Shown: in pieces, positions 1 to 64,000 of the stretch
How the letters are laid out: each line of letters starts with the position of its first letter
Position numbering within the stretch: position 1 is the first letter of the stretch
The notes under the pieces: model-generated
Databases searched by the model: none
Told to the model about the DNA's origin: nothing
What the model saw: only the letters and a program-made list of their open reading frames with translations
NCBI RefSeq assembly: GCF_947623445.1
Contig: NC_135240.1
Span: 248,001 to 312,000 of the forward strand
Direction of reading: 5' to 3'
Length of the DNA: 64,000 bases
Source of the DNA: Clavelina lepadiformis
Taxonomy: Eukaryota > Chordata > Ascidiacea > Aplousobranchia > Clavelinidae
Translations under genes and position numbers: made by a program

Positions 1-842
1 GTTTCGTGACAAAGGAGGGCCGGGCCGGAGCCGTAAGCTATGTTTCAGCTTTAGTTTAATTTCGCCGACTTGGCTGTTGGGTCTTCTTTGTTCGCTACGT
101 CCCTTTATTTGCCTAAGTTATGTAGCATCTCGTTTTGTAGAACGTGATAGAGAGAGAGAGAGGGTTATTAAGCCCTCTTGCATGAAACAGTTAACTAGAT
201 CACTAAGATCAGTCGGTTTCATGAGAGAAAAATGAAAGGCAGTCTTGCTTCAACAGGCAGGCTTCATACCAATGTAGCCACATCGGAATTTTGAGTGTCG
301 AGTCACGGGTAGCTAAGTCTTTTGTTTCCACCACGTGTCCACGTTTTATAGGTATTCGAGAGACTGTGAGTTGGTAATTAGCTGTGGAGAGTGGAGTGGC
401 AGTTTTTTTAAATGGGGTTTCTAAGAGTACCGCGTCAATGTGGTCATCGAAAGCAGTGTTTTTGTAAGTTTGTAAGATAAATCGTTCTTTGACAAGATTG
501 CGAGCAAAAGTTAGCAACCATGATTATGCACACATCGCGAATTCGTACAACATTTCAGGACAAATTTTGAAACTTGAAAAGGTAAGGAACGTTAGAGCCA
601 TGTACATTTTGTGACATTTATTGGATTTCGTTATGAGATGCTATGGTTTTGGTTGTTGTGGTCGCCGTTGTTTTGGCCAGTTGAACAACTTCATTATTAT
701 ATTTTCTCTTGTTTATATCTTTATCTTGTTATATGACTATTATTAACATCACTTTTAACTTTCACATTAACCATAACCACATGTGTTGTTATTTTTGTTC
801 TCAATCTGAGAGCCCACATTCAAATCGTCTTGTTTGTTTCAG

Positions 843-1145
843 CTGGGCCGACTCTGACGAATTATGGCGCTCGATGGTCGACAAAGATTCGCTTTATTAC
901 CGAAACAGCGCTTACTTGTCGAGACACGAAGATTTGCAACCTCTAGTGCGCACCATCCTGCTAGACTAGTTAATGGAGGTAGCAACTCAACTTCTAAACT
1001 CTAGGGGAAAGCAAGATAATGGAAAGTATCTTGTCTAACGCTAGTGTGTATCTTTGCAGGTATGAAAGGTGTATACTTTACACCGGTAGACGTTTTATTT
1101 AGCGATCGACTACATTGATCGATATCTTTACAACACAACCAACAT
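843..1145 (+). pseudogene. CCNE: Cyclin E fragment, copy 1 (two exons, truncated)
   Basis: Cyclin E is the G1/S regulatory partner of CDK2. Exon A (843-978) follows a good acceptor (tttgtttcag) and encodes the start of the cyclin box, with WADSDELW and HEDLQPLVRTILLD. The next codon, at 967-969, is TAG where family members have the invariant Trp of DWLMEV; the frame then continues LME to a GTAGCA donor. Exon B starts at 1,060 and reads [18 protein letters not shown], so this copy has a second stop (TGA at 1,063-1,065). Homology ends near 1,145 inside exon B, where the sequence switches to another repeat. Later exons are missing. Confident as a broken cyclin E copy. Confidence 0.85.
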
Positions 1146-1975
1146 CACGCATTACAGACCACAATGAAGTCACAAAGAAGACGCGAAACTTGCAGTTATA
1201 TTGACCGGGGAAGGCTTGATTGGCCACGGTCGCATTATGTGGAACATTTGCACTTTCAAACGGAGAAACTCGTATTTGACTCTTAGGTAATATCGCGCAT
1301 CGCACTGTATTTGAACTCTTACGTAATAACGCGCATCCTGGTACTCGCGCCTCAATCAAGCTCATTGAGGAACGTTTTCTTGACAATACAGCAAGTATGC
1401 ATCATTAACCTTCTAGGCCGCCGATCTTTGTTTCTTCAGTTCTAAACTCACCATGCTATAATTTATAACGATTACGATCAAAGCGTCTTCTCTGTCCCAC
1501 GGACAATTAATATCACGCTTCGTTTCGCTCATTTCTTTTGTATTTGCCAATATTAGGTCAATTTTTTCTAATTTCGTGTAGGGTATTGTCAAATGGGAAC
1601 TGACTATATAACGCATCTCTTTTTGCTGGAAGAGTTGAATTAGGCTGCAGGTTTTGCAGCCTAATTTTTATAGCTAACTTATCTGCATGTAGGTTAATGG
1701 TTTTTTTGTTAAAGTTAGGATAAAATGTTTCTTGTATAATGTTTTTTACATAAATCACAGTGAAATAATCCGTTCTTAGTGTAACGTATCACTTTTTGCA
1801 GGAAGAACAATTACATGTACTGCTGTTTAGTTTGCCAGGCAGCTCAAGCAACACAAGTGGCTTCGACCGAAAGTTTTATCGTTTTTTAACTATTTTCAAG
1901 TTAGCCATAGTCGTTGATCAGATAGAGCTCAAAAACAGTTAACAGTACAGTACAGTACGGTATAATGTTTCCAAA
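1145..1975 (+). repeat. Copy of the 5' region of the Myb/telobox-like gene
   Basis: This stretch matches 26,975-27,650 (right arm of the large inverted repeat) in the same orientation, and the left arm in reverse. The match starts at the cyclin E breakpoint and ends just before exon 1 of the YR gene. In the arms it lies upstream of a gene with a Myb-like domain, so it probably holds that gene's promoter or leader. It is interrupted at about 1,631-1,800 by an unrelated interspersed repeat. No coding function is supported. Confidence 0.6.
1631..1800. repeat. Interspersed repeat of about 165 bp
   Basis: The unit sits between two halves of an otherwise continuous alignment with 27,470-27,500. 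It contains ctaacttatctgcatgtagg and gtgaaataatcc. Similar sequence occurs at 51,375-51,540 and 63,225-63,390. It has no ORF and behaves like a short non-autonomous element. Ends and family are not resolved. Confidence 0.5.
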
Positions 1976-2054
1976 ATCGCTAAAATGTGGCCAAAGAAAA
2001 TGTATAAATTAATTTGTACAGGTGATATCAGTAAACAAAATAACGACATTGAAT

Positions 2055-5000
2055 ATGAATCGAATGACTGACATCGAGATGGCTGACTTTGTGACATCAG
2101 GTATTGTACACTAGCTTGTGTAAATGACTGCGCACTTATGTAACCAGGTACGTGAATTAAATAATTTGCTATTCGTTTCGAGGGGAAGAGAATTTTGCTG
2201 GAAAGAATCGCAAAGAAGAGGAACAAAAGCAGTCTGACCTCCGTTTGAGGAAACATCGTGTTGGTTGCATTTATCGATAAAATAATAAAGACAATGTCAA
2301 TTTTACTGGCAAAAATAAAACTTACCGATTTAATCCTTTCTCTGCAGGAGGAACAAGAAGTTGATAAAAATAAAAAAGAAGAAAATTACGACAGTGACAA
2401 CGTCGTGGGCACGGGGAATGGACATGCGTTGTCGGAAAACGCTACATTGGATTGTTCTGAAGTAAGCTGGCTTTGGATATAAGTCTGCATTTGTAAATTT
2501 TTCATGTTGTTACGACTAATTATTATGAGTAGGCGAAATTTTCTTCCATAGGTTTAAACCTGGCAAATGTTCTTTCAGTGATTTGATGTATATATCTCAG
2601 CGGGTAAAATAACATACCTGTGCCGAACGTAAAGCTGCGTCAGCAAGGTGACCATGGTAGCCAAATAATAATCCTGTTTAGCAAATTGTTACGCTCTGTA
2701 GCCTTTTGTTAACTTTGTGTGGCAATTGGTAACTGGAAAAAGCTAAATGAGTGATTTAGTCTTTTAAGTCACGATATGATGTTGTGATGCTCATCATTGA
2801 TCAAATGTATTGCTGTATATAACGGAGATCCAGGTTCACTAATTACGTAATAATGCCGAGTTCGACAAGACCGATAATTAATTTATCGATATCCTAAAAA
2901 ACGAAATACGTTGACAGATATTTTCTTGTAACTCCTTCAGGGTTTTGGAAGGCGTCTTACGTTATGGAAGGTACTCATCTGGCAAACCGGTTTTGCTAAG
3001 TCCATAGTGATTTAATTCTTTAAGTCTGTGCAACTTGAAACTTATGGAGTTATTTCACCAGCCTAATTCGCGCAATTAATTGACCGATAACGTCTGGTTC
3101 AGTTCGACCTATAAAACGTATGGCGCGCACAGTTACGGCAACAACAAACAGTTGTTGTACATGGGAGTTGTCACATAGGAGCCAATGCTTACGGGCCCGG
3201 GCAAAAATAAAACATTTCCAGTGTGGATAACGATTGATGGAGTTAAGGGTGACCTAAACTATACATCATATTAAATAGTGTTGTGAAACGTGGCTGTTAA
3301 ATTTTTTGATTCTTTTTAGATTTTTATCCTCATTTTTATCCACAATATGCCACAGGTATATAGAAACTTAAACCATCTACATTTAAATGAAATTGAACAA
3401 CAGCAAATTTTCTTTTTATAACAGCAGGGAGGTGATAAAAGTGACCCAGCAACAGAACAAAATGACGGGTTCATGAATACGGATTATGGACAAGCGCAGT
3501 CGGAAAAAACAAAATCAGGATCTTCTAATACTGCATTAAATAAGAAGAAAAAGTGTCCGTAAGTTCTACTATAATTTCGACTAGCTTTTAAGTATGAATA
3601 TAAGATAATTTAAAATGCCTTCAGCTTTTCAATGCTGTTTTTGATTTCTATGTGTAAAAGAAAACAAAAGCCAAACATGTCCGAGAATAATGACATAATG
3701 CTGTTAGTAATTGTTCTAGATACTGTGGTGTCATGAATTTGAACATATCGCGCCACTGCAAAATCGTGCACGACAAAAAAAATAATGGGAAAGGTGATTT
3801 CAAGTGCGAACTTTGCAAAAAGTTCCTGACTTCTTGGAATGGCCTCGTGAGACACCTACGTGGCAAGCTTCACGCTGATCAACCCAAGGCAATGGAAATG
3901 GCTGATTCTATGGACCGCCGCCGGAAAAACGTCCCAATCGTAAGTTTTGGTAAATACACACAGTACGAAATGACTGTGCAGTAGAAACACACTCATGCAA
4001 TGATTAACACAATTCCTCGCTACATTTTACAGCAACAAACTAATTGCATCAACTGGAATAAAGTTTTAAACAACTTCAAAAGCTTTTTAATGGGCCACGA
4101 TGGGGGGGCACACGAAGAACGGGTAGCCCAAGATAAAGTATTACTTTTGCAAAATATAATAAAAGACTGTGATTTCAAAACGTTGGAGTCCATTGACCTG
4201 GACACATATAAAGAGAAACATGTGCAGGTTAGGACGTTATATTAATTTTGATTAGTTACATACAAGATTTTTTGGATATACTACAGGTAGAATCTACTAT
4301 GTAATATATTCATAGAATTTATATCAGCAAAGTAAAAGCTCACTGGAAAGCAAAGGTTTGAAGGTGAACATCAAACCAAAGCGATGAGAATTGGTAGAAA
4401 ATCGTTGAAGGGAGTAGTCGGTACTGTTGAGTGTTGATCCATGCGGAATTTGTGGGAAGAGAGTAGGGAGAAATTCCATTCAATGCAGAAAGTGAAAGTA
4501 CTGTATTGAGTGCATAAGAGAAGTTCAGGTAGGCCTATCAATGGAAGGCTGATGAGTGGAAGGACATGTGAACTTGGGAAGTAATGAGATCGAGCTTGTT
4601 AAGGAGTTTCGTTGTTTAGGGGATATGATAGGGAAAAATTACAGTACTGGCAGGGCAGTGACGGCAAGAATACGCGCTAGTTGGAAAACTTTTAAGGAAT
4701 TGTCTGATACACTCTAGGGCAGACTACTCTATACAAACCTAAAAGAATGGCTGTGTAAAGCATGTGTAAGAAGTGTGATGTGTTACGTAGCTGAATGTTA
4801 GGCGATGAAGAAGGCTGATGTCAGGCGAATGCAGATGACAGAAATGAGGATTATTCGAATGATGTGTGGTAAGACACTACGAGATGGCATTACCAATGAT
4901 GTGATAAGAAGGTGGACATGTGTGGAATATATTGAAGAACATCTAAGAGGACATCGTCTGAGATGGTTGTGGAACGTTGAGCGAATGAATAAGTAGAGCT

Positions 5001-8000
5001 TAATAAGAAGAGTACAACATAAGATGATTGCAGTAAAGGTGAAAACGGGAAAATCAAAGAAAACATGGGAAGAGACGGTGAAGGATGACAAGAGAAGGAA
5101 AGGTTTGAAGATCGAGGATGCCATCGACAGGGGAAAGTGTCGGCGTCGTTGCAGGCAACTGGTCGACCCTGAATTTGTTTCGGGATGAAGACTAGGCCTG
5201 AACAACATTCGAATGGAAGATGATTATGTATATATGCAAAGTCTTAGCAAAAATAGTTGTATTTAAAAATAAACAAAAACCATCTTTCTTTATTTTAGAA
5301 ATTACAAAATGAAAATAAAACTCCTTCGACATTCATATCCCACTCGAATGCCATGACGAGCTTCCTCAGCTTTTCATTACTGAAGAAGCTTCCATTGACC
5401 TTCAACGTGGGGGAAGCCCTTATTAACCTCAAGAATCGAAGGGCATCCTACAGAAAATTTCTAAAAAGTAGGTGATTACAAGCGCTGCCTACATGTAGCC
5501 TTTCCACTCTTGGATGATTTACTCGTGTTGGTATCTAAAAACTAGTTTTGTTATTGCAATTAAAACTTCTGTGTTAAAAAATACGCGTTTGCTAACCACT
5601 CTTTATTACCTAAACTGTTGCGTTTTCTAGGAGGCAAGTTATTAAGGAGACGGATCGCAGAAATGCGTTGGACCCGGCAGAAATGAACAAAGTTATGACA
5701 AATCCACTTTTTCGTAATACTGCGCTGACCATAAAACGTAAATGACAGTTACAGTTGTTTTATATTTTTACATTATTTTAATTCTCGTTGAATGTGTAAC
5801 TCACTATATAAAAAAATGCAGTATGGAGAAGAGACCCCGGAGCCGAGGTGAGAAGAGCCCAAGGGGAAGTCCTCATGGCTTATCTGATAATTGAAAACTC
5901 GCAACGGACAAGTGCGGTGCGCAATATGCTCGTTGAAGGGCTAATGTTTGGCTATCCGACCGAGAAAAAACGATGGATTGTTCGTGTAAGTCACCACATT
6001 TTCCTTTCATGTAGAACTCTATTAAAAAAGGATGTTTTTAATGCAGGTGCGCGGTCACAAAACATTCTCAACATATGGGGATGCAACTATTGTAATGCCA
6101 GAATGGTTGAAGAGAGGGCTGGATAACCTTGTCAGATTCAACGGAGAAGAGTGTAAGATTGTTTTTCCCCATAAGGGAATAAATCTTACAAGTTCCTCTG
6201 CAGCTAAAGCAATACAGCGGGTTTGGAAGTTGGCCGGAGGTCGCGGAAAATTTACAGCAACCTCAAACCGGAAGTATTCGGCCACACAAGTAATTGATCT
6301 TTACTGTAATTAGACCTAGCAATATAAATAACGATAAATCGCTAATAATGAAAATATTCTACAGCAAAATTTCAATAAAAGTCAACCAGTGACGTATTTA
6401 AAATTTAAAATTTCATATTAGGTTAGATCTAAGAGACCGGACCGCCGCCTTTTGGTGGCCAAGCATATGGCGCATAGCTCGAGCACACAAGAGAGATATT
6501 ACGCGAACGACCTACAGAATGAAGAGGCTGAAGAAGCCTATGAAGTCATGAAAGAAATAAGGGTAAGTTGTTCAAATCAACTTAAATGGGATTCCTCGGA
6601 ATAAGTATAAAAGTTTTAACTTTTTTGTGTGCATTACAAGTCTGATTCGCGAATAAATTCTATTCTTGGCAACGAAACAATTTCTTGTCGATGGCAAGTT
6701 TGATGTGAACACACGCTTCCTTCCGGCAAATGGTTGTCAGTAAAAAATTGAATTATATTTTTTAATCGCAGTCGTGCAGTTCGGCTGGTCGCACCGAAAC
6801 AAAAGGCGCATCAGCTCAAAGAAGCCCGTCTGCTGAAAGAATCGCATCAGCTGTGGAGGTTTCATTTATAGAAAAAGGTTTGTCAGATGATAGAAGCCCA
6901 TATTCTGAACGAGTAGAACCAGCTGCTGACGTTTCATCAGAAGAAAGTTTGTCAGCTGAAAGAAGCACCTTTGCTGAAGAAGACGAGTCATTACAAATTC
7001 GCCGAAACAAAGACGGTGGCCAACAAAAGGCGGTCCGGGATAAAATAGTTGAGCCTCGTGTTGTTCTGCAGCAGGTAAATTCTCTGAAAAATCTCTTCAA
7101 ATCAATCGTGGTAATTTTGCATTTTTTGGTTTATAGATCGACATCTCTAATGTGGCAGGTGCTTCGAAGCTGTCGGTAAGTTAAAATTTAATTACGACTT
7201 TACAGTGAAACTATGATTTTATTGATATTATTTCCTGTCACCCCACATGCTTTATGTATCCAATGCGTGCATCAATCAAGAAATTTATAAATTATATATG
7301 TACTAGTCACACATATTTAAATTAAAAACAGAAATTTGCTTGAATTACCAAAATTTATTTAAATGATTTAGGAAAGCCCCAGCACATCTGCATCACCCTC
7401 CAGAAAGAGGAAAAAGAAAAGCAATTCCAGAGATTTTAATGTCGTGGTAAATAGCTTTCTAAGCATTTTAGTATATATCGGGAGATTGGAATACGGGAAG
7501 GTGTTTCCTGATATACTTGACCGATAATGTTTGTATCACTCCACAAACGTTACGTGACCAATGCATATATGACTGAACCATGCGGTTATAAAAAGTATGC
7601 ATACTGTACACACATATTTAATAGCGCAAAAACACTGTACAGTTTTCTTGATATACCAAAGTTCTTTTAATAATATAGGAGAGCCCCGGCTCAGCTACAA
7701 AACCATCTAGAAAGAGGAAAGCTACTTTCGATCGTTATAGTTTCTCGGTAAGTAGTATTTTAACAATTTTCGTTTATTGTATTATATTGCATATAAGTTT
7801 ACATATTTAAAATCTATTTTTACATGTTTTATATAATTCCTCAAGCCGAAGCCAGGGGAAAAGCTCACAATTTTAGGTTTTATTAAGGACTTTTTTTATA
7901 AATTTAACTGCATTTTGATAAATTTAGCCATTAAATCCACATCGATTGTCGAAATTAGAGAAGGAAGAAAAAAAAGTTAATGTTGTGGTAGGTCTTAGTT

Positions 8001-8339
8001 AAGTTTATTTTCCATTTGTAATGAAAACGTAAAAAATGCATGTGCCTTGTATAATTTAATTATGTATACGGTAAACTATTTTCAATGATTTTATTATTAA
8101 TTTCTAAAACTTACTGTTTTTAACAGAAATCTCGGCGACAGTTTTCTGCAGATGAATCGCTTGAAGTTAAACAATTTTTCTCATGGTATATTGGTACGAA
8201 GAAGGGAATAACAACGCAATATGCTAAAACGGCTCTTGCAGATGGAAACCTCCCTAAATGCAAGGAATTTTCCAAAACGCCGAAACAGTTGCAGGACAAA
8301 GTCCGGCAACTGATTCGGCGTTCTTTGAATGATAATTAA
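2055..8339 (+). CDS. Zinc-finger tyrosine-recombinase-like (Crypton-type) protein, 17 exons
   Basis: Predicted 790-residue protein. Exons: 2055-2100, 2183-2259, 2348-2461, 3425-3558, 3720-3939, 4033-4227, 5299-5471, 5631-5737, 5822-5985, 6047-6289, 6422-6562, 6772-7074, 7137-7175, 7372-7446, 7679-7747, 7928-7987, 8127-8339. Every junction has GT/AG and matching phase, and no stop interrupts the frame. Residues 122-175 hold two C2H2-like fingers, the first split by an intron (CPYCGVM...HCKIVH; FKCELC...HLRGKLH). Residues about 356-520 look like a tyrosine recombinase: Arg384 in ENSQRTSAVRNM, Lys415 in HKTFSTYG, Arg485 in TSNRKYSAT, His509 and Tyr517/518 in AHSSSTQERYY. The usual His three before Arg485 is Thr482. 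Residues 540-640 are a Ser/Glu-rich linker; three short exons end in basic RKRK-type motifs; the last exon encodes a helical domain (FSADESLEVKQFF, KTPKQLQDKVRQLI). The family cuts and rejoins DNA through a Tyr-DNA intermediate; whether this copy is mobile or domesticated is unknown. The two most 5' exons are the least certain. Confidence 0.72.
4325..5240 (+). pseudogene. Non-LTR retrotransposon fragment (reverse transcriptase C-terminus)
   Basis: It lies in intron 6 of the YR gene. The plus strand reads a CGICGKRVGRNSIQCRKCK-type segment, then ELVKEFRxLGDMIG, and a tail with RRMQMTEMRIIRMMCGKTLR and HRLRWLWNVERM. This is the typical end of a non-LTR retrotransposon polyprotein. Several stops are present (for example near 4,717 and 4,802), and the 5' end of the element is absent. 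Flanks carry similar 12-13 bp sequences (tatatcagcaaagt and tatatatgcaaagt), consistent with target duplication. Related loci at 50.4 kb and 61.4 kb lack the insert. Confidence 0.75.
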
Positions 8340-8639
8340 TTAAGTGTGTATGTGCAAAATAAATGTGGTATATTTGGACGCCTTATTCTGGGTTAGGGTT
8401 AAGACTTTTTGATGCCTATTGCCACTTGTAATGTATTTTAAAATTGCTTCGTATTTTTTCAAAAATGATGATATACCTGTTGCATGAAAACCACATTACA
8501 ATGTTCAATTTTCTCGGAAGGGTATTTTTCAATCAATTTTGCCGGAAAAGTTAATTGGAATTATTTTCATATTTCGGCCAGTAATGGTTAAACGGAATAA
8601 ATAAACTAGAGAAAAATAAAAAGTTTTAGTTGGTAAGTT

Positions 8640-9172
8640 TTGCGATAGCTGATTAAGGTCACATTAAGGATCTTCTAATACTGGTTTAAATAAGAAGAAA
8701 AAGTGTTCGTAAGTTCTACTATAATTTCGACCACCTTTCAAGTATGAATGGAAGATAATTTAAAATACCTTCAGCTTTTCAATGCTGTTTTTTATTTCTA
8801 TGTGTAAAAAAAACAAAAGCCAAATATGTCCGAGAATGATGACAATCAGTAAGTTATAATTCGCATTGGTACAAATGCGCACGAAGTAACTATTACCAAA
8901 TGTATTTCGCAAAATATACGGGTATGAATGTGCACGAAGTAACATTTACCAAATGTATCTCGCAACAAATACGGGTATCAAACTGCACGAAGCAAAAAGT
9001 TTGTATATTGGTAAAGGTATATTGGTACGAAGAATGGAATAACAACGGATGATGCTAAAACGGCTCTTGCAGATGGGAACCTCCCCAAATGCAAAGAGTA
9101 TTCCAAAACGCCGAAACAGTTGCAGGACAAAGTCCAGCAAATGATTCGGCGTTCTTTGATTGATAATTAAGT
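8640..9172 (+). pseudogene. Internally deleted remnant of the YR gene
   Basis: 8,660-8,850 repeats the end of YR exon 4 and its following intron (ggatcttctaatactgg, aagaagaaaaagtgttcgtaag). 8,850-9,000 is 53-bp minisatellite. 9,016-9,168 is a diverged copy of the end of the last YR exon, including KTPKQLQDKVQQMIRR and a stop. Almost all of the gene between these parts is missing. The first part recurs at 32,585-32,935. It reads as a deletion derivative rather than a gene. Confidence 0.65.
8850..9000 (+). repeat. 53-bp minisatellite, about 3 units
   Basis: Units share accaaatgtatctcgcaa, then an acgggtat-type middle, then a ttgcacgaagtaa core. The same unit occurs at 11,950-12,235, 32,795-32,935 and 36,575-36,845 (inverted), with a single unit near 24,914. 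Confidence 0.8.
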
Positions 9173-10560
9173 GTGGAGGCCCAGTTAAACAATATGTACG
9201 TTTTATCTATGGGCCTTACATGGCTACGAAGTAGCATGTTTGGCTTATGTGTGGGCTTACTGAGGAATGGCCAAATCATTTAATGCAAAAGAAGGGCCAT
9301 ACATGGCTTTTTTCTGTGAAAATGCAACAACATTTTCATTTCACCATATCTACTTTATCGTGATAACAATGGTAGTTTTTTTTGCATTTCATTGTCGTAT
9401 AGTATAGTTCAATATTTCTGTATTATTTTTTTCAAAACCTTTGCCTATCTTTGTGTGCGAAAAATGCTGCAGTTTGTAGTTTTTAAAAGCTGAAATAGAA
9501 GCAAACAGTGTATTATTATTGTTTTAAAAGGCATTGAAAGATATCGTTTATTTCAATTTAAAACGCATACACATTTACGGTTACGAAATTGCTGTTTTGA
9601 TAATAACGTTTAAGTAGTGCATGTTGCAAAACAGGATTCTCTTAGCAGTAGGCGAGATTTTTGTAGTTTTGTTCCTGCAAAGCTCCTTAAGCGCTTGATC
9701 AATGCTTTTAAGGTTTTCCAAGTAACTGGATAATGTGTGTGAGTTTTTCACTGAAATTAGGTTATGCTGGCTGTTGTTAAACATAGCCTGTAGCGGTTAG
9801 GTTAGAGAATGGGTATGCAAAAAGTTGATCCTAGCTATTTTCGGTTTAACTGAAGTTAGATTTAGATTACAAGGTATATTTACTATTTAGGTTCTAAAAT
9901 TTAGGTTACTCTGTTATAACATTTAAGTTAGGTTGACAAGAAACTGTGAAAAATAGCTTTGGTAATAGCTTGAAAAATAGCACTCCAGGTCAAGTAGCCA
10001 AGTCGAAATCAATGGAATCGAATTACGCGGGCCTACTCATATATAGGCTAATAAATACACTGACACAGAAATTTAAACATGGTATTAATATCAAATACCA
10101 CAAAATAACTAATATATGTTTGCTAAATTCATGTTTTTTCAGCCGACAGTCAGATTTGGTCACAATATTATCTCAAAAATCGAGCAAACTTAACCACAAA
10201 ATATGTAAAATATAACCTCTTGACAAGCAGCGTGCTATTATTAAAAATCAAAGCTTGCCTTTGATTGAAAATAATTAATATATTGCTTAACCTTAGTCTA
10301 TTTTAGACACTGTATATTAAGCTGTAAAATAAATTGTGGTATCTACAGTATTATGTGGTGAAGAAATGAAAACATTTACACAAAATTTTATGGCCTAAAA
10401 TCGGTTTTCTGAAAGTTGACGTGCTTGTATTTTACATTCTAAGAAGGGATTATTTCACTGTAATTTTTTACAGTTCATTGATTCATGTGAATTATTGTGA
10501 AAAACATTATACAACAAACATAGTATACCAAAGTTTAGCAAAAACTTTTTTTGTTTTTTG
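9173..10560. other. Stretch without a supported gene
   Basis: AT-rich sequence with scattered short ORFs (for example 9,581-9,784 minus and 9,946-10,215 plus) that have no recognisable domain or splice structure. I see nothing I can annotate here. Confidence 0.5.
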
Positions 10561-10592
10561 TTTTGCTGACCAGCAAGCTCTGGACATTTACA

Positions 10593-11096
10593 ATGCCACC
10601 TCGCGGAGGTTCAAAGTTAAACAATCATATCAATTACCGTATGCGATGCATTCTGCAGGATGGTCGCACTTTCATCGGCACCTTCAAAGCTTTTGATAAA
10701 CACATGAACCTAATTCTTGTTGATTGTGACGAGTTCCGTCGGATTCGACCCAAGAAAGGTTCCACTGACAGAGAGGAGAAAAGGACTCTGGGGCTTGTGC
10801 TTCTACGCGGAGAACATCTGGTGTCGATGTCGGTTGAAGGACCACCTCCATCAGGGAAAGGACTCGGCGTGCCGGGAGGTTCAAGTCGCGGACCAGGCGC
10901 TGGACGAGCTGCTGGTCGCGGTATGGGTGGCCCCGGTGGTCCAACGGCGGGATTACAGGGACCTATGCATGGGGTCGGTGGACCAGCCCCGGGCACAATG
11001 GCACCGCAGCGGGGCGGTTTTGGACCCCCGCCAGGAATGAGGGGCCCGCCCCCTGGTATGGTCCGAGGTGGCTTTGGTCGAGGCTACAACTATTAA
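10593..11096 (+). CDS. SNRPB: SmB/B' core snRNP protein, intronless retrocopy with intact ORF
   Basis: The product is 167 residues. SmB is one subunit of the seven-member Sm ring on spliceosomal U snRNAs in the nucleus. Both Sm motifs are visible: [20 protein letters not shown] with [14 protein letters not shown], and [21 protein letters not shown] Gly/Pro/Arg-rich tail with PPPGM repeats follows and ends GRGYNY. I chose the ATG at 10,593 (MPPRGGSK) because the Sm fold follows directly; an in-frame ATG at 10,551 precedes a pyrimidine-rich stretch that looks non-coding. There are no introns. An AATAAA at 11,410 is followed after 20 nt by 22 A residues, so this looks like a retroposed mRNA. The ORF is intact; whether it is expressed is unknown. 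An inverted copy lies at 37.76-38.21 kb. Confidence 0.85.
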
Positions 11097-11280
11097 TGTT
11101 TCAAGCACATCGGCTACTCTCTTCACATCGTGTCAATCATATTCGAAGTTGCAGTGCTGCTTTGCTTGTGTTGTCATAGAGCTGCATTATTACGTGTGCT
11201 TCTAAAAATGACCTTTTTCTCGTGTCATGAGTTTTATACGCTTGGGTGACGCCAAGCGAGAATTCCTTTTTTCAATGGAA

Positions 11281-11320
11281 TTTTGACAATTTTGACAATT
11301 TTGACAATTTTGACAATTTT
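11281..11320. repeat. Short tandem repeat (ttttgacaa units) in the SNRPB 3' UTR
   Basis: Four copies of a 10-bp unit reading ttttgacaat lie between the SNRPB stop and its poly(A) signal. The inverted copy at about 37,480-37,520 keeps them. Confidence 0.8.
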
Positions 11321-11409
11321 CAACAAATTTGACAACTCAATGGGAGTGACATTTTTATGTTGTCGTTGTGCGAGTGAGTCGATGATGTTTTTGGAATTAT
11401 GATGAATAC

Positions 11410-11456
11410 AATAAACGAAATAACCACGAATCACAAAAAAAAAAAAAAAAAAAAAA
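11410..11456 (+). other. Polyadenylation signal and genomic poly(A) tract of the SNRPB retrocopy
   Basis: AATAAA at 11,410-11,415 and a run of 22 A at 11,435-11,456. The spacing equals that of a normal cleavage site, and the encoded A run marks the 3' end of a reverse-transcribed mRNA. In the inverted copy the tract is broken up (near 37,345-37,367). Confidence 0.8.
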
Positions 11457-11949
11457 TGAAATGATGGATCCGGAAAGTTCCGAAATTCACAAAAAACGTG
11501 AGGTGTACTAAGAAATGCGATAATACCCCAAAAACGTAAAAAATGCTGAATTTATTAAATGTTTCACGTCAATTCTGCTGATTGTTGCCGGAAGAGGTGT
11601 GAATTTTTTATTGCAGATTCTTAAAGAAGATTTCCCCCTCTTCACTATGGTGACCTTGAAATGAAATTGTACTACAGGCCCTTAATAATGGGCTATATTT
11701 CTAAGGACTACGGTTATTTATTACTTTTTATGGTTTTTGAAAATAGGATGTTTTTGGGACTATTTTCACCATTAACTTACTTCGACCAAAACGTTTAAGT
11801 ACATTTTATTAAAAGTTTCATGCAAAAAGTTTAATTTGTTATATAGATCTCAGCGGGTAAAATAATATACCTCAATTTCAATCAAACAAAACGGCAGCAA
11901 AAGTTTCTGCTGGATACGAACACGTGATTGTGATTAACGTGATTGTGAT

Positions 11950-12240
11950 TAACGTAACCAAATGTATCTCGCAACTTATACGGGTGACAAATTGCACGAA
12001 GTAAAATTTACCAAATGTATCTTGCAGTTTAGCCTATACGGTCATCAAATTGCACGAAGTAAAAATTACCAAAGGTATAACGAAACGTGTAAGGGTAATA
12101 AATTGCACGAAGTAAAAATTAACAAATGTATCTCGCAATTTATACGAGTGAAAAGTTGCACGAAGTAACAATTACCAAATGTATCTCGCAGCGAAAACGG
12201 GTATCAAATTGCACGAAGTAAATATTACCAAAATTGGAGG
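11950..12240 (+). repeat. 53-bp minisatellite, about 5 units
   Basis: Five adjoining units with accaaatgtatctcgcaa at the start and attgcacgaagtaaa at the end, about 53-58 bp each. An ORF (11,962-12,168) runs through them only because the units lack stops in one frame; it shifts frame from unit to unit and is not a gene. Confidence 0.85.
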
Positions 12241-12306
12241 TTGTGTTTGGGACAACTAAACTTAGAGGTTAACATTGCGACAAAACATTGCGCGTTATAA
12301 TAAAGT

Positions 12307-13090
12307 TAATGACAGTGGAGTGACCAACTGGAACAGCTTCATAAACATTTCAATTGTGTAAAAGGACACACTTGAGTCTGCGCTTGGAACTGTCCAAAAA
12401 CAATCGCCATTGTTCTGGATCATACGAGGAGATACCCAGTTGTTCGAAAAGACCAGGTATATCGTTGCAATATACCAGCATATTTTCCTCTGAAAAATAG
12501 GGAAGAAAGAGTTCTTCTCTTTTTCGAAAATGGAAACCTTTACAGATTAATCTAGAACCTGCTTTTCCTTGAGTCTGGAGGCTAAGAGCTGAGCTTCTTG
12601 CTTGGACAAATCTAAATCACGTACTAAGTCATTCAGTTTTGATTGATTAAACGGCTGAACAGCTACTCTGGTTTCACAAGAAGAGTGTTCAGATTCTGTA
12701 TCTGTTCTTTTATACTCCATTTCCATAACCTCTTCCCTTTCCGATTCAATTTCCTCATCTTCAGAAAATGTAAAACCACTAAAGACTGGAGGAAGGAATC
12801 TATCATAGTGCGGAACAGGTCGTATAGCTGATGGTATGGTATACTTGGATAAGAAAGCATTAGTCGGCTCTTCCTGCCAACACCTTTCACATTTACCATG
12901 CAAAAGTAGCAGTCAGTCGTGTGATCTTGGGGTTCACGCCACACCATTGGAATGCAAAAAGGCAGACTCTTCCGCTTTCCTTTTTTTCAGTCTCTGAGCA
13001 TTTCTTCGCAGTTATGGCACACAATATGTGGAGACCATTTCTTATCTTGATCGCCAAGATGGATGCCAATTTGCCAAAATAAGCTGGCTT
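12307..13090 (-). pseudogene. N-terminal half of a DNA-transposon ORF
   Basis: The minus strand shows in order LGDQDKKWSPHIVCHNC, a stop, KGKRKSLPFCIPMVWREP, DHTTDCYFCMVNVKGVG, then after a frame change a linker with SAIRPVPHYD, LNDLVRDLDLSKQEAQLLAS and, in a further frame, YFSEENMLVYCNDIPGL, DPEQWRLFLDSSKRRLK and CVLLHN. I know this segment order from a transposon-encoded protein common in invertebrate genomes; the same family is represented by the element at 30,204-32,261. At least two stops and several frameshifts break it. The 12,307 boundary coincides with the end of the duplicated SNRPB segment. The superfamily name is uncertain. Confidence 0.65.
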
Positions 13091-13099
13091 CACGAACGA

Positions 13100-14630
13100 T
13101 GTTATATTTCATCTTTGACGAAGAAAGCGTGTACACACCACAGATATAACAAAATGAATCGGGTTTATTTTTGCATTTACGAGTGTAAAATAGAGCTTAT
13201 AACCTATCCTACAGCATCTATCCGCAATACCTAACTATAATAAAACTGCTTAGCTTCTTCAAACGCCCTTAAACAGCAGTAGGCTACAACTTAAAAGAGC
13301 TGAAAGCTTCTATCTGAAACACTGGTACTGTACCATACAGACAGCGCACAATAAATATGAGCCAGAAACGAAAAATTTTGAATTTTCGATTGCATAAAAA
13401 CTAGAGCATGCATCAAGAAACTGATTGCAGATTTGAAATCAGCATCCGAAGATTGTGTAGAATCAGTTAAAAAATCTCATGCAACAAAAAATAAAAAAAA
13501 ATTTGCTGACCAGTGATAATTATCTTTGCAGTTCAGCAATAATTTACTGTAGTCGCCACTTAACTATATAAGACATATAAGACATGGTGGATGTAAGCCA
13601 ACTCTGCGCGATCGTATCATTGTTGCTGTTTTCATTTGGTTGACCTATGGGCTCTTTTTTATGGACGCTGGACGTTTTTGATTTTCAAAGATTTCCGAAT
13701 TTTTTCTGCTTTTCTATAACTTTTTTTGTTTGTTTTCGTGCTTCGTTTGGAAGTTATTGTTGCTTAAAAGTTAACGCTGTGCCAATATTGCATTCGTATT
13801 TCTTTTTGCCTTTCAAAAGAATTGACGCTTCGTATTATACTACATCGCTTGAAGTGCGCAATTGTACCCGAAACTGCATAATGTAACAGTCATTTAGAAA
13901 AATAAAACTCCAGCCTTCGAGTATAAAAATGGAATTGCACTTAAGTGACCAGGAATCACACAGAAGTCAAATTTTCTGATAAATAAAATCAAAAATGACA
14001 GTTCAACGAGCGAAAAAGAGCTGCCGTTTGCAATGAGCGTCGAGAAGTGAGTTATCGTCGAGTTGCAAAGGCAGTTATAAAAAAACGCCAAACAAAACCG
14101 TGTGTCCACTAAACTACATGATTGTCAAACAGCTGATAGTTGGAAAGGGAAGGAGATATACCAGTGACGTAGGTGCCAGGAAATCATTTCAAGGATAAAG
14201 TTATTGGCCTTGACCATTCACAATTTTGCCGGATTTGACAATGAGAATATTGACATTGTCATGCTGGCTGCAATAATTTAGTGATGAAATTTGGCCCATT
14301 TTACTCTAAACCGAGCGATGGGGCGTACTGGTCCGACAAAGTACCGAAATACATCTCCAAAACTGCATAGTCTTATGGCTGCAAAATATGGCTGAAATCA
14401 AATCGACATACCCGGTTGATGAACCAAATTCTAACGTCTGAAGGCAAGACGAGAGATTTCGTTGATCCAGCGCTCGAAGCTGCTTACTTCTGGACTGAAA
14501 AACAAATTGTTGATCGTTGTTTTGAAAACGTCGGCCATATTTTTAAGCAGAAAATGGCGGCGGGGAATGCCAGTTGGGCAAAATGAAATTCAATGGGCGA
14601 CTGTTTGAATGTTTTTACACAAATTTATTT
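13100..14630. other. Stretch without a recognised gene
   Basis: Mostly AT-rich and non-coding in appearance. A 70-codon open frame on the plus strand (about 14,374-14,586, with SEGKTRDFVDPALEAAYFW) looks protein-like but matches nothing I recognise. It lies beside the point where the coronin gene breaks off. Confidence 0.4.
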
Positions 14631-14634
14631 TTAC

Positions 14635-15793
14635 CTTTGTTGTGCATGCAATTGTGTCCCATCCTGTGACCAAGATATAGATTGAACTAAATCAAAGCCA
14701 AAATCTTCCTTTCTTAAATAAAAATTCTCATAAAAGTAATGTACATGTATAAGCATACGAAGACATATAATTCCCATGATCATAACTCCAGCTAAATCAG
14801 AGCAAGTACTAAGCCATTACAAATTCTGTTACCACACATAGAAATCCCCTTATCAATGTTCCAGATTGAAATTCCACTTTCATCTGCCACAGCAAAAGTG
14901 TTGTCAGCAATTGTGTGATGCCTTAACAATTCTGGCCTCTTCTTAAAGCCTGTGAAAGTAGCAACCGGGTTGATTGGTGCAGATTCAGAAAGCCCATTAG
15001 ACGGTAGCTTCCAAAGTTTTACCTGAGAATAAGGTATTTTACTAAACTAGTGGCACTATCGCACTGCAGAAATACTTCACAAAAATTTATTTTTTTTCAG
15101 GTATGTAAAAATGCGTTAAAAACAGAATTGGTACCAGTGGTTCACAATAAAAAGAGTGACAACGTTCATACCGACATCTTTTTGCAAACAACAAAAACAA
15201 AGCCTACGCACTGTTGTATCCTGAGACGCAGAAAGTAGAATGTTATGATGAAAGGGTGACCATTCGAGATCAATAACACTATCACTATGGGCAGATAATG
15301 TTGGATTTTGCCCCATTCGTCCGGGATGATTCACACCAAATATCCCAATCTTTCCGCTTCCTGTAAAGTGTTTGCCTTAATAACATTTAACAAACAGCCG
15401 TATTACTATTTTACCTGCTGAGCTAATGTTGCTAGCTATAAACCTTGTTCCCACTGCAAGACCATTTCCAAAGCAAAGTGGCACTTCGACGGATATGTCG
15501 GTGAAACATTCCTGCAAGGAAGTAGAAATATTGATAACAAAACACAAGATAAAAAATAGAACTGTACAGTAACACAATGCAAACAGTGGCGAAGTGGATT
15601 TTGTTGAACGTTTCTTCAATTATGCAACATAAACTTCACCAATAGTAATACAGATCAGGATTTAATGTGTGAATTCGATGCCATAAAACTAAATTAAGTT
15701 TCAACATAAACTTTCCATGCCACCAATACAAACCTCTTTTTTGGAACCTTTAACAACGCTGTTCTTGTATTTCGAAGCTTTGAACCGATGCAT
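14635..15793 (-). CDS. CORO7: Coronin-7 5' exons (partial gene)
   Basis: Coronin-7 is a tandem WD40 protein that acts in Golgi traffic and actin regulation. Minus-strand exons: 15793-15734 (start, MHRFKASKYKNS), 15511-15415, 15360-15212, 15022 to about 14,830, and 14712-14635. Phases fit through the first four. Exon 2 joins exon 3 to give GSGKIGIFGVNHPGRMGQ and then HSDSVIDLEWSPFHHN and LSASQDTT, the typical coronin WD blade; exon 4 continues VKLWKLP and ends near SGISIWNIDKG; exon 5 has DLVQSISWSQDGTQL. This is the N-terminal part of the first propeller. The donor of exon 4 is unclear and nothing further downstream (below 14,630) is recognisable, so the gene is truncated or its next exons are far away. 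The start codon agrees with the short conserved N-terminus of the family. Confidence 0.78.
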
Positions 15794-15799
15794 TCTCAA

Positions 15800-18420
15800 A
15801 CGGTAAAACGGATACAAAATTCAAGAAAAGCTTAAAAAATAATATCCCAAACTCTCTTTCCTATGCAGAGGAGATGCATAAGTACTCTGTGATTACTTAG
15901 TCTGCTAAGTTCACCTGATTAATGCCAATGAAGTAAAAAGTGATTCTGAGAAGCAAACCTGCAGCCTGTGGAGCATTTCAGCCAACAGCAGTTTATCAAA
16001 AATATGTTACATCACTTTGATTTGACAACAAATCAAAAATTCAAAGTGGTTGGTTATGATTTTAACTGTTTGTCATTCGTTCATTTCTGTCTCATCTACA
16101 ACCTTATCACCATATTTTGAGCAAAAAATTGCTAGATCCACAAATGCACTTTAAGGTAAAGAACCATGAGCATCAATCATTAGAATCATGAGCATCAAAT
16201 CTGTAAGAGTTTCAGACTTACATTATTACATTACATTACATTACTTACATTAGCATTGAACTAGTTAAAAAACCACAGAATTCTTCTATTTTTATCAAAT
16301 GTTCTTGTATTGTTTTCTGGGAGTAAACGTTTTAAACAAAAACCTTTGAAAGACAAAAGTTTGCTGAAAATTGCAATCCAGCAGTAAATTAGGCTGCATC
16401 ATAATTGCAGTGTTTCAAATATGAAATTAGTACAAATACATTATGACATGGTTTTAAAATATTAAACTAATTTATCTAATTACCCAAAACCTACACTGGA
16501 AACAAAACCACAGATTGATAGTGAAATGCTTGGCATATGTCCATATGTGCATATGAGATGAAAAGATCAATATGTATACAAAATTATTTTATATTCACGC
16601 AGTTAAGCTGATTGCAAAAAAAAAAACACAAATAAGATACAAACAATAAATAAACTTCATCTACACATGTAAACAGATCCTGAGCACAATGTCTCATTTT
16701 TTAGTGACAGCACATTTATCACACTTTCGAAAAAGAGGACCACAGACTTAGGACCCTAAATTTTTCCGTCCTGCACAACTGAAGTTTCATGGGAAAGTGC
16801 CTTCCCGCCTTTTATAAACTAAGAATTTTGACGACTTCCACCTTTCAAGCTCATATGTGAAACAATTTAAAAAAAAAAAAAAACTCAAGTTATAACCATT
16901 TTCTTCTCGTTCAAATTTGATATATCGTTATTCAACAAAAGCTTGGAGACGTTCATGCAAACCACATAATTTATGTACACCAAATTCTAAGCCAGTACTG
17001 CTAAGTGCTATCTGCTATATGCTACCCTTCCTTGGCTGCGATGCAATACCTGAATATTAATAAAAAGCAATTTTGTATTTATAAACTTTAAATGTTATGG
17101 AAAAATAGGTTATACCAGGATAAAAGGAATTGCAAAATGGTTTTTCTAGTGTTTATAAATTGCAAAATATAAACGATGGTTAACTTAGTCATGCAACAGA
17201 ATATAACACTTTGTGAATTTCCTTTACTTTTGCACTCCCATGTCAGGTTACGAGGAATTATTACATCATAATTTTATTTCTATTGCGTCATAATTCCTTC
17301 CCATTCAAGCCTTCATGTCGGAGTGAAAAAATATAGGAGACTACTACTGAAAAGTTTGTACGATGCTACAGGTTTCTCGCAAAATTGCCATTTTGTCCTA
17401 CATTCTATATTATCGGTATGACGTTGGCGTGGCGCAAATTTTGGCATTGCATTTATTGGTGTATTTACCTGGCACATTGAGACTCCTTACTGGAAAGTTA
17501 ATAAGATGCGTTGGCTTCAAATTTGCCATTTTGCCTTATATTTTATGTTATAAATATGTTGTTGTGGCGCAAATTTTGGCATCACATTTATTGACACACT
17601 GAAAGCAAAGTTTCCAAAAGGGAAAGAGAATCCACTTTGTTAATACCGAAACTTAGCAAAAAAAAATTAACATGATAATAGAACTTAATATAGAATATTT
17701 ATACAGTGCAGTATATTTCCAATTTCCATTCTAACCGCAGTCTGTAAATTTCAGAAAACCCTTAAACGGATTTAAGAATTACCTATAGATCGAATCATGG
17801 TGCACAAGCTACGTGATATAGCTTCAGGATATCACGGATCGAAAGTTTAAAAGTTAGGAGTTATTCCCGGAGAACTTATAGCCATATAGGTTAATGCTCT
17901 AATACAAGCTTTTGGAAAAAAACTTCACTTGATTCTTCTTCTACTAAGCGTTATATTTTGCAACCGATGGTAGCCTATGACATTAATGAAATTTGATGCT
18001 TGACCAATAAGTTTTAAAACATTCACCTTTTCAAAAATGGTAGAAATTACCCGCACGAATTGACATAGGCTAGTATTTTGATTAACCTATTGTGATTAGC
18101 AGCCTGTATCTTCCTGCAGTGTACTTTTCCAGAAGGGGAAGTCCCATTGACCATTTTTTTATCAATTTACAATTATGCAAGTTTACAATAGTGAAAACAA
18201 AATAATACTATTATAAGGTTAACGTTAGCTTTTGGTACACACTACAAAGTACTTTTTATAAACTACTGTATATCGTTTCGAATATTAATTATCTGCTGTT
18301 AAATAATTATGCAATTGGTGAGATTAGAAATAGGAGGCTTTGTTGATTTTGAGAAAATCGAATAAAGTTTTATTTTTTACAATAAACTTTCAGCGATAAC
18401 TGAGAATCTCTTTTTCACCT
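15800..18420. other. 2.6-kb stretch without a recognised gene
   Basis: AT-rich DNA with only short ORFs. Small features are an attac microsatellite near 16,220-16,255, an A-rich run near 16,870-16,885, and an imperfect two-unit tandem duplication at 17,370-17,600 (aaattgccattttg and ggcgcaaattttggcat occur in both units). I find no exon structure. Confidence 0.5.
17370..17600. repeat. Imperfect tandem duplication, about 145-bp unit, two copies
   Basis: Both units contain attgccattttg, a tata-rich middle, and ggcgcaaattttggcatNNcatttattg. It has no coding value. Confidence 0.6.
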
Positions 18421-18422
18421 AC

Positions 18423-19607
18423 CATTGTCTTCTTCTCCAACATAACAATCAACTTTTCGAACGCATCTTCTGCCGTTCTTAATGAAGCCTACATTGCAAA
18501 CGCAATCCTCCACAGTACCGGATATTGTACAACTGGAAAAAAAATCAAATTTTCAGTAAAGTAAAGTGAAAAATCTAATCAAGATCTGAACAAGATGAAA
18601 CATTGCAAGTTACCTCACTGATGCTGAAGGGCTGTTGCATGTGTCAGGACAGGGGAGGGCGCATCCTTCGTAATGGCTGTTAGGTGGACATTCTAAGCTC
18701 GGCCTGCCCAGCTCTTGCCGCCAGTTGCAGAGGTCAGCGCCTTTTTCTTGACATGCTGTGACGTAGCTTTCAATTGCCTTAATAATTCAATTAATAGTCA
18801 AAAAAGTAAAAGTTATTGATTAAAGTTTCCTTTGCTGCGTTCTTAAGAAACGAGCAGACGAATCATACTTTGGTTGCAAAACAAGTTCTTACTTTTGTGA
18901 TGTCTTCCTCGTAGCCATCGGTAGCACACGCATCAAACACGCAATTATCCATGAAGTTGATTGAATCAACCAAACCCATGCACCGGTCCTCAAGCTTCTT
19001 TATCCCGCCGCAGTATTGGGGTCTTTCCCTGAGTTAACAGGGAAGAATAAAATAATATGATACTATATGATACTGTGTAAGTGTGTATGATATTGGAAAT
19101 GTACATATATACGGTATACTGTGCTGTATATCATACTGTATATATGATACTGACATTATATATGATACTGCAATACTATGATATTGTATGAAATCCACGT
19201 TTTCCAAAATCATGGTTAAAATATTTTTACCATTTTCTTCTATCGCCAGGAGAACAAAAAAAATGGATCCGGAGTTTCATCGGCACAATCTCCAACCTGG
19301 TGACTGTCACCAAACTCATTCACATCATCTGTTACGGTTCCATCAGATTTCTCAAGATCATCACTTTCATCATCGTTGTAATTGCCGCATAACCCATTGA
19401 TCTGTAAAATCACGCATACCTTAAAGCATGGACATTTTAGATAATTATTCATTATAATAGAAAGCAACGTGACAGAATGAAACAAAAATGTAGCAGATAA
19501 ATCTTCAACCGAACTGACAGACGTGGCTTAGGATTGCAAAACGTGTAGGGAGCTGCGAAACATCTGTTGCCCCCGCAACCTTCTTGAGAGGATGAAGTAG
19601 GATCCAA

Positions 19608-19645
<38 letters not shown>

Positions 19646-19718
19646 CTTTACGGAAGTAACCTTTTGTTTGTAGGTGCTTGGTATTTTAACGACCAGTCCA
19701 TCTCCGTTAAAGCTCACT
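18423..19718 (-). CDS. VWD-C8-TIL domain protein, partial gene (five exons)
   Basis: The domain order is that of gel-forming mucins, von Willebrand factor, zonadhesin and IgGFc-binding proteins, which are secreted and disulfide-linked. Minus-strand exons: 19718-19661 (VSFNGDGLVVKIPSTYK, end of a VWD sheet), 19401-19256 (NGLCGNYNDDESDDL and NEFGDSHQVGDC, the VWD signature), 19028-18893 (C8: PQYCGG, DRCMGL, NCVFDAC), 18777-18614 (end of C8, YVTACQEKGADLCNW, then TIL start CPPNSHYEGCALPCPDTC) and 18532-18423 (TIL end, EDCVCNVGFIKNGRRC). Phases from the second to the fifth exon fit exactly. Flanking domains are expected on both sides but are not seen within 1 kb, so the gene is partial in the window. 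Confidence 0.8.
19060..19190. repeat. Degenerate tatatgatactg tandem repeat
   Basis: About ten imperfect copies of a 10-14 bp unit (tatatgatactg, tatgatattg) in the intron-like space between VWD exons. Confidence 0.7.
19611..19645. repeat. (GA)n microsatellite
   Basis: An almost pure run of GA dinucleotides within an intron of the VWD/C8/TIL gene. Confidence 0.9.
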
Positions 19719-20516
19719 CTAAGATGATACTTGTGATACTTGAAAAGATGAAAAGCGAAAGTTTCACCTCCCTTATTCAGGCCCTTACGAAGTTAATCAC
19801 GTTAAGAGTACATTTTAAGAGTGCATTTAAGAGTACATTTTAACAGGCTGAAGCTAAGCAGAGGAGACTTATTACTACAGCGTTACCTTCATATAATCAA
19901 GCTAGTTGTCCAGAAGATGTCCCCCAGCAACTAGACATGCCCTTGACTGGAGCTTACTTTTTTAATAGGCCGATCAAATGCAAATCGTCACGAGAGTAAC
20001 AATGTTAATAACGTTTGCAACTCCCGAAATAACGGTCGACTTCGCCGAAGCCCACGTCGCACTATTCGTTACCCAGACGTCGAAACGTATTAATTGTTTA
20101 TTGTGTGATGCTTCATACTATGTTGTTGACTAATTTCCTATGAGGTAATTTTTTTTTCCATTTGAACAACTTGCACAGCGAGGCGATATCTAAAACAGTC
20201 TTGCCACAGACACAAGGCATACGACATTTTCAAACTAACTCGATACTAACTATAAACTTATTATTTTAAGCTGTGAACCATTCCCAAACTGCAGTGCTAT
20301 ATATCAAAAAGACATCAATCTAATGATTCACGATATTATCACACGATTTTATGACGTCACAAAGTAACATACGATCTGTAGGTATTCTCACTGATATTTC
20401 TGTGTCATCTAAAGCTCCATAAATCATTGCTCGAAACAATAACAACGAAAAGAAGCAAACAAAATAATTGTGAGGAGGATTTATGCCACTTCAGGCAAGC
20501 ATGTCCGACAGACATT

Positions 20517-21395
20517 TTACGACCTGTAAGTACGCATAGATTGTTCAATTTTGGCTCTGCATATCGGACACTCTTTGAGAGCTTTTGCGCACTCGGTGCA
20601 ACTGCAGAGGTGCCTGCATGGTACAAACACTACCTCAGCAGGTTGATCGAGGCAAATCTTGCATCTCTTCTCTTCCTGCAAATAGCGAATACGTGCTTCC
20701 ATTGATGGGGTGTCGTCTACGAAGAAGAATTGAAAAGCTCCGTGAAAGATTTATTAAACCGACATACTTGTTGATATCTTTTAAGTAAATTGTGGGAGTG
20801 CCCAAGTAACAATTATAGAACATTGTGATTCAAGTAAAGTGACAAGTTTTGAAACCTGACTCACTTGACGTAGAAGCAAAGGCATCATTGCCGGGGGATA
20901 AAGTGATTGATGAGTTGGATTGTTCCAACCTATTGTCAAAATAGATGTAAATAACATCGGATTAATGAGGTTAAGAAAATAATTTTTACCGAAACTTATG
21001 AAACCGCCCAAAATGGATAAATAAAAACTTGAGTTTAATTTAGAATTAATGTCGTAGCTCACACATCTCAACCTGCGCCTTTCAGATGACTTTGACTGCT
21101 TTCCTGCACAGAAAGGAACACATGACACAGAATATACTGTATAACGATTAGGCAGGAAAATACTTCACTGGCAATAACATATTCATTGGTTCCAGGCCGA
21201 TTCAAGCCACAAACTATTAAACTAAGAATGAATTTAGGACAACCCAACCAACGACCATGGGTAGAAATGTCCTAATCATCACCAAACATACCTGATGCTG
21301 CCAATTTGTTGAAGGCATTTCTTTGCACTGTCCCTTGAATCACAACTGATCCGCAGGATACTAAAACATCGCCTTTTTCTTGAAGAGTTCTCCAT
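20517..21395 (-). CDS. RING-type E3 ubiquitin ligase, C-terminal exons (IAP-like RING)
   Basis: Four minus-strand exons fit in phase: 21395-21292 (WRTLQEKGDVLVSCG), 21103-21073 (31 bp, KQSKSSERR), 20929-20856 (Ser-rich linker LSPGNDAFASTSSES) and 20716-20517. The last exon encodes a C3HC4 RING with the spacing CKICLDQPAEVVFVPCRHLC, CTEC and CPICRAKI, and ends MRTYRS-stop. A RING at the extreme C-terminus with this sequence is typical of IAP and related ligases, which bind an E2 and ubiquitinate partners or themselves. No BIR domain is visible; the first exon listed is not recognisable, so another RING family (for example neuralized- or LRSAM-like) is possible. Upstream exons are lost or lie beyond the inverted-repeat boundary at 21,952. 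Confidence 0.72.
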
Positions 21396-21951
21396 CTAAA
21401 CATATATACATAGCATTGATAGGAACATGAGTATGCTCTGTGTAAGTCATGTACGATACCAGTGTTTTATTGGCTTCAGTCATCTTTAGTCACATTCTCA
21501 CTTGATTTCACTCGAGTCTGGTTGAAAGTCAAGACGGCGAAAAATTTTAAGCAACAAAATCAAATATTTCACATTTTTATGTAAAAAATATTTTGTTACA
21601 TTTTTAGGTAACAAAATATCTAAATAAGCTTAGGTACAAATAGGTAATCAGATATTTCTATAAGAAATTACTCTTCTCCAAAAAATATCAACCAGATTAA
21701 TTTGGAAAGAGCCGTTACGCTTTGATAACCGGTTTAATTCAAGGTATGATGTCAGGAAAATCTTCAAGTATTGAGTTACAATTTGAATGGATTCGATGTC
21801 GCTCAAGTCGTAAAAAAGACTCGGTCACAAAACTGATGTATACTTCCACATCAGTTAAACGTGTGATAATAAATGCAGCAATAATAATAATTAATCATTG
21901 TAATGAGTGGATTGATGTCAAGAAAAAGCCACATCAACACCAAATTAAAAA

Positions 21952-24788
21952 AGTGCCAACTGGTAATTACAACTAAATAAACACAGAAAATTATTCAGCA
22001 ACCGGGAAGTGCAATAAAAGTGACCTGTCTTTGAGATGAGCTGGTTTCCGATACGGCGGGAATTCTACATGATCGAATATCTTCTTCCATTTGCTTTGAC
22101 CGAACCTCTTCACTCCAGTGATGAGTTTTGCATCCGACGTTGGAGAAAACACCTGAACGAGAGCAAATTAACGACACCAAGAAGGTTGGTCACGTGTACA
22201 CGTCCGTGTGCTTCGTCTCCTCAACTCACATGTTTTGTTCTTTTCTTTGCCGCGATGTAAAATATTGGATTCAATTTATCAGCAGGTCTGTATGAGAAAT
22301 ATTTGAATGACGTCACGATGACCAGTAGTAGATAAAAATTCACTACAAGCAAATTACTTATTGTTCCTGTCATTGTCTATGTTTTCAGCGTCATCTTCCA
22401 ACTCGGCGATTTCGTTTTCCATGCGAGGTGACTCAGCATCTTCATCTCGTGCTTTGTTTGATGATGTCACAATAGTTTGGTGATGTCTGTGATTAAAAAA
22501 AAAATTTCTTTACGAAAATATAACAGAAAATAAATCTGTACAAGCGAGTAGCACGCGGCGTGAATACTTTGTTATTTGTTTGTTGGAATCCTCAAGCACC
22601 GATGCGTGGCGATTGGTTGACTCTGCTTCTGACCGGACAGGACTGGGACTGCAAAAATGGGAGAGAATTTTTTCTGTGGCCAAATAGAATTCAAACCTAA
22701 AAGGCAGCACCCAGTGACTGGGGTTGCTCTGCATCCTCACGTCTCTTCCTCTTGCTGTGAAGGCGGCACACTGACCAGGGAAGTCGGACTCATTGAAGGT
22801 TGCTCCTCATCACTGATTGACTCGTTCCTCGTCGCTCGAGTAGCATCCATTTCTGATGCAACATTATTGTGATTTCTATGTTATCTTGCTAATAACAACC
22901 AAAACATTTTGAACAAACGAAAAGATTTGGAAATTTGGATACCTTTCACTTCGATTCTTCTTTCTTAATCTTCAACAAACTGAAAGCAAAGATACTCATT
23001 AATATGCAGTGTGGCAATATATTATTCATTACTAATTACAACTGTTAAAAATTTATTATTAATAAAATGAACTAACTCTGCTTATACAAGTTGGAGTGAG
23101 AGTTTCCAGGGCTTGTTCGACAAACTGAGCAGTCTGATTCATAAATCGATCGATCACTCGAAATTTGATTTTGCTTTCAATGGTGCTATTGGCGAATTGG
23201 GGAATATTATACTGTACTCTGACTGTTTTTAGCTCTATCTGATCAACGACTAAAGCTAAATTAAAAATAGTTACAAAACTGTAAAAAATTCGGTCCAAGC
23301 CAAGTGTGTCCCTTAAGCTGGCTGGCAAACTGAACAGCAGTACATGTAAATGTCTTTCACTCTTCCAGCAAAAAGGGATGCGTTATATATTCAGTTCCCA
23401 TTTGACAATACCCTACACGAAATTAGAAAAAATTGACCTAATATTGGCAAATACAAAAGAAATCAGCGAAACGAAGCGTGATGTTAATTGACCGTGGGAT
23501 AGAGAAGAGTCAATGATCGAAAACGTTATAAATTATAGCATGGTGAGTTTAGAACTGAAGAAACAAAGATCGGCGGCCTAGAAGGTTAATGATGCAAAGC
23601 CTTTTACAACTGACACAACTCGACTTGCTGTATTGTCAAGAAAACGTTCCTCAATGAGCTTGATTGAGGCGCGACCACCAGGATGCGCGATATTACGTAA
23701 GAGATCAAATACAGTGCGATGCACAATATTACCTAAGAGTCAAATACGAGTTTCTCCGTTTTGAAAGTGCAACTGTTCCACGTAATGCGACGGTGGCCAA
23801 TCAAGCCTTCCCCGGTGAATATATCTGCAAAATTCGGGTCTTCTTTGTGACTTCATTGTGGTCTGTCATGCGTGATGCCGCACAATGGAGTTGGCGACGT
23901 GTGACGACCTCAGCGCGGTTGGAAAGTAACAAGTCAAAACTCGATAGTTACTTTTACACCGTTTGCAGATGTCTGTCCAATTTTCCCACCAAACACGCGA
24001 GCGATCGTTTTCGCGCGTCTTGTGGTAAAAAAAGATGCCAGTTCCCATTTGACAATAAACTTCGGGAAAAAAATGACGACCATAGAACCAAAGTCTAGAA
24101 ATAGGTTACTAGGTTTGATAAAACCATAAATTTTACAAAAGAAATGAGAAAAATAGGTCGTAAAGTTAATTCACCGTGGGTTACAGACCTAACGATCAAA
24201 AACATTATCAATCATACCATGGTGAGTTTAGAACTAAAGAAACTAAGAAAGGAGCCCTAGAAAGCGAATGATGCAAAGCCTTATACAACTGAAACAATTG
24301 GAAAGCTATTTTTCACCCAATTTTACAAAAAGCATTTGGTAAAACGTCAGTCAACACAGTCACAGGCTAATATGCCACAAACGCATATTGGAACAATGTA
24401 AATTATCGGCCAATACAAATAATTGGCCATAATTCAAATTTTTCACACAGAGAAGGTGAGGAGAAAATATTAATATATGACTAAGGGAGTTTTAATGAAA
24501 GTCACTAGGACTGGTTTTATGGGTGTAATTTACTTACAGTTACGATCCCACAATTACGTTGCGACGCGGAAATCGAAGACGCAAGGGAATTGGAACGACT
24601 TTCTAGTAGCAATCATTGCGATTTTCATCTTTCTGTTGCTAACTTCAAATTTCGTTTCTTCTAGGTTCTAAAGTCTAAACAATTAATTAATTATTGTTTT
24701 TCTGCTACAAACCTCCTCTTCGAAAATAATCGCGTTCCTGTCGCGCCAAATTTGTTGGTTAATTACTGTAACCATTAAAATCGTCTTG
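21952..24788. repeat. Left arm of the large inverted repeat
   Basis: This is the reverse complement of 26,053-28,893 with high identity (coordinates of matching bases sum to about 50,844). The outer edge starts at aagtgccaactggtaatt; the inner edge is near gcgccaaatttgttg. The arm holds the gene at 21,991-22,850 (minus), its probable 5' region and non-coding sequence. Confidence 0.85.
21991..22850 (-). CDS. Protein with C-terminal Myb/telobox-like domain (left-arm copy, intact)
   Basis: Five phase-compatible exons: 22850-22741, 22648-22514, 22486-22358, 22287-22230, 22152-21991, giving 197 residues if translation starts at MDATRATKNES. The middle is acidic and serine-rich (SISDEEQPSM, ENEIAELEDDAENI), followed by a basic patch (AAKKRTKH). 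The last exon reads DAKLITGVKRFGQSKWKKIF and then FPPYRKPAHLKDRS, which resembles the Myb/telobox domain of TRF-type telomere binders (GV.K.G...W..I and LKDR). The tryptophan usually after LKDR is Ser, and the first Myb tryptophan is Phe. The start may be internal: an upstream exon with IKKEES could be spliced before it, and an ORF at 23,059-23,328 could be a further exon. DNA binding is inferred, not shown. Confidence 0.6.
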
Positions 24789-26052
24789 CCAAATTTGGCA
24801 GCAGAAAGTAGAACCTTAGGAAGTAAAAATGAATAGTTTTATAAACATTTAATTTTCTCTGGAAAGAACTCAACAACGTTCGAACTTCGAAGCAGCCACG
24901 ACAGTTATGATAACCAACTTCGTGCAATTTATATTGTGGCGTCATAAATGTTTTTGAAATTAAAAGCATTAACGTGACGTGGTCACAATGCTGGTTGCGA
25001 GCAACAAAACATATACTTTTGTATTAACACTATTATTTTTGTATTAACATTAGTTAGTTATCTTTTTCAAAATTACAATCGCTTTTACAGCACCGCAGAC
25101 ACTTTTTGGTCTTCACTATTGCCATAAGCATCTTGCCAGTGGCCCTACGCGCCAGTGCAATACAGAGCTACTTGCTGTCTGTATATTGTGTGTGGTGAGT
25201 TTATAACCTGACAGAACATGACAAAGATAAATGAGATTTCAAGACAAGAGCTTTCAATGCAGACAACTTTTATTTTGTATTTTCCGCTTAAATTTATATA
25301 CGCACTCGTGATCTTTTTCTTCTGTAAATGAACTCTTTATGTATCCTATGAGGCTATGATCCTGAAAAATAAAAATAAGAGAAATACTAATAAATGCAGG
25401 AGACAAGTTTCAGCTTTAATCCTACTATAATGATCTGTTATAAACTTGTTAACTAAAGATGGACAATTTTTTTAAGTGTGAGAAATGAAATGACAAAGTG
25501 TAAGGAAGAATATCAGTACAGAAGCTACAAAAACAAGAATTCAATTACCATATTCTAGTTCTTCACTACTTGACTGAGAATTCCTTCTTTCATGAGTCTA
25601 TAAAAGAAGCTCCGGCAGGAGCCGGGTAGCTGCTGAATGATGCATTGACGAGCCTTCTTCTGTCACTTTCATTAAGAAGGAAAAAATGTCAAGTGCTTCA
25701 CCGGTCGGATTTTTCAAAAAACTGTATTCACCCCGTCGATAGAAGAGCTTTAACAATTCATATTCACCCGAGAACCAAAATTTCATGTTTCCAATTCGAA
25801 CATCGCTCGTCTCTAACGTGCCGTCTGCCCCCTGCAAAGTAAATCGAAAGTGAGTGAAAAAATTGACTTCTTCATCTGTTCAAGGAATCATAGCAAACAC
25901 GTTGCAGAAGTGGAAGCGGTGTTCTCAATTCGGAATTCCAAATAGATTCCTCAGAATAAATACCGCTTCCACGGAAACTGCTATCTACCAACCTAACAGG
26001 TATAACAAAAACGCATTTTTCCGAAAATCTTGATTGTGAAACGCTCAACAAG
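24789..26052. other. Unique spacer between the inverted-repeat arms
   Basis: About 1.26 kb present only once in the window. It contains one exon-like ORF (25,598-25,831 minus), a single unit of the 53-bp minisatellite near 24,914 and AT-rich sequence. Confidence 0.7.
25598..25831 (-). CDS. Unrecognised 77-residue terminal-exon-like ORF
   Basis: It follows a strong acceptor (tttactttgcag) and reads GADGTLETSDVRIGNMKFWF, continues with EYELLKLFYRRGEYSFL, and ends PELLL-stop. Composition is protein-like and the frame is clean. I do not recognise the family. It lies in the spacer between the two head-to-head Myb-like genes, so it may be the last exon of a third gene or a relic. Confidence 0.35.
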   Translation of the reverse strand, partial: GADGTLETSDVRIGNMKFWFSGEYELLKLFYRRGEYSFLKNPTGEALDIFSFLMKVTEEGSSMHHSAATRLLPELLL

Positions 26053-28893
26053 ACGACTTTATTGGTTAAAGTAATTAAACAACAAATTTGGCGCGACAGG
26101 AACGCGATTATTTTGGAAGATGAGGTTTGTAGCAGAAAAACAATAATTAATTAATTGTTTAGACTTTAGAACCTAGAAGAAACGAAATTTAAATTTAGCA
26201 ACAGAAAGATGAAAATCGCAATGATTGCTACTGGAAAGTCGTTCCAACTCCCTTGCGTCTTCGATTTCCGCGCCGCAACGTAATTGTGGGATCGTAACTG
26301 TAAGTAAATTACACCCATAAAACCAGTCCTAGTGACTTTCATTAAAAATCCCTTAGTCATATATTAATATATTCTCCTCACCTTCTCTGTGTGAAAAATT
26401 TGAATTATGGCCAATTATTTGTATTGGCCGATAATTTACATTGTTCCAATATGCGTTTGTGGCATATTAGCCTGTGACTGTGTTGAATGGCGTTTTACCA
26501 AATGCTTTTTGTAAAATTGGGTGAAAATTAGCTTTCCAATTGTTTCAGTTGTATAAGGCTTTGCATCATTCGCTTTCTAGGGCTCCTTTCTTAGTTTCTT
26601 TAGTTCTAAACTCACCATGGTATGATTGATAATGTTTTTGATCGTTAGGTCTGTAACCCACGGTGAATTAACTTTACGACCTATTTTTCTCATTTATTTT
26701 GTAAAATTTATGGTTTTATTAAACCTAGTAACCTATTTCTAGACATTGGTTCATTGGTCGTCATTTTTTTCTCGAAGTTTATTGTCAAATGGGAACTGGC
26801 ATCTTTTTTTACCACAAGACGCGCGAAAACGATCGCTCGTGTGTTTGGTGGGAAAATTGGACAGACATCTGGAAACGGTGTAAAAGTAACTATTGAGTTT
26901 TGACCTGTTACTTTCCAACCGCGCTGAGGTCGTGAGGTCGTCACACGTCGCCAACTCCATTGTGCGGCATCACGCATGACAAACCACAATGAAGTCACAA
27001 AGAAGACCCGAATTTTGAAGTTATATTCACCGGGGAAGGCTTGATTGGCCACGGTCGCATTACGTGGAACAGTTGCACTTTCAAAATGGAGAAACTCGTA
27101 TTTGACTCTTAGGTAATATTGTGCATCGCACTGTATTTGACTTCTTACGTAATATCGCGCATCCTGGTGGTCGCGCCTCAATCAAGCTCATTGAGGAACG
27201 TTTTCTTGACAATACAGCAAGTCGAGTTGTGTCAGTTGTAAAAGGCTTTGCATCATTAACCTTCTAGCCCGCCGATCTTTGTTTCTTCAGTTCTAAACTC
27301 ACCATGATCTAATTTATAACGTTTTAGATCATTGCCTCTTCTCTATCCCAAGGTCAATTAACATCACGCTTCGTTTCGCTGATTTCTTTTGTATTTGCCA
27401 ATATTAGGTCAATTTTTTCTAATTTCGTGTAGGGTATTGTCAAATGGGAACTGAATATATAACGCATCCCTTTTTGCTGGAAGAGTGAAAGACATTTACA
27501 TGTACTGCTGTTCAGTTTGCCAGCCAGCTTAAGGGACACACTTGGCTTGGACCGAATTTTTTACAGTTTTGTAACTATTTTTAATTTAGCTTTAGTCGTT
27601 GATCAGATAGAGCTAAAAAACAGTCAGAGTACAGTATAATATTCCCCAATTCGCCAATAGCACCATTGAAAGCAAAAGCAAATTTCGAGTGATCGATCGA
27701 TTTATGAATCAGACTGCTCGGTTTGTCGAACAAGCCCTGGAAACTCTCACTCCAACTTGTATAAGCAGAGTTAGTTCATTTTATTAATAATAAATTTTTA
27801 ACAGTTGTAATTAGTAATGAATAATATATTGCCACACTGCATATTAATGAGTATCTTTGCTTTCAGTTTGTTGAAGATTAAGAAAGAAGAATCGAAGTGA
27901 AAGGTATCCAAATTTCCAAATCTTTTCGTTTGTTCAAAATGTTTTGGTTGTTATTAGCAAGATAACATAGAAATCACAAAAATGTTGCATCAGAAATGGA
28001 TGCTACTCGAGCGACGAAGAACGAGTCAATCAGTGATGAGGAGCAACCTTCAATGAGTCCGACTTCCCTGGTCAGTGTGCCGCCTTCACAGCAAGAGGAA
28101 GAGACGTGAGGATGCAGAGCAACCCCAGTCACTGGGCGCTGCGTTTTAGGTTTGAATTCTATTTGGCCACAGAAAAAATTCTCTCCCATTTTTGCAGTCC
28201 CAGTCCTGTCCGGTCAGAAGCAGAGTCAACCAATCGCCACGCATCGGTGCTTGAGGATTCCAACAAACAAATAACAAAGTATTCACGCCGCGTGCTACTC
28301 GCTTGTACAGATTGATTTTCTGTTATATTTTCGTAAAGAAATTTTTTTTTAATCACAGACATCACCAAACTATTGTGACATCATCAAACAAAGCACGAGA
28401 TGAAGATGCTGAGTCACCTCACATGGAAAACGAAATCGCCGAGTTGGAAGATGACGCTGAAAACATAGACAATGACAGGAACAATAAGTAATTTGCTTGT
28501 AGTGAATTTTTATCTACTACTGGTCATCGTGACGTCATTCAAATATTTCTCATACAGACCTGCTGATAAATTGAATCCAATATTTTACATCGCGGCAAAG
28601 AAAAGAAAAAAACATGTGAGTTGAGGAGACGAAGCACACGGACGTGTACACGTGACCAACCTTCTTGGTGTCGTTAATTTGCTCTCGTTCAGGTGTTTTC
28701 TCCAACGTCGGATGCAAAACTCATCACTGGAGTGAAGAGGTTCGGTCAAAGCAAATGGAAGAAGATATTCGATCATGTCGACTTCCCGCCGTATCGGAAA
28801 CCAGCTCATCTCAAAGACAGGTCACTTTTATTGCACTTCCCGGTTGCTGAATAATTTTCTGTGTTTATTTAGTTGTAATTACCAGTTGGCACT
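26053..28893. repeat. Right arm of the large inverted repeat
   Basis: Reverse complement of 21,952-24,788. The outer edge ends at ccagttggcactttaaa, immediately followed by YR exon 12 sequence. It carries the right-arm copy of the Myb/telobox-like gene and its 5' region (26,975-27,650), which also occurs at 1,145-1,975. Confidence 0.85.
27996..28854 (+). pseudogene. Myb/telobox-like gene, right-arm copy (one nonsense change)
   Basis: It has the same five-exon structure as the left-arm copy, in divergent orientation. Exon 1 is 27,996-28,105. In exon 2, the Leu codon after ACTD in the left copy is TGA here (28,313-28,315), which would truncate the protein before the Myb-like domain. The last exon is otherwise intact, with VKRFGQSKWKKIF and LKDRS and stop at 28,854; it differs from the left copy by Asp for Glu before FPPY. 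It would be functional only if exon 2 is spliced differently. Confidence 0.6.
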
Positions 28894-30203
28894 TTAAAGG
28901 CGGTCCAGGATAAAATAGTTGAGCCTCGTGTTGTTCTGCAGCAGGTAAATTCTCTGAAAAATCTCTTAAAATCAATCGTGGTAATTTTGCATTTTTTGGT
29001 TTATAGATCGACATCTCTAATGTGGCAGGTGCTTTGAAGCTGCCGGTAAGTTAAAATTTAATTACGACTTTACAGTGAAACTATGATTTTATTGATATTA
29101 TTTCCTGTCACCCCACATGCTTTATGTATCCAATGCGTGCATCAATCAAGAAATTTATAAATTATATATGTACTAGTCACACATATTTAAATTAAAAACA
29201 GAAATTTGCTTGAATTACCAAAATTTATTTTAATGATTTAGGAAAGCCCCAGCACATCTGCATCACCCTCCAGAAAGAGGAAAAAGAAAAGCAATTCCAG
29301 AGATTTTAATGTCGTGGTAAATAGCATTCTAAGCATTTTAGTATATATCGGGAGATTGGAATACGGGAAGGTGTTTCCCGATATACTTGACCGATAATGT
29401 TTGTATCACTCCACAAACGTTACGTGACCAATGCATATATGACTGAACCATGCGGTTATAAAAAGTATGCATACTGTACACACATATTTAATAGCGCAAA
29501 AACACTGTACAGTTTTCTTGATATACCAAAGTTCTTTTAATAATATAGGAGAGCCCCGGCTCAGCTACAAAACCATCTAGAAAGAGGAAAGCTACTTTCG
29601 ATCGTTATAGTTTCTCGGTAAGTAGTATTTTAACAATTTTCGTTTATTGTATTATATTGCATATAAGTTTACATATTTAATATCTATTTTTACATGTTTT
29701 ATATAATTCCTCAAGCCGAAGCCAGGGGAAAAGCTCACAATTTTAGGTTTTATTAAGTACTTTTTTATAAATTTAACTGCTTTTTGATAAATTTCGCCAT
29801 TAAATCCACATCGATTGTCAAAATTAGAGAAGGAAGAAAAAAAAATTAATGTTGTGGTAGGTCTTAGTTAAGTTTATTTTTCATTTGTAATGAAAACGTA
29901 AAAAATGCATGTGCCTTGTATAATTTAATTATGTATACGGTAAACTATTTTCAATGATTTTATTATTAATTTCTAAAACTTACTGTTTTTAACAGAAATC
30001 TCGGCGACAGTTTTCTGCAGATGAATCGCTTGAAGTTAAACAATTTTTCTCATGGTATATTGGTACGAAGAAGGGAATAACAACGCATTATGCTAAAACG
30101 GCTCTTGCAGATGGAAACCTCCCCAAATGCAAGGAATTTTCCAAAACGCCGAAACAGTTGCTGGACAAAGTCCGGCAACTGATTCGGCGTTCTTTGAATG
30201 ATA
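28894..30203 (+). pseudogene. YR gene copy: exons 12 (end) to 17, broken
   Basis: It matches 7,024-8,333. Exons: end of 12 to 28,944; 13 at 29,007-29,045; 14 at 29,242-29,316; 15 at 29,549-29,617; 16 near 29,797-29,856; 17 from 29,996. The acceptor of exon 16 is changed (atttag to atttcg), and exon 17 is cut at 30,203 by a transposon inserted just before its stop codon. The 3' flank resumes at 32,262 and matches 8,340-8,998. The 5' exons are missing because the segment begins at the inverted-repeat edge. Confidence 0.82.
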
Positions 30204-32261
30204 CACAGGCCAACAAAAAAAAATTTTTTTCAAAAGGCATGATATGTTAGATCGATTTAGGCGTATATCAGGGGCGCTGAGTCCGAAAATGCCATTACTT
30301 TTGCTGAATTGGCTTTAGTTTTAGAGATATTGCTTTTTCCTAAATACGTAATGAAAAGTCACAAATGTATGCTAGTGAGTAACGTAGGTTAACAAAAACT
30401 GAAGCCATGTGAAGCAGCTATTTAGTTTTGCCCAAATGTTGAGTTGTCTGGCACAAATTTCTCGCTTGAGAGGTAAATAAGACCTTAGATTAGTTTATAT
30501 CATCTCCCATCAAGCACTAACATAAGCCTTAACATCAACACATAGCATAACATTCTTGATTCGGCAACAAAAATAACGTTTTACCGGGACAGAGAAGAAA
30601 TGTTAATGCAATTTTTCTCTTAAGAAGATAATTTTGTGTACTGTAAAGACATCGAAGGACTTCTTTCATCTACGGGTCTACTTGAGTATAAACCAGAAGA
30701 ATGGAGGTCATTCATTGACAGCTCCAAAAAAGTTTGAAATGTGTGCTACTTCACAACGAAAATAAGTTTGCCTGTGTTCTCATTGGCCACTCATGCGTTT
30801 TAAAGGAACACTACCAAAGTTTAAAGATGGTCCTGAAGAAACTTTCTTATACTGAGCATAACTGGGAGACATGCGTTGATTTGGAAATGTTCAACTTTCT
30901 CTTAGGCAACAAGGCGGCTACACCAAGTATTCCTGCTTTATTTGTTACTGGGATAGTCGGGCCACTGATCAACGCTGGATTAAAAAGGAATGGCCTATAC
31001 GTGAACAGCTTGTGCACGAAGATAAAAACATTGTAAATGAACCTTTGGTCATTTGTGATCGCATCATTTTACCCACATTGCACATCAAACTGGGTTTGAT
31101 GAAACAATTTGTCAAGGCCTTAGATTAGATAAAGATGGAGCTTGTTTTGATCACCTGTGCAAAGTATCTCCTAGTCTTAGTATTGAAACGCTGAAAGCAG
31201 GAATTTTTGATGGGCCACAAATACGAAAATTAATTTAATATTAAGTTTTTCCATCACGTATGACTGAAGTTGAGAAGGCAGCCTGGCACTCTTTCGTTGC
31301 AGTTGTAAAAGGATTTCTTGAAAACACAAAAGCAAGCAACTATGTGGATCTCATAGAAGTAAAGCTTACAAACTTCCAAGCTCTTGGATCAAGGATGAGC
31401 ATAAAAGTTCACTATCTATTCAGTTACTTGGATCGTTTCCCTGAAAACCTTGGAAATATGAGTGAGGAACAAGGTGAAAGGTTTCACCAAGATATCAAAT
31501 TAATAGATGAGGATCTCAAGGTAGATGTGATACTCACATGATGGCAGATTACTGCTGGTGCCTAACGCGAAACTGTCCACAAGCAGACTACAGGTGAAAG
31601 TCGTACAAGAGAACTTTCCTGCAGATAACTTTAAGCTAATTTGAGTAATTAACTAGAGTGCATCTAAGAACTTCACTAATGCACATTCTGAGATGGGTAT
31701 ATTTTTTCGTATAGTGTTTTGAATACTCCGTGGCAAATAAAAAAATTGATTGCTTGTTTATTTCGTCTGTTTTTGCAAACTGTCGTCTTTCTTGTGTTGG
31801 CTTAGGCATATTTGGTTTGTTATTACCAAATTACTGCTATTTATTGTTCACTTCAAGCAAGTTTTAATGTGGTATTGGAAGCTTAGTCTCACACATACAC
31901 ACTGTTAAGAGAATCTGTTGAAAAGACGAATAAATGGGGCATTTTTTGTGTTGAATATACGGAAAAGAATAGACTTATGCAGCACTTCTTCATTTAGCTA
32001 ATCTCATTGTGTCTTTAGCTTTTGCTCATTCTTGTGGTTTTAGTGCAGATAGACTTACAACAACATTTAATATAGGCTGTTCCTTAAGATAAAATGCAAC
32101 CTACGTTCAAAATTAAAAGGTACCAAAAATATCAAAATTTGCTAATATCTTAAAAACTAGAGCCAATTTGCAAAAACTAATGGCATTTTCGAGCTCAGCG
32201 CCCCTGACATACCCTAAAATCGTTCTTACCTTCCATGCCAAAATTTTTTTGTTGGCCAGTG
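30204..32261. mobile_element. DNA transposon with TA target duplication, 2,058 bp
   Basis: Terminal inverted repeats: cacaggccaacaaaaaaa at the left end and, read inward from the right, cactggccaacaaaaaaatt; both continue to ggcatg. It is flanked by TA on both sides, and the uninterrupted sequence (gaatgataattaatt) exists at 8,326-8,340 in YR copy 1, which gives exact ends. It contains decayed transposase-like ORFs. The CACTG start and TA duplication might suggest the CACTA/Mirage/Chapaev group, but I cannot assign it firmly. Confidence 0.85.
30655..31600 (+). pseudogene. Transposon ORF, decayed
   Basis: In order and in changing frames: CKDIEGLLSSTGLLEYKPEE, FIDSSKK, KCVLLHNENKFACVLIGHS, ETCVDLEMFNFLLG, LHIKLGLMKQFVKAL, GIFDGPQIRKL, then EVEKAAWHSFVAVVKGFLEN, SIKVHYLFSYLDRFPENLG, EEQGERFHQD and MADYCWCL. 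This is the C-terminal two thirds of a transposon protein widespread in invertebrates. Stops and frameshifts (for example near 30,735 and 31,034) make it non-functional. The protein family's N-terminal half occurs separately at 12,307-13,090. Confidence 0.72.
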
Positions 32262-32935
32262 TAATTAATTAAGTGTGTATGTGCAAAATAAATGTGGTAT
32301 ATTTGGACGCCTTATTCTGGGTTAGGGTTAAGACTTTTTGATGCCAATTGCCAATTGTAATGTATTTTAAATTTGCTTCGTATTTGTTCAAAAATGATGA
32401 TATTCCTGTTGCATGAAAACCACATCACAATGTTCAATTTTCACGGAAGGGTATTTTTCAATCAATTTTGCCGGAAAATTTAATCGGAATTATTTTCATA
32501 TTTCGGCCAGTAATGGTTAAATGGAATAAATAAACTAGAGAAAAATAAAAAGTTTTAGTTGGTAAGTTTTGCGATAGCTGATTAAGGTCACATTAAGGAT
32601 CTTCTAATACTGGTTTAAATAAGAAGAAAAACTGTTCGTAAGTTCTACTATAATTTCGACCACCTTTCAAGTATGAATGGAAGATAATTTAAAATACCTT
32701 CAGCTTTTCAATGCTGTTTTTGATTTCTATGTGTAAAAAAAACAAAAGCCAAATATGTCCGAGAATAATGACAATCAGTAAGTTATAATTCGCATTGGTA
32801 CAAATGCGCACGAAGTAACTATTACCAAATGTATTTCGCAAAATATACGGGTATGAATGTGCACGAAGTAACATTTACCAAATGTATCTCGCAACAAATA
32901 CGGGTATCAAATTGCACGAAGCAAAAAGCTTGTAG
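32262..32935 (+). repeat. 3' flank of YR copy, with exon-4 remnant and 53-bp minisatellite
   Basis: It matches 8,334-8,998 closely. It includes the short YR exon-4/intron-4 piece (32,585-32,780) and about three minisatellite units (32,795-32,935), then diverges at gcaaaaagcttgtag. Confidence 0.8.
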
Positions 32936-32939
32936 CCAT

Positions 32940-33595
32940 TTGCCAGATTAACTTGCTTAGGAATTTTCTGTCTTGTCATCATGTGCGGCAAAATGAGGCA
33001 GTTAGGAAGATCTGTTATGAAACCTCGTCGCTTTGAACCTTTTCCACTCTGATAATCAGGATATACTTGTCTGAATATGGTATGACCCTATTTTCTTACA
33101 TTTATTTTTACCTAGAAAATTTTTCCGATTCCAATTACTAAAATCTTTACTGCTAGATGGAATATCTAAGCATCACCTTCATTATTACGCGCAATGTTTT
33201 GTCGCAATGTTAACCTCTAATTTTAGTTTTCTCAAACACAACCTCCAATTTTCTCCACTTACGAGTTTAAACTTGCCATGAAATTAGCCAATATTTTCTC
33301 CTTTTGACCCTGCAATTCGTAATCAGGTTACCAGCCCCCATACTTTTTTTATGCTGTGTTTCAGGGCTGACTTGAACCGCAATAAAGCTTTCAGAGCGTT
33401 TTGGTAATAGTTATATTGTTCCTTTCCGTTTTTACAGGCAGTCTAATTAAGTAGGTTATGTATGAAGAAGAAGGTTATGTATGAAAAATTTTAGCTTTAA
33501 GTGTGTTGCAAAGTATCTTAAACAAAATATAGCTAATAAAGTTTGATTGATGAAAACAACATAACGTATCAATATCTACTATGAATAAATAACCA
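32940..33595. other. Stretch without a gene
   Basis: AT-rich. 33,190-33,260 matches the sequence beside the minisatellite at 12,240-12,300 and 36,500-36,570 (gcaatgttttgtcgcaatgt). Nothing coding is seen. Confidence 0.5.
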
Positions 33596-33599
33596 GTTA

Positions 33600-34455
33600 T
33601 CACTTGGGGTGACCAGTGTTTAGTGAAAAGACGTTCTTGTCTGAAACCGATTTGACATAAGCTGGCCTAAGGCATGTTCTGCTTGAGTGTTTCATCCATG
33701 CTAGGTCTACAACTTCCGGTTTATCTTCTGTTGCCGGCAAACCTAAGATACTCTGCAAGCAAACGGTCTAATTAAAAAAAACAAGCTCCAAAATGTCAAC
33801 CACTTTGAATGATTAAGGTGCACTTTTCACAATGACGTTATATTACTAAAAAAAGATTGCGATACATTACATAATACACAATAACAAGAAATGATTTCTT
33901 TTCTTACCTCTACCGACTCCAATTCTTCATCTGAGGTATCTTTATCCAACTTATTCTCGTGAGTGTTAGAATCAATATCAAACACTGACGCGGGTAGAGT
34001 TTGTGAAGAACTTTCGATCCCTTCAAAGTTGGACGATGGCATATTACCAGCTAGAAATACAATAATAATGATATATTTTTTACGAAAATCAGCAAAGTTT
34101 ATTCTATTTTTAATAACTGTACATTGATTTGTAAATGTACATACGTTCAAATGTGCAGCAGGTTAATACACATGCGTGTTATGTGACATAAAATACAGAT
34201 AATTATGGAAGAAACCCATAAAACATTAAAGTTAAGCAGTAGAATTTTTATTGTAAACCTAAACAAAATATGCTCGTACCTAGATTATGTTGCAATATGA
34301 TAGAGTTTATGAATAAATCATCATCTTCAAGATCAGGCAAAGGGGAAATTTTTCGTCGCTTTCTATTGGTAACGTCGTTCTTCATGTAATCGCAATGAAT
34401 ACGCTTTTCCATTGCAACAGTCCCGTTGAGAGAATCAGTAAATTTATTCAAAAAT
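33600..34455 (-). CDS. Unrecognised protein, three phase-compatible exons (3' part of a gene)
   Basis: Minus-strand exons: 34455-34280, 34050-33908 and 33752-33600 (stop TGA). All introns are GT/AG and the phases (1, 0) match. The first exon has MKNDVTNRKRRKISPLPDL (a basic stretch like a nuclear localisation signal) then an acidic EDDDLFINS; the second is acidic and Ser-rich (SNFEGIESSSQTLPAS, KDTSDEELESVE); the third has LPATEDKPEVVDLAWMKHSS and ends GHPK-stop. About 157 residues are visible; the 5' end is not identified. No known domain is recognised. The charged layout suggests a nuclear protein, but that is a guess. Confidence 0.5.
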
Positions 34456-34459
34456 CTAT

Positions 34460-36160
34460 AGAAACAAAAAAGTTAGCTTTAAAAACTATTGCAAAATCAT
34501 AAACCATTAAAACTATTTAAACTGAAGTTTGCTCTGACGCACCGAACTCGTCAAAGTTCGAAGCCTAGCGATAGAGTAATTGTACAATATGAGTAACAGT
34601 TGCAATGTGAATCAGTTTCCACTATCATTGCAATGATGGAGGTAAAACGTATTCAACAGCTATCTAATATCTATAGCCTAACTTTCCGGGTATCGTTTTT
34701 TTTCAATTTTAGAAACAAAACTAAATCTATAACACTTCATTTATTATGTAAGAATTATATGCCAGCAATACGGCAATAATAGCCAAACACAGCGCATGGC
34801 CTGAGACCTCGCTACACAAAGTGATATATTTCCTTTCACGAGTAAAGTTAATGTGAGCGGCAAATGCTGAATATAACTCAGTCTCCGGTAAACCTACTGG
34901 CAACTTTTTAACTAAGGTCAATATGTACTATAACCTACTATAGTTCTTTGCAAAAAACTTTAAAACCAAAATGTTTCAGACATAACCTTCTTACTTCGCC
35001 TTCCCTCAAAAACACAATGACACAGTGACACGACTGGTTGCTGTATATGTTGGCAGAAAAGTAGAAAACAGACCTAAATCGATGCGATAAAGCAATAAGA
35101 TTGCGATAAATAAGTAAGAACATTAACATGAGAGTCAAGGAAAAACAGTTTGATGTAGATAAGAAGGAAATCTGCTTACATTGAACAATGACAATCGATG
35201 TAAGTTGGACTTATAATCGCTTGTTTTGGACTGTGTAAGCCATTTTTAAAGTTCACTCGCAAAAAGAAGCTGCTTTCATGTAGTTGTTTAATTACGGGGA
35301 TCTTAAACAAGGTACTTAAAATCGCACATTTAGAGAGTTTTCGACACCTTAAGCAACCCTCGTAAAATTCTTATTCGTCTGAACAAAATATAATATTATT
35401 GGCAAAAAAATTAAATATTAACAACGCAATTTAAGAAATACCTTTGCTGTGTTTGTAAATGTAGATAAAGCTTTTTGTTTTGAAACGGGGAAGGTTGAAG
35501 GGCTTTAACTTATTACATCCCAGCTAAACTTTTATCAGGGGAAGTCCTAGTGCAGAATTTCATCGTTCAAAATATTTTCAACGTTTTAGTATTTCGGAAA
35601 AATTCAATCATTGGAGGAGTCACGCTGCATTTTTATGGCTATTGTTTCTACTACAAAGAAAAAGGTCCTGATCCTTTCTGCATATGGCACCGCACCTGAG
35701 CAATTTGCTGCAACTTTCAACATTTAACGCAGCAAATGGCAGATTATACACATCTACAATGAACGACAGAGATTATTCGATCAACATTTTTCATCATTTA
35801 TTACTTTTTAAGAAATTAGCGTCATGTGCCCGGCTATTGTCGTATGTTCTCTAGAAACCAGTATAATTCCAACCGCAATAGATGAATGTCTAAGCCGAAA
35901 TCGAGTTAAATACACGCTGTTATGATTACATCCTATTTACACATACTACCTCGATAAACAATGTCATCTAATCGCTATAAAATACACATAGTTCGTTGCC
36001 ATATCTCAAACAATACTGCACCACAAAGCCTATATATATAAAGGAATACACTTCGTTGCTTTTTTTTACACTAATAATTAAACATTTTAACGCATCTAAA
36101 GGATACAGGTTCTTTTAGATTTTAGAATATTAAACAGCAGTTAATATAATTATTCATCGA
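34460..36160. other. Stretch without a supported gene
   Basis: AT-rich. A 64-codon frame (34,727-34,921, minus) lacks splice or domain support. The segment 35,930-36,175 is one of three copies of a shared non-coding element (see 49,285-49,545 and 60,335-60,595). Confidence 0.4.
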
Positions 36161-36175
36161 ATATGTTTCTAAACC
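35930..36175. repeat. Shared about 260-bp element, copy 1
   Basis: It contains tttacacatactacctcgat, cgttgccatatctcaaac and aacattttaacgcatct. Diverged copies are at 49,285-49,545 and 60,335-60,595. On the minus strand each copy lies just after a different short coding end, like a shared 3' UTR. Confidence 0.65.
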
Positions 36176-36408
36176 GTTTTCTTATTCTCAAACGCTTCGT
36201 TTTTTTCAACAGCGAGTACGATTTTTTCATCTGTAATATCTTTTTCAAATGCTGAAACATCATTTTCTATATGGTTACGTGTAGCATACAGTAAACTTTT
36301 TTCTAAACGACTCGTATTTAAAAGTTCTGGTCGAATTGTATGCGCATACGACCTCTCTCTATCCATATGCGATGCATAAGCGCTGTGTAAACTGCGGTTG
36401 ATGACCAT
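36170..36408 (-). CDS. Unrecognised ORF of 79 residues (possible terminal exon)
   Basis: It reads RPELLNTSRLEKSLLYATRN and then an acidic part ending ENKKTV-stop. An acceptor-like caaccgcag precedes SLHSAYASHMDRERS. It sits directly upstream (minus strand) of the shared 260-bp element. Function unknown; it may be a 3' exon. Confidence 0.3.
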
Positions 36409-36574
36409 ATTTTCTTAGATTTATTTTTACCAAGAAAATTTTTCCGATTCCAATTACTAAAATCTTTACTGCTAGATGGAATATCTAAGCATTACCTTTA
36501 TTATAACGCGCAATGTTTTGTCGCAATGTTAACCTCTAAGTTTAGTTGTCCCAAACACAACCTCCAATTTTGGT

Positions 36575-36845
36575 AATATTTACTTCGTGCAATTTGATAC
36601 CCGTTTTCGCTGCGAGATACATTTGGTAATTGTTACTTCGTGCAACTTTTCACTCGTATAAATTGCGAGATACATTTGTTAATTTTTACTTCGTGCAATT
36701 TATTACCCTTATACGTTTCGTTATACATTTGGTAATTTTTACTTCGTGCAATTTGATGACCGTATAGGCTAAACTGCAAGATACATTTGGTAAATTTTAC
36801 TTCGTGCAATTTGTCACCCGTATAAGTTGCGAGATACATTTGGTT
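36575..36845 (-). repeat. 53-bp minisatellite, about 5 units (inverted copy)
   Basis: Reverse complement of 11,950-12,240 with a few substitutions. Units read ttacttcgtgcaatttg on the plus strand. Confidence 0.85.
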
Positions 36846-37762
36846 ACGTTAATCACAATCACGTTAATCACAATCACGTGTTCGTATCCAGCAGAAACTT
36901 TTTCTGCCGTTTTGTTTGATTGAAATTGAGGTATATTATTTTACCCGCTGAGATCTATATAACAAATTAAACGTTTTGCATGAAACTGTTAATAAAATGT
37001 ACTTAAACGTTTTGGTCGAAGTAAGTTAATGGTGAAAATAGTCCCAAAAACATCCTATTTTCAAAAACCATAAAAAGTAATAAATAACCGTAGTCCTTAG
37101 AAATATAGCCAATTATTAAGGACCTGTAGTACAATTTCATTTCAAGGTCACCATAGTGAAGAGGGGGAAATCTTCTTTAAGAATCTGCAATAAAAAATTC
37201 ACACCTCTTCCGGCAACAATCAGCAGAATTGACGTGAAACATTTAATAAATTCAGCATTTTTTACGTTTTTGGGGTATTATCGCATTTCTTAGTACACCT
37301 CACGTTTTTTGTGAATTTCGGAACTTTCCGGTTCCATCATTTCATTTTTTTTTTATTTTTTTTTTGTGATTCGTGGTTATTTCGTTTATTGTATTCATCA
37401 TAATTCCAAAAACATCATCGACTCACTCGCACAACGACAACATAAAAATGTCACTCCCATTGAGTTGTCAAATTTGTTGAAAATTGTCAAAATTGTCAAA
37501 ATTGTCAAAATTGTCAAAATTCCATTGAAAAAAGGAATTCTCGCTTGGCGTCACCCAAGCGTATAAAACTCATGACACGAGAAAAAGGTCATTTTTAGAA
37601 GCACACGTAATAATGCAGCTCTATGACAACACAAGCAAAGCAGCACTGCAACTTCGAATATGATTGACACGATGTGAAGAGAGTAGCCGATGTGCTTGAA
37701 ACATTAATAGTTGTAGCCTCGACCAAAGCCACCTCGGACCATACCAGGGGGCGGGCCACTCA

Positions 37763-38206
37763 TTCCTGGCAGGGTCCAAAACCGCCCCGCTGCGGTGCCA
37801 TTGTGCCCGGGGCTGGTCCACCAACCCCATGCATAGGTCCCTGTAATCCCGCCGTTGGACCACCGGGGCCACCCATACCGCGACCAGCAGCTCGTCCAGC
37901 GCCTGGTCCGCGACTTGAACCTCCCGGCACGCCGAGTCCTTTCCCTGATGGAGGCGGTCCTTCAACCGACATCGACACCAGATGTTCTCCGCGTAGAAGC
38001 ACAAGCCCCAGAGTCCTTTTCTCCTCTCTGTCAGTGGAACCTTTCTTGGGTCGAATCCGACGGAACTCGTCACAATCAACAAGAATTAGGTTCATGTGTT
38101 TATCAAAAGCTTTGAAGGTGCCGATGAAAGTGCGACCATCCTGCAGAATGCATCGCATACGGTAATTGATATGATTGTTTAACTTTGAACCTCCGCGAGG
38201 TGGCAT
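37763..38206 (-). pseudogene. SNRPB: SNRPB retrocopy, second copy with C-terminal frameshift
   Basis: Both Sm motifs are identical to those of the copy at 10.6 kb. A one-base loss near 37,775 changes GGFGPPPGM to [12 protein letters not shown], so the protein is 148 residues and lacks the final PPPGM/RG tail. The 5' side is cut about 15 bp upstream of the ATG. The Sm fold itself would be complete. Confidence 0.8.
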
Positions 38207-38226
38207 TGTAAATGTCCAGAGCTTAC

Positions 38227-38763
38227 CATTTTAAATTTTAAATACGTCACTGGTTGACTTTTATATAAATTTTGCTGCAGAATATTTTCATTATTAGCGA
38301 TTTATCGTTATTTATATTGCTAGGTCTAATTACAGTAAAGATCAATTACTTGTGTGGCCGAATACTTCCGGTTTGAGGTTGCTGTAAATTTTCCGCGACC
38401 TCCGGCCAACTTCCAAACCCGCTGTATTGCTTTAGCTGCAGAGGAACTTGTAAGATTTTTTCCCTTATGGGGAAAAACCATCTTACACTCTTCTCCGTTG
38501 AATCTGACAAGGTTATCCAGCCCTTTCTTCAACCATTCTGGCATTACAATAGTTGCATCCCCATATGTTGAGAATGTTTTGTGACCGCGCACCTGCATTA
38601 AAAACATCCTTTTTTAATAGAGTTCTACATGAAAGGAAATTGTGGTGACTTACACGAACAATCCATCGTTTTTTCTCGGTCGGATAGCCAAACATTAGCT
38701 CTTCAACGAGCATATTGCGCACCGCACTTGTCCGTTGCGAGTTTTCAATTATCAGATAAGCCA
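38227..38763 (-). pseudogene. YR gene fragment: exon 9 (part) and exon 10, inverted
   Basis: Reverse complement of 5,877-6,410. It contains the recombinase core: ENSQRTSAVRNM, HKTFSTYG and TSNRKYSAT are all present. At 38,763 exon 9 breaks inside the MAYL codons and MULE sequence begins; at 38,227 it joins the SNRPB segment. Confidence 0.85.
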
Positions 38764-40741
38764 TGGTACTACGACACCTTATCGAAAGACACTTTATCGA
38801 AAGACACTTTATCGAACGACACCTGATCGAAACGACAGCTGATTGAAAGACACTTTATCGAACGACAGTTAATCGAGCCGACAGTTGATCGAACGACACT
38901 TTATCGAAATGACAGCTGATCGAACGACACTTTATCGAACCGACAGTTAATCAAAACGGCAGTTGATCGAACGACACTTTATCGAACCGACAGTTCAAGC
39001 AAGATTTTTGCGAGTTTCTCAAACATTGAAACAATGGGCCATTGTGATGTGCGGTCTTTGTAATGGTGTGCATTAATGATTGTCATGTATATATCATAAA
39101 GTTGACGATCTATATTTTATATTTGTATCATAAAGTGTTCGATTTCGCATGGCGGCCGGCCCGCCCACATATTAATAAGATATCACAAAAATACGCACGA
39201 GAATTACTAAGTACGAGATTGTCTGTACAGTAGACTAGACTAGTCATTATAGATACAAAGAGTAAGGAATTGAAGGCAAAATAGACTTTAGACTTTGACT
39301 CTAGCCGTAACAATAGACTTTGAAATGGCAGCATATAATGCTCTTTCTTCCAGTTTCCCTCGGGCAGAAATTCTCGGCTGTCTTTTCCATTTTGGCCAAT
39401 GTAGCTTCCGGAAAATGCAGGCTCTCTCTCTGCAGCGGTGGTTCAATGAAGATGCAGAGCACGCCCTTCGCATAAAATGCTTCCAGGCACTGGCATTCGT
39501 TCCGCCCGACGACGTTGTACAACGGTTCGAGGACTTCCTGGCCACGTTCAGTGACGACGATGAGCAGCACTTGTCTGAATACATTGACTATTTTGAAACT
39601 ACTTGGATTGGACGATTGTGTCGCAGGAATCGTCGTCAACCTCTATTTCCTATCCGGTGTTGGAGTGTTTTCCACCGGGTTCAAGATGACCTTCCAAGAA
39701 CGAATAATAGCATTGAAGGATGGCACAATGCGTTCAGCAAGCGTGTCTCATCATCCCATCCGACGCTTCGAAGACTCGTCAAAAAAATTAAGCGGGAACA
39801 AGGTTCCAACAAAAGGTTAATTGAGCAATTGAGTGCTGGAATCGATGGCCCACCTCGGAAGAAGCGCTACGACGCTGTCAACCAACGGCTGAAGAGCATA
39901 GTTGAAAATTATGACTCAACAAATATGGACATAAAAAGTTATCTTCGAGCAATTGCACACAACTTGTAATTAAATGAATGCGATTGAAATGTGCACTTCG
40001 TCAGTTGTCGTTCTTTTAACAGTGCATATCGTCAGTTGTTTCAATAAATTGTGGATCTTTTAACCCTATCCTAACCAGGCTCGCGAGTTTACTAAAAAAA
40101 CTAAGTGTGGCCAACCCCGCACACACATTTGCAATCGTTAATTACTAGAAACCTATGCGTCGTAGACTGATGAGATTATTACAGGTTAGTAGAAACATCA
40201 TCTGGCTTCCTGTATACATCATAATTGTAAAACTAAAGAAAGTGAATTTAGTGTAAATTAGGTATTTCTAAAAGTGACACATTTCTATAAATTCTTCTTG
40301 TTACGCCGCGCCCCCGCTGTGAAAAGAGAACGAAAAAGAATAGTTAGTCAAGTTATTGGTGCGTAAATGAGTAATACGTTTCAATGCGGAGAGAGAGAAA
40401 AATTATATAAATATCACAATATCTCAAAAATTACAAAATCCAACTTTATCAAACAAACATGGATGACCCATTGTTTCAATGTTTGAGAAAGACGCAAAAA
40501 TCTTGCTTGAACTGTCGGTTCGATAAAGTGTCGTTCGATCAACTGTCGTTTTGATTAACTGTCGGTTCGATAAAGTGTCGTTTGATCAACTGTCGGTTCG
40601 ATAAAGTGTCGTTCGATCAACTGTCGTTTCGATCAGGTGTCGTTTCGATCAGGTCTCGTTCGATTAAGTGTCTTTCGACAAAGTGTCGTTCGATTAAGTG
40701 TCCTTCGATAAAGTGTCTTTCGATAAGGTGTCGCGTCACGA
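38764..40741. mobile_element. MULE-type DNA transposon with repetitive long terminal inverted repeats
   Basis: The left end (38,771-39,041) and right end (40,461-40,736) are inverted repeats of about 270 bp. They begin cgacaccttatcgaaagaca and contain many short units such as ttatcgaacgacac and cagttgatcgaa, continuing to caaacattgaaacaatgg. The interior encodes part of a MULE transposase. No target-site duplication is visible, because the two flanks come from different loci (YR exon 9 on the left, cyclin E exon C on the right). Confidence 0.85.
39295..39969 (+). pseudogene. MULE transposase, C-terminal part (224 residues)
   Basis: It reads TIDFEMAAYNAL, then the C/H motif GCLFHFGQC, and NNSIEGWHNAFSKR, all features of the MULE/MuDR transposase. 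The Asp of TIDFE corresponds to the second catalytic acidic residue. The N-terminal half, including the first Asp and any zinc finger, is missing (the full-length family is about 500 residues or more), so it cannot act alone. The visible ORF is uninterrupted and stops at 39,969. Confidence 0.82.
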
Positions 40742-40775
40742 TCATTAGCTACTTTAACGTAAGTGAAAAACACGG

Positions 40776-41463
40776 TAAAAAGCGGATGACGGAGCATTGT
40801 CGGCGAAAGCGGCGTGAGCTGTCTGAAGATAAACGTTTAGCCAGGACACCACTGTGACTGGGGAAAGCGACCACTTGAGTGTGCTAAGGATTAACAATTC
40901 CTGGGATATGATTTCTTCCTCCGTGCAAGCTCCATCGGTGACGTAGGCAAAGTCTGTTAACTTCGGGGGATAGATTTCCTATAGAGACACAAAAGTTTAG
41001 CAAAGACCAATATTTAGAAATCATTTCTCCTAAATACTGTTTACCTGCGTGAATATAGGTTCTTCAAATAAATTTTATTCAAAAAAATGACAAACTTACT
41101 TATAATTTCGCGGCGATAAATAAGGCGGTGACACCGACAAGCTGTAACCTCGTTTTGTGAATGTTGGTTGTGTTGTAAAGATATCGTTCAATGCAGTCGA
41201 TCGCTAAATAAAACGTCTCCCGGTGTAAAGTATACACCTCTGATACCTGCAAAGAGACACACTAGCGTTAGACAAGATACTTTCCATTATCTTGCTTTCC
41301 CTTAGAGTTTAGAAGTTGAGTTGCTACCTCCATTAACTAGTCTAGCGGGATGGTGCGCACTAGAGGTTGCAAATCTTCGTGTCTCAACAAGTAAGCGCTG
41401 TTTCGGTAATAAAGCGAATCTTTGTCGACCATCGAGCGCCATAATTCGTCAGAGTCGGCCCAG
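40776..41463 (-). pseudogene. CCNE: Cyclin E fragment, copy 2 (inverted, exons A, B, part of C)
   Basis: Exon A 41463-41328 with TAG at 41,339-41,337 in place of the conserved Trp; Pro replaces Leu just before it (TIPLD). Exon B 41246-41100 ends in TAA instead of the Glu codon, as in copy 3. Exon C starts at 40,978 ([16 protein letters not shown]) and is cut near 40,776, about 35 bp before the MULE. Three coding lesions make it a pseudogene. Confidence 0.85.
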
Positions 41464-42301
41464 CTGAAACAAACAAGACGATTAGAATGTGGGCTCTCAG
41501 ATTGAGAACAAAAATAACAACACATGTGGTTATGGTTAATGTGAAAGTTAAAATTGATGTTAATAACAGTCATATAACAAGATAAAGATATAAACAAGAG
41601 AAAATATAATAATGAAGTTGTTCAACTGGCCAAAACAACGGCGACCACAACAACCAAAACCATAGCATCTCATAACGAAATCCAATAAATGTCACAAAAT
41701 GTACATGGCTCTAACGTTCCTTACCTTTTCAAGTTTCAAAATTTGTCCTGAAATGTTGTACGAATTCGCGATGTATGCATAATCATGGTTGCTAACTTTT
41801 GCTCGCAATCTTGTCAAAGAACGATTTATCTTACAAACTTACAAAAACACTGCTTTCGATGACCACATTGACGCGGTACTCTTAGAAAACCCATTTTAAA
41901 AAACTGCCATTCCACACTCCACAGCTAATTACCATGTCACAGTCTCTCGAATACCTATAAAACGTGGACACGTGGTGGAAACAACAGACCTAGCTACCCG
42001 TGACTCGACACTCAAAATTCCGATGTGGCTACATTGGTATGAAGCCAGCTTGTTGAAGCAAGACTGACTTTCATTTTTCTCTCATGAAACCGACTGATCT
42101 TAGTGATCTAGTTAACTGTTTCATGCAAGAGGGCTTAATAACCCACTCTCTCTCTATCACGTTCTACAAAACGAGATGCTACATAACTTAGGCAAATAAA
42201 GGGTGGTAGCGAACAAAGAAGACCCAACAGCCAAGTCGGCGAAATTAAACTAAAGCTGAAACATAGCTTACGGCTCCGGCCCGGCCCTCCTTTGTCACGA
42301 A

Positions 42302-42662
42302 ACAAAAAGCGTGAAACTTGCCACGTAGGTGTCTCACGAGGCCATTCCAAGAAGTCAGCAACGTTTTGCAAAGTTCGCACTTGAAATCACCTTTCCCATT
42401 ATTTTTTTATCGTGCACGACTTTGCAGTGGCGCGATATGTTCGAATTCATGACACCACAGTATCTAGAACAGTTACTAACACCATTATGTCATTATTCTC
42501 GGAAATGTTTGGCTTTTGTTTTCTTTTACACATAGAAATCAAAAACAGCATTGAAAAGCTGAAGGTGTTTTAAATTATCTTCCATTCATACTTGAAAGCT
42601 GTTCGAAATAATAGTAGAACTTACGGACACTTTTTCTTCTTATTTTATCCAGTATTTGTCCG
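42302..42662 (-). pseudogene. YR gene fragment: exon 4 end and exon 5, inverted
   Basis: Reverse complement of about 3,520-3,875. It contains finger 2 (FKCELC...HLRGK) and breaks at the GKLHA position, where it joins the cyclin E upstream region exactly as at 56,450. On the other side it changes orientation at 42,662-42,710. Confidence 0.75.
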
Positions 42663-42704
42663 TCCCAATCGTAAGTTTTATATCGTAATCGTAATCGTAT
42701 TCGA

Positions 42705-45584
42705 AAAACGTCCCAATCGTAAGTTTTGGTAAACACACACAGTACGAAATGACTGTGCAGTAGAAAACACTCATGCAATGATTAACACAATTCCTCGCTA
42801 CATTTTACAGCAACAAACTAACTGCATCAACTGGAATAAAGTTTAAAACAACTTCAAACGCTTTTTAATGGGCCACGATGGGGGGGCACACGAAGAACGG
42901 GTAGCCCAAGATAAAGTATTACTTTTGCAAAATATAATAAAATACTGTGATTTCAAAACGTTGGAGTCCATTGACCTGGACACATATAAAGAGAAACATG
43001 TGCAGGTTAGGACGTTATATTAACTTTGATTAGTTACATACAAGATTTTTTGGATATACTACAGGTAGAATCTACTATGTAATATATTCATAGAATGTAT
43101 ATAAGCAAAGTAAAAGCGCACTGGAAAGCAAAGGTTTGAAGGTGAACATCATTAAAACCAAAGCGATGAGAATTGGTAGAAAATCGTTGAAGGGAGTAGT
43201 CGGTACTGTTGATCCATGCGGAATTTGTGGGAAGAGAGTAGGGAGAAATTCCATTCAATGCAGAAAGTGAAAGTACTGTATTGAGTGCATAAGAGAAGTT
43301 CAGGTAGGCCTATCAATGGAAGGCTGATGAGTGGAAGGACATGTGAACTTGGGAAGTAATGAGATCGAGCTTGTTAAGGAGTTTCGGTATTTAGGGGATA
43401 TGATAGGGAAAAATTACAGTACTGGCAGAGCAGTGACGGCAAGAATACGCGCTAGTTGGAAAACTTTTAAGGAATTGTCTGATACACTCTAGGGCAGACT
43501 ACTCTATACAAACCTAAAAGAAAGGCTGTGTAAAGCATGTGTAAGAAGTGTGATGTGCTACGTAGCTGAATGTTAGGCGATGAAGAAGGCTGATGTCAGG
43601 CGAATGCAGATGACAGAAATGAGGATTATTCGAATGATGTGTGGTAAGACACTACGAGATGGCATTACCAATGATGCGATAAGAAGGTGGACATGTGTTG
43701 AAGATATTGAAGAACATCTAAGAGGACATCGTCTGAGATGGTTGTGGAACGTTGAGCGAATGAATAAGTAGAGCTTAATAAGAAGAGTACAACATAAGAT
43801 GATTGCAGTAAAGGTGAAAACGGGAAGATCAAAGAAAACATGGGAAGAGACGGTGAAGGATGACAAGAGAAGGAAAGGTTTGAAGATCGAGGATGCCATC
43901 GACAGGGGAAAGTGTCGGCGTCGTTGCAGGCAACTGGTCGACTCTGAATTTGTTTCGGGATGAAGACTAGGCCTGAACAACATTCGAATGGAAGATGATT
44001 ATGTATATATGCAAAGTCTTAGCAAAAATAGTTGTATTTAAAAATAAACAAAAACCATCTTTCTTTATTTTAGAAATTACAAAATGAAAATAAAACTCCT
44101 TCGACATTCATATCCCACTCGAATGCCATGACGAGCTTCCTCAGCTTTTCATTACTGAAGAAGCTTCCATTGACCTTCAACGTGGGGGAAGCCCTTATTA
44201 ACCTCAAGAATCGAAGGGCATCCTACAGAAAATTTCTAAAAAGAAGGTGATTACAAGCGCTGCCTACATGTAGCCTTTCCACTCTTGGATGATTTACTCG
44301 TGTTGGTATCTAAAAACTAGTTTTGTTATTGCAATTAAAACTTCTGTGTTAAAAAATACGCGTTTGCTAACCACTCTTTATTACCTAAACTGTTGCGTTT
44401 TCTTGGAGGCAAGTTATTAAGGAGGCGGATCGCAGAAATGCGTTGGACCCGGCAGAAGTGAACAAAGTTATGACAAATCCACTTTTTCGTAATACTGCGC
44501 TAACCATAAAACGTAAATGACAGTTACAGTTGTTTTATATTTTTACATTATTTTAATTCTCGTTGAATGTGTAACTCACTATATAAAAAAATGCAGTATG
44601 GAGAAGAGACCCCGGAGCCGAGGTGAGAAAAGCCCATGGGGAAGTCCTCATGGCTTATTTGATAATTGAAAACTCGCAACGGACAAGTGCGGTGCGCAAT
44701 ATGCTCGTTGAAGAGCTAATGTTTGGCTATCCGACCGAGAAAAAACGATGGATTGTTCGTGTAAGTCACCACATTTTCCTTTCATGTAGAACTCTATTAA
44801 AAAAGGATGTTTTTAATGCAGGTGCGCGGTCACAAAACATTCTCAACATATGGGGATGCAACTATTGTAATGCCAGAATGGTTGAAGAAAGGGCTGGATA
44901 ACCTTGTCAGATTCAACGGAGAAGAGTGTAAGATGGTTTTTCCCCATAAGGGAAAAAATCTTACAAGTTCCTCTGCAGCTAAAGCAATACAGCGTGTTTG
45001 GAAGTTGGCCGGAGGTCGCGGAAAATTTACAGCAACCTCAAACCGGAAGTATTCGGCCACACAAGTAATTGATCTTTACTGTAATTAGACCTAGCAATAT
45101 AAATAACAATAAATCGCTAATAATGAAAATAATCTGCAGCAAAATTTATATAAAAGTCAACCAGTGACGTTTTTAAAATTTAAAATTTCCTATTAGGTTA
45201 GATCTAAGAGACCGGACCGCCGCCTTTTGGTGGCCAAGCATATGGCGCATAGCTCGAGCACACAAGAGAGATATTACGCGAACGACCTACAGAATGTAGA
45301 GGCTGAAGAAGCCTATGAAATCATGAAAGAAATAAGGGTAAGTTGTTCAAATCAACTTAAATGGGATTCCTCGGAATAAGTTTAAAAGTTTTAACTTTTT
45401 TGTGTGCATTACAAGTCTGATTCGCGAATAAATTCTATTCTTGGCAACGAAACAATTTCTTGTCGATGGCAAGTTTGATGTGAACACACGCTTCCTTCCG
45501 GCAAATGGTTGTCAGTAAAAAATTGAATTATATTTTTTAATCGCAGTCGTGCAGTTCGGCTGGTCGCACCGAAACAAAAGGCGC
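42705..45584 (+). pseudogene. YR gene copy: exon 5 (end) to exon 12 (start), with disabling changes
   Basis: Direct copy of 3,926-6,812. Exons: 6 at 42,811-43,005, 7 at 44,074-44,246, 8 at 44,406-44,512, 9 at 44,597-44,760, 10 at 44,822-45,064, 11 at 45,197-45,337. Exon 6 has TTA changed to TAA (VLNN to V-stop-NN), and the exon 8 acceptor is tg instead of ag (ttttcttggagg), so it cannot make the full protein. The recombinase core exons 9-11 stay open, with Glu for Gly in LVEELM. At 45,584 exon 12 joins a cyclin E upstream region. Confidence 0.82.
43100..44015 (+). pseudogene. Non-LTR retrotransposon fragment, second copy
   Basis: It is the counterpart of 4,325-5,240, carried within the duplicated YR intron. 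It has the same RRMQMTEMRIIRMMCGKTLR segment and shared stops; a short deletion near 43,208 (tgttgagtgttgatcc to tgttgatcc) distinguishes it. Confidence 0.75.
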
Positions 45585-46284
45585 CGTGATAGAGAGAGAG
45601 AGAGGGTTATTAAGCCCTCTTGCATGAAACAGTTAACTAGATCACTAAGATCAGTCGGTTTCATGAGAGAAAAATGAAAAGCAGTCTTGCTTCAACAGGC
45701 TGGCTTCATACCAATGTAGCCACATCGGAATTTTGAGTGTCGAGTCACGGGTAGCTAGGTCTGTTGTTTCCACCACGTGTCCACGTTTTATAGGTATTCG
45801 AGAGACTGTGAGTTGGTAATTAGCTGTGGAGAGTGGAGTGGCAGTTTTTTTAAATGGGGTTTCTAAGAGTACCGCGTCAATGTGGTCATCGAAAGCAGTG
45901 TTTTTGTAAGTTTGTAAGATAAATCGTTCTTTGACAAGATTGCGAGCAAAAGTTAGCAACCATGATTATGCACACATCGCGAATTCGTACAACATTTCAG
46001 GACAAATTTTGAAACTTGAAAAGGTAAGGAACGTTAGAGCCATGTACATTTTGTGACATTTATTGGATTTCGTTATGAGATGCTATGGTTTTGGTTGTTG
46101 TGGTCGCCGTTGTTTTGGCCAGTTGAACAACTTCATTATTATATTTTCTCTTGTTTATATCTTTATCTTGTTATATGACTATTATTAACATCAATTTTAA
46201 CTTTCACATTAACCATAACCACATGTGTTGTTATTTTTGTTCTCAATCTGAGAGCCCACATTCAAATCGTCTTGTTTGTTTCAG

Positions 46285-47946
46285 CTGGGCCGACTCTGAC
46301 GAATTATGGCGCTCGATGGTCGACAAAGATTCGCTTTATTACCGAAACAGCGCTTACTTGTCGAGACACGAAGATTTGCAACCTCTAGTGCGCACCATCC
46401 TGCTAGACTAGTTAATGGAGGTAGCAACTCAACTTCTAAACTCTAGGGGAAAGCAAGATAATGGAAAGTATCTTGTCTAACGCTAGTGTGTCTCTTTGCA
46501 GGTATCAAAGGTGTATACTTTACACCGGGAGACGTTTTATTTAGCGATCGACTACATTGATCGATATCTTTACAACACAACCAACATTTACAAAACGAGG
46601 TTACAGCTTGTCGGTGTCACCGCCTTATTTATCGCCGCGAAATTATAAGTAAGTTTGTCATTTTTTTGAATAAAATTTATTTGAAGAACCTATATTCACG
46701 CAGGTAAACAGTATTTAGGAGAAATGATTTCTAAATCTTGGTCTTTGCTAAACTTTTGTGTCTCTACAGGAAATCTATCCCCCGAAGTTAACAGACTTTG
46801 CCTACGTCACCGATGGAGCTTGCACGGAGGAAGAAATCATATCCCAGGAATTGTTAATCCTTAGCACACTCAAGTGGTCGCTTTCCCCAGTCACAGTGGT
46901 GTCCTGGGTAAACGTTTATCTTCAGTCAGCTCACGCGGTCACGCCGCTTTCGCCGCCAATGCTCCGTCATCCGCTTTTTTTCCTTCCTCAATATCCGCAA
47001 GAAACATTTGTCCACATAGCACAGGTGGGAATAAATTGCGGTCAGTTCTTGTGTGAAAGGTAACGGTCCTAAACTTTGATGAAACAACGTCTCAGATGCA
47101 TCTAGTGCTTAAAATGTCACCAGCATCCTGGTCCGGTTCTGTTCGTAAAATTTGCTATATTTTTTCTATTATGTCGTCTTCCTAATCTCGAATATATGAA
47201 TAATTCGACTCTGAGTTGCCGCCGATTTATTGACCCACTTTGCTTGTGTTTTGCATTCATGCAGTTATTAGCAATTAGCAAACAATATAACTAATATCGG
47301 GACTTTCCGCGTACAGCTACCTCACATCTTCACTTGCTGGATATTTAACGTGCGGTTTCAGAAACTGCGTCAAGTGTCGAGTAATCTTAACGGTTCTTAT
47401 TTCCATTCTAGTTGATCGACCTCTTTACATTGGACATCAAAAGTCTTCAGTTTCCATCCGTTTTCTTGGCTGTGTCCGCCTTGTACCATTTTTCATCGCG
47501 GGAGCTCGCCACCCAAGTTTCATGCTTTCAGTTCTTAGACATCGCCGCTGTAAGTAATTCTATAAGCACTGGGATAATTCTAGTATAAGAGTGTTATAAG
47601 ATTTAGATAATACTAGGAGTGTTATCAGCAATGTCTACCAATGTATCTACGGCATTTTACCTAATTTTGAGTTTATTGCTTTAGAAATCGGTTTTCCAGT
47701 GTTTGTCGGATTATTTCTTTCATTTATTTTTAAGGCATTAGGTGCCCTATATAGTTGGTTCTGTTAATATTGCCTGAATTTTGCGTGTTTTAATTTAACT
47801 CTTTATGCGTTTAGTGTGGTCACTGGATGGCGTTGTTTGCGATAACAGTCCCACACAGTGGTCTTCAACCTATGAAACGATTCCGCAGGGTGGAAGCAAG
47901 TGACATACAAAATATTCAAACTCACACGAATAACATTGACACCTTT
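46285..47946 (+). pseudogene. CCNE: Cyclin E, copy 3 (five exons, two stops)
   Basis: Exons: A 46285-46420, B 46502-46648, C 46770-47024, D 47412-47549, E 47815-47946; all phases fit. Together they cover the whole cyclin box region: [64 protein letters not shown] and QNIQTH. Lesions: TAG for Trp at 46,409-46,411 and TAA for Glu at 46,646-46,648 (end of exon B). No N-terminal coding exon is convincing upstream; the expected joining frame meets TGA shortly before the gtaagg donor at 46,023. Confidence 0.85.
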
Positions 47947-48846
47947 GTAAGTTAGCGGTAAACAATTCGGCTGATTTTGAACTGTTTTACTAAGTGTATG
48001 TTTTGCTTGTATGGCTCATCTTGGTTAAAGTTGGAATTGAACCCTAAAAGAGGACAAATGGTAGGCGTATTATAATTAATTATAATTATAAACTAATAAA
48101 CTTTGGCACATTGAGAGCTCTTTAGTCAAGCGGAAAGGCTTCCCATAGAGAGTCAGGGTCTTTGAAACGAATTAGAGAAATTAAATTGAATGGAAATGTC
48201 CAAGTGCTTTAACGAAACAAAAGCTGGGTATGACCTCGCTCAGTCAAAAGCAATAAATCAAACAATCGTTCTCATTATTCTCATTTCTCACAACTAAACT
48301 TATCAAATAAAACCCATAATAAATTTAATTTTATACAATGACTTAACTGATGCATAAACAAATATTTGCGGTTTGGGGTTTGATTTGTGAGCTAAACTAG
48401 CCGACGAAAGAGAAGTTGCTGCAGCGCTATCTACATAAAAAAGAATTCAATTGGCGTGATCATAAACAGTTAACAAGGGACAGTCTCTTTTGGAAGTAGG
48501 TGCTTTCGACGGGGTTAACGAGTTAATCCCTCGTCGATCGCCGAATGTTTTTTGTTGCCCGCGAATGATTTTGCACAAGGGTAATTGCTGCGTTGATAGT
48601 CTGGTTTCTGAAAGGTGGGTGATGAATATGATAAGTTATCACTGTGTCATAAATTACCAAATGCTGTATGATTTGTGAAACTGGCCAATGTTTGTGTGTG
48701 GTGATCGTTGTTGCCATGTTTAGTTAAATTAATCGCGTTGGTTTGGTGAATTATGATTTGTGAAATTAGTACTTGTTTGTCCGGAACTCTTTGTTCCATT
48801 GTTAGCGTTAGATCGTGGGTAATGAGGTGGTTTAGACACTTAAATT

Positions 48847-49256
48847 TGTTGTATTTGTGGCTGTAGTGGGTAAGAAATTGCGACGTCTGGTGGTGACCAC
48901 TTAAAAAATGTAGCACGAATTCGTTTATTAACTGGTTGAGTAAGATTCTTTTGTCCTACTGCACTCATTAATTCGCGCATTAAATCTTTGGAAGATAGAA
49001 CACGAAGTGTCAGATCAGCCAACAAAAACTCTAAATAATCCTCAGTCCTCACGTTTATCAAAATGTTTCAAGATTTCATTGATTATTATGTCGTAACAGT
49101 TATGAGCATACGCAGAAGGTAAACAAAGTAGCCCGAGGTCTGTCGCTGGAATTGCCTCTACCGCTAACATGTGACGATTAGTTTTTGAAGTGATTTGATA
49201 AAGGGAAAATTTATGTTCAAGGTGGGAAATCCACGCTTCGGGATTGATTTACATGC
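48847..49256 (-). pseudogene. Retrotransposon gag-like fragment, copy 1
   Basis: The minus strand reads EAWISHLEHKFSLYQITSKT, resembling the start of Ty3/gypsy-type gag (W...E..F...I...K), then, after a one-base frame change near 49,053, DYLEFLLADLTLRVLSSKD and QKNLTQPVNKRIRATF with a stop at 48,841. No protease, polymerase or LTR is seen. It is described only as a broken relic of a retrotransposon structural gene. The second copy at 59,893-60,298 has the same frame change. Confidence 0.45.
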
Positions 49257-49284
49257 TATACATGAAATACAAAATACTTACATG

Positions 49285-49545
49285 ATTTAATCCTATTTAC
49301 ACATACTATCTCGATAAACAATGACATTTAATCGCTGTAAAATACACATAGCTCGTTGCCATATCTCAAACCATACCGCACCACAAAGCCTATGCATATA
49401 AAGGAATACACTTCATTGCTTTTTTTCACTAATACATAAACATTTTAACGCATCTTAAGGATATACGTTCTTTTATATTTTAGAATATTAAACAGAAGTT
49501 AACATAATTATTCATCCAATATGTTTCTAAATGGTCTGTTTGCAA
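49285..49545. repeat. Shared about 260-bp element, copy 2
   Basis: Contains tttacacatactatctcgat and cgttgccatatctcaaacca; matches 35,930-36,175 and 60,335-60,595. Confidence 0.65.
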
Positions 49546-49669
49546 AGCGTTTTTTATTCGTCATTTTGTACAAGACGTACTTTGTTGTTGTTCCATAACA
49601 GTGGTTGCGATTTACCACGGCAAACGAATGAAAACTGCCGACATTGCCTGTGATTATTTTACAGGCTGG

Positions 49670-49865
49670 CTAAAACAGCTACTGTTGCGTTTTTTAGCAG
49701 TTTTGTCATAGTTGCAATATCATCCTCGTGCTTTTCGATTCTGGCTTTGTACTCTGCAAACAACCTTGACTAGAACTCGATGGCAAACTTCTTTCGCGGA
49801 CGTGCTGCGATCACGCTGTTTCGCATTTTCAGGAAGTCCGACTCGAACGTTACGAGCTTTCAGGT
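49670..49865 (-). pseudogene. Short unrecognised coding remnant with internal TAG
   Basis: One minus-strand frame reads LVTFESDFLKMRNSVIAA, RPRKKFAIEF, TAG, SRLFAEYKARIEKHEDDIA and ends AVLASL-stop. It looks like a helical charged segment. The copy at 60,720-60,916 keeps the same TAG. Other frames here (for example 49,712-49,915 plus) are shadows. Family unknown. Confidence 0.3.
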
Positions 49866-50159
49866 ACTGGCGCAAGTCTTTCAATTGGCCTTTGTTGTAC
49901 CTGATCACCGAGTAAGAAACTTTTTGGCATAACCTAGAATCCTAGATCATCTGATTAGAAACAGGTAATTCCTTTTTCATCTTCGTCCACATCTATCTCA
50001 TGACTTAATACAATTTTAGGTAACGAGGGTCAGCAAGATACTGCCAGAAGATGATAGGTGTGTGTTAAGTTAAAGTTGACATGATAAGGCTTTAGAATTT
50101 AGGTAGTAGGCCTATAGTCATATAGTTCGTAGATTAAATAAATCTTTCAGGGAGCTTTT

Positions 50160-50325
50160 GAATTCTTCTTCGAAGACGTCACCTAATAAATGGAAGCACG
50201 TATTCACGTATTGCAGAATGAGAGGAAACGCAAGATTTGCATCGGTCTACCACAAGTTTATGATTTCAAAAGTTGGAGTCAATTAACCTGGACACATATA
50301 AAGAGAAACATTTGCAGGTTAGGAC
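50160..50325 (+). pseudogene. RING-exon/YR-exon chimeric fragment, copy 1
   Basis: 50,160-50,262 resembles the start of the RING ligase last exon (attcttcttcgaagacg, then MEARI..LQNERKRKICIGL). After ggtctaccacaag it continues as the end of YR exon 6 (DFKSWSQLTWTHIKRNICR in one frame; the nucleotide match is tggagtc..ttaacctggacacat) to a gttagg donor. Further on, 50,490-50,525 matches the start of YR exon 7. Not a functional gene. Confidence 0.6.
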
Positions 50326-50329
50326 GTTC

Positions 50330-52580
50330 TGGTAATTGTGATTAAATTTGACGTAAAACTTTTTTTGTACATACTACAGATACAATCTACTATATAATAT
50401 ACTCATAGAATGTATATGTGCAAAGTCTTAGCAAATTTAGTTGTATTTAAAAATAAAAAAGAGACCATCTAGCTGTATTTTAGAAAATACCAAATGAAAA
50501 TAAGAGTCCGTCAACATTCATATTTGTTTGAATTTATTACACTAACCACATTAAATGCATTGATGTATGGTACCAGTTGTTTGTTATCGTCATCAAACAA
50601 AATAACATCCGGTATCTGATATCTTACACATATACTTTTTACAAGGTAAAAGAATTCAATTCAATCTATGCCTTTCTATGGGATGAAATTACAGGTCATT
50701 TCATGCATTAAAAGGGAGTTCTTGTGTAGGCAAAATATAATTCAATCTTTGATTTCTTATTTGATTTGATTTGTATAATGATTCTTTGATTTTTGTTTTT
50801 AAAAGTAAACTTGCCGTGTAACAAATGTGAAAAGTGTCTTTTTTGTGCACTTTCAATGTGCACACGACTAAAATTTATGGGATTTTATTTAATTATTATT
50901 TATCAATGTGCTTTAGTGCAGTCACTAGTTACTACACTGCTAGAATGTAATCCACTTGTCCAAGACTTATCCTCACTGGGTATTTCCTTTGTCTTGGTTT
51001 TGTGCCGGTGTTAACATAAAATAGACATAAATATAAATAACGGAATGTTTCGTCGGTGCTAGGTTATCGTTATTTCATAAACCAGATGGAAATGCATCGC
51101 GTGCGAAGTCAGCTTAGAGAAGCGATGAGATCCGGCTTTATTAAAAGGCTAAGCTGGGCTACTTACTACAATTTGATGGCACATTTCCAGAAATAGTTTT
51201 GCTGGCTTTCTTGTATTTAAGGATGTTCAATTATTTGCTTATTTATTTTTTTTGCAAAACTGGTAGGACAGTGATGGTTTCCGTGCAATAATGAAGTGTA
51301 CGTATTTTTCTGATAGAATGGAAGACTGGATGGCCAATGAAGGAATTGAAGGCAAGCGACTAGGTGCCTAACTTTACAGCCTAACTTTTCTAGCTAACTT
51401 TTCTGCATGTAGGTTAATGGTAGTTTTGTTAAACTTTTGTATAATATGTTTGTTGTATAATGTTTTTCACATGAATTAATGAAATTGAAGCAATTAAAGT
51501 GAAATAATCCATTCTTCGAATGTAAAATATTAACATGTCATTTTTCAGAAAACCGATTTTTAAGCCGTAAAATGTTGGCTAAATGTTGTCACTTCTTTAC
51601 TACATAATACTGTAGATACCACAATTCATTTTCCATCTTAATATACAGTGTCTAGAATAGACTAAGGTTAAGCAATATATTATAATATATATTATTATAT
51701 AATATAATTATATTATTTTCTCGATTATTTAGAAGAGTTTGACTTCTGGAAAGTAACTTTTTTCATTACAGAAGTTGTTTGAGATTAGTGTTTATGTTAT
51801 ATATTATATTTATGTTATATTATGTTATATAGGCCTATCATATTTTCATCGCCTAAAAAAAGGCCAATTTTGCCAGCTATTATAATGCAAATAGAGTTTT
51901 ACGTTTAAAGAATTTATAACATGTTTTTGGATAACTATACGCATATGCACAAGTAATGCATTCAGGTTCAAAATCATTACGTCCTTTTCTGAAACAAGGA
52001 TACTTTTGCCACAGTTCATCAGAAAACACAATATATTTCTTTGGCGTTATTGCTTAGCTTTATTTTGCTTTTATGGTTGTTTAAATCAAAACAATGATAA
52101 CAAAAATGGTTAGACCTCAATCTGTCGCCGAAATGTCACTTGACTTAGGCCTCATGCCAAAAAGTCGGGATCACGTAAATTGACTATGAACAAAATCACT
52201 GGCGACAATTGGTCGTGGTCAGCTGGCTATCAAACGCTATGCTTTTATTTTTTACGCATATTAGCATTGTTGTTTAATCAAATTATATGAATTAAGGTCA
52301 GTTGGTTCTAGGTAAATTTACGTCACGGTCAGTTGTGACGGACAGTTGTCCTCGCGTTTGTTTAGTTTATTCGCGGTAAATTTCCCGTGGTTAATTGTCG
52401 TTTAACCCTAAAAGTCAAATAAAAATATAATTGTGTTGAAAATATAAGCAGGAAAGCAAAAAATGTAAAAAATAGGACATTTTGACGTTTTCAGTAGCAT
52501 TTAGGCCTACTTTGAGCAAAAATCCTTTTTCTTTAGAAAAGAGGATATATGGTAGCCCTAAGTAACACGAATGGTAAGCT
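50330..52580. other. Stretch without a gene, duplicated at 61.4-64 kb
   Basis: It contains YR intron-6 sequence without the non-LTR insert (50,390-50,440), the interspersed 165-bp repeat (51,375-51,540) and AT-rich palindromic sequence near 51,675-51,715. Short ORFs such as 51,846-52,031 (minus) have no support. Confidence 0.5.
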
Positions 52581-52589
52581 AGGTGTGCC

Positions 52590-52650
52590 ACAAGGCATTT
52601 TGCGTTAGTAGCAATATTGAAAACTCATATGAGAACTCACACTGGTGAGT
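52590..52650 (+). pseudogene. Zinc-finger relic upstream of the C2H2 gene
   Basis: It reads LKTHMRTHTGE-stop in one frame (gaaaactcatatgagaactc), the end of a C2H2 finger and its linker. It is a leftover of an older array. Confidence 0.7.
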
Positions 52651-52902
52651 GAACTTATCGACATTTATCCAAATTGGCAGTTTGCAAACTACAGGGAACC
52701 TTTTTGATTTTCGTTTTTATATGTGACAGTCACTGCTTTTTTTACTCTGTAATTAATTTTGCAAACAATTATTGATATTGAATATTTCTATTAAAAGAGT
52801 TACACATTATATGAGTTTACTCCTATCGATAAAACCTTCAAATATTTTAAGTTCTTTTCAGAAAATAGGTTATAAGTTTGTATAATAACAAGTAATAACG
52901 CA

Positions 52903-53931
52903 ATGGATCGTCAAGTAGTTGGTATGCCAGTTGACGTTTTGTTAAAATCAATCAGTGATGGGATTTCACAAGACTTTTTCGACAAAGAAGGACAAGAAAA
53001 GAAATTTTCCTGCAAATTTTGTGATAAATCATTCACATGCAAAAGCAACTTGAAACAACATTTAAGAACTCACACAGGTGAGCGACCTTATCAATGCGAT
53101 GTATGCGACAAGTCATTTACCCAAAGCAGCAGTTTGAAAGGTCATGTAAGAACTCATACTGGAGAGCGTAATTATCACTGCAAGTTTTGTGAAAAGTTAT
53201 TTACTCAAAGCCAACATTTAAAAACTCATATGCGAATGCACACAGGTGAACGACCATATCAATGCCAGGTGTGCCTCAAGACATTTATCACAAGTGGAAG
53301 TTTGCAAGGTCATATGAGAATGCACACTGGTGAGAAACCTTATCAGTGCCAAATTTGTGTCAAGTCATTTACCAGAAGTGGACATTTGAAAACTCATATG
53401 AGAATCCACACTGGTGAGCGACCTTATCAGTGCCAAGTTTGCCTCAAGTCATTTACCACAAGCAACCATTTAAAAGCTCATATGAGAATCCACACTGGTG
53501 AGCGACCTTATCATTGTCAAGTTTGCCTCAAGTCATTTACCCAAAGCAACAATTTAAAAGTTCATATGAGAATCCACACTGGTGAGCGACCTTATCAGTG
53601 CCAAGTTTGCCTCAAGTCATTTACCACAAGCAACCATTTAAAAACTCATATGAGAATCCACACTGGTGAGCGACCTTATCATTGTCAAGTTTGCCTCAAG
53701 TCATTTACCACAAGCAACAATTTAAAAGTTCATATGAGAATCCACACTGGTGATAAACCTTATCAGTGCTAAATTTGTGTCAAGTCATTTACCCAAAGCC
53801 AACATTTAAAAGCTCATATTAAAATCAACAATGGAGATTGGTCTTTTTATTGCCAAGTGTGTCAACATTCCTTTTCCCAAAAGAAAAATTTGCGGAGTCA
53901 TGAAACTTTTCACACTGTGAAACGACATTGA
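52903..53931 (+). CDS. C2H2 zinc-finger protein, nine complete fingers before a premature stop
   Basis: Single-exon ORF of 289 residues starting [17 protein letters not shown]. Nine C2H2 fingers with TGERPY linkers follow from residue 35 ([19 protein letters not shown]), so sequence-specific DNA binding in the nucleus is expected. Codon 290 (TAA, 53,770-53,772) replaces the CAA expected from the finger consensus; the same frame continues through two poorer fingers ([16 protein letters not shown] lacks the last His; [17 protein letters not shown]) to TGA at 53,929-53,931. Fingers 6 and 8 share TTSNHLK and fingers 7 and 9 share SNNLKVH, so a two-finger, 168-bp unit was duplicated recently. No KRAB, BTB or SCAN domain is seen. 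Confidence 0.85.
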
Positions 53932-54214
53932 CACTTTTTAATGGCAGATGCATTAAACAAATATTAAATCTCCTATTGAGGAGATCTAAATATTTTGAAG
54001 TGGTCTTTGGACAAAACTCAGCATCAAAAAACATTTACAAACCATTCATCCAGATTCTGCATTCTTTTGTTTGTGTTTTATTTGTTCACTTTTACATGTT
54101 ATATCAATGACTTTGTTGTATTTATGAAATATAAAATTGCACCATATGGTTGTGTTGGGCAAACAGCTTGTTTTTTCAGGAAGTTTATCAACGTAAGGTG
54201 CCCTAAAATTCGTA

Positions 54215-54262
54215 TGATAAAACTCATATCATAACTCACACTGAAGAGAAACCTTATCAATG
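54215..54262 (+). pseudogene. Zinc-finger linker relic
   Basis: Reads KTHIITHTEEKPYQC, the end of one C2H2 finger and the start of another. It ends where the hAT element begins. Confidence 0.65.
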
Positions 54263-54271
54263 CCTACTGCA

Positions 54272-54790
54272 GAGGTGGCCAAACTGCGGCTCTTTAATGA
54301 ATTTGCATTGTTCATTTAGACATCCATTTTTCCGGTATAGACGAGTTAATTGATCAGATTATGAAACAATGCGTTCTACCACAAGCAGTAACAGTCGACT
54401 GATTGTTAGTAATAATCAAACTACACTCCTAAGTAAAAATTATTGTGAAGAAGTGTGCTAACCTGTACACTGTAGTTAAGTAAACCGTCAGATTTAAGCT
54501 GCATGTCAGGGCTGAACTAGTTTTCAGTGTGGGTTACGGTTATATAAATAATTGCAAAAGGAGTTTATCCAAGAAATGTTGTTGGGGAATTATTGCAAAA
54601 AGAGAAAGTATGAAGAGGAGAATAGAACTTTTAAAACGGAATGGGAGGAAGAATTTGTATACACTGACTTTGAGCTAAACTTGTGTGTCTTATCTGTCAT
54701 GCTTCGCTCAACCATTACAAAAAATGACGCAGATGAGTCGAAATTCAAAAAATAGACTAGTCTGGCTTCATCTTGCGGTTCTTTAGTCTT
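54272..54790. mobile_element. hAT-type transposon fragment
   Basis: It starts cagaggtggccaaactgcgg, close to the terminal repeat of hAT (Charlie-like) elements. An ORF at 54,552-54,755 begins near KKRKYEEENRTFKTEWEEEF, like the N-terminus of hAT-derived proteins just before a BED-type zinc finger, but the finger is not intact and the rest is missing. The right end is not clear. Confidence 0.5.
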
Positions 54791-54812
54791 TACCTAAAAC
54801 ACTTTCGTCTAC

Positions 54813-54882
54813 CACAATTTTGTGATTTCAAAACGTCGTAGTCCATTAACCTGGACACATACAAGATGAAACATTTGCAGGT
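54813..54882 (+). pseudogene. RING/YR chimeric fragment, copy 3 (short)
   Basis: The run gtctaccacaattttgtgat followed by tcaaaacgtcgtagtccat and a gttagg donor matches the junction at 50.26 kb and 61.3 kb. Confidence 0.55.
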
Positions 54883-55359
54883 TAGGACGTTCTGGTATTT
54901 GTGATTAATTTTGACATGAAACTTTCTTTGTACAAACTACAGATACAATCTACTATATAACAAACCCCATTCTACAACCCTGTCTAGTTAGTTCGAATCT
55001 TTGCAGTTACATTTGCGCGAATTCTCGCTCAATTCAAAAAGACTAGCAAATGGTATCTGGAAGTACAGTACTCAAATGTTATTCTGTAATTCTGTTAACT
55101 CTATGTGGCAATTGGTAATTGGAGATAGAAAAGGTTACCATGGGTAGCCAAAAATTAATCCTATTTAGCAAATTGCTACACTCAGGAGCCATCTGTTAAC
55201 TCTATGTAGCAAATGGTAACTGAAATTATGGCAAATATAAACCCTAAATAACAAAAGATTACATATGGTAGCCAAATGGCAATCCTTTCATTGCCGCCGC
55301 AACAATTACACTTTGTATTGGTTTTCACGTCTTTACCTTTAAAAATAATTATGATTTCG

Positions 55360-56455
55360 TGAAAAGTTTAACTCTCCGGGTTAATTGCCAATTGTAATGT
55401 ATATCCGGAGTGATTTAGTCTTTCAGGTCATGATATGATGTTGTGATGTTAATCATTGATCAAATGAATTGCTGAATATAACGGAGACCCAGGTTCACTT
55501 ATTACGTAATAATGCCGAGTTCGAATAGACCGATAATTAGTTTATCGAAATCCGTAAAAACGAAATACGTTGACAGATTTTGTCATGTAACTGCTTTATG
55601 GTTTTGGAAGGCGTTTTGCGCTATGGAAGGTACTCACCTGGCAATCCGGTTTTGCTATGCCCGTAGTGATTTAATTCTTTAAGTCTTTGCAACTTGAAAC
55701 TAATGGAGTAATTTCACTAACCTAATTCGCTCAATTAACTGGCCGATAACATCGAGTTCAGTTCCACTCATAAAACGTATGGCGCGAGCAGTGACGGCAG
55801 CAACAAACAATTGCTGTACCTGGAGGCTGTCACATAAGAGCCAATGCTGGCAGCCCCGGGAAAAGTAAAACATTTCCAGGGTGGAAAACAGCACCTTTGT
55901 TTGTGCACTTTTTGTCATCATTACGATGCCACAGGTATATAGACACTTAAACCATCTAAATTTAAATGAAATTGAACAACAGCAAATTTTATTTTTATAA
56001 CAGCAGGGAGATGATAAAAGTGACCCAGCAACAGAACAAAATGACGGGTCATGAATAAGCATTATGGACAAGTGCAGTCGGAAATCACAAAATCGGGATC
56101 TTCTAATACTGGATTAAATAAGAAGAAAAACTGTCCGTAAGTTCTACTATTATTTCCAACAGCTTTCAAGTATGAATGGAAGATAATTTAAAATACCTTT
56201 AGCTTTTCAATGCTGTTTTTGATTTCTATATGTAAAAGAAAACAAAAGCCAAACATTTCCGAGAATAATGACATAATGGTGTTAGTAATTGTTCTAGATA
56301 CTGTGGTGTCATGAATTTGAACATATCGCGCCACTGCAAAGTCGTGCACGATAAAAAAATAATGGGAAAGGTGATTTCAAGTGCGAACTTTGCAAAAAGT
56401 TGCTGACTTCTTGGAATGGCCTCCTGAGACACCTACGTGGCAAGCTTCACGCTTT
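55360..56455 (+). pseudogene. YR gene fragment: intron 3 to exon 5, broken
   Basis: Direct copy of about 2,745-3,872. In exon 4 one base is lost (gacgggttcatg to gacgggtcatg), giving a frameshift and TGA. Exon 5 is present to GKLHA and is then cut and joined to the cyclin E upstream region at about 56,450. The same join occurs inverted at 42,302, and the window's first base lies at the equivalent point. Confidence 0.78.
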
Positions 56456-57299
56456 TTGTTTCGTGACACAGGAGGGCCGGGCCGGAGCCGTAAGCTATGT
56501 TTCAGCTTTAGTTTAATTTCGCCGACTTGGCTGTTGGGTCTTCTTTGTTCGCTACGTCCCTTTATTTGCCTAAGTTATGTAGCATCTCGTTTTGTAGAAC
56601 GTGATAGAGAGAGAGAGAGGGTTATTAAGCCCTCTTGCATGAAACAGTTAACTAGATCACTAAGATCAGTCGGTTTCATGAGAGAAAAATGAAAAGCAGT
56701 CTTGCTTCAACAGGCTGGCTTCATACCAATGTAGCCACATCGGAATTTTGAGTGTCGAGTCACGGGTAGCTAAGTCTTTTGTTTCCACCACGTGTCCACG
56801 TTTTATAGGTATTCGAGAGACTGTGAGTTGGTAATTAGCTGTGGAGAGTGGAGTGGCAGTTTTTTTAAATGGGGTTTCTAAGAGTACCGCGTCAATGTGG
56901 TCATCGAAAGCAGTGTTTTTGTAAGTTTGTAAGATAAATCGTTCTTTGACAAGATTGCGAGCAAAAGTTAGCAACCATGATTATGCACACATCGCGAATT
57001 CGTACAACATTTCAGGACAAATTTTGAAACTTGAAAAGGTAAGGAACGTTAGAGCCATGTACATTTTGTGACATTTATTGGATTTCGTTATGAGATGCTA
57101 TGGTTTTGGTTGTTGTGGTCGCCGTTGTTTTGGCCAGTTGAACAACTTCATTATTATATTTTCTCTTGTTTATATCTTTATCTTGTTATATGACTATTAT
57201 TAACATCAATTTTAACTTTCACATTAACCATAACCACATGTGTTGTTATTTTTGTTCTCAATCTGAGAGCCCACATTCAAATCGTCTTGTTTGTTTCAG

Positions 57300-58961
57300 C
57301 TGGGCCGACTCTGACGAATTATGGCGCTCGATGGTCGACAAAGATTCGCTTTATTACCGAAACAGCGCTTACTTGTCGAGACACGAAGATTTGCAACCTC
57401 TAGTGCGCACCATCCTGCTAGACTAGTTAATGGAGGTAGTAACTCAACTTCTAAACTCTAGGGGAAAGCAAGATAATGGAAAGTATCTTGTCTAACGCTA
57501 GTGTGTCTCTTTGCAGGTATCAAAGGTGTATACTTTACACTGGGAGACGTTTTATTTAGCGATCGACTACATTGATCGATATCTTTACAACACAACCAAC
57601 ATTCACAAAACGAGGTTACAGCTTGTCGGTGTCACCGCCTTATTTATCGCCGCGAAATTAGAAGTAAGTTTGTCATTTTTTTGAATAAAATTTATTTGAA
57701 GAACCTATATTCACGCAGGTAAACAGTATTTAGGAGAAATGATTTCTAAATATTGGTCTTTGCTAAACTTTTGTGTCTCTACAGGAAATCTATCCCCCGA
57801 AGTTAACAGACTTTGCCTACGTCACCGATGGAGCTTGCACGGAGGAAGAAATCATATCCCAGGAATTGTTAATCCTTAGCACACTCAAGTGGTCGCTTTC
57901 CCCAGTCACAGTGGTGTCCTGGCTAAACGTTTATCTTCAGACAGCTCACGCGGTCACGCCGCTTTCGCCGCCAATGCTCCGTCATCCGCTTTTTTTCCTT
58001 CCTCAATATCCGCAAGAAACATTTGTCCACATATCACAGGTGGGAATAAATTGCAGTCAGTTCTTGTGTGAAAAGTAACGGTCCTAAACTTTGATGAAAC
58101 AACGTCTCAGATGCATCTAGTGCTTAAAATGTCACCAGCGTCCTGGTCCGGTTCTGTTCGTAAAATTTGCTATATTTTTTCTATTATGTCGTCTTCCTAA
58201 TCTCGAATATATGAATATTTCGACTGTGAGTTGCCGCCGATTTATTGACCCACTTTGCTTGTGTTTTGCATTCATGCAGTTATTAGCAATTAGCAAACAA
58301 TATAACTAATATCGGGACTTTCCGCGTACAGCTACCTCACATCTTCACTTGCTGGATATTTAACGTGCGGTTTCAGAAACTGCGTCAAGCGTCGAGTAAT
58401 CTTAACTGTTCTTATTTCCATTCTAGTTGATCGACCTCTTTACATTGGACATCAAAAGTCTTCAGTTTCCATCCGTGTTCTTGGCTGTGTCCGCCTTGTA
58501 CCATTTTTCATCGCGGGAGCTCGCCACCCAAGTTTCATGCTTTCAGTTCTTAGACATCGCCGCTGTAAGTAATTCTATAAGCACTGGGATAATTCTAGTA
58601 TAAGAGTGTTATAAGATTAAGATAATACTAGGAGTGTTATCAGCAATGTCTACCAATGTATCTACGGCATTTTACCTAATTTTGAGTTTATTGCTTTAAA
58701 AATCGGTTTTCCGGTGTTTGTCGGATTATTTATATCATTTATTTTTAAGGCATTAGGTGCCCTATATAGTTGGTTCTGTTAATATTGCCTGAATTTTGCG
58801 TGTTTTAATTGAACTCTTTATGCGTTTAGTGTGTTCACTGGATGGCGTTGTTTGCGATAAAAATCCCACACAGTGGTCTTCAACCTATGAAACAATTCCG
58901 CAGGGTGGAAGCAAGTGACGTACAAAATATTCAAACTCACACGAATAACATTGACACCTTT
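57300..58961 (+). CDS. CCNE: Cyclin E, copy 4 (least damaged; one in-frame TAG)
   Basis: Exons: A 57300-57435, B 57517-57663, C 57785-58039, D 58427-58564, E 58830-58961; GT/AG splice sites and phases all fit. The translation covers both cyclin folds: [85 protein letters not shown] and DVQNIQTHTNNID. Exon B ends in GAA (Glu), unlike copies 2 and 3. The only stop between 57,300 and 58,961 is TAG at 57,424-57,426, exactly at the invariant Trp of DWLMEV. An N-terminal exon is not convincingly identified and no C-terminal exon after exon E is recognised. Either a pseudogene or a gene that depends on recoding or editing. Confidence 0.8.
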
Positions 58962-58964
58962 GTA

Positions 58965-59880
58965 AGTTAGCGGTGAACAATTCGGCTGATTTTGAACTGT
59001 TTTACTAAGTGTATGTTTTGCTTGTATGGCTCATCTTGGTTAAAGTTGGAATTGAACCCTAAAAGAGGACAAATGGTAGGCGTATTATAATTAATTATAA
59101 TTATAAACTAATAAACTTTGGCACATTGAGAGCTCTTTAGTCAAGCGGAAAGGCTTCCCCTAGAGAGTCAGGGTCTTTGAAACGAATTAGAGAAATTAAA
59201 TTGAATGGAAATGTCCAAGTGCTTTAACGAAACAAAAGCTGGGTATGACCTCGCTCAGTCAAAAGCAATAAATCAAACAATCGTTCTCATTATTCTCATT
59301 TCTCACAACTAAACTTCTCAAATAAAACCCATGATAAATGTGATTTTATACAATGACTTAACTGAAGCATAAACAAACATTTGCAGTTTGGGGTTTGATT
59401 TGTGAGCTAAACTAGCCGACGAAAGAGAAGTTGCTGCAGCGCTATCTACATAAAAAAGAATTCAATTGGCATGATCATAAACAGTTAACAAGGGACAGTC
59501 TCTTTTGGAAGTAGGTGCTTTCGACGGGGTTAACGGAGTTAATCTAACGTCGATCGCCGAATGTTTTTTGTTGAATTTTTTTTGTTTTTTGTTTTTGTTT
59601 TGCCCGCGAATGATTTTGCGCAAGGGTGATTTCCGCGTTGATAGTCTGGTTTCTGAAAGGTGGGTGATGAATATGTTAAGTTATCACTGTGCCATAAATT
59701 ACCACTTGCTGTATGATTTGTGAAACTGGCCAATGTTTGTGTGTGGTGATCGTTGTTGCCATGTTTAGTTAAATTAATCGCGTTGGTTTGGTGAATTATA
59801 CTTTTGTGAAATTAGTACTTGTTTGTCCGGAACTCTTTGTTCCATTGTTAGCGTTAGATCGTGGGTAATGAGGTGGTTAA
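58965..59880. other. Stretch without a gene
   Basis: Duplicate of 47,950-48,845. AT-rich, with tandem taattataatt near 59,085-59,105 and a T-rich insertion at 59,570-59,600 absent from the first copy. A 3' UTR of cyclin E is possible but cannot be shown. Confidence 0.4.
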
Positions 59881-59892
59881 GACACTTAAATT

Positions 59893-60298
59893 TGTTGTAT
59901 TTGTGGCTGTAGTGGGTAAGAAATTGCGACGTCTGGTGGTGACCACTTAAAAAATGTAGCACGAATTCGTTTATTAACTGGTTGAGTAAGATTCTTTTGA
60001 CCTACTGCACTCATTAATTCGCGCATTAAATCTTTGGAAGATAGAACACGAAGTGTCAGATCAGCCAACAAAAACTCTAAATAATCCTCAGTCCTCACGT
60101 TTATCAAAATGTTTCAAGATTTCATTGTTATTATGTTGTAACAGTTATGAGCATACGCAGAAGGTAAACAAAGTTGCCCGAGGTATGTCGCCGGAATTGC
60201 CTCTACCGCTAACATGTGACGATTAGTTTTTGAAGTGATTTGATAAAGGGAAAATTTATGTTCAAGGTGGGAAATCCACGCTTCGGGATTGATTTACA
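59893..60298 (-). pseudogene. Retrotransposon gag-like fragment, copy 2
   Basis: Near-identical duplicate of 48,847-49,256 with the same frame change, so the break predates the duplication. Confidence 0.45.
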
Positions 60299-60334
60299 TG
60301 CTATACATGAAATACAAAATACTTACATGATTTA

Positions 60335-60595
60335 ATCCTATTTACACATACTATCTCGATAAACAATGACATTTAATCGCTATAAAATACACATAGCTCG
60401 TTGCCATATCTCAAACCATACCGCACCACAAAGCCTATGCATATAAAGGAATACACTTCATTGCTTTTTTTCACTAATACATAAACATTTTAACGCATCT
60501 TAAGGATATACGTTCTTTTAGATTTTAGAATATTAAAGAGAAGTTAACATAATTATTCATCCAATATGTTTCTAAACGGTCTGTTTGCAAAGCGT
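60335..60595. repeat. Shared about 260-bp element, copy 3
   Basis: Duplicate of 49,285-49,545 and relative of 35,930-36,175. Confidence 0.65.
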
Positions 60596-60719
60596 TTTTT
60601 ATTCGTAATTTTGTACAAGACGTACTTTGTTGTTGTTCCATAACAGTGGTTGCGATTTACCACGGCAAACGAATGAAAACTGCCGACATTGCCTGTGATT
60701 ATTTTACAGGCAGGCTAAA

Positions 60720-60916
60720 ACAGCTTCTTTGCGACATGCATTTTTTCGCAGTTTTGTCATAGTTGCAATATCATCCCCGTGCTTTTCGATTCTGGCTTTG
60801 TACTCTGCAAACAACCTTGACTAGAACTCGATGGCAAACTTCTTTCGCGAACGTGCTGCGATTACGCTGTTTCGCATTTTCAGGAAGTCCGACTCAAACG
60901 TTACGAGCTTTCAGGT
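60720..60916 (-). pseudogene. Short unrecognised coding remnant, second copy
   Basis: Counterpart of 49,670-49,865: FESDFLKMRNSVIAARSRKK, TAG and the KARIEKH segment are kept; there is a small insertion near the C-terminus (KNACRKEAV). Confidence 0.3.
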
Positions 60917-61204
60917 ACTGGCGCCAGTCTTTCAATTGGCCTTTGTTGTACCTGGTCACCGAGTAAGAAACTTTTTGGCATAACCTAGAATCCTAGATAA
61001 TCTGATTAGAAACAGGTAATTCCTTTTTCATCTTCGTCCACCTCTATCTCATGACTTAATACAATTTTAGGTAACGAGGGTCAGCAAGATACTGCCAGAA
61101 GATGATAGGTGTGTGTTAAGTTAAAGTTGACATGATAAGGCTTTAGAATTTAGGTAGTAGGCCTATAGTCATATAGTTCGTAGATTAAATAAATTTTTCC
61201 GGGA

Positions 61205-61372
61205 GCTTTTGAATTCTTCTTCGAAGACGTCACCTCATAAATGGAAGCACGTATTGCAGAATGAGAAGAAACGCAAGATTTGCATCGGTCTACCACAAGT
61301 TTGTGATTTCAAAACGTTGGAGTCAATTAACCTGGACACATATAAAGAGAAACATTTGCAGGTTAGGACGTT
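61205..61372 (+). pseudogene. RING/YR chimeric fragment, copy 2
   Basis: Counterpart of 50,160-50,325. It lacks eight bases of the RING part (gcacgtattgcagaatg), which breaks the frame that is still open in copy 1. The YR exon 6 end follows (ttggagtcaattaacctgg). Confidence 0.6.
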
Positions 61373-61374
61373 CT

Positions 61375-64000
61375 GGTAATTGTGATTAAATTTGACATAA
61401 AACTTTTTTTGTACATACTACAGATACAATCTACTATATAATATACTCATAGAATGTATATGTGCAAAGTCTTAGCAAATTTATTTGTATTTAAAAATAA
61501 AAAAGAGACCATCTAGCTGTATTTTAGAAAATACCAAATGAAAATAAGAGTCCGTCAACATTCATATTTGTTTGAATTTATTACACTAACCACATTAAAT
61601 GCATTGATGTATGGTACCAGTTGTTTGTTATCGTCATCAAACAAAATAACATCCGGTATCTGATATCTTACACATATACTTTTTACAAGGTAAAAGAATT
61701 CAATTCAATCTATGCCTTTCTATGGGATGAAATTACAGGTCATTTCATGCATTAAAAGGGAGTTCTTGTGTAGGCAAAATATAATTCAATCTTTGATTTC
61801 TTATTTGATTTGATTTGTATAATGATTCTTTGATTTTTGTTTTTAAAAGTAAACTTGCCGTGTAACAAATGAGAAAAGTGTCTTTTTTGTGCACTTTCAA
61901 TGTGCACACGACTAAAATTTATGGGATTTTATTTAATTATTATTTATCAATGTGCTTTAGTGCAGTCACTAGTTACTACACTGCTAGAATGTAGTCCACT
62001 TGTCCAAGACTTATCCTCACTGGGTATTTCCTTTGTCTTAGTTTTGTGCCGGTGTTAACATAAAATAGACATAAATATAAATAACGGGAATGTTTCGATG
62101 GTGCTAGGTTGTCGTTATTTCATAAACCAGATGGAAATGCAACGCGTGCGAAGTCAGCTTAGAGAAGCGATGAGATCCGGCTTTGTTAAAAGGCTAAGCT
62201 AGGCTACTAACTTCAATTTGATGGCACATTTTCCAGAAATAGTTTTGCTGGCTTTCTTGTATTTAACGATGTTCAATTCTTTGTTTATTTGTTTTGTTTT
62301 CAAAACTGGTAGGACAGTGTGACAGTGCAATAATGAAGTGTACGTAATTCTCTGATAGAATGGATGGCCAATGAATGAATTGAAGAAAGCAGCTAGGTGC
62401 TCATTCAGGTTTTGCAGCCTAACTTTTGCTGTGTTTTGGGCAAACGGGTTTGCAACATCTTGAGCAACATTTTGCAATTAACTTTCTTATCCTTTGCGTG
62501 TGGACAACTGGACATAAGGAACACCGCTTCTGCAACCTGTTTGCTGTTTGTAGGGATGTACTTTGAAAAGCCAAGCCACATCTCACCATAGCCTTCCTTG
62601 TGCCTTCCTTGATTTGATTTGTATAATGATTCTTTGATTTTTGTTTTTAAAAGTAAACTTGCCGTGTAACAACTGAGAAAAGTGTCTTTTTTGTGCACTT
62701 TCAATGTGCACACCACTAACATTTATGGGATTTTATTTAATTATTATTTATCAATGTGCTTTAATGCAGTCACTAGTTACTACACTGCTAGAATGTAATC
62801 CACTTGTCCAAGACTTATCCTAACTGGGCATTTCCTTTCTCTTGGTTTTGTGCCGGTGTTAACATAAAATAGACATAAATATAAATAACGGAATGTTTCG
62901 TCGGTGCTAGGTTATCGTTATTTCATAAACCAGATGGAAATGCATCGCGTGCGAAGTCAGCTTAGAGAAGCGATGAGATCCGGCTTTATTAAAAGGCTAA
63001 GCTAGGCTACTTACTACAATTTGATGGCACAATTCCAGAAATAGTTTTGTTGGCTTTCTTGTATTTAACGATGTTCAATTATTTGCTTATTTATTTTTTT
63101 TGCAAAACTGGTAGGACAGTGATGGTTTTCGTGCAATAATGAAGTGTACGTATTTTTCTGATAGAATGGAAGACTGGATGGCCAATGAAGGAATTGAAGG
63201 CAAGCGACTAGGTGCCTAACTTTACAGCCTAACTTTTCTAGCTAACTTTTCTGCATGTAGGTTAATGGTAGTTTTGTTAAACTTTTGTATAATATGTTTG
63301 TTGTATAATGTTTTTCACATGAATTAATGAAATTGAAGCAATTAAAGTGAAATAATCCATTCTTCGAATGTAAAATATTAACATGTCATTTTTAAGAAAA
63401 CCGATTTTTAAGCCGTAAAATGTTGGCTAAATGTTGTCACTTCTTTACTCATAATACTGTAGATACCACAATTCATTTTCCATCTTAATATACAGTGTCT
63501 AGAATAGACTAAGGTTAAGCAATATATTATAATATATATTATTATATAATATAATTATATTATTTTCTCGATTATTTAGAAGAGTTTGACTTCTGGAAAG
63601 TAACTTTTTTCATTACAGAAGTTGTTTGAGATTAGGGTTTATGTTATATATTATATTTATGTTATATTATGTTATATAGGCCTATCATATTTTCATTGCC
63701 TAAAAAAAGGCCAATTTCGCCAGCTATTACAATGCAAATAGAGTTTTACGTTTAAAGAATTTATAACATGTTTTTGGATAACTATACGTATATGCACAAG
63801 TAATGCATTCAGGTTCAAAATCATTACGTCCTTTTCTGAAACAAGGATACTTTTGCCACAGTTCATCAGAAAACACAATATATTTCTTTGGCGTTATTGC
63901 TTAGCTTTATTTTGCTTTTATGGTTGTCTAAATCAAAACAATGATAACAAAAATGGTTAGACCTCAATCTGTCGCCGAAATGTCACTTGACTTAGGCCTC
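61375..64000. other. Stretch without a recognised gene, internally duplicated
   Basis: Duplicate of 50,330-52,160 with an additional copy of about 0.8 kb inserted. An ORF near 62,405-62,610 (minus, GYGEMWLGFSKYIPTNSKQV then AEAVFLMSSCPHAKDKK) looks like a true coding exon but I do not recognise the family. The AT palindromes near 63,520-63,560 match those at 51.7 kb. Confidence 0.45.
61808..63390. repeat. Tandem duplication of about 804 bp
   Basis: gatttgatttgtataatgat and the following several hundred bases occur from about 61,808 and again from 62,611. The corresponding region at 50.8-51.5 kb is present once, so the duplication arose in this unit. Confidence 0.8.

Follow-up and report, generated by a model that had tools for sequence, protein, structure and literature searches.

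The stretch of DNA analysed here (the window) comprises 64,000 nucleotides of Clavelina lepadiformis chromosome 1 (NC_135240.1, positions 248,001 to 312,000 of the forward strand) and harbors on its forward strand a gene of 17 exons and 790 residues. Rebuilding the model from the sequence gave GT/AG at each intron and consistent phases throughout, in agreement with the initial annotation. The encoded protein comprises two C2H2 zinc fingers, a tyrosine-recombinase domain and a short C-terminal domain. Exon 1 (2055..2100) carries the start codon and is followed by exon 2 as drawn in that annotation (2183..2259) and exon 3 (2348..2461). The fingers are split as had been proposed: the first Cys of finger 1 lies in exon 4 (3425..3558), whereas exon 5 (3720..3939) encodes the remainder of finger 1 together with finger 2 (a zf-met match that exceeds its Pfam cut-off). 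Exons 6 (4033..4227), 7 (5299..5471) and 8 (5631..5737) lead to the recombinase domain, which extends over exon 9 (5822..5985; box-I Arg, residue 384, at 5905-5907), exon 10 (6047..6289; a putative Lys, residue 415, at 6059-6061, a Thr, residue 482, at 6260-6262 where box II would have its His, and an Arg, residue 485, at 6269-6271) and exon 11 (6422..6562; His 509 at 6473-6475, putative nucleophile Tyr 518 at 6500-6502). Exon 12 (6772..7074) is Ser/Glu-rich with tandem repeats, and its interior does not align with the C9, C5 and C4 copies of the gene at the DNA level. Exons 13 (7137..7175), 14 (7372..7446), 15 (7679..7747) and 16 (7928..7987) follow, and exon 17 (8127..8339) encodes a conserved C-terminus of 70 residues plus the stop codon, with three predicted helices (pLDDT 68). 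An AATAAA at 8358..8363 is the likely poly(A) signal. Upstream, homology with the C5 copy starts sharply near 1883-1891 and includes a putative promoter-proximal block at 1891..1950 (+) with 2 differences in 47 aligned bases and 13 gaps. Intron 6 harbors a LINE-like insertion (4334..5225, +), which we take to be RTE-like; it is found in the C3 copy and not in the C9, C4 and C5 copies.

Comparison with other copies covered exons 5-17 (13 exons), with exons 1-4 outside the test and exon 12 unaligned; 12 of these exons were aligned in C9, 12 in C5, 9 in C4 and 7 in C3. None of the four copies shows a stop at an aligned codon, and the AG and GT ends are retained wherever they are visible, except for two donors lost in C4. 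Exon indels between copies are multiples of three, the exceptions being exon 6 (a deletion of 7 and an insertion of 3 in C9, an insertion of 4 in C4) and exon 7 of C4 (a gap of 1 nt). Since exons of other copies are open and their splice sites retained, the gene model is not a product of chance. Its weak point is exon 2, whose acceptor in the window is degraded: the window and two near-identical copies read CGAG, whereas C5 and 10 other distinct sequences, among 20 loci (of 42 matches), read CTAG. The consensus donor at the end of exon 2 in C5 (AAGAG|GTAGGA) is also missing from the window, for which the weak donor drawn there (CGT|gttggt) is a poor substitute.

The family is represented elsewhere in the window, where selected fragments were examined. 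They include a 3′ fragment that covers the end of exon 12 and exons 13 to 17 but has lost its stop codon (28896..30208, +), an inverted fragment spanning exon 9 (in part) to intron 10 (38228..38765, -), a truncated paralogue that begins inside exon 5 and stops at exon 11 or the start of exon 12 (42703..45563, +) and a further gene piece at 55.9-56.5 kb. The proposal that all other copies in the window are defective holds insofar as each of these four is truncated, although the copy at 42.7-45.6 kb is open over exons 7-11. A second chromosome-1 copy, 626 kb away at approximately 875-881 kb, is identical to the window gene in exons 1-16 (exon 17 lay outside the compared stretch). In a further lineage, L091, a stop interrupts exon 12, and no exon 17 was found within 1.5 kb past the end of homology. 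Among the matches listed, 16 of the 20 clusters on chromosomes 2 to 9 lie within 500 kb of a chromosome end and 13 of 18 chromosome ends carry a cluster of the family, which is therefore mostly subtelomeric among these matches. Inverted duplicates of the gene occur both in the window and elsewhere on chromosome 1, and the C9 and C5 copies have in common a flank past the poly(A) site. The copies appear to have spread mainly by segmental duplication between chromosome ends. Insertion into telomeric repeats was also considered and rejected: the TTAGGG-like match at 8393 does not clearly exceed what chance would give (2 in the window against 0.53 expected; 9 of 100 shuffles had as many), and it is absent from the stretches compared after the stop in C9 and C5.

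The assignment to the tyrosine recombinases, also made in the initial annotation, was borne out. All five family sequences, the window's included, match the Pfam profile Phage_integrase PF00589 (best E 7.8e-6; for the window protein 1.4e-4 to 1.5e-3, under the Pfam cut-off), four of the five match a PHROG integrase family and one matches NCBIfam XerA (E 0.044). Residues 384, 485, 509 and 518 align with Arg148, Arg247, His270 and Tyr279 of Escherichia coli XerD; Lys 415 falls in the right region, where the alignment is gapped and position is the sole guide to its placement. The family profile scored approximately 1 bit against XerD alone, a sequence search of the PDB with the family proteins gave no match, and tblastn in viral contigs and prokaryote genomes yielded no confirmed relative. 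The window gene is thus, on profile and alignment evidence, a member of a multi-intron tyrosine-recombinase family of C. lepadiformis, and with Arg, Arg, His, Tyr and a putative Lys the recombinase would be catalytically plausible. The Tyr would cut and rejoin strands, while the fingers and the C-terminus would bind DNA. The latter is 71% (C5) and 77% (C9) identical to the window protein over exon 17, and its predicted model had no fold match at E ≤ 0.001.

Membership of the Cryptons, proposed on the basis of these residues, was not upheld. According to the available text of PMC3212892, animal Cryptons have no C-terminal domain after the recombinase and carry an R-H-R-Y tetrad. Here the C-terminal exon is conserved, Thr replaces the box-II His in 5/5 family sequences, and the Crypton-derived DUF3504 gave no match listed in Pfam at E up to 10 (with filters that drop most matches above approximately 0.1). 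The view of the window gene as an active master copy fared no better: over exons 7-11 the changes on its branch are all nonsynonymous (7, against 0 synonymous), the acceptor of exon 2 is weakened and there is a second copy identical in exons 1-16, for which reasons it is probably not a master copy. It would instead be a recent duplicate, its frame open by youth rather than by selection.

The main finding concerns the manner in which the copies differ. Between subfamilies, third codon positions are 39-41% diverged whereas introns are 17-18% diverged (window-C9, 227/557 third positions and 213/1254 intron positions; window-C5, 217/554 and 229/1243; window-C4, 168/419 and 189/1039). The contrast recurs between C9 and C5 (4-fold sites 32/114, 28%; introns 37/588, 6%) and between C4 and C5 (35/112 and 32/589). 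It also involves untranslated sequence: between C9 and C5, the 3′UTR up to 25 nt past the AATAAA shows 27/83 differences with 39 gaps, whereas the 3′ flank past that point shows 6/139 with 4 gaps. At silent sites, then, divergence of the mature-mRNA sequence exceeds that of introns or 3′ flank by a factor of about 2 to 6, with a conserved protein (omega against the window 0.14-0.20 for C9, C4 and C5), and the edges of the excess are the splice sites and, in C9-C5, also a point approximately 25 nt past the AATAAA. A silent excess within the mRNA implies that mature-mRNA sequence has a history unlike that of the introns and flanks. The strong signal comes from the four copies outside chromosome 1 (C9, C9b, C4 and C5) in one assembly, and pairs among them share ancestry. 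A single gene served as control, a cyclin copy that was compared by eye and is probably a pseudogene too.

The silent excess varies from exon to exon and from branch to branch. On a fixed topology of seven sequences, the branch leading to C9 and C4 carries 0.174 changes at third positions and 0.0005 in introns, compared with 0.041 and 0.031 on the C9 tip; on the tips of the window copy and of lineages L035 and L049, third positions are about equal to introns. On the same tree, two adjoining branches of the chromosome-1 group trade lengths (0.038 and 0 at third positions; 0.001 and 0.030 in introns). Between C9 and C4, exon 7 shows 14/57 against 10/219 in the other four exons (P 2e-5), and the C3 copy is a mosaic in which the second half of exon 11 resembles the C9b version and the introns resemble the window group. 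Introns 5-16 are each 15-24% diverged from the window copy, and six introns are homogeneous in window-C9 (P 0.97) and window-C5 (P 0.99), whereas introns are heterogeneous in C9-C9b (P 0.002). Several other causes were rejected. CpG decay, editing and GC3 drift do not fit with the presence of all six substitution types in window-C9, window-C4 and window-C5 and a GC3 of 0.47-0.52 in five copies; exon-biased mutation does not fit with the chromosome-1 copies, whose 4-fold sites and introns do not differ significantly when compared with the window; and an alignment artefact does not fit with a contrast that was unchanged when taken straight from blastn without MAFFT. Literature keyword searches for conserved introns with silent exon divergence gave no paper with some terms and five with others, the conotoxin paper PMC3862624 among them.

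As the cause of the exon-intron contrast we favour an RNA-level process, which may be either exon replacement from spliced RNA or escape from RNA silencing. In exon replacement, gene copies recently duplicated between chromosome ends would serve as scaffolds, older lineages of the family would supply the templates in the form of spliced transcripts (or short-lived cDNA), and conversion would replace single exons of the scaffold copies. Overwriting by older lineages would leave exons older in history than the introns around them, and the mRNA boundary of the excess would be set by RNA; we hold this account tentatively, at somewhat less than an even chance. That spliced transcripts acted as templates in an animal germ line, rewriting single exons and the 3′UTR of genomic copies and leaving introns and flanks untouched, we regard as unlikely. 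The burst on the C9 and C4 branch, the exon 7 excess and the C3 mosaic speak for replacement. Against it, spliced-RNA templates should sometimes delete introns, yet a genome search with two degenerate patterns revealed no intronless junction of exons 9/10 or 10/11, and the aligned copies showed no noticeable intron loss. Ordinary conversion, moreover, would work poorly between donor and recipient exons that are 25-50% apart at third positions, and the introns are not wholly uniform, given the C9-C9b heterogeneity, the clustered 15-nt blocks and the first part of intron 3 (see below). A rival account, possible if rather doubtful, is escape from homology-dependent RNA silencing: small RNAs from inverted or antisense copies would target the spliced message and recoded exons and UTR would escape, so that silent sites of the mRNA would outpace neutral change and introns would not. 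This agrees with an excess confined to the mRNA, 3′UTR included, over a conserved protein, with third-position changes biased neither to one base change nor in GC3, with the inverted duplicates in the window and along chromosome 1, and with a precedent in Drosophila, where the available text of PMC10292708 describes selfish drivers suppressed by hairpin RNA. It does not readily accommodate a burst on one branch followed by little on the C9 tip, despite open aligned exons, nor a C9-C4 excess held mostly by one exon.

Three further explanations were weighed. Strong functional constraint on introns, promoter and 3′ flank, with silent sites marking old neutral divergence, is improbable in our judgement. 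If constraint were lifted in decaying copies, similar intron and 4-fold rates would be expected there, as is seen; moreover, the long intron 3 shows less conservation than the short ones, its first part being 10-33% diverged between C9 and C5, and differences in 15-nt intron blocks are clustered in two of four pairs (window-C9, P 0.004; C9-C5, P 0.006; not in window-C5 or C4-C5). However, introns 5-16 are all 15-24% diverged from the window copy and six introns are homogeneous in window-C9 and window-C5, DNA past the poly(A) site matches the introns in conservation, and the intron-to-silent ratio varies about 100-fold among branches. A test for constrained as against free intron sites gave P 5e-7, most of this signal coming from tree shape. 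In MHC genes, balancing selection acts on exons while introns are homogenised by conversion. The same combination could produce the mosaic patterns seen here in exons and introns, and conotoxin introns, conserved within a superfamily beside variable exons in the available text of PMC3862624, offer a parallel. It nevertheless has little probability, the low omega values indicating that protein diversity is not what is maintained. Finally, an active Crypton-like transposon with the window gene as its master would explain the recombinase domain with its catalytic residues and the many copies, but no element termini or target site were found, the window branch has no sign of purifying selection, the exon-2 acceptor is degraded and the Crypton features tested are absent, which leaves this reading a slim chance.

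Silent sites usually serve as a nearly neutral clock, and introns are considered equally or more free. In this family the pace of that clock is several times higher within the mature message than immediately beyond its edges, which inverts the usual pattern. Irrespective of the cause, the family offers a testable natural case of RNA-templated germ-line change or of a small-RNA-silencing arms race at the nucleotide level. Judged from sequence, it would also mean that a recombinase family with plausible catalytic activity sits near the majority of a chordate's chromosome ends.

Compared with known systems, the family resembles Xer recombinases and phage integrases (PF00589, XerD) in the order and spacing of R...R..H........Y, with a Lys in the equivalent region, but it is distant (20-22% identity in a joint alignment), has Thr for the box-II His and carries C2H2 fingers upstream. 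Like CryptonA and CryptonI, in the available text of PMC3212892, it is a multi-copy eukaryotic tyrosine recombinase that occurs in chordates; unlike them it has 17 exons, two C2H2 fingers, a conserved C-terminal exon, a box-II Thr, no DUF3504 match, no defined element ends found so far and a mostly subtelomeric placement among the matches listed. The Crypton-derived host genes WOC and ZMYM2-4, as far as that text describes them, likewise join a recombinase-derived protein to zinc fingers, and WOC is reported at telomeres; these DUF3504 genes are conserved single genes that lost most catalytic residues, whereas here Arg, Arg, His and Tyr are retained and copies are many. Conotoxins, in the available text of PMC3862624, also have introns more alike than exons among paralogues. 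The present family differs from the conotoxin, MHC and snake venom families in that its change is mainly silent, 3′UTR included. In MHC and snake venom genes introns are likewise more alike than exons among paralogues, and in all three of those families coding change is mainly amino-acid replacement.

The 17-exon zinc-finger/tyrosine-recombinase gene (2055..8339, forward strand), which lies at the left end of chromosome 1 (C1) in an assembly of 209 Mb, was borne out on rebuilding, with GT/AG introns and a product of 790 residues. When exons 5–17 were compared with family members on other contigs, 12 of 13 exons aligned in both the C9 and C5 copies, nine of 13 in C4 and seven of 13 in C3; aligned codons contain no stop and splice dinucleotides are preserved where visible, except for two donors lost in C4, and exon 12 of the window copy aligned with none of the other copies in this comparison. 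Exon 2 is the weak point of the model. The C5 copy shows exon 1 and the exon-2 acceptor, and it has the consensus exon-2 donor that the window copy lacks; acceptor position -3 is G in the window copy and T in C5 and the 10 other distinct C1 sequences fetched. The intron-2/exon-3 segment of the C5 copy is tandemly repeated within C5:26500-35500, in units of ~240 bases.

Across subfamilies, the silent sites of these genes have diverged further than their introns, a pattern well supported within one assembly. Set against the C9, C5 and C4 copies, the window copy shows differences of 0.41, 0.39 and 0.40 respectively at third codon positions and 0.12-0.20 at first and second positions, compared with 0.17-0.18 for introns 5-16 (every intron with data, 15%-24%). 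NG86 estimates for these pairs are dS 1.08-1.21, dN 0.17-0.21 and omega 0.14-0.20, and for window-C3 0.15, 0.06 and 0.40. The excess recurs at fourfold sites as against introns in C9-C5 (32/114 vs 37/588), C4-C5 (35/112 vs 32/589) and, with the further copy C9b, in C9b-C4 (27/75 vs 24/352), C9b-C5 (31/79 vs 31/346) and C9-C9b (25/77 vs 31/351); C9 and C4 are nearer to each other (11/117 vs 30/594, P 0.08). Of the 231 pairs among 22 sequences, 230 offered enough sites: silent excess at P <0.01 was found in all 72 pairs with intron divergence >0.12 and in five of the remaining 158, these P values being descriptive since pairs share ancestry. In a control read by eye, a cyclin copy against its C8 relative, exon excess was not visible, and both may be pseudogenes.

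The edges of the excess follow the predicted mature mRNA. Between C9 and C5, 47 of 213 bases differ in exon 17 and 27 of 83 (39 gaps) in the 3'UTR up to 25 nt past AATAAA, and six of 139 (four gaps) beyond, with a split point picked after the alignment had been seen. Upstream, window and C5 differ at 2/47 sites in 1891-1950, 11/94 in 1891-2000 and 15/54 in 2001-2054, then at 9/46 in exon 1, 12/82 in intron 1 and 17/77 in exon 2. The beginning of intron 3 departs from this pattern (C9-C5, 10-33% per 100 nt).

The excess is also uneven in time and along the gene. When seven copies are placed on a fixed tree, third-position and intron divergences are similar on the tips of the window copy and of the chromosome-1 copies L035 and L049, close on that of C9 (0.041 and 0.031) and twofold apart on that of C4 (0.052 and 0.022); third positions against introns reach 0.174 and 0.0005 on the C9+C4 stem, 0.155 and 0.033 on the C5 branch and 0.527 and 0.145 on the branch separating the two groups. 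In C9-C4, exon 7 shows 14/57 and the other four exons 10/219 (heterogeneity P 1.6e-5); exons are also heterogeneous in window-C3 (P 1e-4) and C9-C5 (P 0.001), with P only 0.04 in window-C9 and 0.10 in window-C5. Introns are homogeneous in window-C9 (P 0.97) and window-C5 (P 0.99) and heterogeneous in C9-C9b (P 0.002), and at the 15-nt scale two of four pairs show clustering of intron differences. In the C3 copy the second half of exon 11 resembles C9b, and the introns go with the window group.

These edges are best accounted for by a process at the RNA level. Spliced-RNA templates from older family lineages may overwrite single exons of the copies, a mechanism to which we give somewhat less than an even chance; it fits because the bursts are confined to single exons and bring little protein change, but neither of two degenerate patterns found an intronless exon junction in the genome and no intron loss was noticed in the copies, both of which count against such templates. 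Escape from silencing, which would drive silent change in the mRNA, agrees with the edges too but fits the bursts less well. It is possible that intron function instead holds the introns conserved, but it would have to do so in about twelve short introns as well as in the 3' flank. Mutation bias is unlikely, because the excess is not significant in the chromosome-1 copies and no single type of base change prevails.

The initial annotation had proposed the window copy as a possible active master, which it probably is not: its branch carries seven nonsynonymous and zero synonymous changes in exons 7-11 (with three differences in the introns there), and a copy ~626 kb away is identical across exons 1-16, the extent compared. 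The chromosome-1 copies L035, L041 and L049 differ from the window copy by 0.05 at fourfold sites, 0.05-0.06 in introns and 0.03-0.04 at first-plus-second positions, as in nearly neutral decay. Exon 12 is interrupted by a stop in L091, another nearly complete copy, and the 1.5 kb past the end of its homology contains no exon 17.

The recombinase exons gave 187 genomic matches. With positions taken from the best of these and joined at 20 kb, so that weaker interior copies may be missing, 16 of 20 clusters listed on C2-C9 lie <=500 kb from a contig end, a zone with 4.5% of the length, and 13 of 18 ends carry a cluster among the matches listed. On C1, the 40 positions used group into 32 clusters, every one of them below 4.3 Mb in a region of recurrent large segmental duplications. 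Copies at C1:346359, 409034 and 471709 are spaced by exactly 62,675 bases, and this pattern recurs ~625.6 kb further along as nested duplications. Matches of ~90% to the gene's 5' end occur at several sites on C1, and C3:878000-881900 carries that end alone (window 1815-2643, 88%), the rest being absent from the stretch fetched. A DM (doublesex/DMRT) domain exon (C1:3-134, E 3.8e-23) borders the amplified region. Cyclin gene pieces lie at 46752-47060 and 57767-58075; among matches listed for a 1.6 kb query, 46 of 47 segments lie within the first 4 Mb of C1, and the introns are retained in a relative at C8:16183461. An LSM-domain gene copy (10539-11093 and 37763-38230) runs continuous where its relative at C5:20174492-20176077 has an ~850-base interruption, suggesting a retrocopy amplified on C1. 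The window also holds an open C2H2 array of about nine fingers in 84-base repeats (52903-53772), an ORF weakly matching MULE transposases (39292-39966, E 5e-4, below cut-off) between oppositely oriented 15-base tandem arrays (38771-38995 and 40513-40733), and short arrays of a 53-base satellite (8874-8992, 11957-12232, 32803-32921 and 36569-36844), some adjoining gene fragments.

The proposed kinship with tyrosine recombinases stands and that with Cryptons is not supported: animal Crypton membership is not claimed because neither two described features nor the DUF3504 test supported it. In the window protein zf-met (Pfam) is above cut-off and Phage_integrase below it; the latter matches all five family sequences, window included (best E 7.8e-6), a PHROG integrase family four of five, and NCBIfam XerA one of five, weakly. 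A PDB sequence search with the family proteins gave no match, nor did a fold search with the model of the last exon (three predicted helices, pLDDT 68). The family profile scores only ~1 bit against Escherichia coli XerD, and the box-II His is replaced by Thr. In joint alignment, Arg384, Arg485, His509 and Tyr518 correspond to XerD Arg148, Arg247, His270 and Tyr279, with Lys415 assigned by position, and judged by sequence the product belongs with the tyrosine recombinases and would work like one.
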